Part shown: piece by piece, positions 1 through 38,935 of the stretch
Layout of the letters: every line of letters begins with the position of its first letter
Position numbering within the stretch: the stretch's first letter is position 1
IMG/VR virus record: IMGVR_UViG_3300037069_001385
Coordinates: 1-38,935 of that record
Reading direction: 5' to 3' (one strand)
Source: a virus
Length of the DNA: 38,935 nt
Program-made: the position numbers and the translations under genes
The notes under the pieces: model-generated
Database searches by the model: none
What the model saw: only the letters and a program-made list of their open reading frames with translations
What the model was told of the DNA's origin: nothing

Positions 1-1
1 A

Positions 2-139
2 TTAGCAGGATGTAGCTTTAATACTGAGTGTAAAAATTGTGAGGCGAATAGGCTTACTCTACGCTACCTTGTAAATCCTGAAGGTACTAGATATTACGCA
101 GATAAGAAGCTGCAAGCCCGTGAGGAGAAAAGGAAGTGA
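2..139 (+). CDS. 3' part of a small Cys-containing protein (probably joins the ORF at the right end)
   Basis: Open frame from the first bases of the window to a TGA at 137-139. It encodes 45 residues with a C-x5-C-x2-C arrangement and a strongly charged tail (AREEKRK). No start codon lies inside the window. If the two ends of the window are joined, the frame continues without a break from the gene starting at 38739, giving a protein of 111 residues. The purine-rich 3' end also supplies the ribosome binding site of the next gene, whose GTG overlaps this TGA. The function is unknown; the Cys cluster suggests a small metal-binding protein. Confidence 0.6.
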   Translation, partial: LAGCSFNTECKNCEANRLTLRYLVNPEGTRYYADKKLQAREEKRK

Positions 140-140
140 G
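114..140 (+). repeat. Direct repeat copy 1, gene-junction module
   Basis: A 27-bp sequence identical to 400-426. It encodes the last residues of one gene (AREEKRK, stop), contains the purine-rich ribosome binding site and ends in the overlapping GTGAG start of the next gene. Confidence 0.85.
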
Positions 141-390
141 TAATTACGAAATAGAGTGTGATAAATGTGGTAGCCATAGTGTTGTCCAGCGGTTAGCTGC
201 TCCACCTAAGCCACCAGAAGTACCTGTCATAAAGATGTCAGAATTTAAAGATAAGAGACCAGCGCCAAATACTATGTCTAATGCCGTGATGACGTATAAC
301 ACTGTGGTTCTACATTGCAATAACTGCGGTAATGAGACTGAGCCGTTCACCTTGAACGACCAGCTTAGCACAATGGTGGTGGGTGTATGA
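136..390 (+). CDS. Zinc-ribbon-like small protein
   Basis: 84 residues starting at a GTG that overlaps the upstream TGA (GTGA), preceded by a strong purine-rich ribosome binding site. Two CxxC pairs (CDKC near residue 8 and CNNC near residue 61) bracket a Pro/Lys-rich middle, the arrangement of a treble-clef or zinc-ribbon fold. No catalytic motif is visible. It ends in an ATGA overlap with a tiny ORF. It belongs to a run of very small accessory genes. The metal-binding role is inferred from the Cys spacing only. Confidence 0.7.
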   Translation: MSNYEIECDKCGSHSVVQRLAAPPKPPEVPVIKMSEFKDKRPAPNTMSNAVMTYNTVVLHCNNCGNETEPFTLNDQLSTMVVGV

Positions 391-425
391 CCAAAGTGAA
401 AGCCCGTGAGGAGAAAAGGAAGTGA
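387..425 (+). CDS. Possible 12-residue leader ORF between two zinc-ribbon genes
   Basis: ATG at 387 overlaps the preceding stop (ATGA). The ORF reads 12 codons and stops in a GTGA overlap with the next gene. Its last seven codons (AREEKRK) are identical to the tail of the gene ending at 139, because both lie in the duplicated 27-bp module. It may serve only to keep ribosomes moving between the flanking genes. Confidence 0.35.
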   Translation: MTKVKAREEKRK

Positions 426-426
426 G
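400..426 (+). repeat. Direct repeat copy 2, gene-junction module
   Basis: Identical over 27 bp to 114-140, with the same role: coding tail, ribosome binding site and GTGA stop/start overlap. Confidence 0.85.
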
Positions 427-547
427 CAAAGACAGTAACGGTAATAACTGTCGCCATAACATAACCGAAACGGATGAATTGACAAATGAAGAGTATTGTA
501 TTGAGTGTGGCGATGTGGTTGAAGAAAACACCGAAGAAGACTATTGA
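422..547 (+). CDS. 41-residue Cys/His microprotein
   Basis: GTG start at 422 in a GTGA overlap, directly after the duplicated ribosome binding site. It encodes 41 residues with a CRH motif near residue 10 and a CIEC pair near residue 27, followed by an acidic tail. The spacing would allow one zinc site. It is the last of the small-gene chain before the promoter of the lysis genes. Confidence 0.6.
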   Translation: MSKDSNGNNCRHNITETDELTNEEYCIECGDVVEENTEEDY

Positions 548-560
548 AGACACAGCTTTT

Positions 561-588
561 ATGACAATATGCATTAGCATGATAATAT
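561..588 (+). promoter_or_regulatory. Promoter of the endolysin operon (extended -10)
   Basis: -35 ATGACA at 561-566, a 16-bp spacer, and -10 TAATAT at 583-588 preceded by TGA (580-582), an extended -10. The predicted transcription start falls about 7 nt downstream, at or 1-3 nt before the ATG at 598, so the message would be leaderless or nearly so. Confidence 0.6.
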
Positions 589-597
589 AGTGCTTAA

Positions 598-1578
598 ATG
601 ACGGCACAAGAGTATTTGGATGCATACCAAGGGCAATCGCTTTTGTATAACACCAACGATCCTACCCTTCGCGGCCAGTGTGTACAGGCCGTATGTTTCT
701 TCACTACCGCCAACAACTGTCCGGTAGCGTGGGCTGATGCCTACTACTGGAAGGATCTTGCAAGCCAACATCCTGATAAATACGAATGGATCGCCAACAC
801 GCCAGGTGTCGTACCCGCACCTGGCGATATTGTTATTTGGGATCGCACGTTACCAGGATCGGCCGCCGCTGGTCACATCGCGGTATGTTTACGGCCGTTG
901 CCTGGCACCGGCACATTCGTTTCAGTCGATCAGAATTGGGGCGGCAAAACTGTCCATGCGGTGACGCACAACTATAGTTATGTAATCGGCTGGCTACGCA
1001 TCAAGCAAGCGCTTGAAGGCGGTCGCGGCGGTGGCGATATTGCTGCACCGGCACCCGCGCCAGCACCAACAACACAAGGGGATGAAATGATAGCCGACAC
1101 AAACCAAGCACACGAAGCATACCAACTTTTACGGCCAAACGGTGACGGTAGCGATGCCGAAATCAACGCCACCGCCGGTCATCGATCATGGGCGCAATTT
1201 GCGAACGATGCCAAACCGGAAGTAGCCGCGCGCAACGCTAATTTGCAACAGCAAGCACAGCACATTGCCGCTATGAGCGACACGATCAATATCACCAACC
1301 AAACAATCACCGACTTACGCACTACCATTCAAAACGAACAAGCCACGAACGGCCAGAAGCAACAGGCGCTTGATGCGGCACTTACTAAGATCGCACAAGG
1401 CAACGCGCAAATGACTTCCCTGCACGATCAGCTATCCGACTTGCAAAAGAAGCTGTCGAACCCATTGCAAAGTGCTACGGCAGTTGTGAGTGATGCCAAG
1501 CAAAAATCCGGCGGCTTGTTCGTTGCCTTTTTGCGGTTTCTGCTATCGCCTAAGTTCACTAAAAAGCCGAAACAATGA
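598..1578 (+). CDS. CHAP-domain endolysin with coiled-coil C-terminal region
   Basis: 326 residues. The first ~135 form a CHAP amidase/peptidase domain: Cys28 in RGQCVQ, His93 in GHIAV and the polar DQNW at 111-114 are the expected catalytic positions. The enzyme should cut peptidoglycan peptides or amide bonds at lysis. A Gly/Ala/Pro linker (about 141-160) leads to an unrecognised segment, then a Gln/Ala-rich predicted coiled coil (about 210-290), and the protein ends in a hydrophobic-basic helix (about 305-326). There is no N-terminal signal sequence, so export would need a holin. The start lacks a ribosome binding site and sits just below a -10 box. It overlaps the next gene by ATGA. The C-terminal half may be a wall-binding or membrane-targeting region. 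Confidence 0.88.
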   Translation: MTAQEYLDAYQGQSLLYNTNDPTLRGQCVQAVCFFTTANNCPVAWADAYYWKDLASQHPDKYEWIANTPGVVPAPGDIVIWDRTLPGSAAAGHIAVCLRPLPGTGTFVSVDQNWGGKTVHAVTHNYSYVIGWLRIKQALEGGRGGGDIAAPAPAPAPTTQGDEMIADTNQAHEAYQLLRPNGDGSDAEINATAGHRSWAQFANDAKPEVAARNANLQQQAQHIAAMSDTINITNQTITDLRTTIQNEQATNGQKQQALDAALTKIAQGNAQMTSLHDQLSDLQKKLSNPLQSATAVVSDAKQKSGGLFVAFLRFLLSPKFTKKPKQ

Positions 1579-1658
1579 ATGCGGTTTTTTGGGTTTCGCT
1601 TATTATTATCGCGATTCTGATCGTAAAGTTTTTTGAAATTGGGCGAGGTAAAAAATGA
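1575..1658 (+). CDS. 27-residue single-pass membrane peptide, possible holin component
   Basis: ATG at 1575 overlaps the endolysin stop (ATGA), and its own TGA overlaps the next ATG at 1655. The peptide is one hydrophobic helix (about residues 4-18, Ile/Leu/Val-rich) followed by a basic tail ending GRGKK. Its position between the endolysin and a two-helix membrane protein, with both junctions coupled, suggests a pinholin-like or antiholin-like role. No family can be assigned at this length. Confidence 0.55.
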   Translation: MNAVFWVSLIIIAILIVKFFEIGRGKK

Positions 1659-1906
1659 GTGGTGTCATGGCAAACTACTGGCCGGTATGGTTAGTGTGGA
1701 TCGTTGGTTTTCTAGTGCTAGAGTTCAACGCATTGCGGCTACGCAAAAAATATCCTGATGTCAATTACAATGGCGGCACGTTGAGCGAATTGGTGTGGTG
1801 GATCATCAACGGCAAGGCATGGTGGCATCATGTTGCTTATGCGGTATTCCTAGCATTCTTCGTTGATCTAGGCTTTCACTTCTTCACGCAAACAGCACTC
1901 TTTTAG
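1655..1906 (+). CDS. Two-helix membrane protein, candidate holin
   Basis: 83 residues with a good ribosome binding site (GAGGT before the ATG). Two hydrophobic segments, about 8-25 and 58-77, are separated by a polar, Trp-rich loop with charged residues. The size, topology and place directly after the endolysin are those of small phage holins, but the sequence matches no holin family I can name. It ends the lysis cassette; about 400 bp of non-coding DNA follow. Confidence 0.6.
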   Translation: MSGVMANYWPVWLVWIVGFLVLEFNALRLRKKYPDVNYNGGTLSELVWWIINGKAWWHHVAYAVFLAFFVDLGFHFFTQTALF

Positions 1907-2160
1907 TATTGCCCTTCCCTTTACTATGTGTCACAGTATATATTTAGATTCTAGTTACTCTCATCTGTAAAATCATCTAGCAGGGAGCAGGGCAGGGGAT
2001 TATGTTATGCTGTTATTGCCAAGCGTATGCTTGATCCACGATCTCATTTAAATAACCTCACGAACATAGAACAGTCATCGGCTGAAACAATGCCGTCTTC
2101 GCACAGGGCAGTTTTATGAAGGGGTTATTTTATTTGCATAATAAAGTTGTACAAAATGCA

Positions 2161-2199
2161 AGTAGGCCATCTGATTCTCGCATCGTCAGATGGCCTACT
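2161..2199 (+). terminator. Perfect 14-bp stem-loop followed by a T-rich tract
   Basis: The arms 2161-2174 and 2186-2199 are exactly complementary, with an 11-nt loop. A T-rich stretch (about 2216-2246) begins 17 nt downstream, further than in a classical intrinsic terminator. It may end the lysis transcript, or be a stable RNA 3' end or a protein-binding site. Confidence 0.5.
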
Positions 2200-2253
2200 G
2201 CTTGTTAGAGAGTAGATTTTATTTTTGTTTTTTTTGTTTTTATTTGGTAGTCT

Positions 2254-2282
2254 TTGCGAGATTACCTAAGCCGCATTATATA
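2254..2282 (+). promoter_or_regulatory. Possible plus-strand promoter
   Basis: -35-like TTGCGA (2254-2259), a 17-bp spacer and -10-like TATATA (2277-2282). It lies far upstream of the nearest plus-strand gene, so it is a weaker candidate than 2578-2606. Confidence 0.3.
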
Positions 2283-2314
2283 GCTAATGCTTGACTTTGC
2301 AAGTGATATTTATC

Positions 2315-2491
2315 TCACGCAAACGCAACCGGAATGCGCATCGCGCTGGTCAGGCCGCTTGGTGTCTTCTCAAAAATGAATTGGGTGCCAACTGCAAACA
2401 AGCCGCCGGCGATCACGGGCGCGAGTTCGATCGTGGTCGGCTTTCTGTTTAAGTAACTAAGATCGATATGTGTGCCTACTGCATACAACAT
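2315..2491 (-). CDS. Lone minus-strand small ORF with an internal repeat
   Basis: A 58-codon ORF from ATG at 2491 to TGA at 2315, on the opposite strand to its neighbours. The translation reads like protein rather than noise. The motif AVGT occurs at residues 4-7 and again at 34-37, the second time followed by a Phe/Ile-rich stretch. The local base composition is richer in G+C than the AT-rich DNA beside it. I see no good ribosome binding site, so it may be a remnant of a displaced gene rather than an expressed one. The function is unknown. Confidence 0.4.
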   Translation of the reverse strand: MLYAVGTHIDLSYLNRKPTTIELAPVIAGGLFAVGTQFIFEKTPSGLTSAMRIPVAFA

Positions 2492-2505
2492 GCATATAAG
2501 TATGC
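2481..2505. promoter_or_regulatory. Possible operator dyad upstream of the recombination operon
   Basis: GCATAC (2481-2486) and GTATGC (2500-2505) form an inverted repeat with the palindrome ATGCAT between them. It overlaps the 5' end of the minus-strand small ORF and lies about 75 bp upstream of the promoter at 2578-2606. Confidence 0.3.
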
Positions 2506-2577
2506 TGCTAACGCTTTTGCTTATAAATTGCTACCAATTTTATATACATATTTTGCTAGTGGCATTAGCATTATATG

Positions 2578-2606
2578 TTTACAAAAAATAGTAATAGGTT
2601 TACACT
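2578..2606 (+). promoter_or_regulatory. Promoter of the recombination operon
   Basis: -35 TTTACA (2578-2583), a 17-bp spacer and -10 TACACT (2601-2606), 29 bp upstream of the ATG at 2636, which has its own ribosome binding site. It would drive recT, the exonuclease gene and the genes after them. Confidence 0.55.
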
Positions 2607-2635
2607 TGATAGGCAATTTAATTGAAAGGGTAGAG

Positions 2636-2755
2636 ATGCTAAAGATTTTGCGCAAGGATGCACCAATTCTAAAACGTGAGTTCGAAGGCATAACAATATA
2701 TTATGAAGACATTAGGCCAAACCTTACTATTCATAAACTTGCTACTAACAGTTAA
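2636..2755 (+). CDS. 39-residue protein at the head of the recombination operon
   Basis: The frame is open further upstream to 2468, but that part would encode an implausible Tyr/Ile-rich peptide across the promoter. ATG 2636 is preceded by AAAGGG at a proper distance. The 39-residue product is mixed-charge with no recognised motif. The DNA is AT-rich compared with recT just downstream. Confidence 0.5.
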   Translation: MLKILRKDAPILKREFEGITIYYEDIRPNLTIHKLATNS

Positions 2756-2827
2756 GCGGCATAATGGCACGATTCTGTGCCGCTGTGTCGAGTGCGAAAC
2801 TATCAACTTAATATAAGGATCGAAGCA

Positions 2828-3748
2828 ATGGCTGAAACGATAGAAAAACCATTGAAAAAGCTTTTAGAAGAACAAAAGATACCGGATGCGGATATTGTAA
2901 AGATCGTATCCTACATCAATTCGGCGCGGCGTACCGAATATACTAAAAAAGAAGAAGGTAAAAAGCCGGTTACAAACAATAGTAACGAACAGATCGCCGG
3001 CCTAGCGCGTAAGTATAAGAATCTTGGCCTACTAGTTGACGGCATCAACGTGGTGATCACCGGCCGCAATATGGCAATGGTCACATTCAACGGCTACAAA
3101 AACAAAGTGCTGCAAACCTACCCTGAAACGCTATTTGATATTCAACTAGTGCGTAATGGCGATACCTTTTCAGTCGCGAAAGAATCAGGATCGGTTATAT
3201 ATTCGCATAATATCGGCAACCCCTTTGGCAATGAAGAGATTATCGGTGCCTATGTAGTCTTAAAGAATAAGCGCGGCGAGTTTCTTGAAACGTTAAACCG
3301 TGACGTTTACGAGAAGATGAAAAAGGCTAGTAAACAATCATATCTATGGGGCGAATGGGAATCAGAGTTTTGGCTTAAGAGTGTTATTAAACGCGCCTGT
3401 AAGCGGCATTTCTACGATGTGGTGGCCGATATTGATAAAAACGATAACGAAGACTACGGTGCCATTACTGATGATCGGCCAGCGCCGGCGGTTGAGAATA
3501 CCGAACACACCAAACAAGTGATCGCCGCAATCGAACAGGCTGAAAACTTAGATGAGCTTAAGCGCATATTTGTTGCCAGTGGCTTGATACAAAACGCTGA
3601 TGTGGTGGCCGCCAAGGATGCCCGTAAAGAAGAATTGACCAATAAGCCGGTCGAGCCGCTAACGGCTGAAACACCGCCGCAAGCGCCAGTATCACCCACC
3701 GATACACCCACCGGCTTGAAAGTAGAAGATGCAACCGATGATAATTAG
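2828..3748 (+). CDS. recT: RecT-family single-strand annealing protein
   Basis: 306 residues. ATG 2828 is chosen over the upstream in-frame ATG because AAGGA precedes it. The central region (about 45-215) has RecT-family features: a short helical N-terminus, an NPFG segment before a beta-rich core, and the signature of aromatic residues then a basic helix (EFWLKSVIKRACKRH). RecT binds single-stranded DNA and pairs complementary strands. The C-terminal ~90 residues are Pro/Thr-rich and probably flexible. The 3' end overlaps the exonuclease gene, its usual partner, so the two would make a Red-like recombination system for genome end processing and replication-linked repair. Confidence 0.85.
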   Translation: MAETIEKPLKKLLEEQKIPDADIVKIVSYINSARRTEYTKKEEGKKPVTNNSNEQIAGLARKYKNLGLLVDGINVVITGRNMAMVTFNGYKNKVLQTYPETLFDIQLVRNGDTFSVAKESGSVIYSHNIGNPFGNEEIIGAYVVLKNKRGEFLETLNRDVYEKMKKASKQSYLWGEWESEFWLKSVIKRACKRHFYDVVADIDKNDNEDYGAITDDRPAPAVENTEHTKQVIAAIEQAENLDELKRIFVASGLIQNADVVAAKDARKEELTNKPVEPLTAETPPQAPVSPTDTPTGLKVEDATDDN

Positions 3749-4487
3749 AGATGACATAATCCAAGGCACCGATGAATGGAAGGAATCGCGCAAGCGCCGG
3801 ATCGGTGGCACACGGCTTGGTGACATCTATTCGGCCAGGGCATTTACTAAAGAGGATATTATAAACGCGCTGAAAGCCGCACAGATCGATTTCAAGAAAT
3901 CGGCCAAGGTAGGCGAGCTAGAACAGCTACTACCGGATGCATCGCGCCTAGAACTGCTTAAAAACGCACCACGTAAGGCCGGATTCTATGACTTGATAGC
4001 CGAATACCTATCAATAGAACGTGACGGCGAAAATCGAATGGATCGCGGCACCAGGCTTGAGCCGGAAGTACGCCAATGGTTTGCGGAAACGTACCACAAA
4101 GAGGTGATCGAAGTCGGTTTATGTATGAGTGAGATCGACGATCGTATCTACAACTCACCGGATGGCCTAATCCGTAAGTCGCCCAAAAGCAAGAAGTTTA
4201 CCGAAGCACTAGAAATCAAGTGCCTATCACCAGGTCGCCACATCCAAGCGGTCATCGAGAAAAAAGTGCCAGAGGAATACTGGTCACAGATGATGCAATA
4301 CTTTGTCGTCAACGACGATCTTGAAAAGCTTTGGTGGGTATTTCACGATCCTGGCATTGTGACGATCCCGTACTTTGTACTAGAGATCACGCGCGACAGC
4401 TTGGGCGATTGGCCGCAACGCTTGTTGGAGTTTCAAGTCGCACAGCTTAAGCGTATTGATGAGATTATTGAAGAGTTAGCATTTTAA
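3729..4487 (+). CDS. YqaJ/lambda-exonuclease-type nuclease
   Basis: 252 residues. It has the motifs of YqaJ-type alkaline exonucleases of the PD-(D/E)xK group: an N-terminal W-x3-R (DEWKESR), RGTRLEPEV with Glu111, SPDG with Asp145, LEIK with Glu162 and Lys164, and a Gln-containing helix near 187-190. It should degrade the 5' strand of duplex ends to load RecT. Residues 40-70 form an extra helical segment between the first motif and the core that resembles a HeH/SAP-type DNA-binding motif. The start overlaps the recT end by 20 nt; ATG 3738 is an alternative start. Its stop overlaps a downstream ATG (TAATG). Confidence 0.87.
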   Translation: MQPMIIRDDIIQGTDEWKESRKRRIGGTRLGDIYSARAFTKEDIINALKAAQIDFKKSAKVGELEQLLPDASRLELLKNAPRKAGFYDLIAEYLSIERDGENRMDRGTRLEPEVRQWFAETYHKEVIEVGLCMSEIDDRIYNSPDGLIRKSPKSKKFTEALEIKCLSPGRHIQAVIEKKVPEEYWSQMMQYFVVNDDLEKLWWVFHDPGIVTIPYFVLEITRDSLGDWPQRLLEFQVAQLKRIDEIIEELAF

Positions 4488-4510
4488 TGAAGTTATTTAG
4501 GAGTAATCAA

Positions 4511-5047
4511 ATGGAAGCAACAAGAGTAAGCGTAGATCCTAGAAAGATCGCATACTATGAAAAAGGTTTGACAGATGAAAAACGACGAAAAATAGAAGAA
4601 GATAAGATCATAGAGATTATTAAGAGTAAACCCGCTGGTACGAGGATTCGTCTACGAGAGTTTGGTGCGGTGCTTAATATAGAGAGAGATGGTCTTGTCG
4701 ATTGGCGTATTCAGCAATCAATTAAAAGAGGTACGATTGGCCGCAATCTCATCGGCGCACATAGGGTGGGTGGTTACTATTATTGGGTTAATAGCGCCGC
4801 CACTAAAAAACTAAACCTTAAACAATATCAACCAAAAAAAGAGTCTAAACCGAAGGTTAATGAAGCAATCATAGAAGCACCGATGCAACCGGAACTACCA
4901 ATGATTGAAAAACAGTCACCCACAAAAGTTGAAACGCCTATGCCGGTGTTGACATCCAACGATGATATTATTGCAAAAGCAAAAGATTATGCTTGGCAAT
5001 ACAACTCCGATTCGTTGCGTGATTTCATCAAATGGCTTGGTAACTAA
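4511..5047 (+). CDS. Hypothetical DNA-associated protein, AT-rich gene
   Basis: 178 residues from ATG 4511, which has AGGAG eight bases upstream; an in-frame ATG at 4487 overlaps the exonuclease stop and could be used instead. The N-terminal ~100 residues are basic and helical and end in a Gly/Tyr/Trp-rich turn (GGYYYWV), which looks like a winged-helix segment. Residues 110-150 are a Lys/Pro-rich linker, and the tail is a short helical domain ending DFIKWLG. Codon choice is clearly more AT-rich than in the genes on either side, suggesting separate acquisition. Its place between recombination genes suggests a DNA-related role, not proven. Confidence 0.7.
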   Translation: MEATRVSVDPRKIAYYEKGLTDEKRRKIEEDKIIEIIKSKPAGTRIRLREFGAVLNIERDGLVDWRIQQSIKRGTIGRNLIGAHRVGGYYYWVNSAATKKLNLKQYQPKKESKPKVNEAIIEAPMQPELPMIEKQSPTKVETPMPVLTSNDDIIAKAKDYAWQYNSDSLRDFIKWLGN

Positions 5048-5472
5048 TGAAGTTCAACACCGCCGTACAAGTTGAAGCACAAAAGGCGTTTGCCTACCTG
5101 GTGCAACTCACAGAGAAGCAGGGCATAGTCGAAGTAAGGCGCATCAGTCCGAAGCGCACATTGCCGCAAAACAGCTACTTGCATCTACTGATCGGCGCAT
5201 TCGGCCTGGCAACCGGCAACACGATGTTGGATGCCAAGGATCTATACAAGTGGGTCAACCGCGATCTGTACTATAACAAAAAGAAAATTGGCGGCCAGGT
5301 ATTTACGACGGTGCGGAGTTCGGCCGATCTCACCAAAGAAGAAATGGCACATAGTATTGACCGGTTTATGGAGTGGTCAAAAGAACACGGCTACCCGTTG
5401 CCGCCGGCTACCGATCAGGAATGGTTACGGCAAATTGAAAATGAGATTGAAGCAAGCAAACATTTCTTGTAA
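5047..5472 (+). CDS. NinB/Orf-like recombination protein (tentative)
   Basis: 141 residues, starting in a TAATG overlap with the preceding gene. The segment KRTLPQNSYLH followed by a helical region with aromatic residues recalls the 'RT-QN' motif of NinB-type phage proteins, which modulate strand exchange or bind single-stranded DNA. The C-terminal helices carry the pattern W-x5-YPLPP. Its position directly after the RecT/exonuclease pair supports a recombination role. The family call rests on one motif and the context. Confidence 0.6.
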   Translation: MKFNTAVQVEAQKAFAYLVQLTEKQGIVEVRRISPKRTLPQNSYLHLLIGAFGLATGNTMLDAKDLYKWVNRDLYYNKKKIGGQVFTTVRSSADLTKEEMAHSIDRFMEWSKEHGYPLPPATDQEWLRQIENEIEASKHFL

Positions 5473-5497
5473 TATTTTGGCAAGGGATAATGGCGAT

Positions 5498-5638
5498 ATG
5501 ATACTTACACTTGACGAACTACGCGACATGATACTGCCAATGATCCAATCGCCAGGCGAACGCACACCGGAAGAAATGACGGATGCCATTATTGAAATAA
5601 TCAAACAGGATAGGCAAGCACATGACACGGCCGGATAG
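5498..5638 (+). CDS. 46-residue acidic helical protein
   Basis: ATG 5498 with AAGGGA upstream. The frame extends further upstream, but that part overlaps the previous gene and looks like shadow coding. The product is helical, acidic and Met/Ile-rich. Its 3' end overlaps the next gene by 17 nt. No function can be assigned. Confidence 0.5.
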   Translation: MILTLDELRDMILPMIQSPGERTPEEMTDAIIEIIKQDRQAHDTAG

Positions 5639-5882
5639 CATACGAGCAAAATCACTACGCACCCACGTTGACGAAGGTCGCATCACCCAAAACAACCGTG
5701 GCTACCATGCGTTTGTAAAGTACCTGGAATACGGCGACGAGTTCGGCAAGCCGATGACGATTCAACGGCTTATGATCGCCTTCAACCGTAGCCGGCCAAC
5801 GATTACTAAGTGGATACGCCAGTATTGTGACGATCGCGAAATCGCCTACCCTGAACACCTGGCCGATCTAATGGTTAAATGA
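5622..5882 (+). CDS. Small helix-turn-helix DNA-binding protein
   Basis: 86 residues. Residues 44-68 (IQRLMIAFNRSRPTITKWI) read as a helix-turn-helix: helix, turn at NRSR, then a recognition helix PTITKWI. The N-terminus is basic. It could regulate the operon or help a replication or recombination step. The stop overlaps the next ATG (ATGA). Confidence 0.6.
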   Translation: MTRPDSIRAKSLRTHVDEGRITQNNRGYHAFVKYLEYGDEFGKPMTIQRLMIAFNRSRPTITKWIRQYCDDREIAYPEHLADLMVK

Positions 5883-6454
5883 TCTACGAGCCGCAACGCA
5901 AGCGCCCTTACGGGCAATCGCACCGCGACAAGGCCAAGGCCGCACTACGCGCGAATCTAGTTGAAGATCCGACGAAGATCGCTATTAAGTTCGATCCGAC
6001 ACATCAACGCATGAAGGGTATTGCCACGCATGGCATGACACCGTTCGATGTGCCGTTTATCAGTGAAATCGCGCCGAATCTCTGGCAAGGCGGCTGCAAA
6101 AACGGCCTGATCCTACCGGCGTTTATTGATCATGTGGTATCGCTGTATGCGTGGGAAGCGTACACAGTCAACCATGAACTAAGTAGCCAGTTTACGATAC
6201 GGATGCTTGATAACTTAGATCAGGGGTTCGAACAGATCGACGCAATCGCGCGGTGGATTAACGAAGCGCGCCAATCCGGTACGGTACTGGTACATTGCCA
6301 AGCCGGTTTGAATCGATCGAGCTTAGTCACAGCGCGGGCGCTGATGCTGGCGGGCATGAGTGCCACGGAAGCGATCAATCGGATCAGGCAACAACGATCG
6401 CCGGCCTGTCTATGCAACAAGGCATTTGAGAAGTGGTTGCTAGATATTAAATAG
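5879..6454 (+). CDS. Dual-specificity / tyrosine-type protein phosphatase
   Basis: 191 residues. HCQAGLNRSS at 139-148 is the Cys-based phosphatase loop (C-x5-R-S): Cys140 is the nucleophile and Arg146 binds phosphate. Asp111 in the preceding loop is the likely general acid, and NLWQGG at 67-72 is the usual start of a dual-specificity phosphatase core. It should remove phosphate from phosphotyrosine or phosphoserine/threonine, or from a nucleotide or RNA 5' end, as some members do. The N-terminal ~55 residues are basic and unassigned. It is transcribed with the recombination genes, so it may act early on a host target; the target is unknown. Confidence 0.82.
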   Translation: MIYEPQRKRPYGQSHRDKAKAALRANLVEDPTKIAIKFDPTHQRMKGIATHGMTPFDVPFISEIAPNLWQGGCKNGLILPAFIDHVVSLYAWEAYTVNHELSSQFTIRMLDNLDQGFEQIDAIARWINEARQSGTVLVHCQAGLNRSSLVTARALMLAGMSATEAINRIRQQRSPACLCNKAFEKWLLDIK

Positions 6455-6460
6455 TGCTTA

Positions 6461-6469
6461 TGGTACAAT
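6461..6469 (+). promoter_or_regulatory. Extended -10 promoter directly before the ATG at 6477
   Basis: TGG followed by TACAAT (6464-6469) matches an extended -10; no good -35 is visible. Transcription would begin at about 6476-6477, so the gene at 6477 would be leaderless. Confidence 0.5.
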
Positions 6470-6476
6470 TCGGCGT

Positions 6477-6782
6477 ATGAAGAAGCTGCTAACCATCGCC
6501 GTGTTCGTGGTAGCGATCGTGGGGTTCGGTGGGTTAAGCGTCGCTCATTACAAAAATTATCAAAACAAACATAAAGTTTCGGTACCCGCAACGATCACCG
6601 TTCAAGCGGCTAATCAAGAGGTAAGCCAGGTGAAAGCCGTCTTTGCCAGTGAGAAGCAGGATTGGATCACAAGCTACGATCAAGCAGTCGCCGAATGCCA
6701 AAAAGGAGTAGCGGCTTATGGCAAGCTCACTCATTACCAACAGTCACAAACGCAAGCGCCTGTCTGTCCGAACGCACAGTGA
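6477..6782 (+). CDS. Membrane-anchored or secreted small protein
   Basis: 101 residues: a short basic start (MKK), a hydrophobic helix at about 4-22 (a signal or anchor), then a soluble, Gln/Ala-rich, probably helical domain with two Cys (in AECQKG and the PVCPN tail) that could form a disulfide outside the membrane. It lacks a ribosome binding site but follows an extended -10 box. The topology resembles Rz-type spanins or superinfection-exclusion proteins, but neither can be claimed. The 3' end overlaps the next gene by 65 nt. Confidence 0.6.
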   Translation: MKKLLTIAVFVVAIVGFGGLSVAHYKNYQNKHKVSVPATITVQAANQEVSQVKAVFASEKQDWITSYDQAVAECQKGVAAYGKLTHYQQSQTQAPVCPNAQ

Positions 6783-6924
6783 CGTCGACCCGTGGCCGGC
6801 GAGGATCTTTGAAGATCTGGTCGGCATACCGGATGTATTGAATGAAAAGTTGGCCGATGCGAGAGTAAATGCTATAAAAGCGCGCGTGAAAGGGAATCAT
6901 GCTCAACGCCTTAGTACAACTTAA
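6718..6924 (+). CDS. Small basic protein overlapping the membrane protein gene
   Basis: 68 residues; AAAGGAG lies 9 nt upstream of ATG 6718. The product is basic with Arg/Lys/His clusters and one predicted helix near residues 40-58. The first 65 nt are read in two frames. No family is recognised. Confidence 0.5.
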   Translation: MASSLITNSHKRKRLSVRTHSDVDPWPARIFEDLVGIPDVLNEKLADARVNAIKARVKGNHAQRLSTT

Positions 6925-7219
6925 CAATCACATACCGTTCTTCTTGCGGTGGTTTGTCGATTTCGTCTTCGAGATCATCTTTTTGCGCGGCATCCTGGCA
7001 CCAAAGATCGCGTCAGATATTACACAGCATGGTTTCTTGCGGGTGCATATAATTCACGATGTCGTGTATGTCATAAAACTATTCTTACCGGATCACGAAA
7101 GTCGCCACGCCATTTGGGAACACTGGCAAATGCAAGCGAAGGGCATCGGCCATGAAGCGCGTAGCATCGCCGATTGTCACGATGGCAAGTGTGGCAAACT
7201 CCTGGCGCTAGAAGGGTAG
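6899..7219 (+). CDS. Hypothetical protein with a hydrophobic N-terminal segment
   Basis: 106 residues; AAAGGG lies just upstream of ATG 6899. Residues 13-33 are strongly hydrophobic and aromatic (a membrane segment or amphipathic helix). The rest is His-rich with a C-x4-C pair near the end. It is the last gene of the plus-strand operon and overlaps the convergent nuclease gene by 12 bp, with no visible terminator between them. Confidence 0.55.
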   Translation: MLNALVQLNNHIPFFLRWFVDFVFEIIFLRGILAPKIASDITQHGFLRVHIIHDVVYVIKLFLPDHESRHAIWEHWQMQAKGIGHEARSIADCHDGKCGKLLALEG

Positions 7220-7699
7220 TTGCTGTTTGCGGTCGAAGTACCAGTCTACGAGCTGTTGTGCCTGGTCGCGGCCGATCGCACGATCAGCGAAGTAGCCAAG
7301 CTTGCGAAACTTTTTCAGCGTCAACTCCTGGTCTTCGTTATGATCACCGCGTACAATAAATAGTTTGCCATAACGGTGGTACTTATTCACGTAACCGGCC
7401 TTGCGCAAGCTACCATCTTTTTTATAAATAACGGTGCCTTCTTTTTTGAGTTCAACGATCAAACCGTGATAGCCGCGGGAAGGGTAGTATATCCGAACGT
7501 CTGGCATACCTTTTTCAGATCGGAGTTGCATCATTTTAATACGTTGCGTATTAGTCAGGTCTAAACCCGCGGCATAATCGGATTCTACTATAGCTTCGGG
7601 GTAATTAGCTTTAACGTATTTAACTAACCACAGTTGATCAGATTCTTCTTCGCGGCGGTGGTACCTGGTCTTTGGCTTCGGGTGCGCATACGTTGGCAT
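7208..7699 (-). CDS. VRR-NUC-like nuclease
   Basis: 163 residues. The core (about 16-120) has VRR-NUC / PD-(D/E)xK features: an early Glu cluster (REEES), GMPDV with Asp67, then a strand with ELK (Glu83, Lys85), then a basic helix-strand ending in LFIVRG. Such stand-alone phage VRR-NUC proteins are structure-selective endonucleases, proposed to resolve branched DNA before packaging. Being the last gene of the long minus-strand block, it would be made with the virion genes. It lacks the usual Gln-Leu helix, so the family call is fairly but not fully secure. Confidence 0.72.
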   Translation of the reverse strand: MPTYAHPKPKTRYHRREEESDQLWLVKYVKANYPEAIVESDYAAGLDLTNTQRIKMMQLRSEKGMPDVRIYYPSRGYHGLIVELKKEGTVIYKKDGSLRKAGYVNKYHRYGKLFIVRGDHNEDQELTLKKFRKLGYFADRAIGRDQAQQLVDWYFDRKQQLPF

Positions 7700-7702
7700 A
7701 GG

Positions 7703-8122
7703 CTATTTACCGATCGGCGGTAGTCCTTCGGCCGGTACGCTGGCCGGATTCTTTTGTGCTTCGACTTGCTGCTTGGCGGTCGCAAACTGGCCTTCGAGCC
7801 ACTTAAAGAATGGCCGGAATAGCAACTTGTAGAATGGTTGGGTACCGATGAATGTCACCACGCCTAAGAAGGCAACAACCGTCGGATCGCCAGGGTTTTG
7901 CGTGATCAGGTACACCACGAAACCGGATACGAGGGATAGCGCGCCAAGAAGCCACAGCATCACTTCGCCGTGGTCGATGCTGCATAGCTTTTTAATGGCA
8001 TAAACTACCGGTGACAGTACGCCGGATGCGACGAGTGCATTGAAGCCGCCAAGATTACTGAAACCGTTCGCGGCGCTGTTTAACTGGTTGATGATGTGTT
8101 GGGTGTCTGATGGGATTACCAT
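7703..8122 (-). CDS. Membrane protein, holin-like
   Basis: 139 residues with AAGGAG before the ATG. Hydrophobic segments lie at about 28-45, 52-76 and 82-98, followed by a charged, Gln/Ala/Pro-rich C-terminal tail. Size and layout resemble class I holins. A second candidate holin set lies beside the endolysin at 1575-1906, so this could instead be a virion or ejection membrane protein; it follows the LysM protein in the tail operon. Confidence 0.6.
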   Translation of the reverse strand: MVIPSDTQHIINQLNSAANGFSNLGGFNALVASGVLSPVVYAIKKLCSIDHGEVMLWLLGALSLVSGFVVYLITQNPGDPTVVAFLGVVTFIGTQPFYKLLFRPFFKWLEGQFATAKQQVEAQKNPASVPAEGLPPIGK

Positions 8123-8126
8123 GTCA

Positions 8127-9221
8127 TTACTCCTTATGTTTTTGTCGATACCTAGTCCATGCGCCGCCTACCATTGCCAGCACTTCAAACCACCGTTCTT
8201 GCCGTGTCAAGCCGCGGCGCTTGATCGAATAGTCAAACACTTCGTCTTCGGGTAGTACCGCATCCATCGGGATAGGCCACCGCAAGCCGGTGCGCAATAC
8301 TTCGCCGATATTTTTGCCAGGCTGGTAGTATTCTTCGCCATCAACGGTAATGGTACCGATGATCCATACCGGATCGAGCCGGTGGCGCTTTATGGGGGCG
8401 CGCTGGTCGTTTGCTTCGTGCAGTTCGATGTCGTATTCAAACAGGTATTTTTCGGGTGCGTGGTCGCTGTTCAGCGGCTTAATTTCGCCGTCTTTCGGTA
8501 GCTCTCGCATGGCTACCGATTCTGGTTCGGGTTCGGGTTCTTCGTCGAATATGGTGATTGGTTCGTCAGGTTCGGTCAAAAAGGTTAGTTCTTCTTCTGG
8601 CGGCGGCGTGTAGTCACCTTCGGTAAGTTCAGTCCACGCATAGCCTACATTCCAACTCACTTTTTTGGTGGTGGCGAACTGGCCGAATGCGTGGTCATCC
8701 ATGTAATAGGCCAGGTATTCACCGTCTTCGGTCGGTACGTGGGCGATGCCAACGATCGTAAGCTTGGTACCAAGCGGGAAGTGGCCGGTGCCTTGTACAT
8801 CATCGGCGGTGCGGATGTTGCCGAATGCGTACTTTTGAATCCCTTCTTGCTTGTTGACATGCATCGTAACCGGATGATCAAGCGGTTCGTAGCGGATCGA
8901 TTCGGCGCGTCGGATCACCTGTCTCTTGGATATCAAGAGTTCTTGGCCTGGCGTTAGTTCGTGTTCTTCGACTAGGTTGTAATCTAAGATCTCTTCGGGA
9001 TCGGCACCGTATTTGAGGGCAACAGTAGCGATAGTATCGCCGTCTTGCCACGTATGGCGAAGCTGTGGCCGCGTGTAGGTTAGCGGGCGCTGTGGCTGCG
9101 GCATGATCGGCTTTTCTTCTTCATAGCCTGGGATGCCGGCATGCTTGTGGTACGCCTGTTCAGCTTCGGTTTTTACCTGATCTAGCTGTTCGTTACTGGT
9201 GGTTTTGGCGATCCATCCCAT
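8127..9221 (-). CDS. LysM-domain tail-associated protein
   Basis: 364 residues. Residues 54-98 form one LysM motif: W-x-DGDT-x-A-x3-Y-x3-P at the start and a LTPGQ-x-L end, which binds GlcNAc-type glycans in cell walls. A beta-rich domain follows (about 125-205), then an acidic Pro/Glu-rich linker (about 215-245) and another beta-rich domain containing a second YQPGKNIGEVL segment near 310. There is no catalytic motif. Position directly after the tail fibre gene suggests a virion protein that holds the tail tip on the peptidoglycan during entry. Confidence 0.78.
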   Translation of the reverse strand: MGWIAKTTSNEQLDQVKTEAEQAYHKHAGIPGYEEEKPIMPQPQRPLTYTRPQLRHTWQDGDTIATVALKYGADPEEILDYNLVEEHELTPGQELLISKRQVIRRAESIRYEPLDHPVTMHVNKQEGIQKYAFGNIRTADDVQGTGHFPLGTKLTIVGIAHVPTEDGEYLAYYMDDHAFGQFATTKKVSWNVGYAWTELTEGDYTPPPEEELTFLTEPDEPITIFDEEPEPEPESVAMRELPKDGEIKPLNSDHAPEKYLFEYDIELHEANDQRAPIKRHRLDPVWIIGTITVDGEEYYQPGKNIGEVLRTGLRWPIPMDAVLPEDEVFDYSIKRRGLTRQERWFEVLAMVGGAWTRYRQKHKE

Positions 9222-9232
9222 AGGACATATTC

Positions 9233-10627
9233 CTAAACAAGTTCCACTGTCATTGATATAACCCCACTCAATGAGTTAAAGCCTGAAAGTAAAGATCCTG
9301 TACCGCCGCCAGTTAAGTACCCCGCGTTATAGGTAGGATTAGTTGTTGCTGGTGTTTTTATAGCCACTACCTCTACATCATTTTGGTAGCTGGCCGCATC
9401 GGTATCGTTTTTAGAAAAGTTAAGCAAAGTTCCTGAACCGACAGTTCCTTCCCAGGCACTAAGAGTTGTACCTGCTGCATTTACTGACTGTTGGGTAATT
9501 GGTGATTTAATTGTAATTTTAACTTTACGGCCAGAAGGTACAATTACAGGGCAACTTAGCCCTGTAACCTGAACTGATGTATTAGAGGATGTAGAAAAAG
9601 ATGTAATTTGTTTATAGCTTAGTACCTTGCGATTCGGATCACGCGGGCAAATTAAGTTTCCAAGACTGTCTGTAACAGATAATGCTATAGATGAAATAAC
9701 CGGTAGCGTTATTGTTTCTTGCCCCTGATTGACTGATCCGGCAGTGGCGATGTTGGTAGCGCCAGAAACGATGATTGCCATACGAACAGAGTTTGCCGCT
9801 AGTGCTGGCGATGCGGCATTGTTGGCTACTTCGGTATATACAACTGTTCCTGTGCCATCTTGGTTATCTAGTACGTCAATATAGGTGTCTTTAGATGCTG
9901 TGAAAGTTCGGGTAGCAATAGCAGCGATAACAATGCGCCGGCCATTTATATAACAAGTGGCTTGTGTCATGGTAGCCGTAAGGGTTGCCCCATAGCCTAA
10001 ACCTGACCATACGCCAGTTCCATACACAATATGATCAAAACAAAGTTCAGGGTTACGCGCTACGGCTACACCAGTACCTTTACCGTCTAGTTGTAAGTTT
10101 ACGTTCGGGTCAGAACCAGTTGCACTTATCTTCGGATCTTTACCGGCGATGGCATTTGCTACCTGAACATTGTTTACGGCGCTGGCGATCTGTATTCGCC
10201 CAAGCCACGTATTGCCGTTATCATCGGTTAAGCTTTGGTGGTTGCCTTTGCCGTTGTGATCCTGTCGCAAGCCGTTAATAAGCTGGTTTACTTGGTTAGC
10301 AGATACCGGAATGTACACGCGGGTAAGCGCGCCGGCGGGGTAGTTTTGTGCGCTGCCGTATTTCAGCGTTAGGCTGGCGATCGTGTTAGCACCGGTAACA
10401 ATGCCTTCGAACTCACAGTAGGTGCCGGCGATGCGGCTTTCAACGCCGTTGGTAACTTGCGCTTGGTCGATCGCGAAGGTTACGAGCGTGTCGGTTGACC
10501 AGTTGGTTGTTGATCCGACGGTAATCGAGGTATTGCCCACGGTATAGCCAGGCGAAGACAACGTAGTGGCGGTGCCTGGCAACCCTACCTTCTGAAACTT
10601 ATCTGTTACTGCTGGTGTAAGCGGCAT
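9233..10627 (-). CDS. Tail fibre / receptor-binding protein
   Basis: 464 residues, CAGGAG before the ATG. The protein is Thr/Ser/Val/Gly-rich and almost entirely beta-type, as in trimeric fibres. The N-terminal ~110 residues may attach to the nozzle made by the gene just upstream. A QDHNGKGNHQSLTDD-like turn (about 122-137) precedes the shaft. The distal part (about 250-464) is Ser/Thr/Asn-rich and reads as a receptor-binding head. Toward the 3' end the DNA becomes noticeably more AT-rich, which would fit domain exchange at the host-contact end. No enzymatic motif is seen, so a fibre is more likely than a depolymerase spike. Confidence 0.68.
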   Translation of the reverse strand: MPLTPAVTDKFQKVGLPGTATTLSSPGYTVGNTSITVGSTTNWSTDTLVTFAIDQAQVTNGVESRIAGTYCEFEGIVTGANTIASLTLKYGSAQNYPAGALTRVYIPVSANQVNQLINGLRQDHNGKGNHQSLTDDNGNTWLGRIQIASAVNNVQVANAIAGKDPKISATGSDPNVNLQLDGKGTGVAVARNPELCFDHIVYGTGVWSGLGYGATLTATMTQATCYINGRRIVIAAIATRTFTASKDTYIDVLDNQDGTGTVVYTEVANNAASPALAANSVRMAIIVSGATNIATAGSVNQGQETITLPVISSIALSVTDSLGNLICPRDPNRKVLSYKQITSFSTSSNTSVQVTGLSCPVIVPSGRKVKITIKSPITQQSVNAAGTTLSAWEGTVGSGTLLNFSKNDTDAASYQNDVEVVAIKTPATTNPTYNAGYLTGGGTGSLLSGFNSLSGVISMTVELV

Positions 10628-10648
10628 GGTGTATTCTCCTGTACCTTA

Positions 10649-12631
10649 TTAGCCGTTATAAATTAAATCGGGGTGTCCGATGCCGCGTGTATTGACCGAA
10701 CTTAAATAGTAATCACAGTTTGCATCCTGTGTTACTAATTCCCAATCGAGCTGATTCAACAAACCCTTCGGTTTAACTTGCAACACCGCAAGCGACTTGG
10801 CGTAGCTGTTGATCTGGCCTGGATCGTCGCCGTACTGGTAATTGCCGGAATAATCCCACTGGCCGATGCCGGTAAAGCTGGTTTCGGTCAAGTAGGTATC
10901 GGTGCCGATGTTCGCCGTCACGCCCTTGCGGCTTAAGCCGTAGCTGTTGAGAGTGATCTTACCGGCGGGGCTTAGTAGCTTGGCGTACTGCTTGCGGATG
11001 TTCGCCATCGTGATGCCGTCCACATCCCATACGAGTGAGCTAAACGCACAGCGGGTATTGAAAACTACGCCATCGTCGGTGGTGGGTGTCGTACCGGCGC
11101 GAGTAAACTCTAGGATCAAGTTGTCGGATCGCAAAATACAGAGATGCGTATAACCGCTGTTGTCTTCGTACTCCCAAATGTCCTTTGCCGCTACCGGCCA
11201 GCGAAGCACCCATAAGTTGTGGCGGGTCGTATCCATGTACCAGATTTCGTTGTTGTCAGTTGAGTTGACCGGTAAGCACATGTATAAGCGGCCAAGGTGT
11301 TCAACGCCGGCGGCTTTGTAGAGGTTTTGCAAGTTCAGTTTCGTGACATCGTTTTCACGAATCACCTGTGCGACAGAGATTGTCGTCAGGATGTTGATAA
11401 TGTTCTGTGACGTACCGGTTGATTGAATGTCTAGGCCGGTCGGGTAGGTAATAGCGTCGCCGGCGCGGATCGTACAGCGCGGTGCGTAAGTGCCGGCCAG
11501 TCCGTTTGCCGGTAGCACTTCGGGGTACACAATCGATTCTGCACCAACAGTTAGCGTGTTAAACGTTACGTGGTTAAGTAATCCTTTACCGGCGGCACCA
11601 CGGCTGGATACGGTGATCACCGGATCGCCTTTACCAGTACGGAAGCCGGTCACGTAGTTAAGCGAACTATCGCCGTTGGTATCGATACCGATGAAACCGC
11701 CGCCATTGTACGGCGAGAAGTCACCGGTGCCAGGTGCGGAGTAGTAGAGATTGTTATTGTTATCGACTCCGTACACCTGGCTGTTTTTGGGATCATTGTA
11801 CATAAAGTTGAATATCGCCCCTTGGGTCGAGTTACCCACGGGTGCCGTCTTGAAGGTGTTGAGTGCCGCCGATCCATCATCGCGGTAGGATGTGTTTGTC
11901 ACGGTGAAGAGTTCATAAAGCGCCGTTGACTTGTCGCCGGTGTACACGGTGTAAGAAGTTGCGCCAGTCACGGCCGGCCATGAAAGATCGATGAAGTCGG
12001 TGCCACTGATCCAGGCATCACGTACTTTTACGCCGGCAACGGTGGCAACTAGCGACGCGGCCGATTCGCCAACGTCATTGTTAGCTGATACCGCGTAGTA
12101 TTGCGTGAAGGTGTTGGCGCTTGCCATACCGCTTTTGGTGCCGGTCGGGGCGCTTGGGGTCGTTAGCGCCGTATAGGTCTTGATGGTCATCGTCGCAAGG
12201 TCGATGTAGCTCAAGCTGTCGGTGCCGTTATAAATATACACGCGGCCGGATGATTGACAGAAACCCGCCCAATACGCGGTGCGGCTGTAAGTGCCACCAA
12301 TCAGGGTGAACGCGCCACCGTCGGTTTGGTGATACGCCTGGCCGTTGGTGCCGTTGTCCATCATAAACAGTAAGGCGCGGGTGCCATTCCAACGGTACTC
12401 GCCGCGGCCGATGATCGTCAGCGTCGGTTGGGTACCGTAGCGCACTAGTGGTGGGCGTGGGCGTGGCGAGAAGTCAAGATCGATTTCCATGTTGGTCATG
12501 TCGGCCAGTGAATCGATCGGCCGGCGTGAATTGGGGTATGCCGAAACATACGCCTTGTCGAACTTGTTCTGATGAACGTTGATAACGGTGCGCGCTTTTT
12601 TCGGCCGTTTCGCTACGATGTTATACGGCAT
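10649..12631 (-). CDS. Tail nozzle (tubular protein B-like) with fibronectin-III-like insert
   Basis: 660 residues, beta-rich with repeating short strands and Tyr/Trp/Asp turns (VYIYNGTDSLSYID, VYGVDNNNNLYYS, RLYMCLPVNS, EIWYMDTTR). These read as blades of a beta-propeller, the core of podovirus nozzle proteins. Residues about 157-255 look like a fibronectin type III domain: PSAPTG start, YYAVSANNDVGES, and a second half IDLSWPAVTGATSYTVY. The basic N-terminus would contact the adaptor ring. It lies between the adaptor-like gene and the fibre gene, the usual order. The assignment is from fold pattern and position. Confidence 0.68.
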   Translation of the reverse strand: MPYNIVAKRPKKARTVINVHQNKFDKAYVSAYPNSRRPIDSLADMTNMEIDLDFSPRPRPPLVRYGTQPTLTIIGRGEYRWNGTRALLFMMDNGTNGQAYHQTDGGAFTLIGGTYSRTAYWAGFCQSSGRVYIYNGTDSLSYIDLATMTIKTYTALTTPSAPTGTKSGMASANTFTQYYAVSANNDVGESAASLVATVAGVKVRDAWISGTDFIDLSWPAVTGATSYTVYTGDKSTALYELFTVTNTSYRDDGSAALNTFKTAPVGNSTQGAIFNFMYNDPKNSQVYGVDNNNNLYYSAPGTGDFSPYNGGGFIGIDTNGDSSLNYVTGFRTGKGDPVITVSSRGAAGKGLLNHVTFNTLTVGAESIVYPEVLPANGLAGTYAPRCTIRAGDAITYPTGLDIQSTGTSQNIINILTTISVAQVIRENDVTKLNLQNLYKAAGVEHLGRLYMCLPVNSTDNNEIWYMDTTRHNLWVLRWPVAAKDIWEYEDNSGYTHLCILRSDNLILEFTRAGTTPTTDDGVVFNTRCAFSSLVWDVDGITMANIRKQYAKLLSPAGKITLNSYGLSRKGVTANIGTDTYLTETSFTGIGQWDYSGNYQYGDDPGQINSYAKSLAVLQVKPKGLLNQLDWELVTQDANCDYYLSSVNTRGIGHPDLIYNG

Positions 12632-12642
12632 GGTTTACGATC

Positions 12643-13344
12643 CTATCTGAAACCTCTAATACGGTACACGTTGACCGGTGTTGGCTGGCGTTCAGCGGCA
12701 ATTATGGATTTATTGCGGTGTGCCATTTGCGCGTACAGCACATTGGCTTGGCCGTTCAGATCGGCAAACTTGTCATCGTAAGTGATGTCGTTGAAGGCGA
12801 CTTGCGCGGCGGTTGCCATGACTAGCCAATCGGGATCGTCTACTACTACAACCGTGGTACCTTGGGTCAGATCCATGTCGGCCGGCCGGAAGTAGCCAGG
12901 CAAGTAGAGTGTGCCGCCAACGGCCGGATCATCGCTTGCCAGTGTCCAAGAGAACTGCAATACCTGTGGGTTTTGACCGCTAATAAACACTTGGCGCTTC
13001 ATATTGTCGGCGAGTCCTGGTCGCACGATGTCGATATATTCGCGGTTGCTGTTAGCGTACACGATGTACACTTGCTTGCCAGGCTTCATAAACGTAGTGA
13101 GATCTATGCCGTTTTGCGTACCGGCCAGTGAGTAGGTTGGATTGCCGGCGGTAACTGCCGCGGTAAACTGTGCGGTGTTGAAGGCACTCGCCCATGATCG
13201 CTTCGTGTCATTGTACATGTTGCGGCGCAAGCGGTTGGCAACGGTACCCCAATGTATCCAGTCATCATCGCCCAACGTCGGTGCCACATCGTCAACACCT
13301 CTTAGCGCGTAGTTTACGTTGGTTATAAAGTCGGTTAGCGTCAT
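12643..13344 (-). CDS. Head-tail adaptor / tail tubular protein A-like
   Basis: 233 residues, starting with a helical region (MTLTDFITNVNYALRG) followed by a beta-rich middle and a helical end (ATAAQVAFND...QANVLYAQMAHRN). Short adaptor proteins that form a 12-fold ring under the portal have this helix-beta-helix layout and are encoded next to the nozzle gene, as here. There is no enzymatic motif. The ATG overlaps the stop of a 22-codon ORF. Confidence 0.6.
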   Translation of the reverse strand: MTLTDFITNVNYALRGVDDVAPTLGDDDWIHWGTVANRLRRNMYNDTKRSWASAFNTAQFTAAVTAGNPTYSLAGTQNGIDLTTFMKPGKQVYIVYANSNREYIDIVRPGLADNMKRQVFISGQNPQVLQFSWTLASDDPAVGGTLYLPGYFRPADMDLTQGTTVVVVDDPDWLVMATAAQVAFNDITYDDKFADLNGQANVLYAQMAHRNKSIIAAERQPTPVNVYRIRGFR

Positions 13345-13409
13345 CGCCTGTTGTCCTTCTTAAACAGCGCGGCGATGCGGTAACTGTTTTGCTTATGTTT
13401 AATATACAT
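13341..13409 (-). CDS. 22-residue basic micro-ORF
   Basis: Starts at ATG 13409, just after the stop of the giant virion gene, with AGGTAA upstream, and ends in an ATGA overlap with the adaptor gene. The product is basic (about a third Lys/Arg). It may exist mainly to couple translation. Confidence 0.4.
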   Translation of the reverse strand: MYIKHKQNSYRIAALFKKDNRR

Positions 13410-13412
13410 GGC

Positions 13413-16400
13413 TTACCTAATCTTTACAACTTGCTTGGCTTTGAATGAAGTCGGGCTGATCTTCGGGCTGTTGATCTGTGCCTTGGCTAACAGAGATTTC
13501 AGGTTATCATTGGTGGTCTTGAACTTGGCCGCGTAGGTGTAAGGCGTTATGGCTTTGCTGATTCGGGTGCTGGCGCTCTTTGGCTTCGTGAAGCTGCCGC
13601 CGTAACCGGTATACTTCTTGATTTGTGTCGCCAGGGTATCGGCCTTTTTCTGCAAGGCATCGATCGTGGTTTGTTCGGTTTGCGGATCATGGTTTTTGAT
13701 TTGATCTTGCAAGGTACGGTACTGCTGCATAGCATTGCTCACCCATGTCGCGTAGTCGCCGCTACTCTTAGCGGTGGTCATTGCCAGGCTTTGTTTGGCG
13801 TAGCTCAAACCGTCGTTGTACAGTACGGTGCTTTGGTGCTTCACGGTACCATCAGGTAGCTTGTAGTAGGTCTGATTGCCGATCTGTTTCACCTTATCGT
13901 TGGATGCCTTAAAGAGATCCACGGCGGCCGGATCTACGCCGGTGTTCTTGGCGGTGAGTGACATGGTAGATTTGCCTTGCTGTAGCTGCTGCTTCTGGCC
14001 GCCAGTAAGGGCGTTGCCAGTCTTGAAGTTAGCATCAACATAGGCATTCTGGTGCGCGTTGATGATGCTGTTGATCGCGCTAGTCTTCTGGTTGTCGCTC
14101 ATGGCCTGGTAGTTCGGGTTGCTCATCAGCGTTTGCAAGTCGGTGTGTATGCCTTGGCCGGTGGCGGCTAACATGTCTTGCTGCTGTTTGACGTTGAGCG
14201 AGATGGTTTGCTTGCCAACTTTGAAGTTGGTAGTCGGGGCGATTGCCGGCGACTTGCTGCCAAGCTGGTTGTATAGGCGTTGCAGTTCGTTTGTCACCGC
14301 ATCGTTGCCGTTGATTTGCTTGTTCGGGTAGAACGGATTGATCGTACCCGTGATCGGGTTGCCGTTGTTTTCAGCCTTTTGGCCGCCTTCAACTTGGCCG
14401 AAAATGTTACGCTGTGCGGGCAATCCTTCGCGTAGTCCTGGGATCGTCGAGCGTAATTGATCCCCAAGTGTCTTCGGGTAAGCGCGCGCCGCATTGTCGG
14501 TGCCGCGGGCAATCTGCTGGATCATAGCCGGTACGAATGATCCGGCGGTTGAGTTGACGAAACTGGTTGCGTACTGCTTCGGGTTATTCAAGGTGTTCGC
14601 TACGCCGCTGATGCCTTTCATATACGGCTGGTCGGCTAACAGTTTTGCGCCTGATGCGACGGCGGTAATTGCCGCGTTTTTACCGTTTTGGCCGCTAGAT
14701 AGTGCCTGGTCGAGTGCGCCACCGATACCCAAGGCGATACCGAAGGCACCCATTGCGTTGAGTGATACCCAGGTGTTGCCAACTTTGATCGAGTTCTTAG
14801 TCTTGCCTTCGGCTTGCCATAAGGCTTTTTCTTTCGGATCAGTCGGTTCTTGCAGGGTCAAACGGCCGGAGTGTGACAGTAGCATACCAGTACCGACGAT
14901 AGCGGTGCCGCCAATGGCGCTTTTACCGATCGCATCGACGAACTTACGCTGATCGAAGGTGCCGTGTGCTAGGCCGTCATATAACGTTCTGGCGGCGCGC
15001 AACGTACCGACTGGCGTGTAATCGATAATACCTTTTACACCCATTGCGGCTGGGATACGGCTAAACGGTGCAATCCACATACCCACGGGCATCTTGCCGA
15101 TTTTGATGTGCTGGATACCTTGCGTTACTTTGCCGGCTTCGGTTAGGTTCTGCATGGCAAACTGTGACGCGTAGTTTTCCATCTGCTTTTGCGCGTAGTC
15201 GCTGTTCATGTATTCGGCTACCTTTTTGGCGTTGTCGCCGAACATGGCGCGCGCAATGCGTACCTGGTTGGCTTCTTCCATGCGGTATGCGCCACGGTAG
15301 AAGGTCTTATAAATAGATCCGTGAACACGGTACACCATGCGTTCGTAAGCGCTCTGGTGCTGGCCTTTGCCAAGTTCTTTTTCGAAACCGCCGGTGTGCG
15401 GTAGGTCTACGCCGGTCTTCAAGTGGTAGCCGGCTGCTTTCAAACCTTCATAATTACCCTTCATGTATTTCAGGTAATCAGTTGGTGCGAGCGTCACGGT
15501 GCGGCGCGTCAGGTTTGGCACATTCTTATTGTTGCGGTTCAAGAAGTCTACCCACGATTTCGGTAGGCCGGCAACGGCCTGATCAGCGGCGGCGGCGAAT
15601 GGTTTGTCGATCAATTCCATCGGTGCGGTAATAAGGTGGCTGCTGGCTATCTTAGCGACGGTTTCAAGGCCGGTCAGTAGGCCGGCGCGCCAGTACCCAA
15701 CAACGGCATCCATCTTGCTACGCGGGATCTTATTGTTGACGTAATCGACAAGCTTTTGCGTAGCGATGTCGCGGGTTTCGGTGCCTGGCTTGCTACTTTT
15801 GATGTCTTTCATGTAACTATTGACCGTATCGGCGACTTTACCTTCAAACTTCACGCCGGCTTTTTCGAGCGTGGTTTGCGCGGCATAGCGGATGCCATCA
15901 GGGTTGCGGCGTGATAACTCTTGACCAACGGCCAAACCTTGCGCCTGTACGGTACGATGCGGTGCTAGTTGGCGATATAGATCGCTGGCGGTTTCGTGCT
16001 GGCCTTTGGCATCGAGCGCTTGGGCTACCTTAATGACGCGCATTTGCTGTTCAGTGGTCATGGTGCCAACTTTTTGTTGTAGATCCTTCATGGCCTGTTC
16101 GGTGGCCTTCGGCAAGCTCTTGTTGATCTCTTTCAGCGCGGCTTCACGCAATGGTGCCTGTGGCTGGCGGTCGATCGGGCTGCCTGGATTCTTCTTTAAT
16201 AACGCTTTGGTTTCAGGTGATACGTTGTCATTCTCTGGCCGGCGTACCGTTTTGATCGTGCCGCGTACATCTTTGGCCGGAACGCGCGGGGTTTTGTTGG
16301 TGACATCTTTCGGCTTGTAGAATGGCTTGAGTTCATCGGGTACTTTCGAGGTAGCCGGCGCTTTGGCCTTTGGTGTAACGGCTTTTTCGATCGGCGCTTT

Positions 16401-19400
16401 GCCTTCGACTTGGGCTGTGATTTTCTTATTGTCGGCAATGGCTTTGTCGGCTTTGGCGATTACGGCTTTGTCTTGGGCGATCAGTTTGTCGGCGGCTTTG
16501 GATGTGTCGGCGATCGGGGCTGGTTTGGATTCTGGCTTTGGTATTTCGGCGAAGGGTCGGAGAGCGCCGGATTCGTCGTTGAGTAGGGACTTTTTGGGGG
16601 CTGATGACTTCGGCACATAGTCAACCGTGCCGTCGCTGTGAGGGACGCGGTCGTAGGTGGCGGCGGTTTCAGTTGTGGGCACATTTTTGCCCTTTTCTGA
16701 AATGGTTTTGGGGGCTTCGGCGGTGTTATCGAACTTGGAACCGCTTAATATAACCCGCTTGCCTTGGCGTGCGGCCTCATTCTCGATAGTGAGTGCTTTT
16801 TTGCCGAAATCAACCGCCGCTTGTTCGGATGGTAGCCGCGCGATTTCATTGCCATTGCCGTTTGATACACGCCATTCGCCGTCGTTCCAGGGCTCTACAC
16901 GGACACTACTAATGCCTGATTTCGTATTGACATAGATGTTGTGCTCGCCACTCTGCTTGGGGTAGTCGTTGATGCCTTTGAGGGGCGCGACATCTTTGAT
17001 GTTTTTGGGTGATAGGTCGATGAAGTAGCCGGTGCTCTTCGGGTCGTATGTGTTCTGACTGTGGGATTCATTTACGAGGCGCGTTACGGTGGTCTGCGTC
17101 TTTTTGTCGGCCACCTCGTTCATTTGGAAATCTTTGATTTGCTTGTCGAGGGCGTCAGTTGACGGAGCCTCTTTACTGAATCGGGCCTGATATTGTGCCT
17201 TGAGTTTTTCGGCGGCGGCTGGGCTGAGATTCTTGGCTTTTGCGTTGTATTCAGTGCTCAACTTTTGGTCGAGTGTCCGGCGTGCTTCGAGTATTGAATT
17301 GCGCTGTGTGTTGAGGGCGTTGATGTCTGCGCTCGGCTTCGCCTCAGTCACGCCGATGTGCACGCGGTTGTCGTTCGGGTGCTCGGCGGCGATGCGCTGC
17401 ATGGTGGCATGGTCGCCGGTCTTGGTGGCGTGCTCGAACTCGGTGATGTATTTGGGCTGCACTGACATCGCGTTCATTTGGGCGCGTTGTTTGGGCGTGA
17501 GGGGGTCAGTGATAGGCTGTGTTTTCGGTGCCTCTGGCGCTTTGTAGTCACTGATGCCATATTCTTTTTTAATGGTCGCTACTAGGTGATCCATCGCCGG
17601 TGTAACTTCATGCATGTTATCGGGCGTAAATAATACATGGCCGCCGTAGCGCGGTTCAGTAGGTGCCATGTAGTTGTTGCGGATGCCTTGACCTTGTGAC
17701 TTCTCGCGTAGGTAACTTTCGAATGCGCGCGCAAACATTTCGGTCGGGCGGTGCCAGTAGTCACCCTGATGTTCGGCTGCTGATGCGAAGGCCGATTGCT
17801 TGACCGGCACATCGACGGATTTCGCGCCAGTCTTGCCAAGCACATAGTTGACGACGCGCTGCAATATAGTACCGTGGGTGCCTGGATACTCTTTTATGAT
17901 GGCATCGACGGCCGCTTGTGGGTCGTTATGGTTGCGCTCTAGCAAACTGTCTATCTGTCGCCATCCATGCTTAAGTGCAGGGCTTACATCGAGGTTGGCA
18001 CCTTCTTTGATGGTCATTGGCACTTTGCTGTTGCCTTCGGTGATCGACTTCATTACCTGGCGCATGGCATCGCGTACTTCGGGGTTGGCGGCTTTGCCAT
18101 CGGATGCGTAGTTACCGCGGCCAGGTTTGCCGTTGCCTAAGAAGTCGTCGAGTGCGTGGGCGAACTCATGGCCTAGTGTGCCATCAGCGCCGGTTTTCTT
18201 AGTAATGTTGATTACCTTGTTGGCCGGTTCATAGTGTGCCAGGGCTTTGCTGCCGCCGCGTGATCCGAAGCCAATGCCAAGATCCATCTTCTTGATCAGC
18301 TCTGGCATGTTGACGTTCATCGTCTGGCCGACATCGTGTGCCGCTGCCTGGAATCGTGATAAGTGATCTTTGGCTTCGGTATCCTTGACGTAGTTGCCAA
18401 CTTCCAAACCTTTGAAATTATACTTGTCGCGAATCTGTGTCGGTGACAGGCTAGGTAGCTTTTCGCCGGTGCGCTCATACGGTACCATTTCGCCGCCGTG
18501 TAGTGATGGCTGGCCTTCGGTTGTGCGTGTTGCAACGGCCTTTTTGTCAGCGAATGAGAAGTCGGTAGCGGGTCGGTATAGGGCGGTGCGGATCGCGGCC
18601 GAATTGCCGGATACCACGTTATAGAACTTCGAGCCAAGGTTTTGTTTGACAGCGCGCAAGCGTTCGTAATCGGTCTTAGTGCCGTTCATCACTCTACCAT
18701 CACCTGTTACATACGTGTCGGGTACTTTGCCGCGGAATGCATCGGCGGCGGCCTGGGCTTCTTGTACCGTCTTAGCGTTCTTAACATTTTCTACAAACTT
18801 TGGTATGTCGTTTACGAACATGGCGCGCGCCGCGGGGCTGGCCGATGGTCGAGTAGGTATCGAACTGATCAGAGTGTGTTTGACTTGTTCTAGGTGCGGA
18901 TCGCCGGATCGGTTCACTTCGTACTTGGCATTGTCGCCTAATACACGTTGCTTGGTGACGAGGTTGTTGGCGGCGCGTTCACCCTGGCTTTCGATGTACT
19001 GCAAGTTATCGCGGCCGATCGTGCGCAACTTTGACATATCCTTCTTACTGCCAAACATCTTCTCGCCGGTATCCTGTACGGCTTTGCTGGCTTGCTGCTT
19101 GGCGTTCATCAGTGTAATGTTCTTGACTTCGGGCGTGTCGGATGGTTTAACGCTCAAGTTTGGATTGGCTTGCTTGATAGCGTTTTCTAGTCCGACTTCT
19201 TTTTGTACGTTCTGATGGAAGTCCACCGGATTAATACCGCTGATGTCGAGGTGTGCGGCACCGGCTTTGCTGGCGAAGTCTTGCGGTGTAGCGGATGATC
19301 GGGCAAGTTCGTTGAGCGCCGCGGTGTTTTCGGGGCTAGATCCTGGAATCCTGATATAACCACTGGATGTGTCGGCGGCTTGTCTGTATGCCTGGTGCGT

Positions 19401-20564
19401 GTCATACGTTCGGCGCGCGCCTATTGCATTGTCTACGGCTGCAACGTCGCTCTGGTTGGTACCGCCGGCTTTACGCATCACGTTGTAGTAGTTCTGCATA
19501 TCCTGGTTGGTCAGATCCATACCGTTTGAGTAACCTTGTGCGGCATCACGTACCTTTTGGGCTGATGCTAGTTCGCCGTCAGAGATGTTACGGAACGGCT
19601 TGTTGGTCACGATGTCATTCGCGGTACTTGCCACCGCGTCTTTGGCCTGGCTAATAATTTTTGGTACCTGGCTATCCTGTGCGGCGCGGATAATCGCGGG
19701 TGTAGCGGCGGCGGCCGTATCCATTGCGCCATGTAAGCCACCGAACGCGCCAAACATTTCAGCGCCTTGGATCGCGGCGGTTTTCAGATCTTTGGCGCTG
19801 GCATTCGGGTTATTGCCTAGTGTGCTTGATACGTTGAATGCGCTACCGACAGGCGCTTGCGTTGCGGCATCAACGGCGGTTCTGGTGGCGGCGTTCAGTA
19901 CGGGGCTGGTGGCACTATCGACTATGCCGTTGACGAGTGGATCAGTTACCGCGCCAACTGCTCTACCGATGCCAGGTGCGGCCACGGTTAGGCCGGCGGC
20001 TACGGTGTTACCTAAGATCTCTTTCGCGATGCCGCCTTGGTTGGTGGTACCGAAGGCTTGCTGTTGGATGTCGGTAATTGGTTTGTTCTGCACTTCGCGG
20101 GCTACGGCGGCGGGTGCGTAGGCGGCTGCCTTACCCAAATTGAAGAATGGCCGTACTATCATTGCGGGTAGGGAATTGGCTTGTGCTTGATCGGCTTGCT
20201 GTTGAGCGATTTGCGCGGTTGCCTGGTCGCCGCGTAGTTGGGCGGCTTCGGTGACGGCCGGATAGATAATATCACCCATCACGGTGTTCGCGGCGGGCTG
20301 GACTACCGCTTGATCAACGCCGTGGGTGAGTTGGTGGAATACGCTTTGTGGCGGGGCGACGGGCGCGGTCTGTTGCCAGGTGCGGCCGTTATCGAAGGGG
20401 TTTACTTGATTCCAAGCGCGCTCAAACACATTGGGTTGCGGTGGTGCTGCTGCCGGTCGGGGCTGTTGGGCGATGCGTTGGGCGACGGTTGCCGCGGTTT
20501 GGCCGTTATCGAAGGGGTTTACCTGTGCCACCGCTTCGTTAAGCATATTTCGTAAACTAAACAT
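13413..20564 (-). CDS. Giant internal virion / polyvalent protein with LPD1 metallopeptidase-like domain
   Basis: 2383 residues, the largest gene. The N-terminus has two NPFDNG motifs (16-21 and 55-60) and a Pro/Gln linker. Residues ~110-340 are Ala-rich with hydrophobic helices. Residues ~705-815 match the large-polyvalent-protein LPD1 pattern (YNFKGLEVGNYV, GFGSRGGSKALAHYEP, then GHEFAHALD), with zinc-type His799, Glu800 and His803. Residues ~1250-1410 are a Lys/Pro/Ala-rich spacer. Residues ~1410-1960 are helical with amphipathic and hydrophobic stretches (about 1641, 1878, 1940) that recall membrane-active ejection proteins. The C-terminal ~400 residues are Gln-rich coiled coil. Such proteins are packed in the head and ejected with the DNA to form a channel and protect the genome; the peptidase may act on host or virion protein. 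It shares an N-terminal tag with the gene before it. Confidence 0.8.
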   Translation of the reverse strand: MFSLRNMLNEAVAQVNPFDNGQTAATVAQRIAQQPRPAAAPPQPNVFERAWNQVNPFDNGRTWQQTAPVAPPQSVFHQLTHGVDQAVVQPAANTVMGDIIYPAVTEAAQLRGDQATAQIAQQQADQAQANSLPAMIVRPFFNLGKAAAYAPAAVAREVQNKPITDIQQQAFGTTNQGGIAKEILGNTVAAGLTVAAPGIGRAVGAVTDPLVNGIVDSATSPVLNAATRTAVDAATQAPVGSAFNVSSTLGNNPNASAKDLKTAAIQGAEMFGAFGGLHGAMDTAAAATPAIIRAAQDSQVPKIISQAKDAVASTANDIVTNKPFRNISDGELASAQKVRDAAQGYSNGMDLTNQDMQNYYNVMRKAGGTNQSDVAAVDNAIGARRTYDTHQAYRQAADTSSGYIRIPGSSPENTAALNELARSSATPQDFASKAGAAHLDISGINPVDFHQNVQKEVGLENAIKQANPNLSVKPSDTPEVKNITLMNAKQQASKAVQDTGEKMFGSKKDMSKLRTIGRDNLQYIESQGERAANNLVTKQRVLGDNAKYEVNRSGDPHLEQVKHTLISSIPTRPSASPAARAMFVNDIPKFVENVKNAKTVQEAQAAADAFRGKVPDTYVTGDGRVMNGTKTDYERLRAVKQNLGSKFYNVVSGNSAAIRTALYRPATDFSFADKKAVATRTTEGQPSLHGGEMVPYERTGEKLPSLSPTQIRDKYNFKGLEVGNYVKDTEAKDHLSRFQAAAHDVGQTMNVNMPELIKKMDLGIGFGSRGGSKALAHYEPANKVINITKKTGADGTLGHEFAHALDDFLGNGKPGRGNYASDGKAANPEVRDAMRQVMKSITEGNSKVPMTIKEGANLDVSPALKHGWRQIDSLLERNHNDPQAAVDAIIKEYPGTHGTILQRVVNYVLGKTGAKSVDVPVKQSAFASAAEHQGDYWHRPTEMFARAFESYLREKSQGQGIRNNYMAPTEPRYGGHVLFTPDNMHEVTPAMDHLVATIKKEYGISDYKAPEAPKTQPITDPLTPKQRAQMNAMSVQPKYITEFEHATKTGDHATMQRIAAEHPNDNRVHIGVTEAKPSADINALNTQRNSILEARRTLDQKLSTEYNAKAKNLSPAAAEKLKAQYQARFSKEAPSTDALDKQIKDFQMNEVADKKTQTTVTRLVNESHSQNTYDPKSTGYFIDLSPKNIKDVAPLKGINDYPKQSGEHNIYVNTKSGISSVRVEPWNDGEWRVSNGNGNEIARLPSEQAAVDFGKKALTIENEAARQGKRVILSGSKFDNTAEAPKTISEKGKNVPTTETAATYDRVPHSDGTVDYVPKSSAPKKSLLNDESGALRPFAEIPKPESKPAPIADTSKAADKLIAQDKAVIAKADKAIADNKKITAQVEGKAPIEKAVTPKAKAPATSKVPDELKPFYKPKDVTNKTPRVPAKDVRGTIKTVRRPENDNVSPETKALLKKNPGSPIDRQPQAPLREAALKEINKSLPKATEQAMKDLQQKVGTMTTEQQMRVIKVAQALDAKGQHETASDLYRQLAPHRTVQAQGLAVGQELSRRNPDGIRYAAQTTLEKAGVKFEGKVADTVNSYMKDIKSSKPGTETRDIATQKLVDYVNNKIPRSKMDAVVGYWRAGLLTGLETVAKIASSHLITAPMELIDKPFAAAADQAVAGLPKSWVDFLNRNNKNVPNLTRRTVTLAPTDYLKYMKGNYEGLKAAGYHLKTGVDLPHTGGFEKELGKGQHQSAYERMVYRVHGSIYKTFYRGAYRMEEANQVRIARAMFGDNAKKVAEYMNSDYAQKQMENYASQFAMQNLTEAGKVTQGIQHIKIGKMPVGMWIAPFSRIPAAMGVKGIIDYTPVGTLRAARTLYDGLAHGTFDQRKFVDAIGKSAIGGTAIVGTGMLLSHSGRLTLQEPTDPKEKALWQAEGKTKNSIKVGNTWVSLNAMGAFGIALGIGGALDQALSSGQNGKNAAITAVASGAKLLADQPYMKGISGVANTLNNPKQYATSFVNSTAGSFVPAMIQQIARGTDNAARAYPKTLGDQLRSTIPGLREGLPAQRNIFGQVEGGQKAENNGNPITGTINPFYPNKQINGNDAVTNELQRLYNQLGSKSPAIAPTTNFKVGKQTISLNVKQQQDMLAATGQGIHTDLQTLMSNPNYQAMSDNQKTSAINSIINAHQNAYVDANFKTGNALTGGQKQQLQQGKSTMSLTAKNTGVDPAAVDLFKASNDKVKQIGNQTYYKLPDGTVKHQSTVLYNDGLSYAKQSLAMTTAKSSGDYATWVSNAMQQYRTLQDQIKNHDPQTEQTTIDALQKKADTLATQIKKYTGYGGSFTKPKSASTRISKAITPYTYAAKFKTTNDNLKSLLAKAQINSPKISPTSFKAKQVVKIR
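20384..20405 (+). repeat. 22-bp direct repeat copy A (encodes an NPFDNG motif)
   Basis: Identical to 20501-20522. Read on the minus strand it encodes the second VNPFDNG motif of the giant virion protein. Confidence 0.8.
20501..20522 (+). repeat. 22-bp direct repeat copy B (encodes an NPFDNG motif)
   Basis: Identical to 20384-20405, 117 bp apart, in frame. It encodes the first VNPFDNG motif of the giant virion protein. Confidence 0.8.
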
Positions 20565-21052
20565 TATTTTCCACCTGGTAACATTGTTTTAAGTGGTTGT
20601 ATCGGTTGTGGCGTAACGGCTGGATTGATCGGAAGTGCATATAAATAGTCATGGTTGTAGCTATCGGCAACGTGCTGTAGTGGCGAATATAAGCCGACGC
20701 GTGAGTTGTTGATTACGCCAGGTAGCATCGGTGCGAAGTTCTTCGACGGATCGACGATCTCGCCTTGTTTGAAGTTGCTGTAGGTACCGTTCAAGTTATC
20801 TTGTGGTAGATCATTGATATTAGTGTGCGCCATTGCTGCCGCGAATTGGCCGATGGTTGGGGCGCTTGTAGAGGGCAACTGTTGGGGATGTGGTTGCTGC
20901 CATTGCCTTGCGGCTTGTATTGCGGCGGCTGTCAGCGGTGATGGCATACCTTGTTGTGGTGGCATCGGCGCGGGCTGTTGAACTTGGGCGTGGTCAAATG
21001 GGTTTACGTGCGCGACTGCTTCACTAAGCATGTTGCGTAGGTTGAACCCCAT
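20564..21052 (-). CDS. Internal virion protein sharing the NPFD tag
   Basis: 162 residues, AAGGAG before the ATG. The first ~22 residues (LRNMLSEAVAHVNPFD) closely match the start of the giant protein encoded immediately after it. The rest is Pro/Gln-rich, then a segment with Asn/Tyr/His and a LLPGGK-like end. No enzyme motif is seen. Its stop overlaps the giant gene's ATG (TAATG), so the two are translationally coupled and probably assemble together inside the capsid. Confidence 0.65.
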   Translation of the reverse strand: MGFNLRNMLSEAVAHVNPFDHAQVQQPAPMPPQQGMPSPLTAAAIQAARQWQQPHPQQLPSTSAPTIGQFAAAMAHTNINDLPQDNLNGTYSNFKQGEIVDPSKNFAPMLPGVINNSRVGLYSPLQHVADSYNHDYLYALPINPAVTPQPIQPLKTMLPGGK

Positions 21053-21086
21053 TTAGACACTCCTTGTAGTTATGCTTTTAATTGAA

Positions 21087-22187
21087 CTATGCGGCGCTAA
21101 AGATCTTCTTAAGCGCGGCGCTGTATGGCGAAGCTGCCACTGTCTGATCAACCGGCGTTGTCAGGCCGTTGTTGATCGTGCTGGTCGCCGGTGTGTAATT
21201 GGCCGTGGTAGCCGTTTCAGGCGTTACCGGCGTGATTGTCGTCGTCGGGTTGCGGTACTGGTTAAAGAGTGCGTCGATTGCTGCTTGGCGCTGCTGTGCG
21301 GCTGCAATGTCTGCCGCGGCTGCTGTCTTGCCATCGAGGTAACTACCGCCTTGCAGTTGGGCGATCTTGGCGCGGTTATTTGCCATGTCACCGTACAAAC
21401 TTTGTTCTTGCTGGTCGATGCCTTGCTGCAAACTTGAAGTATGTGTATTCTTCTGATCGGCCAGATCTTGCAAGTAACGGGCGAAGTTGGTGTTAGTGTC
21501 GGTTTGGGCGGTATCGATGTTCTTCATGTTGCCAGCGAAGGTGGCGGCATTGGCGTTGGTCTTGCCAGTCATATCTTGGGCGATCGCGTGGGGTGCCGCG
21601 AACATGTAGGCGCTAGAGTTTGCACCGCCGGCCATGCCAAGGATGCGACGAACGCTTTGCGCCAAGGTGTTGCCGTTAGCATAAATGGCGTCTTGCGCAT
21701 CGAGCTTATTTTGCGTGGCGCTCTGGCGCTGCTGGTCATAATTTTGTTGCGCCGTGGTTTGATCCTGATTGGCGCGGCTTAGTGTCTTGTTATAACTATC
21801 GCTAATACCGGTCAAGCCATTTTTCAGCGCGGCACTGGTTGAGTCGAGTTGCGCCTGATCCTGGCCGTTCGCGTCCTGCAAGGCGGCGATCGAGTCGGCG
21901 ACAGGTACGGTGCCAGATCCGGCGGCGGTGTTAGTGCTAGTTGATGCGGGTGTTTGCCACGCTTTCAGATCGGCATTGTTTTCAGCGGCATACTGTTGGC
22001 CTAGCGGGGCGTTCAATACGCCGTTGTTGTCCACGTACCCCAACGTGTTTGGCGCGCCTTGGCCGATCAGGTAGCCGGCGGTCGTGTCACCGTTTGACGA
22101 AAGGTAGTTTAAGAAACCGCGATAGTCGTTATTGCCAATGTACCCCAAGCCATTTGTGGGGTCTACGCCTGTTGCTGCTGTTGCCAT
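21087..22187 (-). CDS. Ala/Gln-rich internal virion protein
   Basis: 366 residues, GAGGA before the ATG. The N-terminal ~75 residues are Gly/Asn-rich (GYIGNNDYRGFLNYL). The centre (about 95-290) is Ala/Gln/Asp-rich, predicted helical and coiled coil (SYNKTLSRANQDQTTAQQNYD). The C-terminus is Thr/Pro-rich. This is typical of podovirus internal core or ejection proteins. It is the first large gene after an extended -10 promoter and precedes the two NPFD-tagged genes. Confidence 0.6.
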   Translation of the reverse strand: MATAATGVDPTNGLGYIGNNDYRGFLNYLSSNGDTTAGYLIGQGAPNTLGYVDNNGVLNAPLGQQYAAENNADLKAWQTPASTSTNTAAGSGTVPVADSIAALQDANGQDQAQLDSTSAALKNGLTGISDSYNKTLSRANQDQTTAQQNYDQQRQSATQNKLDAQDAIYANGNTLAQSVRRILGMAGGANSSAYMFAAPHAIAQDMTGKTNANAATFAGNMKNIDTAQTDTNTNFARYLQDLADQKNTHTSSLQQGIDQQEQSLYGDMANNRAKIAQLQGGSYLDGKTAAAADIAAAQQRQAAIDALFNQYRNPTTTITPVTPETATTANYTPATSTINNGLTTPVDQTVAASPYSAALKKIFSAA

Positions 22188-22286
22188 ATTCTTATATCCT
22201 CAAAAAATCCAGTTGATCTAATGAGAGGTAACGGCGTTGATAGGCTGGTTACTGCCGGCGATACGGCTTGTCGCTCTATTGCTGGC

Positions 22287-22295
22287 ATTATACCA
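22287..22295 (-). promoter_or_regulatory. Extended -10 promoter upstream of the internal virion genes
   Basis: On the minus strand TGG precedes a perfect TATAAT (22292 down to 22287). No matching -35 is seen. The predicted start near 22280 gives a leader of about 90 nt containing GTAAC/GTTAC inverted repeats before the gene starting at 22187. Confidence 0.5.
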
Positions 22296-22329
22296 CAAGC
22301 GCTTACCATTTATCGCTACCTCTATAGAT

Positions 22330-22533
22330 CTAATAATTCTTAGCCGGTGCGCTAGGGTTTAGCGCTTGGCTAACTGCTTGCGGCCGCATTGCGTTGGCAC
22401 CTGGTACCGTGTTTGGTACGACTTGTGGTGCCGCATTGATTACCTGGCGGCCGGTGCCTTGTGGCAAGCCAACGGCGCTACCCTTAGTGGTAATCACTCT
22501 AGTAGATCGGGCATGGGTTGGTCGTTTTGCCAT
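22330..22533 (-). CDS. Small basic Pro/Ala/Gln-rich protein
   Basis: 67 residues; AAAGGT precedes the ATG. The N-terminus is basic (MAKRPTHARSTR); the rest is Pro/Val/Ala/Asn-rich and probably disordered. It sits between the capsid gene and the internal virion genes, so it may be a minor head protein. No family is recognised. Confidence 0.55.
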   Translation of the reverse strand: MAKRPTHARSTRVITTKGSAVGLPQGTGRQVINAAPQVVPNTVPGANAMRPQAVSQALNPSAPAKNY

Positions 22534-22538
22534 ATCGT

Positions 22539-22715
22539 TTACCTTTTCTTGAACTTGCGGGCGTTGATCGCGAACTGTGCCATCTCACGAAGCGACGGAT
22601 TCTTACTCTTGTCGGCGGCCTGTAACTTGGCGGCCGGAATCGGTTTGCCTGGTGCGACGTTAAGCGCGCGGTGCAACTTGCCCTTGTTCTTTTTCTTAAT
22701 GTGGATTGAATCCAT
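22539..22715 (-). CDS. 58-residue basic protein
   Basis: ATG 22715 has AGGAG at the right distance; the longer open frame upstream has no such signal and reads like shadow coding. The product is very basic (IHIKKKNKGKLHR near the start, FKKR at the end) with a helix near 35-52. It could bind DNA or the capsid lining. Confidence 0.55.
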   Translation of the reverse strand: MDSIHIKKKNKGKLHRALNVAPGKPIPAAKLQAADKSKNPSLREMAQFAINARKFKKR

Positions 22716-22806
22716 GAGTGATCTCCTGGATGTATTAAGTAAAGCTGCACCGTAGCCGGCCACAATTCCCGCTATCCGTGGTGTTTGCCTTACCTTTAAT
22801 AAAAGG

Positions 22807-23001
22807 CTATTTGCCAATATTAGGGTTTGGATTACCCTCACGCTTCGAAGCTTCATAGGCTTCTTTCTCTTCTTGATCGCGTAGGCGCTTGCGGTAGTTG
22901 AACTCTGCATCGGCTTTGACTTCTTCGAGCCAGTTGAGCCGCTTGTTAGGGTTTGGATCACCCTGTACCTGTGGCGTATCATTGCTATCGTTTTTAGACA
23001 T
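22807..23001 (-). CDS. 64-residue charged helical protein
   Basis: ATG 23001 with AAGGTAAG upstream. PNPNKRL near residue 15 and NPNPN at the end flank a long charged helix (about 22-55, Glu/Lys/Arg-rich). The duplicated Pro-Asn motif is unusual. It is encoded directly after the capsid gene, so it may be a capsid-associated protein. Confidence 0.5.
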   Translation of the reverse strand: MSKNDSNDTPQVQGDPNPNKRLNWLEEVKADAEFNYRKRLRDQEEKEAYEASKREGNPNPNIGK

Positions 23002-23094
23002 TCTCTTACCTTGTTTACGAATTGTACTTAGAAAAGGTGCTAGGCGGGGTTGCACCGCCTATCCATTAATGCAAAGACTATTGAACTAACTCTA

Positions 23095-23961
23095 CTAAGC
23101 AGTCTTGTGGAATGCTAGACACACTTCACGGTTGATGTCTACGAATGCATCGTAACGGTGCCGGTACTCAAGCAGGTCGCCAGAGTAGCCAGGTGCGTTG
23201 TGGTGCAAGGTGTAGTCAACGAGCTTTTCAGGGCTTACCGTTGCCATTGGGTGTGTAATGAAAAAGTCAACATTTGCCGGCATACGGCTGGATGGGATCA
23301 CCACCACATCACAGTCGTCAACGGTACCAAGGCTACCAGACTGGCGGCTCTTCATACCGATTTCAGATGCGATCACGAAGTTACCTTGTTTCAGGTAGTT
23401 GTAGAAGATAGCGGTGCATCCAAGGATACGGCCGTCTTCTGGCGCTTCGGTGTCAGTGACGTATGCGTTTAAGGCGATCAGGTTGTTGTAGCCGTTTGCG
23501 CTAGATGACGCACCGGATACAACACCGGTTGCAACTGCAAGCGCGCTGGCGGCTGTGGTGTCACGGCCGGCCGTGTTTGCGGCGGTAGCGATGGTGCTCA
23601 ACACGTAAGCGTCCATCTCTGGTACCAACACGTTCTTGGTGGCCTGTGCCAAGTATTTACCTGGTTTTTTGACCATCATCTGATCTTGGAAGTTCTTTTT
23701 GTCGATGATTGCTGTCCATGATCGGTCACGAACGAGCGCCCAGTTTTGTACAGTGTCCTGCACTTCGGCTGGTGTGCCATACCGGTTTGAAGCGGCGGCG
23801 GCGTTATAGTTGTTCATCGTAGGATCAGCAAGGGTGTACACGTTGATCGCGTTCACGCCATCCCAATCCCAATCGCGGTTGACCATCAATTCGGTCTTGC
23901 GGCGGGCTTTGAGCAAGTCAGAGGTCTTTTCCTCAAACTTGCTGGCGAGGTTGACTGCCAT
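23095..23961 (-). CDS. Major capsid protein, HK97 fold
   Basis: 288 residues, AAGGA before the ATG. The N-terminal arm is helical and charged. The body has the mix expected of an HK97-fold coat protein: a long helix followed by strands (YLAQATKNVLVPEMDAYVLSTIA at about 103-125), an Ala/Ser/Gly-rich loop region (130-155), and the C-terminal strand set ending VNREVCLAFHK-like. It directly follows a scaffold-like gene, the standard order. There is no sign of a fused protease or a long delta domain, so the separate scaffold would guide assembly. Confidence 0.8.
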   Translation of the reverse strand: MAVNLASKFEEKTSDLLKARRKTELMVNRDWDWDGVNAINVYTLADPTMNNYNAAAASNRYGTPAEVQDTVQNWALVRDRSWTAIIDKKNFQDQMMVKKPGKYLAQATKNVLVPEMDAYVLSTIATAANTAGRDTTAASALAVATGVVSGASSSANGYNNLIALNAYVTDTEAPEDGRILGCTAIFYNYLKQGNFVIASEIGMKSRQSGSLGTVDDCDVVVIPSSRMPANVDFFITHPMATVSPEKLVDYTLHHNAPGYSGDLLEYRHRYDAFVDINREVCLAFHKTA

Positions 23962-23993
23962 TTTATTATTCCTTCATCATTGATGTGGATCTA

Positions 23994-24881
23994 TTATCTG
24001 GCGGCTTCTTCGTCGAATCCATCTAACATGGGGTCAGATTTGGCTTTGACTGGTGCGCGGCGCGGGGTCGTCATTGTCCGTGTTGATTGCTTGGACTTCT
24101 GCTTCTGCTGCACTTTCACACCTTCGCCGGCCAGTTTACTAATAGATTCAGCTCTCTTAGTTAAAAATGCTACCACATCACCTTTCACCTCAAGCGGTCG
24201 GTCTTGTTTATCTTTGACAATATACATGGCTTCGAAGTCATCGAGTGAATCTGCTAACGCATCCTTCTGTACTTGCGTACCGGTGCGAAACAGGTCGATG
24301 CCCGCTACAGCGCGTTCGATACCGGATGCTAAACGATCGCGGTTTATACCGATGCGCTCTTCTTGTTGGCGAAATCCTTGGATAGCTAGTTCGCGGCGCT
24401 CTCGCTCAAGTTCATCATCGCCGGCTTCTTCGAGGTATCGTTGAAGATCCTCTTCTTGCTTGCTGATGCGTAGGCGTTCGGCTTCTGCTTCTGCCTTGGC
24501 TTGGGCTTCGCGGGCTTGCTTGGCTTCAATACGAGCCTTCGCTGCCGCGTCATTTTTACGCTTGCGATCAGATTTGTCGTCTGTGGCATCCGACTCCTCT
24601 TCACTATCCGAATCGTCCTCATCCTCTAAGTCTTCACCAGACTCATCCTCTTCGGTTGATTCATCCACATCGTCAACATCTTCGGAATCCTTGTCGTCGT
24701 CTTCATCGGTGGCCGCCGAATCGTCGTCGTCTTTGGATTCATCATCGTCGGCGCTATCGAATGATGCATCGTCTGCATCCCAATCATCGCCAATCGATCG
24801 ATCATCCAGATCGTTAGTTGATGTGTCGGTCGCATCTGATCGGCCAGAATCAGTTACTTCCTGGGTTTCAGCTTTTGACAT
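23994..24881 (-). CDS. Scaffold protein
   Basis: 295 residues from ATG 24881, which has a strong AAGGAGAG site. The first ~100 residues are extremely acidic (long Asp/Glu/Ser runs), followed by a Lys/Arg/Ala/Glu coiled coil (about 105-165), a mixed helical part, and a short basic C-terminus, the end by which scaffolds usually bind the coat protein. Its place between the portal group and the capsid gene agrees. It would fill the procapsid and leave before or during packaging. Confidence 0.75.
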   Translation of the reverse strand: MSKAETQEVTDSGRSDATDTSTNDLDDRSIGDDWDADDASFDSADDDESKDDDDSAATDEDDDKDSEDVDDVDESTEEDESGEDLEDEDDSDSEEESDATDDKSDRKRKNDAAAKARIEAKQAREAQAKAEAEAERLRISKQEEDLQRYLEEAGDDELERERRELAIQGFRQQEERIGINRDRLASGIERAVAGIDLFRTGTQVQKDALADSLDDFEAMYIVKDKQDRPLEVKGDVVAFLTKRAESISKLAGEGVKVQQKQKSKQSTRTMTTPRRAPVKAKSDPMLDGFDEEAAR

Positions 24882-24922
24882 TAAGCTGCTCTCCTTCCAT
24901 ATCACGGCTTCTTTACACGGTG

Positions 24923-24957
24923 CCGGTTTACCGGTGGTGGGGTCAGAGGTCTACCCC
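24923..24957. other. Two adjacent small hairpins upstream of the scaffold gene
   Basis: CCGGT/ACCGG (24923-24934) and GGGGT/ACCCC (24939-24957) are perfect 5-bp inverted repeats in the gap before the scaffold gene. There is no T run, so they are not typical terminators. They may tune translation or RNA stability. Confidence 0.35.
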
Positions 24958-25021
24958 TTGTGATGCTTGAGAAAAACTAAGGGTGAAAGCTAAAAACTCA
25001 AGCGCCACAAGCGTCAGATCT

Positions 25022-25264
25022 CTATAGGCGTTTACGCTTTCGTGGCTTCCATACTTGGTGCATCGGGTGGCCGGCACCCCAACAGCTTATCTTTTCGCCT
25101 TGGTCGTGCCAGTTGTGGTCAAGCTTCGGGATCTTGTCAAAATCAAGTACGTGGTTGCCGTGGCGCTGCATGAAGTCAATGACGTCTTCGCGTGACTGGC
25201 CTTCCTGCTTAAAGCGGTGCAGGGCGGCATCGTAGGTTTCGTTGGGGTTAGCGAAGTCAAGCAT
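25022..25264 (-). CDS. Small His/Lys-rich hypothetical protein
   Basis: 80 residues, AAGGAAG before the ATG, overlapping the preceding gene by 8 nt. Helical start (NETYDAALHRFKQEG), a middle with HNWH and CWGAGHPMHQ, and a basic end (KPRKRKRL). The His/Cys content could bind a metal. Its place between portal and scaffold suggests a minor virion or assembly factor. Confidence 0.5.
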   Translation of the reverse strand: MLDFANPNETYDAALHRFKQEGQSREDVIDFMQRHGNHVLDFDKIPKLDHNWHDQGEKISCWGAGHPMHQVWKPRKRKRL

Positions 25265-25631
25265 TGTCGCGGGCTTCCTTTTCCATCTCTTTTAGTTTGC
25301 GCAAGCTTTCGAGTGCGGCCTGGCGGTCGGCGCGGTCGGCAACACGCATGATCTTTTGGGCGCGGCCTTTCAGCTTTTCCAAAAACTTCATGTGTAAGTC
25401 GCGGGCAATCAACTGGTCGCGGGCTAGTTCTTTGTCGTGGATCTCTACCACCATCTTGCGTAGGTCGCACACTTCGTTCAGCTCTTCGTCGATCCATTCG
25501 AGAATGATTTGAACGCCTGGCGATACTTGCTTGGCTTCTTCGATCTCACGCTGCCGGCGCGCGTCGTAGTGGGCTTCGGCGCGGCGTTGTGCGGCGCTGC
25601 TCATGCCTGATTCGAAAACGTTTGACATCAT
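25257..25631 (-). CDS. Coiled-coil protein downstream of the portal
   Basis: 124 residues, almost entirely charged helix (Glu/Arg/Lys/Ala heptads from about residue 12 to 120). Two ATG codons lie at the start (25631 and 25628); the second has the better distance to AGGTAA. It overlaps the portal stop. The place and character fit a second small scaffold or portal-associated factor; no family is named. Confidence 0.55.
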   Translation of the reverse strand: MMSNVFESGMSSAAQRRAEAHYDARRQREIEEAKQVSPGVQIILEWIDEELNEVCDLRKMVVEIHDKELARDQLIARDLHMKFLEKLKGRAQKIMRVADRADRQAALESLRKLKEMEKEARDNA

Positions 25632-28093
25632 TTACCTACCGGCGCACTCTGGCGCTGTAATTCTTGAATAATCGCTTGCGGATCGCCGCCCATGTGTTCG
25701 GCGGTGAGTGCTGCCGCGGCTGTCGGCGCGTCTACGCCGTATAGCTGCTGCACTTGCTGTACGTGGCCTGGGTCGGGCGCGAATGACGGCATACGCGCGT
25801 TCTGTGTGCTGGCGATACCCTTTTGCTGTGCGTTGGCGGATTGCAGATCGCTTGGCATGGCGGTCAGTTCGTGGCTTTGCCGTTGGGCTTCGAGCTGTAG
25901 CTTTTTAGCGTCTAGCTGCAAGTGGGCTTCGTCGAGCGCTTGTTGGTGGGACTGCTGCTGTGCCTTAAGCGCCTGTTCTGGCGTAACCTGGCTGCTTGCA
26001 TCTGGCGCGCCTTGTTTGCCGGCGACTTGCGCGGCTTGGATGTCGGCCTGTGACGGTTGGTTTAGGCCGTTCGGATCGGGCTGTATGCCGGCCATTGCTT
26101 TGATCTGTGCCTTCTCGCCAGGCGTGGTGTTCGGATCGGCCAGGATGTCACCCATATCGAGCATGTCATCTTCAAGCGGGGTGCCAGGCGGGATCGTAAC
26201 GCCACCGGCTTGCATGGCATACGGCATGGCCGCGGTCGGTACTTTACCCATAAGCCGCACTTGTGGCGGGTCGATGATCGGGAAGGGCATTTGTGATGCT
26301 TGCTGGCGCTCTTGGTCGTTCATCTTGCGTAAGATCTTCTGCAAGTTTTCGAGGTTCATCTTAGCAAGCAAACTGTAGTAGACTTCACCGATGTCGATCT
26401 TCCATCCGGCTTGTGCCAGGTAGTAGGCGACTTGCGGGGTCATTGTCTGCAAGGTTTCGCGGATCACCTGTATTTCTTCTTCGGCGGTCAGTTCGTAACC
26501 GGTCGTCGGATCTACTTCGAAATCGAAGGTGCGGCGTAACTTATCCCATACCATTTTCACCTTGTTGCTTGGCTGGCCGTCAGTACCGGCTTCGAAGAAG
26601 TCTTGCGGTATGCCGGCGGTGAGTAGATCTTGCTTCTCATCGTCGGTAATCCGTCGCCAGTCTTCGCCTTGCATGTTAGCGAACTGGTTGTTGATCATCG
26701 ATCGGGCAACTGCCGCCCACGCTTCGTCGATGTTCTCTGAAAAGTCTTGGTCGTCGATCGACAAGTTTTGCTGTTGGAAGGCCACACCCTTTGGTGTCTT
26801 TGAGTAGTTAGGATCGCCGGCACCGCTGCCGATGCTGGTGTCGCCGGTCGGTATCAACTGGTTCAGGCTGGTCTTGTACATAGCCATGCGGTTTGGCAAT
26901 TCGGAGTACACCGCGTTACCTAATTCCATGCGCTCTACTTTGGCCTGTCCGACGTACCAGTTAGCATCTTGCGCGTAGACAAGTGAATCTTCGTCTACCT
27001 GGTCTTCGTCGCCCATGATTTGCTTCGGTGGGCGTAAGCCAAGTTGGGTTGCCAGTACGTCGGCTTGCCGCATGTAGTCGAGTACGTTTTGCGTACCGCC
27101 GGCCAGTTTGACGATGCCGATGCCGTAGGGGTTTACGAAGTCTTGGTAACAGTACACGTAATGACAGGGGATGTCGCCGGTCGGGTCAGGGTTTGACCAA
27201 CTCTGTACGGCCTTGCTCTTGTACATCAGTTTGAATGGTGCGTTGACACCGCGCTGCCAAGCGATGTAGAAGTGGATGCCGGCTTTGCGTACACCTTTTT
27301 CTTGCTGATCGCGGGGCATTTCGTTGCCCTTGCGTTCGGTTTCTTCGTCGGCTGCTATGATCTGGTCGAGTAAGTTCAGATTCCATTCGTTAAACACATC
27401 TTCGGCTGCATCGGGATTGTCGTCGGGATCGCTATCATCATCGCCGTCGTGGTCGGCATCCTTGGTCTTGGCGGGCGTGTTGTCACCTTCGGTTGGCAAT
27501 GGGTCGGTGTCTTTGACTTCGGTAGCAATCTTGCCTTTGATTTCGTCATTCGCCTGGTCGCGCATGTCTTTGACTTGGTTGATGTCGAGCCAGAAATCCC
27601 AAAAGATGATGTCGGAATCCTGGTCGCTGTCTTTGCCGGCTTGCAGTTTGACATCTTGCGCGTAGGGTACGATGAAGTCTTGGCCGCAATAGTTACCGCG
27701 TTCGACTTGCATGTTGATAATTGGTTGGCCGCCAAAGATCGCGGCTTTGCGCGCGGCATCTTTCAGCTTGCGGCGTGGCGTGGCTTTGCTGTGCGCATTT
27801 TTCATAATGTAGCGAAACTCGATGTTCGCCAGTTCGGTGATCCAGTCTTCGTCTTCGTCGGCAACAAACGCGCGGCCGCCGATCTTCTCGCGGATCACGC
27901 GCTTGGCTAACTTAAAAAGACTCGCCGCTAGGGTGCCATCGTTTACTTCGGGCAAGCTGTCGTCGAGATCTTCTAGTAAGCCGTTGTCGGCCAGTCGTTC
28001 GTATTGCGGGTAATCGATGCGCCAAATGATCGCTTCTTTATCTGCTTCGGTGTAAGCGTCGTATATTTCTGCTTCGTTGAGGTAATTCGCCAC
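25628..28093 (-). CDS. Portal protein
   Basis: 821 residues, GTG start with AAGGA upstream. Features of large podovirus portals: an N-terminal helical and wing region, a core with PCHYVYCYQDFVNPYGIGIVKL and a KTPKGVAFQQQ segment (about 430-445) typical of the clip/stem part, a long helical stretch around 455-620, and a Gln/Ala-rich C-terminal barrel (about 680-821). It forms the 12-fold ring at the packaging vertex, docks TerL and carries the adaptor. A very acidic insert at 195-235 includes a DxDxDG loop (Asp212, 214, 216, Gly217) of calcium-binding type. It is the first gene after a strong promoter. Confidence 0.82.
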   Translation of the reverse strand: MANYLNEAEIYDAYTEADKEAIIWRIDYPQYERLADNGLLEDLDDSLPEVNDGTLAASLFKLAKRVIREKIGGRAFVADEDEDWITELANIEFRYIMKNAHSKATPRRKLKDAARKAAIFGGQPIINMQVERGNYCGQDFIVPYAQDVKLQAGKDSDQDSDIIFWDFWLDINQVKDMRDQANDEIKGKIATEVKDTDPLPTEGDNTPAKTKDADHDGDDDSDPDDNPDAAEDVFNEWNLNLLDQIIAADEETERKGNEMPRDQQEKGVRKAGIHFYIAWQRGVNAPFKLMYKSKAVQSWSNPDPTGDIPCHYVYCYQDFVNPYGIGIVKLAGGTQNVLDYMRQADVLATQLGLRPPKQIMGDEDQVDEDSLVYAQDANWYVGQAKVERMELGNAVYSELPNRMAMYKTSLNQLIPTGDTSIGSGAGDPNYSKTPKGVAFQQQNLSIDDQDFSENIDEAWAAVARSMINNQFANMQGEDWRRITDDEKQDLLTAGIPQDFFEAGTDGQPSNKVKMVWDKLRRTFDFEVDPTTGYELTAEEEIQVIRETLQTMTPQVAYYLAQAGWKIDIGEVYYSLLAKMNLENLQKILRKMNDQERQQASQMPFPIIDPPQVRLMGKVPTAAMPYAMQAGGVTIPPGTPLEDDMLDMGDILADPNTTPGEKAQIKAMAGIQPDPNGLNQPSQADIQAAQVAGKQGAPDASSQVTPEQALKAQQQSHQQALDEAHLQLDAKKLQLEAQRQSHELTAMPSDLQSANAQQKGIASTQNARMPSFAPDPGHVQQVQQLYGVDAPTAAAALTAEHMGGDPQAIIQELQRQSAPVGK

Positions 28094-28136
28094 TTGTGAT
28101 CAATCCTTGATTGTAATCAGGGGCGGCGGTGCGGTA

Positions 28137-28150
28137 TCCCTCTTGTTGGA
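28137..28150 (-). promoter_or_regulatory. Conserved early-transcribed element, copy at the portal promoter
   Basis: On the minus strand CAACAAGAGGGA follows about 6 nt after the -10 box. The same 12-mer stands at the same distance below the promoter at 33200-33230. It contains an AGAGGGA ribosome-binding-like core but no start codon follows it closely here. Confidence 0.5.
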
Positions 28151-28154
28151 AACT

Positions 28155-28183
28155 ATTGTACTAAACGTTTATGTTTTTGTGAA
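28155..28183 (-). promoter_or_regulatory. Strong minus-strand promoter of the portal-capsid group
   Basis: -35 TTCACA (28183-28178) and -10 TACAAT (28160-28155) with a 17-bp spacer; each box matches the consensus at 5 of 6 positions. Transcription would start near 28148 and run into the portal gene. Confidence 0.65.
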
Positions 28184-28188
28184 ATGTA

Positions 28189-28419
28189 TTACTGGTTTTT
28201 GTCGAGTGATGGGTTTTCGGCGATAACTATTCGCGGCGATTCCAAGATGCTTTCTTGCACCCAACTGATCGCCATTTCATACCATTCGACATTTGTGCCA
28301 CGCATCTGTTCAGCTTCACGCTGATGCTGCATGGTAGAGATGATCGCTAGTTTACGTTCGATTTCGGCAAGCTTTTCATCGTTGGTGGGTTTGTTTGATT
28401 TGCGTTTATGTCTAAACAT
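28189..28419 (-). CDS. Small charged helical protein
   Basis: 76 residues with a basic start (MFRHKRKSNK), one long predicted helix (about 13-40), and a WYEMAISWVQESIL segment. It is the last gene before the portal promoter. No family is recognised. Confidence 0.5.
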   Translation of the reverse strand: MFRHKRKSNKPTNDEKLAEIERKLAIISTMQHQREAEQMRGTNVEWYEMAISWVQESILESPRIVIAENPSLDKNQ

Positions 28420-28420
28420 G

Positions 28421-28723
28421 TTATATTCCTTTGCCGTAATATTCTTTCGCCACCGTGAATCGTTTGGTGATCAGTTTCGGTTCGCCGGTCGTCTTGTCGG
28501 TGATGATGTGTAGCGTTAGCTCTGGCGTTTCGCCGCTGCTGATGAGCGCCACGGCTTTGATCAGATCAAGCGCCAGGGTTTCGCGGCTGGTTTCAATCTT
28601 CTGTTCGATCTCTTGGCTAACACTGGATAGCTCTTTGTACATCGAATGCATATCGATCTGTACGTCGCCGTTCGGCAACTGGCGGCGCGTCGTTACTTTG
28701 GTGTGGGGCGGCGTTGGCATCAT
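28421..28723 (-). CDS. Hypothetical protein between TerL nuclease and portal
   Basis: 100 residues. Beta-type start (RQLPNGDVQIDMH), a coiled-coil helix (about 28-60), then a C-terminal beta part with TLHIITDKTTGEPKLITKRF. It overlaps the preceding stop (ATGA). The function is unknown; by position it may be a head-assembly or packaging accessory. Confidence 0.55.
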   Translation of the reverse strand: MMPTPPHTKVTTRRQLPNGDVQIDMHSMYKELSSVSQEIEQKIETSRETLALDLIKAVALISSGETPELTLHIITDKTTGEPKLITKRFTVAKEYYGKGI

Positions 28724-28947
28724 ACGGCGGTGTGATCCTCTCTTGCTACCGCAAGTGCCAGCAAGCGGCCGTCGCCGTCGAGTTGGATCGTGACATTGAC
28801 GTAGCCGTTTTCGGTGATCACATGCGGGATCTTAAATACATTTTCCTTGTCGTCGGTCAACTCAAGTTCTTTGTGGGCGGCGTAATCGCCATCCTTAGTC
28901 TGGCCGATGAATACCACTTTGCGTTTGACTGCTGTCTGATCTGCCAT
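28720..28947 (-). CDS. Small beta-rich protein
   Basis: 75 residues from ATG 28947, with AAGGAG upstream; the longer frame to 29229 overlaps the nuclease gene and is rejected. The product alternates strands and turns (KRKVVFIGQTKDGDYAAHKELEL, NVTIQLDGDGRLLAL), a small beta-barrel pattern. Position suggests a virion or head-decoration type protein, not proven. Confidence 0.6.
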   Translation of the reverse strand: MADQTAVKRKVVFIGQTKDGDYAAHKELELTDDKENVFKIPHVITENGYVNVTIQLDGDGRLLALAVAREDHTAV

Positions 28948-28958
28948 GCATTGACTCC

Positions 28959-29570
28959 TTATACGTGCATCTTTAATCGCTTGTGTTCTGGCCGGCGGTG
29001 CTGCTTGGCTGCCGGATTCGACGCTTTCATTACTTGCCACATGCCAGCACATGCCATAACTGCATCGTCGTGGGTACCTTGGGCGGCTTCGGGCTTGCCC
29101 TTCTGATTGACAACGAACGTCTGATGTTGGGTTTGGGTTTCTTCGTCGTAGATGATGATCTGCTTCGATTCGTAAGCCATAAGCCAGTCGCCAAGCATTC
29201 GGGATCGTGACACTTCGGTTGTATCCCATCCAGGCTTATCAGTCGGTTTGCCTTGTTCGTCGCGCATGTAGTAGATCGTGTATGTGCCAGGGTTGTACTT
29301 GATCAGGTTGTACATCTCGCTTGCGCCGCCGTTGTTGCGCTCTAAGCATACGATTGGTTTGACGCTGGTCTGCTTATAGATCCAGGATAGCGCGGCAATA
29401 ATAAATGGCGTGACTTCGGCGGCCACGCCATGCTTCTGCATTACTAGCGGTACATCCATGCGTGTTTTGCTGCCGAACTGCATGAAGTTGCTGTCTTCGC
29501 CGCCTTGCGAGGTATCGCCGAAACAAACAAAAAACTCGCCCTTTTGCAGTTCACGGAAGAGTCTAAACAC
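28959..29570 (-). CDS. Terminase large subunit, nuclease domain (separate gene)
   Basis: 203 residues, GTG start with AGAGGAAT at the proper distance. The whole product is the RNase-H-like nuclease half of TerL: FGDTSQGGEDSNF (Asp20, start of strand 1), CLERNNGG (Glu78) and GTHDDAVMACAGMW (Asp169/Asp170) are the metal-binding triad. It cuts the concatemer at the start and end of packaging. The ATPase half is encoded by a different gene at 30252-31274, with three small genes between. Together they give about 543 residues, the size of an ordinary TerL. The break falls in the linker between the domains. Confidence 0.83.
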   Translation of the reverse strand: MFRLFRELQKGEFFVCFGDTSQGGEDSNFMQFGSKTRMDVPLVMQKHGVAAEVTPFIIAALSWIYKQTSVKPIVCLERNNGGASEMYNLIKYNPGTYTIYYMRDEQGKPTDKPGWDTTEVSRSRMLGDWLMAYESKQIIIYDEETQTQHQTFVVNQKGKPEAAQGTHDDAVMACAGMWQVMKASNPAAKQHRRPEHKRLKMHV

Positions 29571-29790
29571 TGTAATTCCTCTCTTCGATCAACTGATGCA
29601 GTTCATCGTGTTCGACTTCGGTTAGATCGTGGTGCAAAAAATGGTGCGCGACTAAGGAATGCAAGATCTCTTTGATGATCTCTTCGATTTCATTGTTCGG
29701 TGGCGTAGCGATTGGGAACTTGATGTTAGGATGCTCAACGAGCGATCGAAGCGGCGCGTAGTGTTTGGAATGTTCAACGTCGGTCATCAT
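29563..29790 (-). CDS. Small His/Glu-rich protein inside the split terminase
   Basis: 75 residues, mostly helical, with a dense His/Glu stretch (SLVAHHFLHHDLTEVEHDELHQ, within about 45-68) that could bind a metal. It overlaps the previous gene by ATGA and the nuclease gene by 8 nt. No homing-endonuclease or intein motif is present. Confidence 0.55.
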   Translation of the reverse strand: MMTDVEHSKHYAPLRSLVEHPNIKFPIATPPNNEIEEIIKEILHSLVAHHFLHHDLTEVEHDELHQLIEERNYSV

Positions 29791-30152
29791 GCTGGATCGC
29801 TCTCAAAAATGTTATTGATCGTCACTTCTTCTTCGGGTGCGGCTTGCGGTACGCTCTTACCGGCGATGATCGCGGCCAGGTTGCCGCCAAGTGCGCCGAA
29901 GTGTGTGAACATGTTCGCCCACAAACTTACCTCTTCGATAATCAGGCCAGGCGTGTTGCCGTATAGCCAACGGAAGTGCGGCACCACTAACATGACGGTC
30001 GCCCAAAAGATCGTGAAGAAGGCGTTGAGTACAAACTGCCAACGCGGATCGGTTGCCAGGCGGTGTGGTAACCACGCGATCAACGCGAACACCATGATGA
30101 TTGGGCGCATCCAGGTCGGGAATGCGAGCTTGAGTTGTTTGTGTTGGATCAT
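29787..30152 (-). CDS. Multi-pass membrane protein inside the split terminase
   Basis: 121 residues. Hydrophobic segments at about 16-30, 40-60 and 84-102, with a basic N-terminus and an acidic C-terminal tail (about 105-121). Both ends overlap neighbours by ATGA. A membrane protein between two terminase halves is unexpected; it could be a holin-like or superinfection-exclusion protein. The function is unknown. Confidence 0.6.
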   Translation of the reverse strand: MIQHKQLKLAFPTWMRPIIMVFALIAWLPHRLATDPRWQFVLNAFFTIFWATVMLVVPHFRWLYGNTPGLIIEEVSLWANMFTHFGALGGNLAAIIAGKSVPQAAPEEEVTINNIFESDPA

Positions 30153-30283
30153 AGTTTGCCCTTCTTTTGGATTTGTTTCATCAGTAACCGCGTCTTACGT
30201 TGCGTGAAGACAAGTTGTGTGCCTGGCACATACCCTTCGCGTTGCTTTGGTTTACGCTTTAGCCATTGAAAGAGATTCAACAT
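30149..30283 (-). CDS. 44-residue basic protein overlapping the TerL ATPase gene
   Basis: ATG 30283 lies inside the 3' end of the ATPase gene (32-nt overlap); the stop overlaps the next ATG (ATGA). About a third of residues are Lys/Arg (FQWLKRKPKQ, RKTR, KQIQKKGK), with an amphipathic start. It could bind nucleic acid. It is the first of the three genes separating the TerL halves. Confidence 0.5.
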   Translation of the reverse strand: MLNLFQWLKRKPKQREGYVPGTQLVFTQRKTRLLMKQIQKKGKL

Positions 30284-31274
30284 ACTCGCTCTTCTTTATC
30301 GGTTTACGGATTCTGTTGTTATGGTACAGCATCGCTTCGGAATCGAAGAAGGTTGTGCCGGCCATCAGAAACGCTTCAATGTCTTTGGTTGGGTACTCGC
30401 GTAGCTTCTTCTTGTCTTGCAGTTCGCGCGTCTTGATGTAGTGCCAGTAACATTGATCGCGCGTCGCTAGTCCTTCTTCAAACACACGCAAGTAGTACGC
30501 CGGCATCGCCCAATCGCTAGGCGCGGGTCGCGTGTACGGCTTGTGCAAGTACCAGGCCAGGAATCGGCTGTTAAACTCGCTCTTGCCGTCTTTGCCTAAG
30601 AAATACTCCTTGCTGAAATAGTCGCCCATCATGTTACCGGTCGATTCGCGAAAGATCTTGCCGTAGTTCTCTGGCACCTGTTCTTCGGCACCGGTGATCA
30701 GTGATTCGGCACTTAGGATCGGCGTGTTGGGATAAAAAGCCGGCTCTGTCCAGTGAATGTTTTGCAGGGTGCTACCACGACCGGATACCTTCGCGCCGGC
30801 GGTTGCCGTCTGTATTTGGGTACCGTTCTTGGCGATCAATAGGTTGGTGGTGTCAGTAGCGAAGAAGTGCGGCCGCAACTTCTGTGCTTCCAGGCGGTGC
30901 GCGGGGTTGGCGTAATCGCCGCCGTTGCACTTGAGCATGTAGCTTTCGATAAACATGTTGATGCGCGCGAAGTGCGTGGCCGTTTCTTTATCTTTGTGGC
31001 TGTACACCACGCCATCAACCATCGGGATCTCGCCGATCGCGCTTAGTATGAAGTCGGTCGCAAACATGGCGCTGATGACGGTGCTAATACCGAACTGACG
31101 GCCTTTCAGATCGTTCTCGCGGATGCCTTGCAAGGTTTCGCCGTAAGTGGCTTGTAGATCGTCGTACCAAAGGTTTTGTACGTCGTTGTAGATGAACGGG
31201 ATGAACTCGCCGTGTTTGGTCTTGATGTAATACCATTCGGCTGCAAACGATCGGTAGTCTACGGCGTATGACAT
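30252..31274 (-). CDS. Terminase large subunit, ATPase domain (separate gene)
   Basis: 340 residues from ATG 31274, with AAGGGC upstream. It holds the TerL motor motifs: Walker A KGRQFGIST (57-65), an IHWTEPAF segment with Glu177 as the catalytic acid after the strand of Walker B, and RESTGN (209-214) as the coupling motif. It should hydrolyse ATP to push DNA through the portal. The sequence ends in the interdomain linker; no nuclease residues follow. That half is in the gene at 28959-29570. The start overlaps a small ORF end (TGATG). Confidence 0.83.
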   Translation of the reverse strand: MSYAVDYRSFAAEWYYIKTKHGEFIPFIYNDVQNLWYDDLQATYGETLQGIRENDLKGRQFGISTVISAMFATDFILSAIGEIPMVDGVVYSHKDKETATHFARINMFIESYMLKCNGGDYANPAHRLEAQKLRPHFFATDTTNLLIAKNGTQIQTATAGAKVSGRGSTLQNIHWTEPAFYPNTPILSAESLITGAEEQVPENYGKIFRESTGNMMGDYFSKEYFLGKDGKSEFNSRFLAWYLHKPYTRPAPSDWAMPAYYLRVFEEGLATRDQCYWHYIKTRELQDKKKLREYPTKDIEAFLMAGTTFFDSEAMLYHNNRIRKPIKKSEYVESLSMAKA

Positions 31275-31438
31275 CACTTGCCCTTAAAAACATCGGTTAG
31301 CTTTGGTAACGTGCTGGTGCCTGGTAGGTGGGTTGTGGCTGATTTACGCCGGCGAAATCTCATGTGTGATATAAAAAAAATAAGTCGGCTGATGTTTTGC
31401 CGGCTTTTTATTGTACCGCCGCGTTCGTCTAATCTCAT
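31274..31438 (-). CDS. Possible 54-residue basic ORF between TerS and TerL
   Basis: Begins at ATG 31438, directly after the TerS stop, and ends in a TGATG overlap with the ATPase gene. A shorter in-frame start gives 29 residues. The longer form is read through a terminator-like hairpin and a T run, which yields the stretch LIFFIS, so it may not be a real protein. The product is basic (RFRRRK). Confidence 0.3.
   Translation of the reverse strand: MRLDERGGTIKSRQNISRLIFFISHMRFRRRKSATTHLPGTSTLPKLTDVFKGK
31370..31410. terminator. Terminator-like hairpin between TerS and TerL genes
   Basis: AGTCGGC (31383-31389) pairs with GCCGGCT (31399-31405), with one G-U on the plus strand (a C-A mismatch on the minus). 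T runs flank it in both directions; the minus-strand run is 8 T with a nearby TTA. It would cause partial termination between the terminase genes. Confidence 0.4.
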
Positions 31439-31945
31439 TTATGAGTTACCTTCTTTTTTGACGAACGTGTTGTTACCGATGAAAGTGAAGCTGTTACCAC
31501 CGGCCGGTTCTTTGGAATCATGCGCCCCCATCAGTTTCAACGCACGATCGCTACCTTTCAAACGCATGTCGAGCTGTGCGCGTTCGTCGCCGTCGGGGTC
31601 TTTGTACTCTAGCGCTTTTTGAATCGGCGCGACTGCTGCTTCGACTGTAATGCCAGCTTTTTCTAGGGCTAATTCTAACGCTTCACGGATGCTAGGCTTT
31701 GCTAGGTTTTCCGCGCCTACAGATCGTGCGACGGTAGAATCCTTGACATTATAGGCAATCATGGCGGCTTCTGTATTCGTCTTGCCTTTGGCTTTTTCTT
31801 TGATAAACACTCGCTGCTTGTGTGTCAATCGCCGTGGCTTCTTAGGCTTCTCTGCAACTACTGGCGTGTCAACAGTCTTTACCGATGCACCGCCGGCGCT
31901 AAAATCAGGCTGCTTGGGTTGTGGCTGATTGGTCGGTGCCGTCAT
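31439..31945 (-). CDS. Terminase small subunit
   Basis: 168 residues from ATG 31945; a GTG at 32014 would lengthen it but lies deep inside the previous gene. After a disordered Pro/Lys start, residues 38-90 (RLTHKQRVFIKEKAKGKTNTEAA, then SIREALELAL) have the helix-turn-helix pattern of TerS DNA-binding domains, and a helical oligomerisation region follows (about 95-140). TerS rings recognise the packaging site and regulate TerL. It lies directly upstream of the ATPase gene. Confidence 0.75.
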   Translation of the reverse strand: MTAPTNQPQPKQPDFSAGGASVKTVDTPVVAEKPKKPRRLTHKQRVFIKEKAKGKTNTEAAMIAYNVKDSTVARSVGAENLAKPSIREALELALEKAGITVEAAVAPIQKALEYKDPDGDERAQLDMRLKGSDRALKLMGAHDSKEPAGGNSFTFIGNNTFVKKEGNS

Positions 31946-32354
31946 CAGTCTTGTCGCTTTCGTTAGTTTCGTTATTGCTTCCCTGTTCTGTCGGTTCGCT
32001 ATCAGAGGTAACACTAGGATCTACGGGGGTGGTCGGCGGTGTCGGTTCGCTAGTCGCGCCGGCTGCTTCGCCACTTGGTACCTTTTCAGATCCAATCGAA
32101 GTAGGTGCGGGGTTGACGTTGCTGTTGATCGCTTCGGCTTGCTCTGGCGTTTTGTCGGCCGGTTCGGGGATGGTCGCATTGGGTGCCTGGTCGTTGCCGG
32201 CTTCAATCGCTTGCACAAACGCGTTGGCTTCATCAAACGTGGCGAACGTATCGTGTACTTCGCCTACTTCGCCGTTGTCGGTAAACTCAACTCTCGCGAA
32301 AAAGCGGCCGTCTTGCTGCTTGTGAATCGTCTGATCAGTGACTTCTCTACTCAT
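31905..32354 (-). CDS. Acidic, largely disordered protein
   Basis: 149 residues. A small beta-type N-terminus (about 8-50: GRFFARVEFTDNGEVGEVHDTF) is followed by a long Pro/Thr/Ser/Glu/Asp-rich, low-complexity tail. It overlaps TerS by 41 nt. No function can be assigned. Confidence 0.55.
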   Translation of the reverse strand: MSREVTDQTIHKQQDGRFFARVEFTDNGEVGEVHDTFATFDEANAFVQAIEAGNDQAPNATIPEPADKTPEQAEAINSNVNPAPTSIGSEKVPSGEAAGATSEPTPPTTPVDPSVTSDSEPTEQGSNNETNESDKTDDGTDQSATTQAA

Positions 32355-32785
32355 GCTGGCACTCCTTGGGCTTTTAGTTGCTTGGCGTGGGCTTTGCGCT
32401 CTTCGGCGCGCATGTTGCGGTGGTACGCTTTTTCTATCATACGCTGGTGATTAGTCATGTTGGCAAACATAAAATGCCAATGGCCTTTGCAAACACCGTC
32501 TTTGTGGATCTTGGTTTCTTGGCAATAGTAGCAATGCTTGGGCTGTGGGTGGGTGGGTGTCGGGTTCAGGATCATAAACAGTTGCGCGGATGCGTCACGG
32601 ATCATGCGGCGTAAGGCTGCCCGTTTTTTGGCGGCTAACGACTTTGTGCCGCGTACCTTTTGCCAATCTGGTGTGCTATGCACCGCGACGACGAGCTGCT
32701 TGCGCTCTAGGTCTTTCACAAACCGCTTTTCGTCGGCGCTTAATGCCCTACCCTGCCAGTAGTGTTGTTTGTCAAAATCAGTCAT
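32351..32785 (-). CDS. Cys/His cluster protein, possible zinc-binding
   Basis: 144 residues, mostly basic helices, with CYYCQETKIHKDGVCKGHWH (about 86-105) forming a compact CxxC plus Cys/His cluster such as a treble clef. It overlaps both neighbours (ATGA at the 3' side). The cluster and basic flanks suggest a nucleic-acid-binding or nuclease-like role, but an intact HNH motif is not visible. Confidence 0.55.
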   Translation of the reverse strand: MTDFDKQHYWQGRALSADEKRFVKDLERKQLVVAVHSTPDWQKVRGTKSLAAKKRAALRRMIRDASAQLFMILNPTPTHPQPKHCYYCQETKIHKDGVCKGHWHFMFANMTNHQRMIEKAYHRNMRAEERKAHAKQLKAQGVPA

Positions 32786-33179
32786 GTAGCAATAACCCTT
32801 TCGCGTCTTTTTTACTGATCCCCATATCTTCTTCGGTTTCGTAACCGATCACCACATCCAACAGGTCTTCACTCACATGCTGGTAGTCCTGATCGATTTC
32901 GACTTCCATCACGTTCATTGGCGTGAGGTAAATCCGATCGACGGTACGATCCATCTCTTGTGTGTTCTTCTCGACGCTGATGAACTGCTTGTGTGACAGG
33001 ATGATCCGGTTTGGTAGGGTCAACATCAGTGGCGCTTGCGTTGCTTTCACGCTGTCGCGGATCAGTTGGTCGAGGTCGTCGCCGAATACGTTCGCATCGC
33101 GCATATCGAGTTGGTCGAATACAGTACCATCCACATAGACTTGCTTCGGCCTGATGACTTTCGGTAACGGTGCGTTCAT
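32778..33179 (-). CDS. Hypothetical protein at the head of the terminase operon
   Basis: 133 residues, AGAGGGA before the ATG. Mixed alpha/beta with acidic stretches (DMRDANVFGDDLDQL; EVEIDQDYQHVSEDLLDVV). It is the first gene after the promoter at 33200-33230. No family is recognised. Confidence 0.55.
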   Translation of the reverse strand: MNAPLPKVIRPKQVYVDGTVFDQLDMRDANVFGDDLDQLIRDSVKATQAPLMLTLPNRIILSHKQFISVEKNTQEMDRTVDRIYLTPMNVMEVEIDQDYQHVSEDLLDVVIGYETEEDMGISKKDAKGLLLHD

Positions 33180-33185
33180 TATTCC

Positions 33186-33198
33186 CTCTTGTTGCTCT
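33186..33198 (-). promoter_or_regulatory. Conserved early-transcribed element, copy at the terminase promoter
   Basis: CAACAAGAGGGA on the minus strand, about 5 nt below the -10 box, as at 28137-28150. Here the AGAGGGA core is also the ribosome binding site of the gene starting at 33179. Confidence 0.5.
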
Positions 33199-33199
33199 C

Positions 33200-33230
33200 A
33201 TTTTACCATAAGTGTTTGCAGTTTTGTTAA
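33200..33230 (-). promoter_or_regulatory. Minus-strand promoter of the terminase group
   Basis: -35 TTAACA (33230-33225), a 19-bp spacer and -10 TAAAAT (33205-33200), in the 47-bp gap between two genes. The spacer is long, but the shared downstream element supports it. Confidence 0.5.
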
Positions 33231-33670
33231 ACATTATGCCGACCATAAACAGGTTTGAAATCGTGGTCGCAAGCGCACTCGCCGGCGATATAGTCACACC
33301 ACAATGCACCGGTACCGCGAAGTGTTTTGCGGGTGTTGGCGCGCCAGCTTTTGTCTTTCACCAGTTTCGCCCAGTCACGGCCGCCTTCGTCTTTGGCGAT
33401 CCGGTTGATCTCACGTTGAATGCTGTACTGGCCGCGGCACCGGTTGCCTTGTAGCAAGACTGGCGCATCGAAATCGGGTATTTGTATCGCATCAGCTTCG
33501 GTCGCTCTGTTTTTGGTGATCTTGACGATCTGGCTGCTCATCAACGTGTCGTCGTCAAGTTCGATCGGAAACGGCTTTTTGGCTTCGAGCCATTTCACTT
33601 TTAGATCGAAGCCGTCAGTATCATCCAGGCTGTATGTTTCGCCGCCGCGAATGGTGATGGTGTAACTCAT
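33227..33670 (-). CDS. Hypothetical protein downstream of the initiator gene
   Basis: 147 residues, AGGAG before the ATG. Beta-type N-terminal half (about 1-60), then a helical basic region (EINRIAKDEGGRDWAKLVKDK) and a C-terminal Cys/His set (C near 124, C-x-C near 131, then HD, H). Being next to the replication initiator, it may help replication; this is by position only. Confidence 0.55.
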   Translation of the reverse strand: MSYTITIRGGETYSLDDTDGFDLKVKWLEAKKPFPIELDDDTLMSSQIVKITKNRATEADAIQIPDFDAPVLLQGNRCRGQYSIQREINRIAKDEGGRDWAKLVKDKSWRANTRKTLRGTGALWCDYIAGECACDHDFKPVYGRHNV

Positions 33671-34473
33671 TTCATAACTCCTTTACTCTTCGGTCGCCAA
33701 GCGTGAGTACTTTGCTGGTCTTTGATGTGGTCTTGGATCGCTTCTTTGATCTGTATGCGTTTGGTGTAGAGGTCAAGCGCGTTGCTGATCCGTGGTTTGT
33801 AGGCCATATCGATGCGCTGGTACTGATCGCGCATGAAGGTAAGGTAGTTGATGATCGTTTGCGGGTTGTCTTCGCGATACATTGCACTAATTTTTGCCCG
33901 TAACGTGGTGTGGTTAAGTACCGGCAATTTGTAGGCTTTGATGCATTCGTAATACAGCTTTTTGATTTGTTCTTTTGGATCGTCGCCAGTATCTACGTTA
34001 GTAGATACTATATGTTTGTTATTGTTTGTATTTGTTTGTTTTATATTGCTTGCGCAAACCTTTGCGCATCGCTTGGCAAGATCTTGCGCATCACTGGAAA
34101 AATCTTGCGCATCACTCACTTTCTGATGAGCAACTTTTTGCGCATCACTTTTGGGCTGTTGTGCAACTTTTTGCGCATCCCATTTTTTCGGCTTGTTTAT
34201 GGTGATCACAGAACCACGCGGGGTGCGTAGCGTCGAAACATAACCGCCGGCAACGATCGATTGTAGCCAATAGGTGTAAGTACGCCGTGACACCTTGCCA
34301 AACTCCTTGGCAAACATTTCATAGGTGATGGGCTGCCCGCCTAAAACTTTGTCAGTATCCTTCGGCTGCTTATCAAGAAACCATAGATACAACCAAATGG
34401 CGCTACCTAGCTTATCAAAGTGCTTCTGTTCGAGTATGCCATTGCGCGCGCCAATGTTGTAGCTAGGCTTCAT
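33667..34473 (-). CDS. Replication initiator with internal origin
   Basis: 268 residues from ATG 34473 (GGGGA upstream). Residues 48-95 read as a winged helix (YEMFAKEFGKVSRRTYTYWLQSI, then the wing GYVSTLRTPRGSVITI), a layout known from phage O-type and DnaD-type initiators. Residues 98-140 are an Ala/Gln/Lys-rich linker with four DAQ motifs (99, 110, 121, 128), which are the translation of DNA iterons. A low-complexity Asn/Thr region (~142-165) is the translation of an AT-rich tract. The C-terminal ~100 residues are helical, a likely helicase-loader contact. No polymerase or helicase is encoded, so the protein would recruit host machinery. It overlaps both neighbours. Confidence 0.72.
   Translation of the reverse strand: MKPSYNIGARNGILEQKHFDKLGSAIWLYLWFLDKQPKDTDKVLGGQPITYEMFAKEFGKVSRRTYTYWLQSIVAGGYVSTLRTPRGSVITINKPKKWDAQKVAQQPKSDAQKVAHQKVSDAQDFSSDAQDLAKRCAKVCASNIKQTNTNNNKHIVSTNVDTGDDPKEQIKKLYYECIKAYKLPVLNHTTLRAKISAMYREDNPQTIINYLTFMRDQYQRIDMAYKPRISNALDLYTKRIQIKEAIQDHIKDQQSTHAWRPKSKGVMK
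33988..34179. other. Putative replication origin (iterons, AT-rich tract, inverted repeat)
   Basis: Five exact copies of TTGCGCATC (plus strand) at 34062, 34084, 34105, 34138 and 34171, spaced 22, 21, 33 and 33 bp, close to whole helical turns. Next to them is an AT-rich tract with repeated TGTTTGT (about 34010-34052), then a perfect 9-bp inverted repeat (33988-33996 with 34001-34009). The same order is known from the lambda origin inside gene O. It lies within the initiator gene. Confidence 0.65.
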
Positions 34474-34642
34474 CACGCAATCCCCATCGTAACTCGTTAC
34501 GGATGCCAAGCGCATCTTCTAAGCACTCTTCACAGATCGACTTGTTGAGATTGGCGAAGAACAGTAGCCAATAATCGTACAGCAAGCCGCAATTATCGCA
34601 TCGCTGTTGCTCTGTCGGTTCGATCTCTTCTAGCTTTGCCAC
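34463..34642 (-). CDS. 59-residue zinc-ribbon-like protein
   Basis: GTG 34642 has AGAAGG at the right distance and lies just below a hairpin. The product has two CxxC pairs (CDNC at 15-18 and CEEC at 37-40) spaced as in a zinc ribbon, and an acidic C-terminus. The frame stays open upstream to a TTG at 34825, but that part is dense with inverted repeats. It overlaps the initiator gene by 11 nt. Confidence 0.6.
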   Translation of the reverse strand: MAKLEEIEPTEQQRCDNCGLLYDYWLLFFANLNKSICEECLEDALGIRNELRWGLRDEA

Positions 34643-34645
34643 AAA

Positions 34646-34670
34646 AATAGCCCTTCTTATGAGGGCTATT
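34646..34670 (-). terminator. Hairpin with U run overlapping a ribosome binding site
   Basis: Perfect 9-bp stem (34646-34654 with 34662-34670), 7-nt loop. On the minus strand it is followed by five T and then by the GTG start of the next gene. It has the form of an intrinsic terminator, and its 3' arm contains part of the AGAAGG ribosome binding site, so it may act as an attenuator. Confidence 0.55.
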
Positions 34671-34693
34671 GTGGTTGCCTTGCGGCGAGCTTT

Positions 34694-34795
34694 GTTGGCA
34701 CCCGTGGTATGAAGTAAAGCATACCATGATTGCCAACGGTCAACAACCCTCTCTTTAATAATGATCCAGGCTGGTGACTTACCACGGGCACCAAC
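34694..34795. other. Nested inverted repeats, possible structured RNA or binding site
   Basis: GTTGGCA (34694-34700) pairs with TGCCAAC (34731-34737), enclosing GGTATG (34706-34711) with CATACC (34720-34725). In addition 34694-34709 is an inverted copy of 34780-34795 with 14 of 16 positions matching. The DNA between 34643 and 34858 is otherwise without a convincing gene. Confidence 0.5.
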
Positions 34796-34858
34796 CTGTA
34801 GGCTTTCAGCATAGCATGTATTCAAGCGATGGAAAAGTCGCTGTGTATAACGTGTGGA

Positions 34859-35113
34859 TTACGCCGGTTCGCCGGCTGCTTTGTCGCCCTTGGCTTGCGC
34901 CTTGGCTGCTGCTGCTTGGGCTTCAAGTTCGGCCGCCATATCCTCTTCGTGGCGTAAGTGATACGTGAAATTAACCCGTTCAACTTGCTGCTTGTCGTTG
35001 ACGCGCTCTTGGTATGACACCCCATGTACGATCATGTTGCCTTGATCGGTTTGCAGGGTTTCGCCTACCTGGTACTTGCGGCCATCATCCTGATAGTCTT
35101 CTGTAGTTGCCAT
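34859..35113 (-). CDS. Small hypothetical protein with Ala/Lys-rich tail
   Basis: 84 residues, AAGAAGGGG before the ATG. A beta-type N-terminal part (about 10-55) is followed by an Ala/Glu/Lys-rich helix to the end. It is the first gene after a TATAAT box at 35144-35139. The function is unknown. Confidence 0.55.
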   Translation of the reverse strand: MATTEDYQDDGRKYQVGETLQTDQGNMIVHGVSYQERVNDKQQVERVNFTYHLRHEEDMAAELEAQAAAAKAQAKGDKAAGEPA

Positions 35114-35138
35114 AATGCCCCTTCTTAGTTATAGGCGC

Positions 35139-35144
35139 ATTATA
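35139..35144 (-). promoter_or_regulatory. Perfect -10 box, possible promoter
   Basis: TATAAT on the minus strand, 25 bp before the ATG at 35113. No good -35 is seen, and it lies at the end of the upstream gene. Confidence 0.35.
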
Positions 35145-35146
35145 CC

Positions 35147-35440
35147 CTATTGCAATGTGATGCTTATGCCTAAACTATCGAGCGTTCGGCTCACACGCGG
35201 CACCAGGGCGCGGTTGAAGCGCGAAATCGGGTTGTTGAACGTGTAGTAGACTAAACGGCCGCGTAGCGTTCTGAAAACGCGTAAGCGGGTGTATTTGATC
35301 GTGAAGCGGCCTACGTGCCGTTCGCGGTACACGAAATAATCGATTTTGGTGTTGAGTTCGGTCACGATAATGACTTCGCCGTGGCGCATTCGGAATCTGA
35401 TTTGGTCTTCGTTGTTTGGATTTTGGTTTTCGTATTCCAT
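35147..35440 (-). CDS. Basic beta-rich hypothetical protein
   Basis: 97 residues from ATG 35440; a TTG at 35476 would add 12 residues and overlap the previous gene, and neither has a clear ribosome binding site. The product is rich in Arg/Thr/Val/Ile with alternating strands (GEVIIVTELNTKIDYFVYRER, VFRTLRGRLVYYTF). It could bind RNA or DNA. No family is recognised. Confidence 0.5.
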   Translation of the reverse strand: MEYENQNPNNEDQIRFRMRHGEVIIVTELNTKIDYFVYRERHVGRFTIKYTRLRVFRTLRGRLVYYTFNNPISRFNRALVPRVSRTLDSLGISITLQ

Positions 35441-35472
35441 GCGTTGAATAGTAACACGCTTTTGCTTTTTTG

Positions 35473-35820
35473 TCAATCTAGTTTGCCGGTATTGCTCTTG
35501 TTGGCGGCGATCTTTTCGTCATAGCGCATTTCTTCGCGCGCTAGGATCTTAATAAGGTCTTCAAACGCCAGCATCCGGCCTTTGTACATGGCCGATCGGT
35601 GAAATCCCCTACTCTTTTCGTCGTACTCGCTCATCATCTGGCGCGCTTCCAGTGAAATGCGATGGATCTCATCACGGGTTTCAGTGAGCGACGGCACCGA
35701 CGCGGCGATCGCCAGATCCAACGACATTTCGGCGTACTGGCGCACACTTGGCGATGAATCCAAGGCCGCCGGATCTACCGCGACGTACCAAATGCGCTTA
35801 ATAAATATCGGTGTTCTCAT
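35473..35820 (-). CDS. Helical hypothetical protein
   Basis: 115 residues. A short beta start with WYVAVDP, then helices (about 30-110) rich in Glu/Arg/Met. ATG 35820 is chosen; a GTG is immediately upstream. No function is assigned. Confidence 0.5.
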   Translation of the reverse strand: MRTPIFIKRIWYVAVDPAALDSSPSVRQYAEMSLDLAIAASVPSLTETRDEIHRISLEARQMMSEYDEKSRGFHRSAMYKGRMLAFEDLIKILAREEMRYDEKIAANKSNTGKLD

Positions 35821-35851
35821 CACTCCCCTGCTTGCTCATAGCATAAGCGAA

Positions 35852-36013
35852 TCACCGGTTGAATACAACGTCGTACACCACAAACCATATAAAGATCAAT
35901 ACGGGTAGCGCGCACAGCTTAAGCACCAGGCTATTGCCAAAGTACGCCAAAGTGAGCGCCAACATGCACCCAAACATCAACAGGCCGGCGATCGCTTTTG
36001 CGGCGCTGCTCAT
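35852..36013 (-). CDS. 53-residue two-helix membrane protein
   Basis: Starts at ATG 36013 in an ATGA overlap with the gene before. Two hydrophobic helices (about 8-25 and 29-48) with almost no loop. It could be a membrane effector made early; no family is recognised. Confidence 0.5.
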   Translation of the reverse strand: MSSAAKAIAGLLMFGCMLALTLAYFGNSLVLKLCALPVLIFIWFVVYDVVFNR

Positions 36014-36078
36014 TTGCGGCCGTACCATTCATCTTCGATCACTTGGTAATACGGTTTTTGGTTTTTCTTGCGTTTCAT
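36010..36078 (-). CDS. 22-residue basic micro-ORF
   Basis: ATG 36078 overlaps the preceding stop (ATGA), and its TGA overlaps the next ATG in the same way. Lys-rich start (MKRKKNQK), aromatic and acidic centre. Its main role may be coupling. Confidence 0.4.
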   Translation of the reverse strand: MKRKKNQKPYYQVIEDEWYGRK

Positions 36079-36161
36079 AAGATCCCCGCTTGGCGCTCAA
36101 GTTCTGCTTCGATCTGCATGTCGATGTAATCATCAAATGCTTCTTGTTCTTCGTCTGTCAT
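36075..36161 (-). CDS. 28-residue acidic micro-ORF
   Basis: ATG 36161 with a strong AAGGGGA site. The product is an acidic helix (DEEQEAFDDYIDMQIEAELE). It forms a coupled chain with the two genes after it. Confidence 0.45.
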   Translation of the reverse strand: MTDEEQEAFDDYIDMQIEAELERQAGIL

Positions 36162-36293
36162 AAAATCCCCTTGGATGGCCGGCGATGCGCTAATCGTAAT
36201 AAACGCACATTGCTGTATTGAACTATACGTTACCGCCGGCACTTAATTCACTTTACGATGTTTCTTATCTGCAATACGTCAAGTGTAGTCATC

Positions 36294-36467
36294 TTACAAT
36301 TCCGGCTGTTCAACATTGATGGTATAGCCAAGTTGCTTAACAGCTGCAATGACGTTCGGCTGCAACGTCTTGGTACCGGCGATCTGTGCCAAAAGCTGTG
36401 CTTCTCGACTCACCGGATATACTTGTTGGATGCCGTAAACATCCTTAATGCGTACTGTGATATTCAT
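36294..36467 (-). CDS. 57-residue protein, first gene of the long minus-strand block
   Basis: ATG 36467, with AAAGGA somewhat far upstream. A beta-type start (MNITVRIKDVYGIQQVYPV) and a helical end with LGYTINVEQPEL. It is transcribed from the promoter at 36521-36549, which overlaps the divergent one, so it may be regulatory, but no DNA-binding motif is clear. Confidence 0.5.
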   Translation of the reverse strand: MNITVRIKDVYGIQQVYPVSREAQLLAQIAGTKTLQPNVIAAVKQLGYTINVEQPEL

Positions 36468-36496
36468 AGTTTTTTTACATCCTTTCTATGAATTAT

Positions 36497-36539
36497 CGTG
36501 CTTGATTGCACGTTGGCGTTATGATAGCATAGTGATAAC
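36497..36539. promoter_or_regulatory. Inverted repeats in the divergent intergenic region (operator candidates)
   Basis: CGTGC/GCACG (36497-36512, 6-nt loop) and a GTTATNA...TNATAAC dyad (36518-36539). The second overlaps both -10 boxes, so a bound protein would affect both directions. Confidence 0.45.
36502..36530 (+). promoter_or_regulatory. Plus-strand promoter of the small-gene arm
   Basis: -35 TTGATT (36502-36507), 17-bp spacer, -10 TAGCAT (36525-36530). The start near 36537 gives a leader of about 22 nt before the ATG at 36559. Confidence 0.5.
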
Positions 36540-36549
36540 AATTAAGCAA
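36521..36549 (-). promoter_or_regulatory. Minus-strand promoter overlapping the divergent one
   Basis: -35 TTGCTT (36549-36544), 17-bp spacer, -10 TATCAT (36526-36521). Its -10 shares bases with the plus-strand -10, so only one polymerase could bind at a time. Confidence 0.5.
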
Positions 36550-36558
36550 GGGTTAGAT

Positions 36559-36945
36559 ATGCCAACACTCAAGTTTCGTGCCTGGAATGTAAGACACAAT
36601 AAAATGATCGACTGGCCGGAATGCCAAGTACGATTTCTGCTAAGTGCATTCGAAACAAAACAGTACGTGTTCATGCAATCAACTGGCCGCTTCGACATCA
36701 ACGAAAAAGAAATCTTTGATGGTGACATCGTACATGCCCGCGCCAGTGTCGAATACAGCGACGATTCCACAGTCGCCGATGTGATTTTTGGCGAAGATCT
36801 ACAGTGGCAAATCCGAAGTGATAACTACCAACACGGCCTACCGCTTACATGGGGCGGTTGGGATAGTCTTGAAGTAATCGGCAACATCTACACCAACCCT
36901 GATCTTACGGAAGCGAAACGCAAACTGGCGGCACATAATGATTAA
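36559..36945 (+). CDS. YopX-family protein
   Basis: 128 residues from ATG 36559 (AAGGG upstream; the longer frame reads across the promoter). It has the YopX pattern: KFRAWN start, a central MQSTGRFDINEKEIFDGDIV (about 49-70), a strand pair with DVIFGEDLQWQI, and the end LEVIGNIYTNPDL. YopX proteins are common in phages of many hosts; their role is not established. It is the first gene of the plus-strand accessory arm. Confidence 0.82.
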   Translation: MPTLKFRAWNVRHNKMIDWPECQVRFLLSAFETKQYVFMQSTGRFDINEKEIFDGDIVHARASVEYSDDSTVADVIFGEDLQWQIRSDNYQHGLPLTWGGWDSLEVIGNIYTNPDLTEAKRKLAAHND

Positions 36946-37066
36946 GAAAATATGGGCGGCTTTGAAACGGTTTCATCACTGGTGTTGGGATGCACCGCCG
37001 GAAGCGGAAATGACGGAAGAAGAATATATGCAATACCTAGAAGACATAGGCGACAGGAGTTGGTAA
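36938..37066 (+). CDS. 42-residue protein
   Basis: Overlaps the YopX stop by 8 nt. A Trp-rich, basic N-terminus (IWAALKRFHHWCWD) is followed by an acidic helix (EMTEEEYMQYLEDIG). It may be membrane-associated or bind a partner protein. No family is recognised. Confidence 0.5.
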   Translation: MIKKIWAALKRFHHWCWDAPPEAEMTEEEYMQYLEDIGDRSW

Positions 37067-37068
37067 CA

Positions 37069-37257
37069 ATGGCGAAAACGACAAACGAACTATACCCACC
37101 GGTACGATTCCCGCGTACCTTACGCGATGAATTGCAAAAAGAAGCTAACGATCTGGCGCGCGATCGCGGCCGCGAAAGCATGTCGATTGCTGATTTTGTG
37201 GCTGAAATGCTGGTAGCCTGGCGCAAAGCTAACACCGATCTCGATGAAGAAGGTTGA
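37069..37257 (+). CDS. Ribbon-helix-helix-like small DNA-binding protein
   Basis: 62 residues from ATG 37069, AGGAG upstream. A short strand (PPVRFPRTL) followed by two helices (DELQKEANDLARDRG; MSIADFVAEMLVAWRKA) fits the ribbon-helix-helix pattern of small phage and plasmid regulators. It could be the regulator acting at the divergent region about 500 bp upstream. Confidence 0.55.
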   Translation: MAKTTNELYPPVRFPRTLRDELQKEANDLARDRGRESMSIADFVAEMLVAWRKANTDLDEEG

Positions 37258-37294
37258 AATGAATAACCCCACACCCAATAGGCGGGAGATAAAG

Positions 37295-37573
37295 ATGATT
37301 AAGAAGGTAGACCTCGACAAACTACAAGACTATGTAACTAAGTATGTTGAGCAGCAACTAATTCTAAACCCCGATACGGTAGTAATACATGAGTGTCCCA
37401 ACTGTCATACACGGTACCCACTGAATAACGTGAAGCCTATGTTCGAGACTAATATAGTCAACTTCATCATGGATTGGGCTAAGAAATCTGAGTTATACCG
37501 CGAGCAGTTGTGGCTGGCATTAGTTGCGGTTGGTCAAGCCGCAAGAGATGAGGACGAACTAAATGAAGTCTAG
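37295..37573 (+). CDS. Hypothetical protein with a CxxC pair
   Basis: 92 residues from ATG 37295 (CGGGAG upstream; ATG 37259 and 37244 are in-frame alternatives). CPNCHTRYPL near residues 35-44 is half of a zinc ribbon, with a helical, aromatic C-terminal half. It overlaps the next gene by 11 nt. Confidence 0.55.
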   Translation: MIKKVDLDKLQDYVTKYVEQQLILNPDTVVIHECPNCHTRYPLNNVKPMFETNIVNFIMDWAKKSELYREQLWLALVAVGQAARDEDELNEV

Positions 37574-37967
37574 CCAAATGCCCAGCAAGCATGAAGCTGA
37601 CAGACGGGAGATGTTACAGAAAAAGGTACGTCATATGGCTCATAATTATGGGAAAGCATACGAAGGCGAGAGCGGTCTCCTTTTCCCAGCTGAAGAACAT
37701 GAAACGGCATTTACATCACAACTCATGTCCCTCATTGACACCTACACAGCAGAACAATCTCTTCTCCGCGCAAAAGAGGAGCTTGAGAAAGTTGTTAATT
37801 GGGACAGAAAAATACCTGAGATTATTACCTATCATGACGGTAAACGGTGGGTACAAGAAAACGGGCATATTGTTTGGACAGCGTGGGTTGAAACCCGTAT
37901 AAGCGAACTAGACAAAGAAATTAAAGCGTCAAGGCTGGATGCTGAAGGAGAGGAGAAATGGGGATGA
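37563..37967 (+). CDS. Helical hypothetical protein with the RLDAEG tail
   Basis: 134 residues, charged and helical, with a Trp/Tyr-containing middle (TYHDGKRWVQENGHIVWTAWV) and the tail RLDAEGEEKWG. The tail DNA is repeated at the end of the next gene. No family is recognised. Confidence 0.55.
   Translation: MKSSQMPSKHEADRREMLQKKVRHMAHNYGKAYEGESGLLFPAEEHETAFTSQLMSLIDTYTAEQSLLRAKEELEKVVNWDRKIPEIITYHDGKRWVQENGHIVWTAWVETRISELDKEIKASRLDAEGEEKWG
37931..37948 (+). repeat. 18-bp direct repeat copy 1, gene-junction module
   Basis: Identical to 38209-38226. Both encode RLDAEG at the end of a gene and precede the next gene's start by a few bases. Confidence 0.75.
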
Positions 37968-38239
37968 GGGAAGGGTTACGGGAAGAACTCATACGCGTAG
38001 TTAAAGAATCTCAAAGATTTATTGACGACGACAACTTGCAAGAGAAAGCCAAGCAAAGAGCTGTTAATAAACTTACAATTCTCTTTAAGATTGAGCTAGC
38101 ACGAGCTATGGCTACGGCACGATTAGAGGAGTGTGATTGGTGGAAGAATACGCAACACTTTGGGCTTAACACACCAGCCGTTGATGAGCATATAAAAGAA
38201 TTAAAGGTAAGGCTGGATGCTGAAGGGGGAAAGTCGTGA
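37958..38239 (+). CDS. Helical hypothetical protein with the RLDAEG tail
   Basis: 93 residues, AAGGAGAGG upstream of ATG 37958. Two long charged helices; ends VRLDAEGGKS. Its stop overlaps the GTG of the nuclease gene (GTGA). No family is recognised. Confidence 0.55.
   Translation: MGMREGLREELIRVVKESQRFIDDDNLQEKAKQRAVNKLTILFKIELARAMATARLEECDWWKNTQHFGLNTPAVDEHIKELKVRLDAEGGKS
38209..38226 (+). repeat. 18-bp direct repeat copy 2, gene-junction module
   Basis: Identical to 37931-37948, 278 bp further on, in the same position at the end of a gene. Confidence 0.75.
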
Positions 38240-38739
38240 GTAAAGAAATTCCCGTTGGTGAGTACACGGCGCTTGTCGATGACGAAGACTATCCGTTGCT
38301 TTCACGACTAACTTGGATACCAACCCTTGTTTCGGGAAAAGTGTACCCTACACACTTTTTACAATCTACAAAGTCTAGGGTTACGGGTTTAATGATGCAC
38401 CACCTAGTTATGGACACTAAACAGTACCACGCAATTGTGCATCATGATAAAGACCCATTCAATAATCAAAAGTCCAACCTGATACATCTTAGTTTTAGGC
38501 TTGTTCGAGCAGCGAGCGCTCCTAAAGCCAGAGAGTCATCGAAATACAAGGGTGTCTCGTTTAACAAGAAACAGCAAGTATGGCGTGTTCAGTGTGGCGA
38601 CAAGTTTCTCGGTAACTTCAAGAGTGAGGTTGACGCTGCTAAAGCTTACGATATTGAAGCATTTAACCAATATGGCGAGTGGGCGTATCAAAACTTTTCT
38701 GAATCCCCATCGCCAGCCAAGCAGGGAGAGAAGACCTGA
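38236..38739 (+). CDS. HNH endonuclease with AP2 DNA-binding domain
   Basis: 167 residues, GTG start in a GTGA overlap, GGGGGAAAG upstream. The N-terminal part (LVDDEDYPLLSRLTW) and the HNH core (MMHHLV at 53-58, VHHDKDPFNNQKSNL at 68-82, with His69/His70, Asn77 and Asn81) match phage HNH enzymes of the AP2 type. Residues 102-154 (KYKGVSFNKKQQVWRVQC, then DAAKAYDIEAFNQYGEWA) are an AP2 domain. Such proteins are usually free-standing homing nucleases. It lies in the small-gene arm, where it may have driven cassette movement. Confidence 0.85.
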   Translation: MSKEIPVGEYTALVDDEDYPLLSRLTWIPTLVSGKVYPTHFLQSTKSRVTGLMMHHLVMDTKQYHAIVHHDKDPFNNQKSNLIHLSFRLVRAASAPKARESSKYKGVSFNKKQQVWRVQCGDKFLGNFKSEVDAAKAYDIEAFNQYGEWAYQNFSESPSPAKQGEKT

Positions 38740-38935
38740 TGAGTGAAACCGACCGCAACAATACCGTACAGAAGATACTAAATAGTCTGGTGTCCGCAAC
38801 CTACCTAGTTGATAACGATGGCGCACATACTGCTCAACACTTAATTACGCCAGAGATGTTAGCCACCGCTCAAGCTGACATAGAAGCCGTAATTGCGGAA
38901 GCGGATCGAACATCGAGAGAAAAAGGGTTTCTCCC
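38739..38935 (+). CDS. 5' part of a small protein, cut by the window end
   Basis: ATG 38739 overlaps the HNH stop (TGATG). 65 complete codons plus two bases reach the window end with no stop. The product is helical and acidic (TPEMLATAQADIEAVIAEADR). Joined to base 1, the frame continues into the ORF ending at 139 and gives 111 residues. Confidence 0.65.
   Translation, partial: MSETDRNNTVQKILNSLVSATYLVDNDGAHTAQHLITPEMLATAQADIEAVIAEADRTSREKGFL

Follow-up and report, generated by a model that had tools for sequence, protein, structure and literature searches.

In the IMG/VR virus record analysed here along its whole length of 38,935 bases (hereafter the window), the terminase large subunit (TerL) is encoded by two minus-strand genes, one for a packaging ATPase and one for a nuclease, which occupy the position of a TerL gene between the terminase small subunit (TerS) gene upstream and the portal gene downstream (Table 1). 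The distance between the two genes, put at approximately 680 bp on the same strand in an initial sequence-only reading of this DNA, is 681 nt, and three small ORFs lie within it. Neighbouring ORFs along the chain ATPase/44-aa/121-aa/75-aa/nuclease overlap by 32, 4, 4 and 8 nt, respectively. The two TerL domains are not joined in one polypeptide in the window, being encoded by separate ORFs which are in the same frame and are separated by seven in-frame stop codons, representing all three kinds. Profiles of both halves, when compared to all frames of the window, matched the ATPase and nuclease genes only. The split of terL in the window is confirmed. Elsewhere in the window, a very large ORF of 2,383 aa (13413-20564) retrieved PHROG matches only to large proteins of unknown function, RecT/RecE/NinB-like recombination genes are located on the plus strand (2777-5472), and a DnaD-like helicase loader is specified by the minus strand (33667-34515).

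Table 1 Genes of the split terL locus and neighbouring packaging genes in the window
Feature	Position	Strand	Observations
TerL ATPase gene	30252..31274	-	KGRQFGIST, catalytic Glu, RESTGN; AlphaFold model similar to T4 gp17 ATPase domain
44-aa basic ORF	30149..30283	-	Weakest gene call at the locus
121-aa small membrane protein (cargo)	29787..30152	-	Two hydrophobic segments
75-aa His-rich small protein (cargo)	29563..29790	-	Similar to cargo ORFs found at this junction in L063 and L010
TerL nuclease gene	28959..29570	-	RNase H fold, D19/E77/D168; PHROG terminase match
Terminase small subunit (TerS)	31439..32014	-	PHROG 51, Pfam Terminase_2
Portal protein	25628..28093	-	Weak PHROG portal match; homologous ORFs in matching place in L146 and L003

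The ATPase ORF encompasses 340 aa from its ATG, with an alternative GTG one codon earlier, and the nuclease ORF encompasses 203 aa from a GTG, in agreement with the separate starts initially ascribed to the two genes. The ATPase gene ends after its motifs, as had been read from the sequence: KGRQFGIST (Walker A), the catalytic Glu (E178 counted from the GTG, corresponding to the previously indicated Glu177 when counted from the ATG) and FRESTGN are all present, and K58, R60, G63, S65, E178 and E211 are invariant among 33 sequences. An AlphaFold model of this half (pLDDT 89), the top PDB match of which is the ATPase domain of T4 gp17, predicts a complete ATPase core followed by a transmission subdomain, and this half is recognized as a packaging ATPase by both sequence (Walker A, catalytic Glu, coupling motif) and fold match. 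The nuclease gene was likewise correctly described as commencing just before the first nuclease Asp, which is residue 19 of the protein; D19, E77, D168 and D169 (D168/D169 providing the last acidic position) are invariant among 34 sequences. The corresponding model (pLDDT 91) has the nuclease domains of T4 and RB49 gp17 as its top PDB matches, a profile of the nuclease also recovers gp17 by sequence, and an RNase H-like nuclease with an acidic triad is identified by sequence and fold match together. Both structure models were built on alignments of members of the clade described below.

Pfam returned zero matches for the ATPase half and left the nuclease half unmatched, and in PHROGs a confident match was obtained for the nuclease half only, the single family matching the ATPase half having an E value of 0.2; this is attributed to the strong divergence of the sequences. 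With tblastn, each half retrieved one-chain TerLs at about 25-28% identity. For both halves, dN/dS relative to the nearest relatives (L010 and L063) was 0.10-0.18, and both genes are, as judged from such comparisons, under purifying selection.

Relatives were collected by means of IMG/VR scans and a genome scan, and were classified with profile HMMs. Following the removal of duplicates, the clade consists of the window and 36 others, located on viral and bacterial contigs. The two halves are specified by different ORFs in the window and in 36/36 of the other distinct members, and three further bacterial genomes also carry a split TerL. In a tree containing 35 split and 30 continuous rows, every split row is placed on one side of a fully supported branch and every continuous row is placed outside; therefore, one origin suffices to account for the split. 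In more distant relatives TerL is continuous. Identity to the window falls to about 28% for the ATPase, and likewise for the nuclease, among the split sequences. In an alignment with continuous homologues, the break is positioned in the linker joining the two domains, a short segment that follows the EYPTYDxEAFLxGGxxFFD region and precedes the first nuclease strand, and both domains are preserved in full. Isolates represented in a phage collection included none belonging to the split clade (best identity <30%). Of the candidate relatives, L001 proved to be a spurious match, and L032 was rejected as a split TerL as it resembles an ordinary TerL that has been frameshifted. A distant TerL (L116, 1-1978) seemingly contains an interruption of about 250 nt at the linker, in which a 69-aa ORF may be present and for which Rfam yielded no intron match; this TerL may possibly represent a second, independent split at the linker. 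Being a single contig without close relatives, it was left out of the clade.

The genome scan placed two members on contigs of metagenome-assembled genomes (MAGs), named Bacteroidetes and Candidatus Saccharibacteria. The Bacteroidetes-named member is a 40.6-kb contig marked 'loop' and is for this reason probably a free phage; 394 other genomes from the phylum of this MAG contained no split TerL. When 380 genomes from the phylum of the Saccharibacteria MAG and 393 from its class were searched, split TerLs were retrieved in four genomes. One of these, G705, harbours its split TerL (L162, with flanks L161, L163 and L164; G705:C1:120000-198205) on a 198-kb contig of a genome of roughly 600 kb, with FtsH/MurJ on one side and Tgt, CysS, RmuC, DnaX, L2, RpoC and RpoB on the other, and, judging from this gene content, it is plainly an integrated prophage. 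The four genomes, including this prophage, therefore indicate that part of the clade infects hosts of the Saccharibacteria class. On the contig of the Saccharibacteria MAG (L146, 2254-3297 and 8532-10649), a tyrosine integrase-like gene, TerS, a split TerL and a portal gene are present, the portal being 31% identical to that of the window.

In most members the two genes overlap by 1-26 nt, so that the nuclease gene starts, in a different frame, before the ATPase gene has ended. The frame offset between the halves is not uniform, falling into three classes (24, 12 and 2), and all three stop codons are used to terminate the ATPase gene across the relatives. Shine-Dalgarno matches of at least 4 nt precede 66% of the nuclease starts, as compared to 14% of 1,058 other ATGs within the same genes. 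In gap-less members the Shine-Dalgarno bases lie in the last ATPase codons (e.g. AAAGAGGTGGAATATG in L061). In the window, the GTG start of the nuclease gene is directly preceded by AGAGAGGAATTACA. Considering that the nuclease start overlaps the preceding stop and that the Shine-Dalgarno bases are found within the last codons of that preceding gene, we infer that the nuclease is translated in coupling with whichever gene precedes it. The last small ORF at the junction, where such ORFs (here termed cargo) are present, overlaps the nuclease start by 8, 8, 8, 4, 8, 4 and 8 nt in the window, L010, L052, L063, L065, L071 and L111, respectively, and by 1 nt in L002. In cargo-bearing genomes it would thus usually be the last cargo ORF that takes over the role played by the ATPase end in front of the nuclease. 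The 44-aa ORF of the window begins at the position which is the nuclease start site in gap-less relatives.

Cargo was found in eight lineages: the window (three ORFs), L002, L010 and L071 (one each), L052 (one to two), L063 and L065 (two each) and L111 (two to three), with an intervening length of 193-681 nt, and its distribution requires at least five changes on the tree. The 75-aa His-rich protein of the window is 33% identical over 72 aa (E about 1e-5 in a comparison of 12 proteins) to an 85-aa ORF in the same place in L063, and more weakly resembles a 79-aa ORF in L010, these two being the nearest relatives of the window on the tree; among phage records no relatives of this protein were found. 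A further small cargo protein is common to L065 (3719-3886) and L071 (3559-3759), with 47% identity over 36 aa and at the same ATPase-nuclease junction. The 121-aa membrane protein had no relatives in the comparison of junction ORFs or among phage records, the length of its ORF being insignificant by itself (P about 0.13 in shuffles), and no convincing repeats flank the insert of the window. The three gap genes did not cause the split: most relatives are split with overlapping ORFs and no gap genes, and others carry different small genes at this place. On these grounds, the comparison of loci indicates that the split came first and that small genes were inserted later, the three of the window being late cargo at an older split. 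Since the split also exists without cargo, we do not think that cargo is needed for the motor.

Taken together, the gene comparisons and structure models make it very probable that this lineage permanently encodes TerL as two proteins that are translated separately, a packaging ATPase and an RNase H-fold nuclease. In the proposed mechanism, the first protein would provide the ATPase core and transmission subdomain, and the second, the translation of which would be coupled to the preceding gene, is predicted to be the headful/concatemer nuclease. The two proteins would then join non-covalently on the portal to form a two-tier motor such as that formed by one-chain TerLs, and the open junction between their genes would tolerate small accessory genes, the three of the window having been added after the split. 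That the two chains come together as one motor is the step that we infer, and for the complete reading, i.e. a natural two-protein terminase in which the ATPase and the nuclease form separate rings held non-covalently on the portal, with a coupled and open gene junction serving as entry site for accessory genes, the probability is estimated at roughly 0.65. A motor of two chains is unexpected from the best-studied system, because the ATPase and nuclease domains of T4, when deprived of their hinge, retain their activities and lose DNA translocation (PMC9958956). Given this hinge requirement, either the domains are coupled in another way in this lineage, or translocation is performed by the ATPase alone and the nuclease is confined to cutting.

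The latter alternative, according to which the ATPase is a stand-alone motor of the phi29 kind and the separated nuclease acts outside the translocating ring, is the best of the competing explanations, though an unlikely one. It draws on the vestigial nuclease of phi29-type motors, (PMC7672431), and on the fact that the ATPase half comprises a complete ATPase with its transmission subdomain. Against it, the two genes are adjacent, and mostly overlapping, across the whole clade, and the ATPase half resembles T4 gp17; in other respects this alternative agrees with the data. As regards the phi29 gp16 type of packaging ATPase itself, it has no active nuclease partner, whereas a nuclease with a full triad adjoins the ATPase here.

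Far less probable is programmed frameshifting, by which gap-less relatives would produce a fused protein and the separate starts would be secondary. In many members the two genes do overlap by about 17 nt and stand in a +1 relation, and in one group CTT-TAG occurs before the end of the overlap; however, the frame relation, the overlap length and the stop codon all vary, the nuclease has its own Shine-Dalgarno sequence and start, and a frameshift could not fuse the halves across the intervening 193-681 nt in the window and the other seven cargo-bearing lineages. Readthrough or an alternative genetic code was rejected, given that each of the three stop codons occurs between the halves, which in most relatives are in different frames. 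That the gap is an intervening sequence (a group I/II intron, an intein or a homing endonuclease insertion), either removed from the product or a recent breaker of the gene, is hardly credible: group I introns are indeed known in phage terL genes (PMC11878797), but an Rfam intron search of the window and nine related loci (eight of them clade members) yielded no credible match, relatives carry different inserts and most have none, and neither a homing nuclease nor an intein domain occurs in the gap ORFs, in line with what had been read from the sequence. Splicing would also be unable to fuse the halves, because gap-less relatives possess overlapping ORFs in another frame. Finally, an assembly error or a decaying gene has a negligible probability, since, even though the window itself is a single metagenomic contig and another TerL (L032) does look broken by a frameshift, dozens of independent assemblies, as well as MAG-borne copies, show the same split, dN/dS is low and the catalytic residues are invariant. 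Overall, introns, inteins and homing insertions, frameshifting and readthrough, misassembly and a pseudogene are each excluded or strongly disfavoured as explanations.

With respect to known systems, T4 gp17 is the top structural match of both halves and shares with them both predicted folds, the Walker A motif, the catalytic Glu, the coupling motif and the Asp-Glu-Asp triad, yet it is a single chain with a hinge reported to be essential for translocation (PMC9958956), whereas the window employs two genes. Continuous TerLs, such as those of Vibrio phages (e.g. MG592575) and of the IMG/VR loci L062, L021 and L118, are homologous (24-30% identity) but represent a single ORF of about 500-600 codons. 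The terL genes of Bastillevirinae are similarly interrupted by several hundred nt, though by self-splicing group I introns that restore one chain, while the window is without an intron. DNA polymerase A of the OM43 phages MEP401/402 also consists of two ORFs with a small ORF between them; this is a different enzyme, for which a possible intron was discussed by the authors (PMC10580990). No published split TerL was found in the open-access literature. To our knowledge, TerL has been described as one chain throughout the tailed phages. TerL itself is already known, and the interest of this lineage lies in keeping apart, by nature, two domains which the best-studied motor apparently requires in one chain.

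Phages with a split TerL may be missed or misannotated in marker-gene surveys, the ATPase half having no Pfam match and one PHROG at E 0.2. As the two domains have been kept as separate proteins over deep divergence, the coupling between ATPase and nuclease becomes directly testable, and the split lineage offers a ready-made two-component motor for reconstitution as well as a natural test of the hinge requirement of T4. The tether long thought essential for the motor may be unnecessary: if the two-ring terminase is true, the interdomain tether of TerL would be dispensable for DNA translocation.
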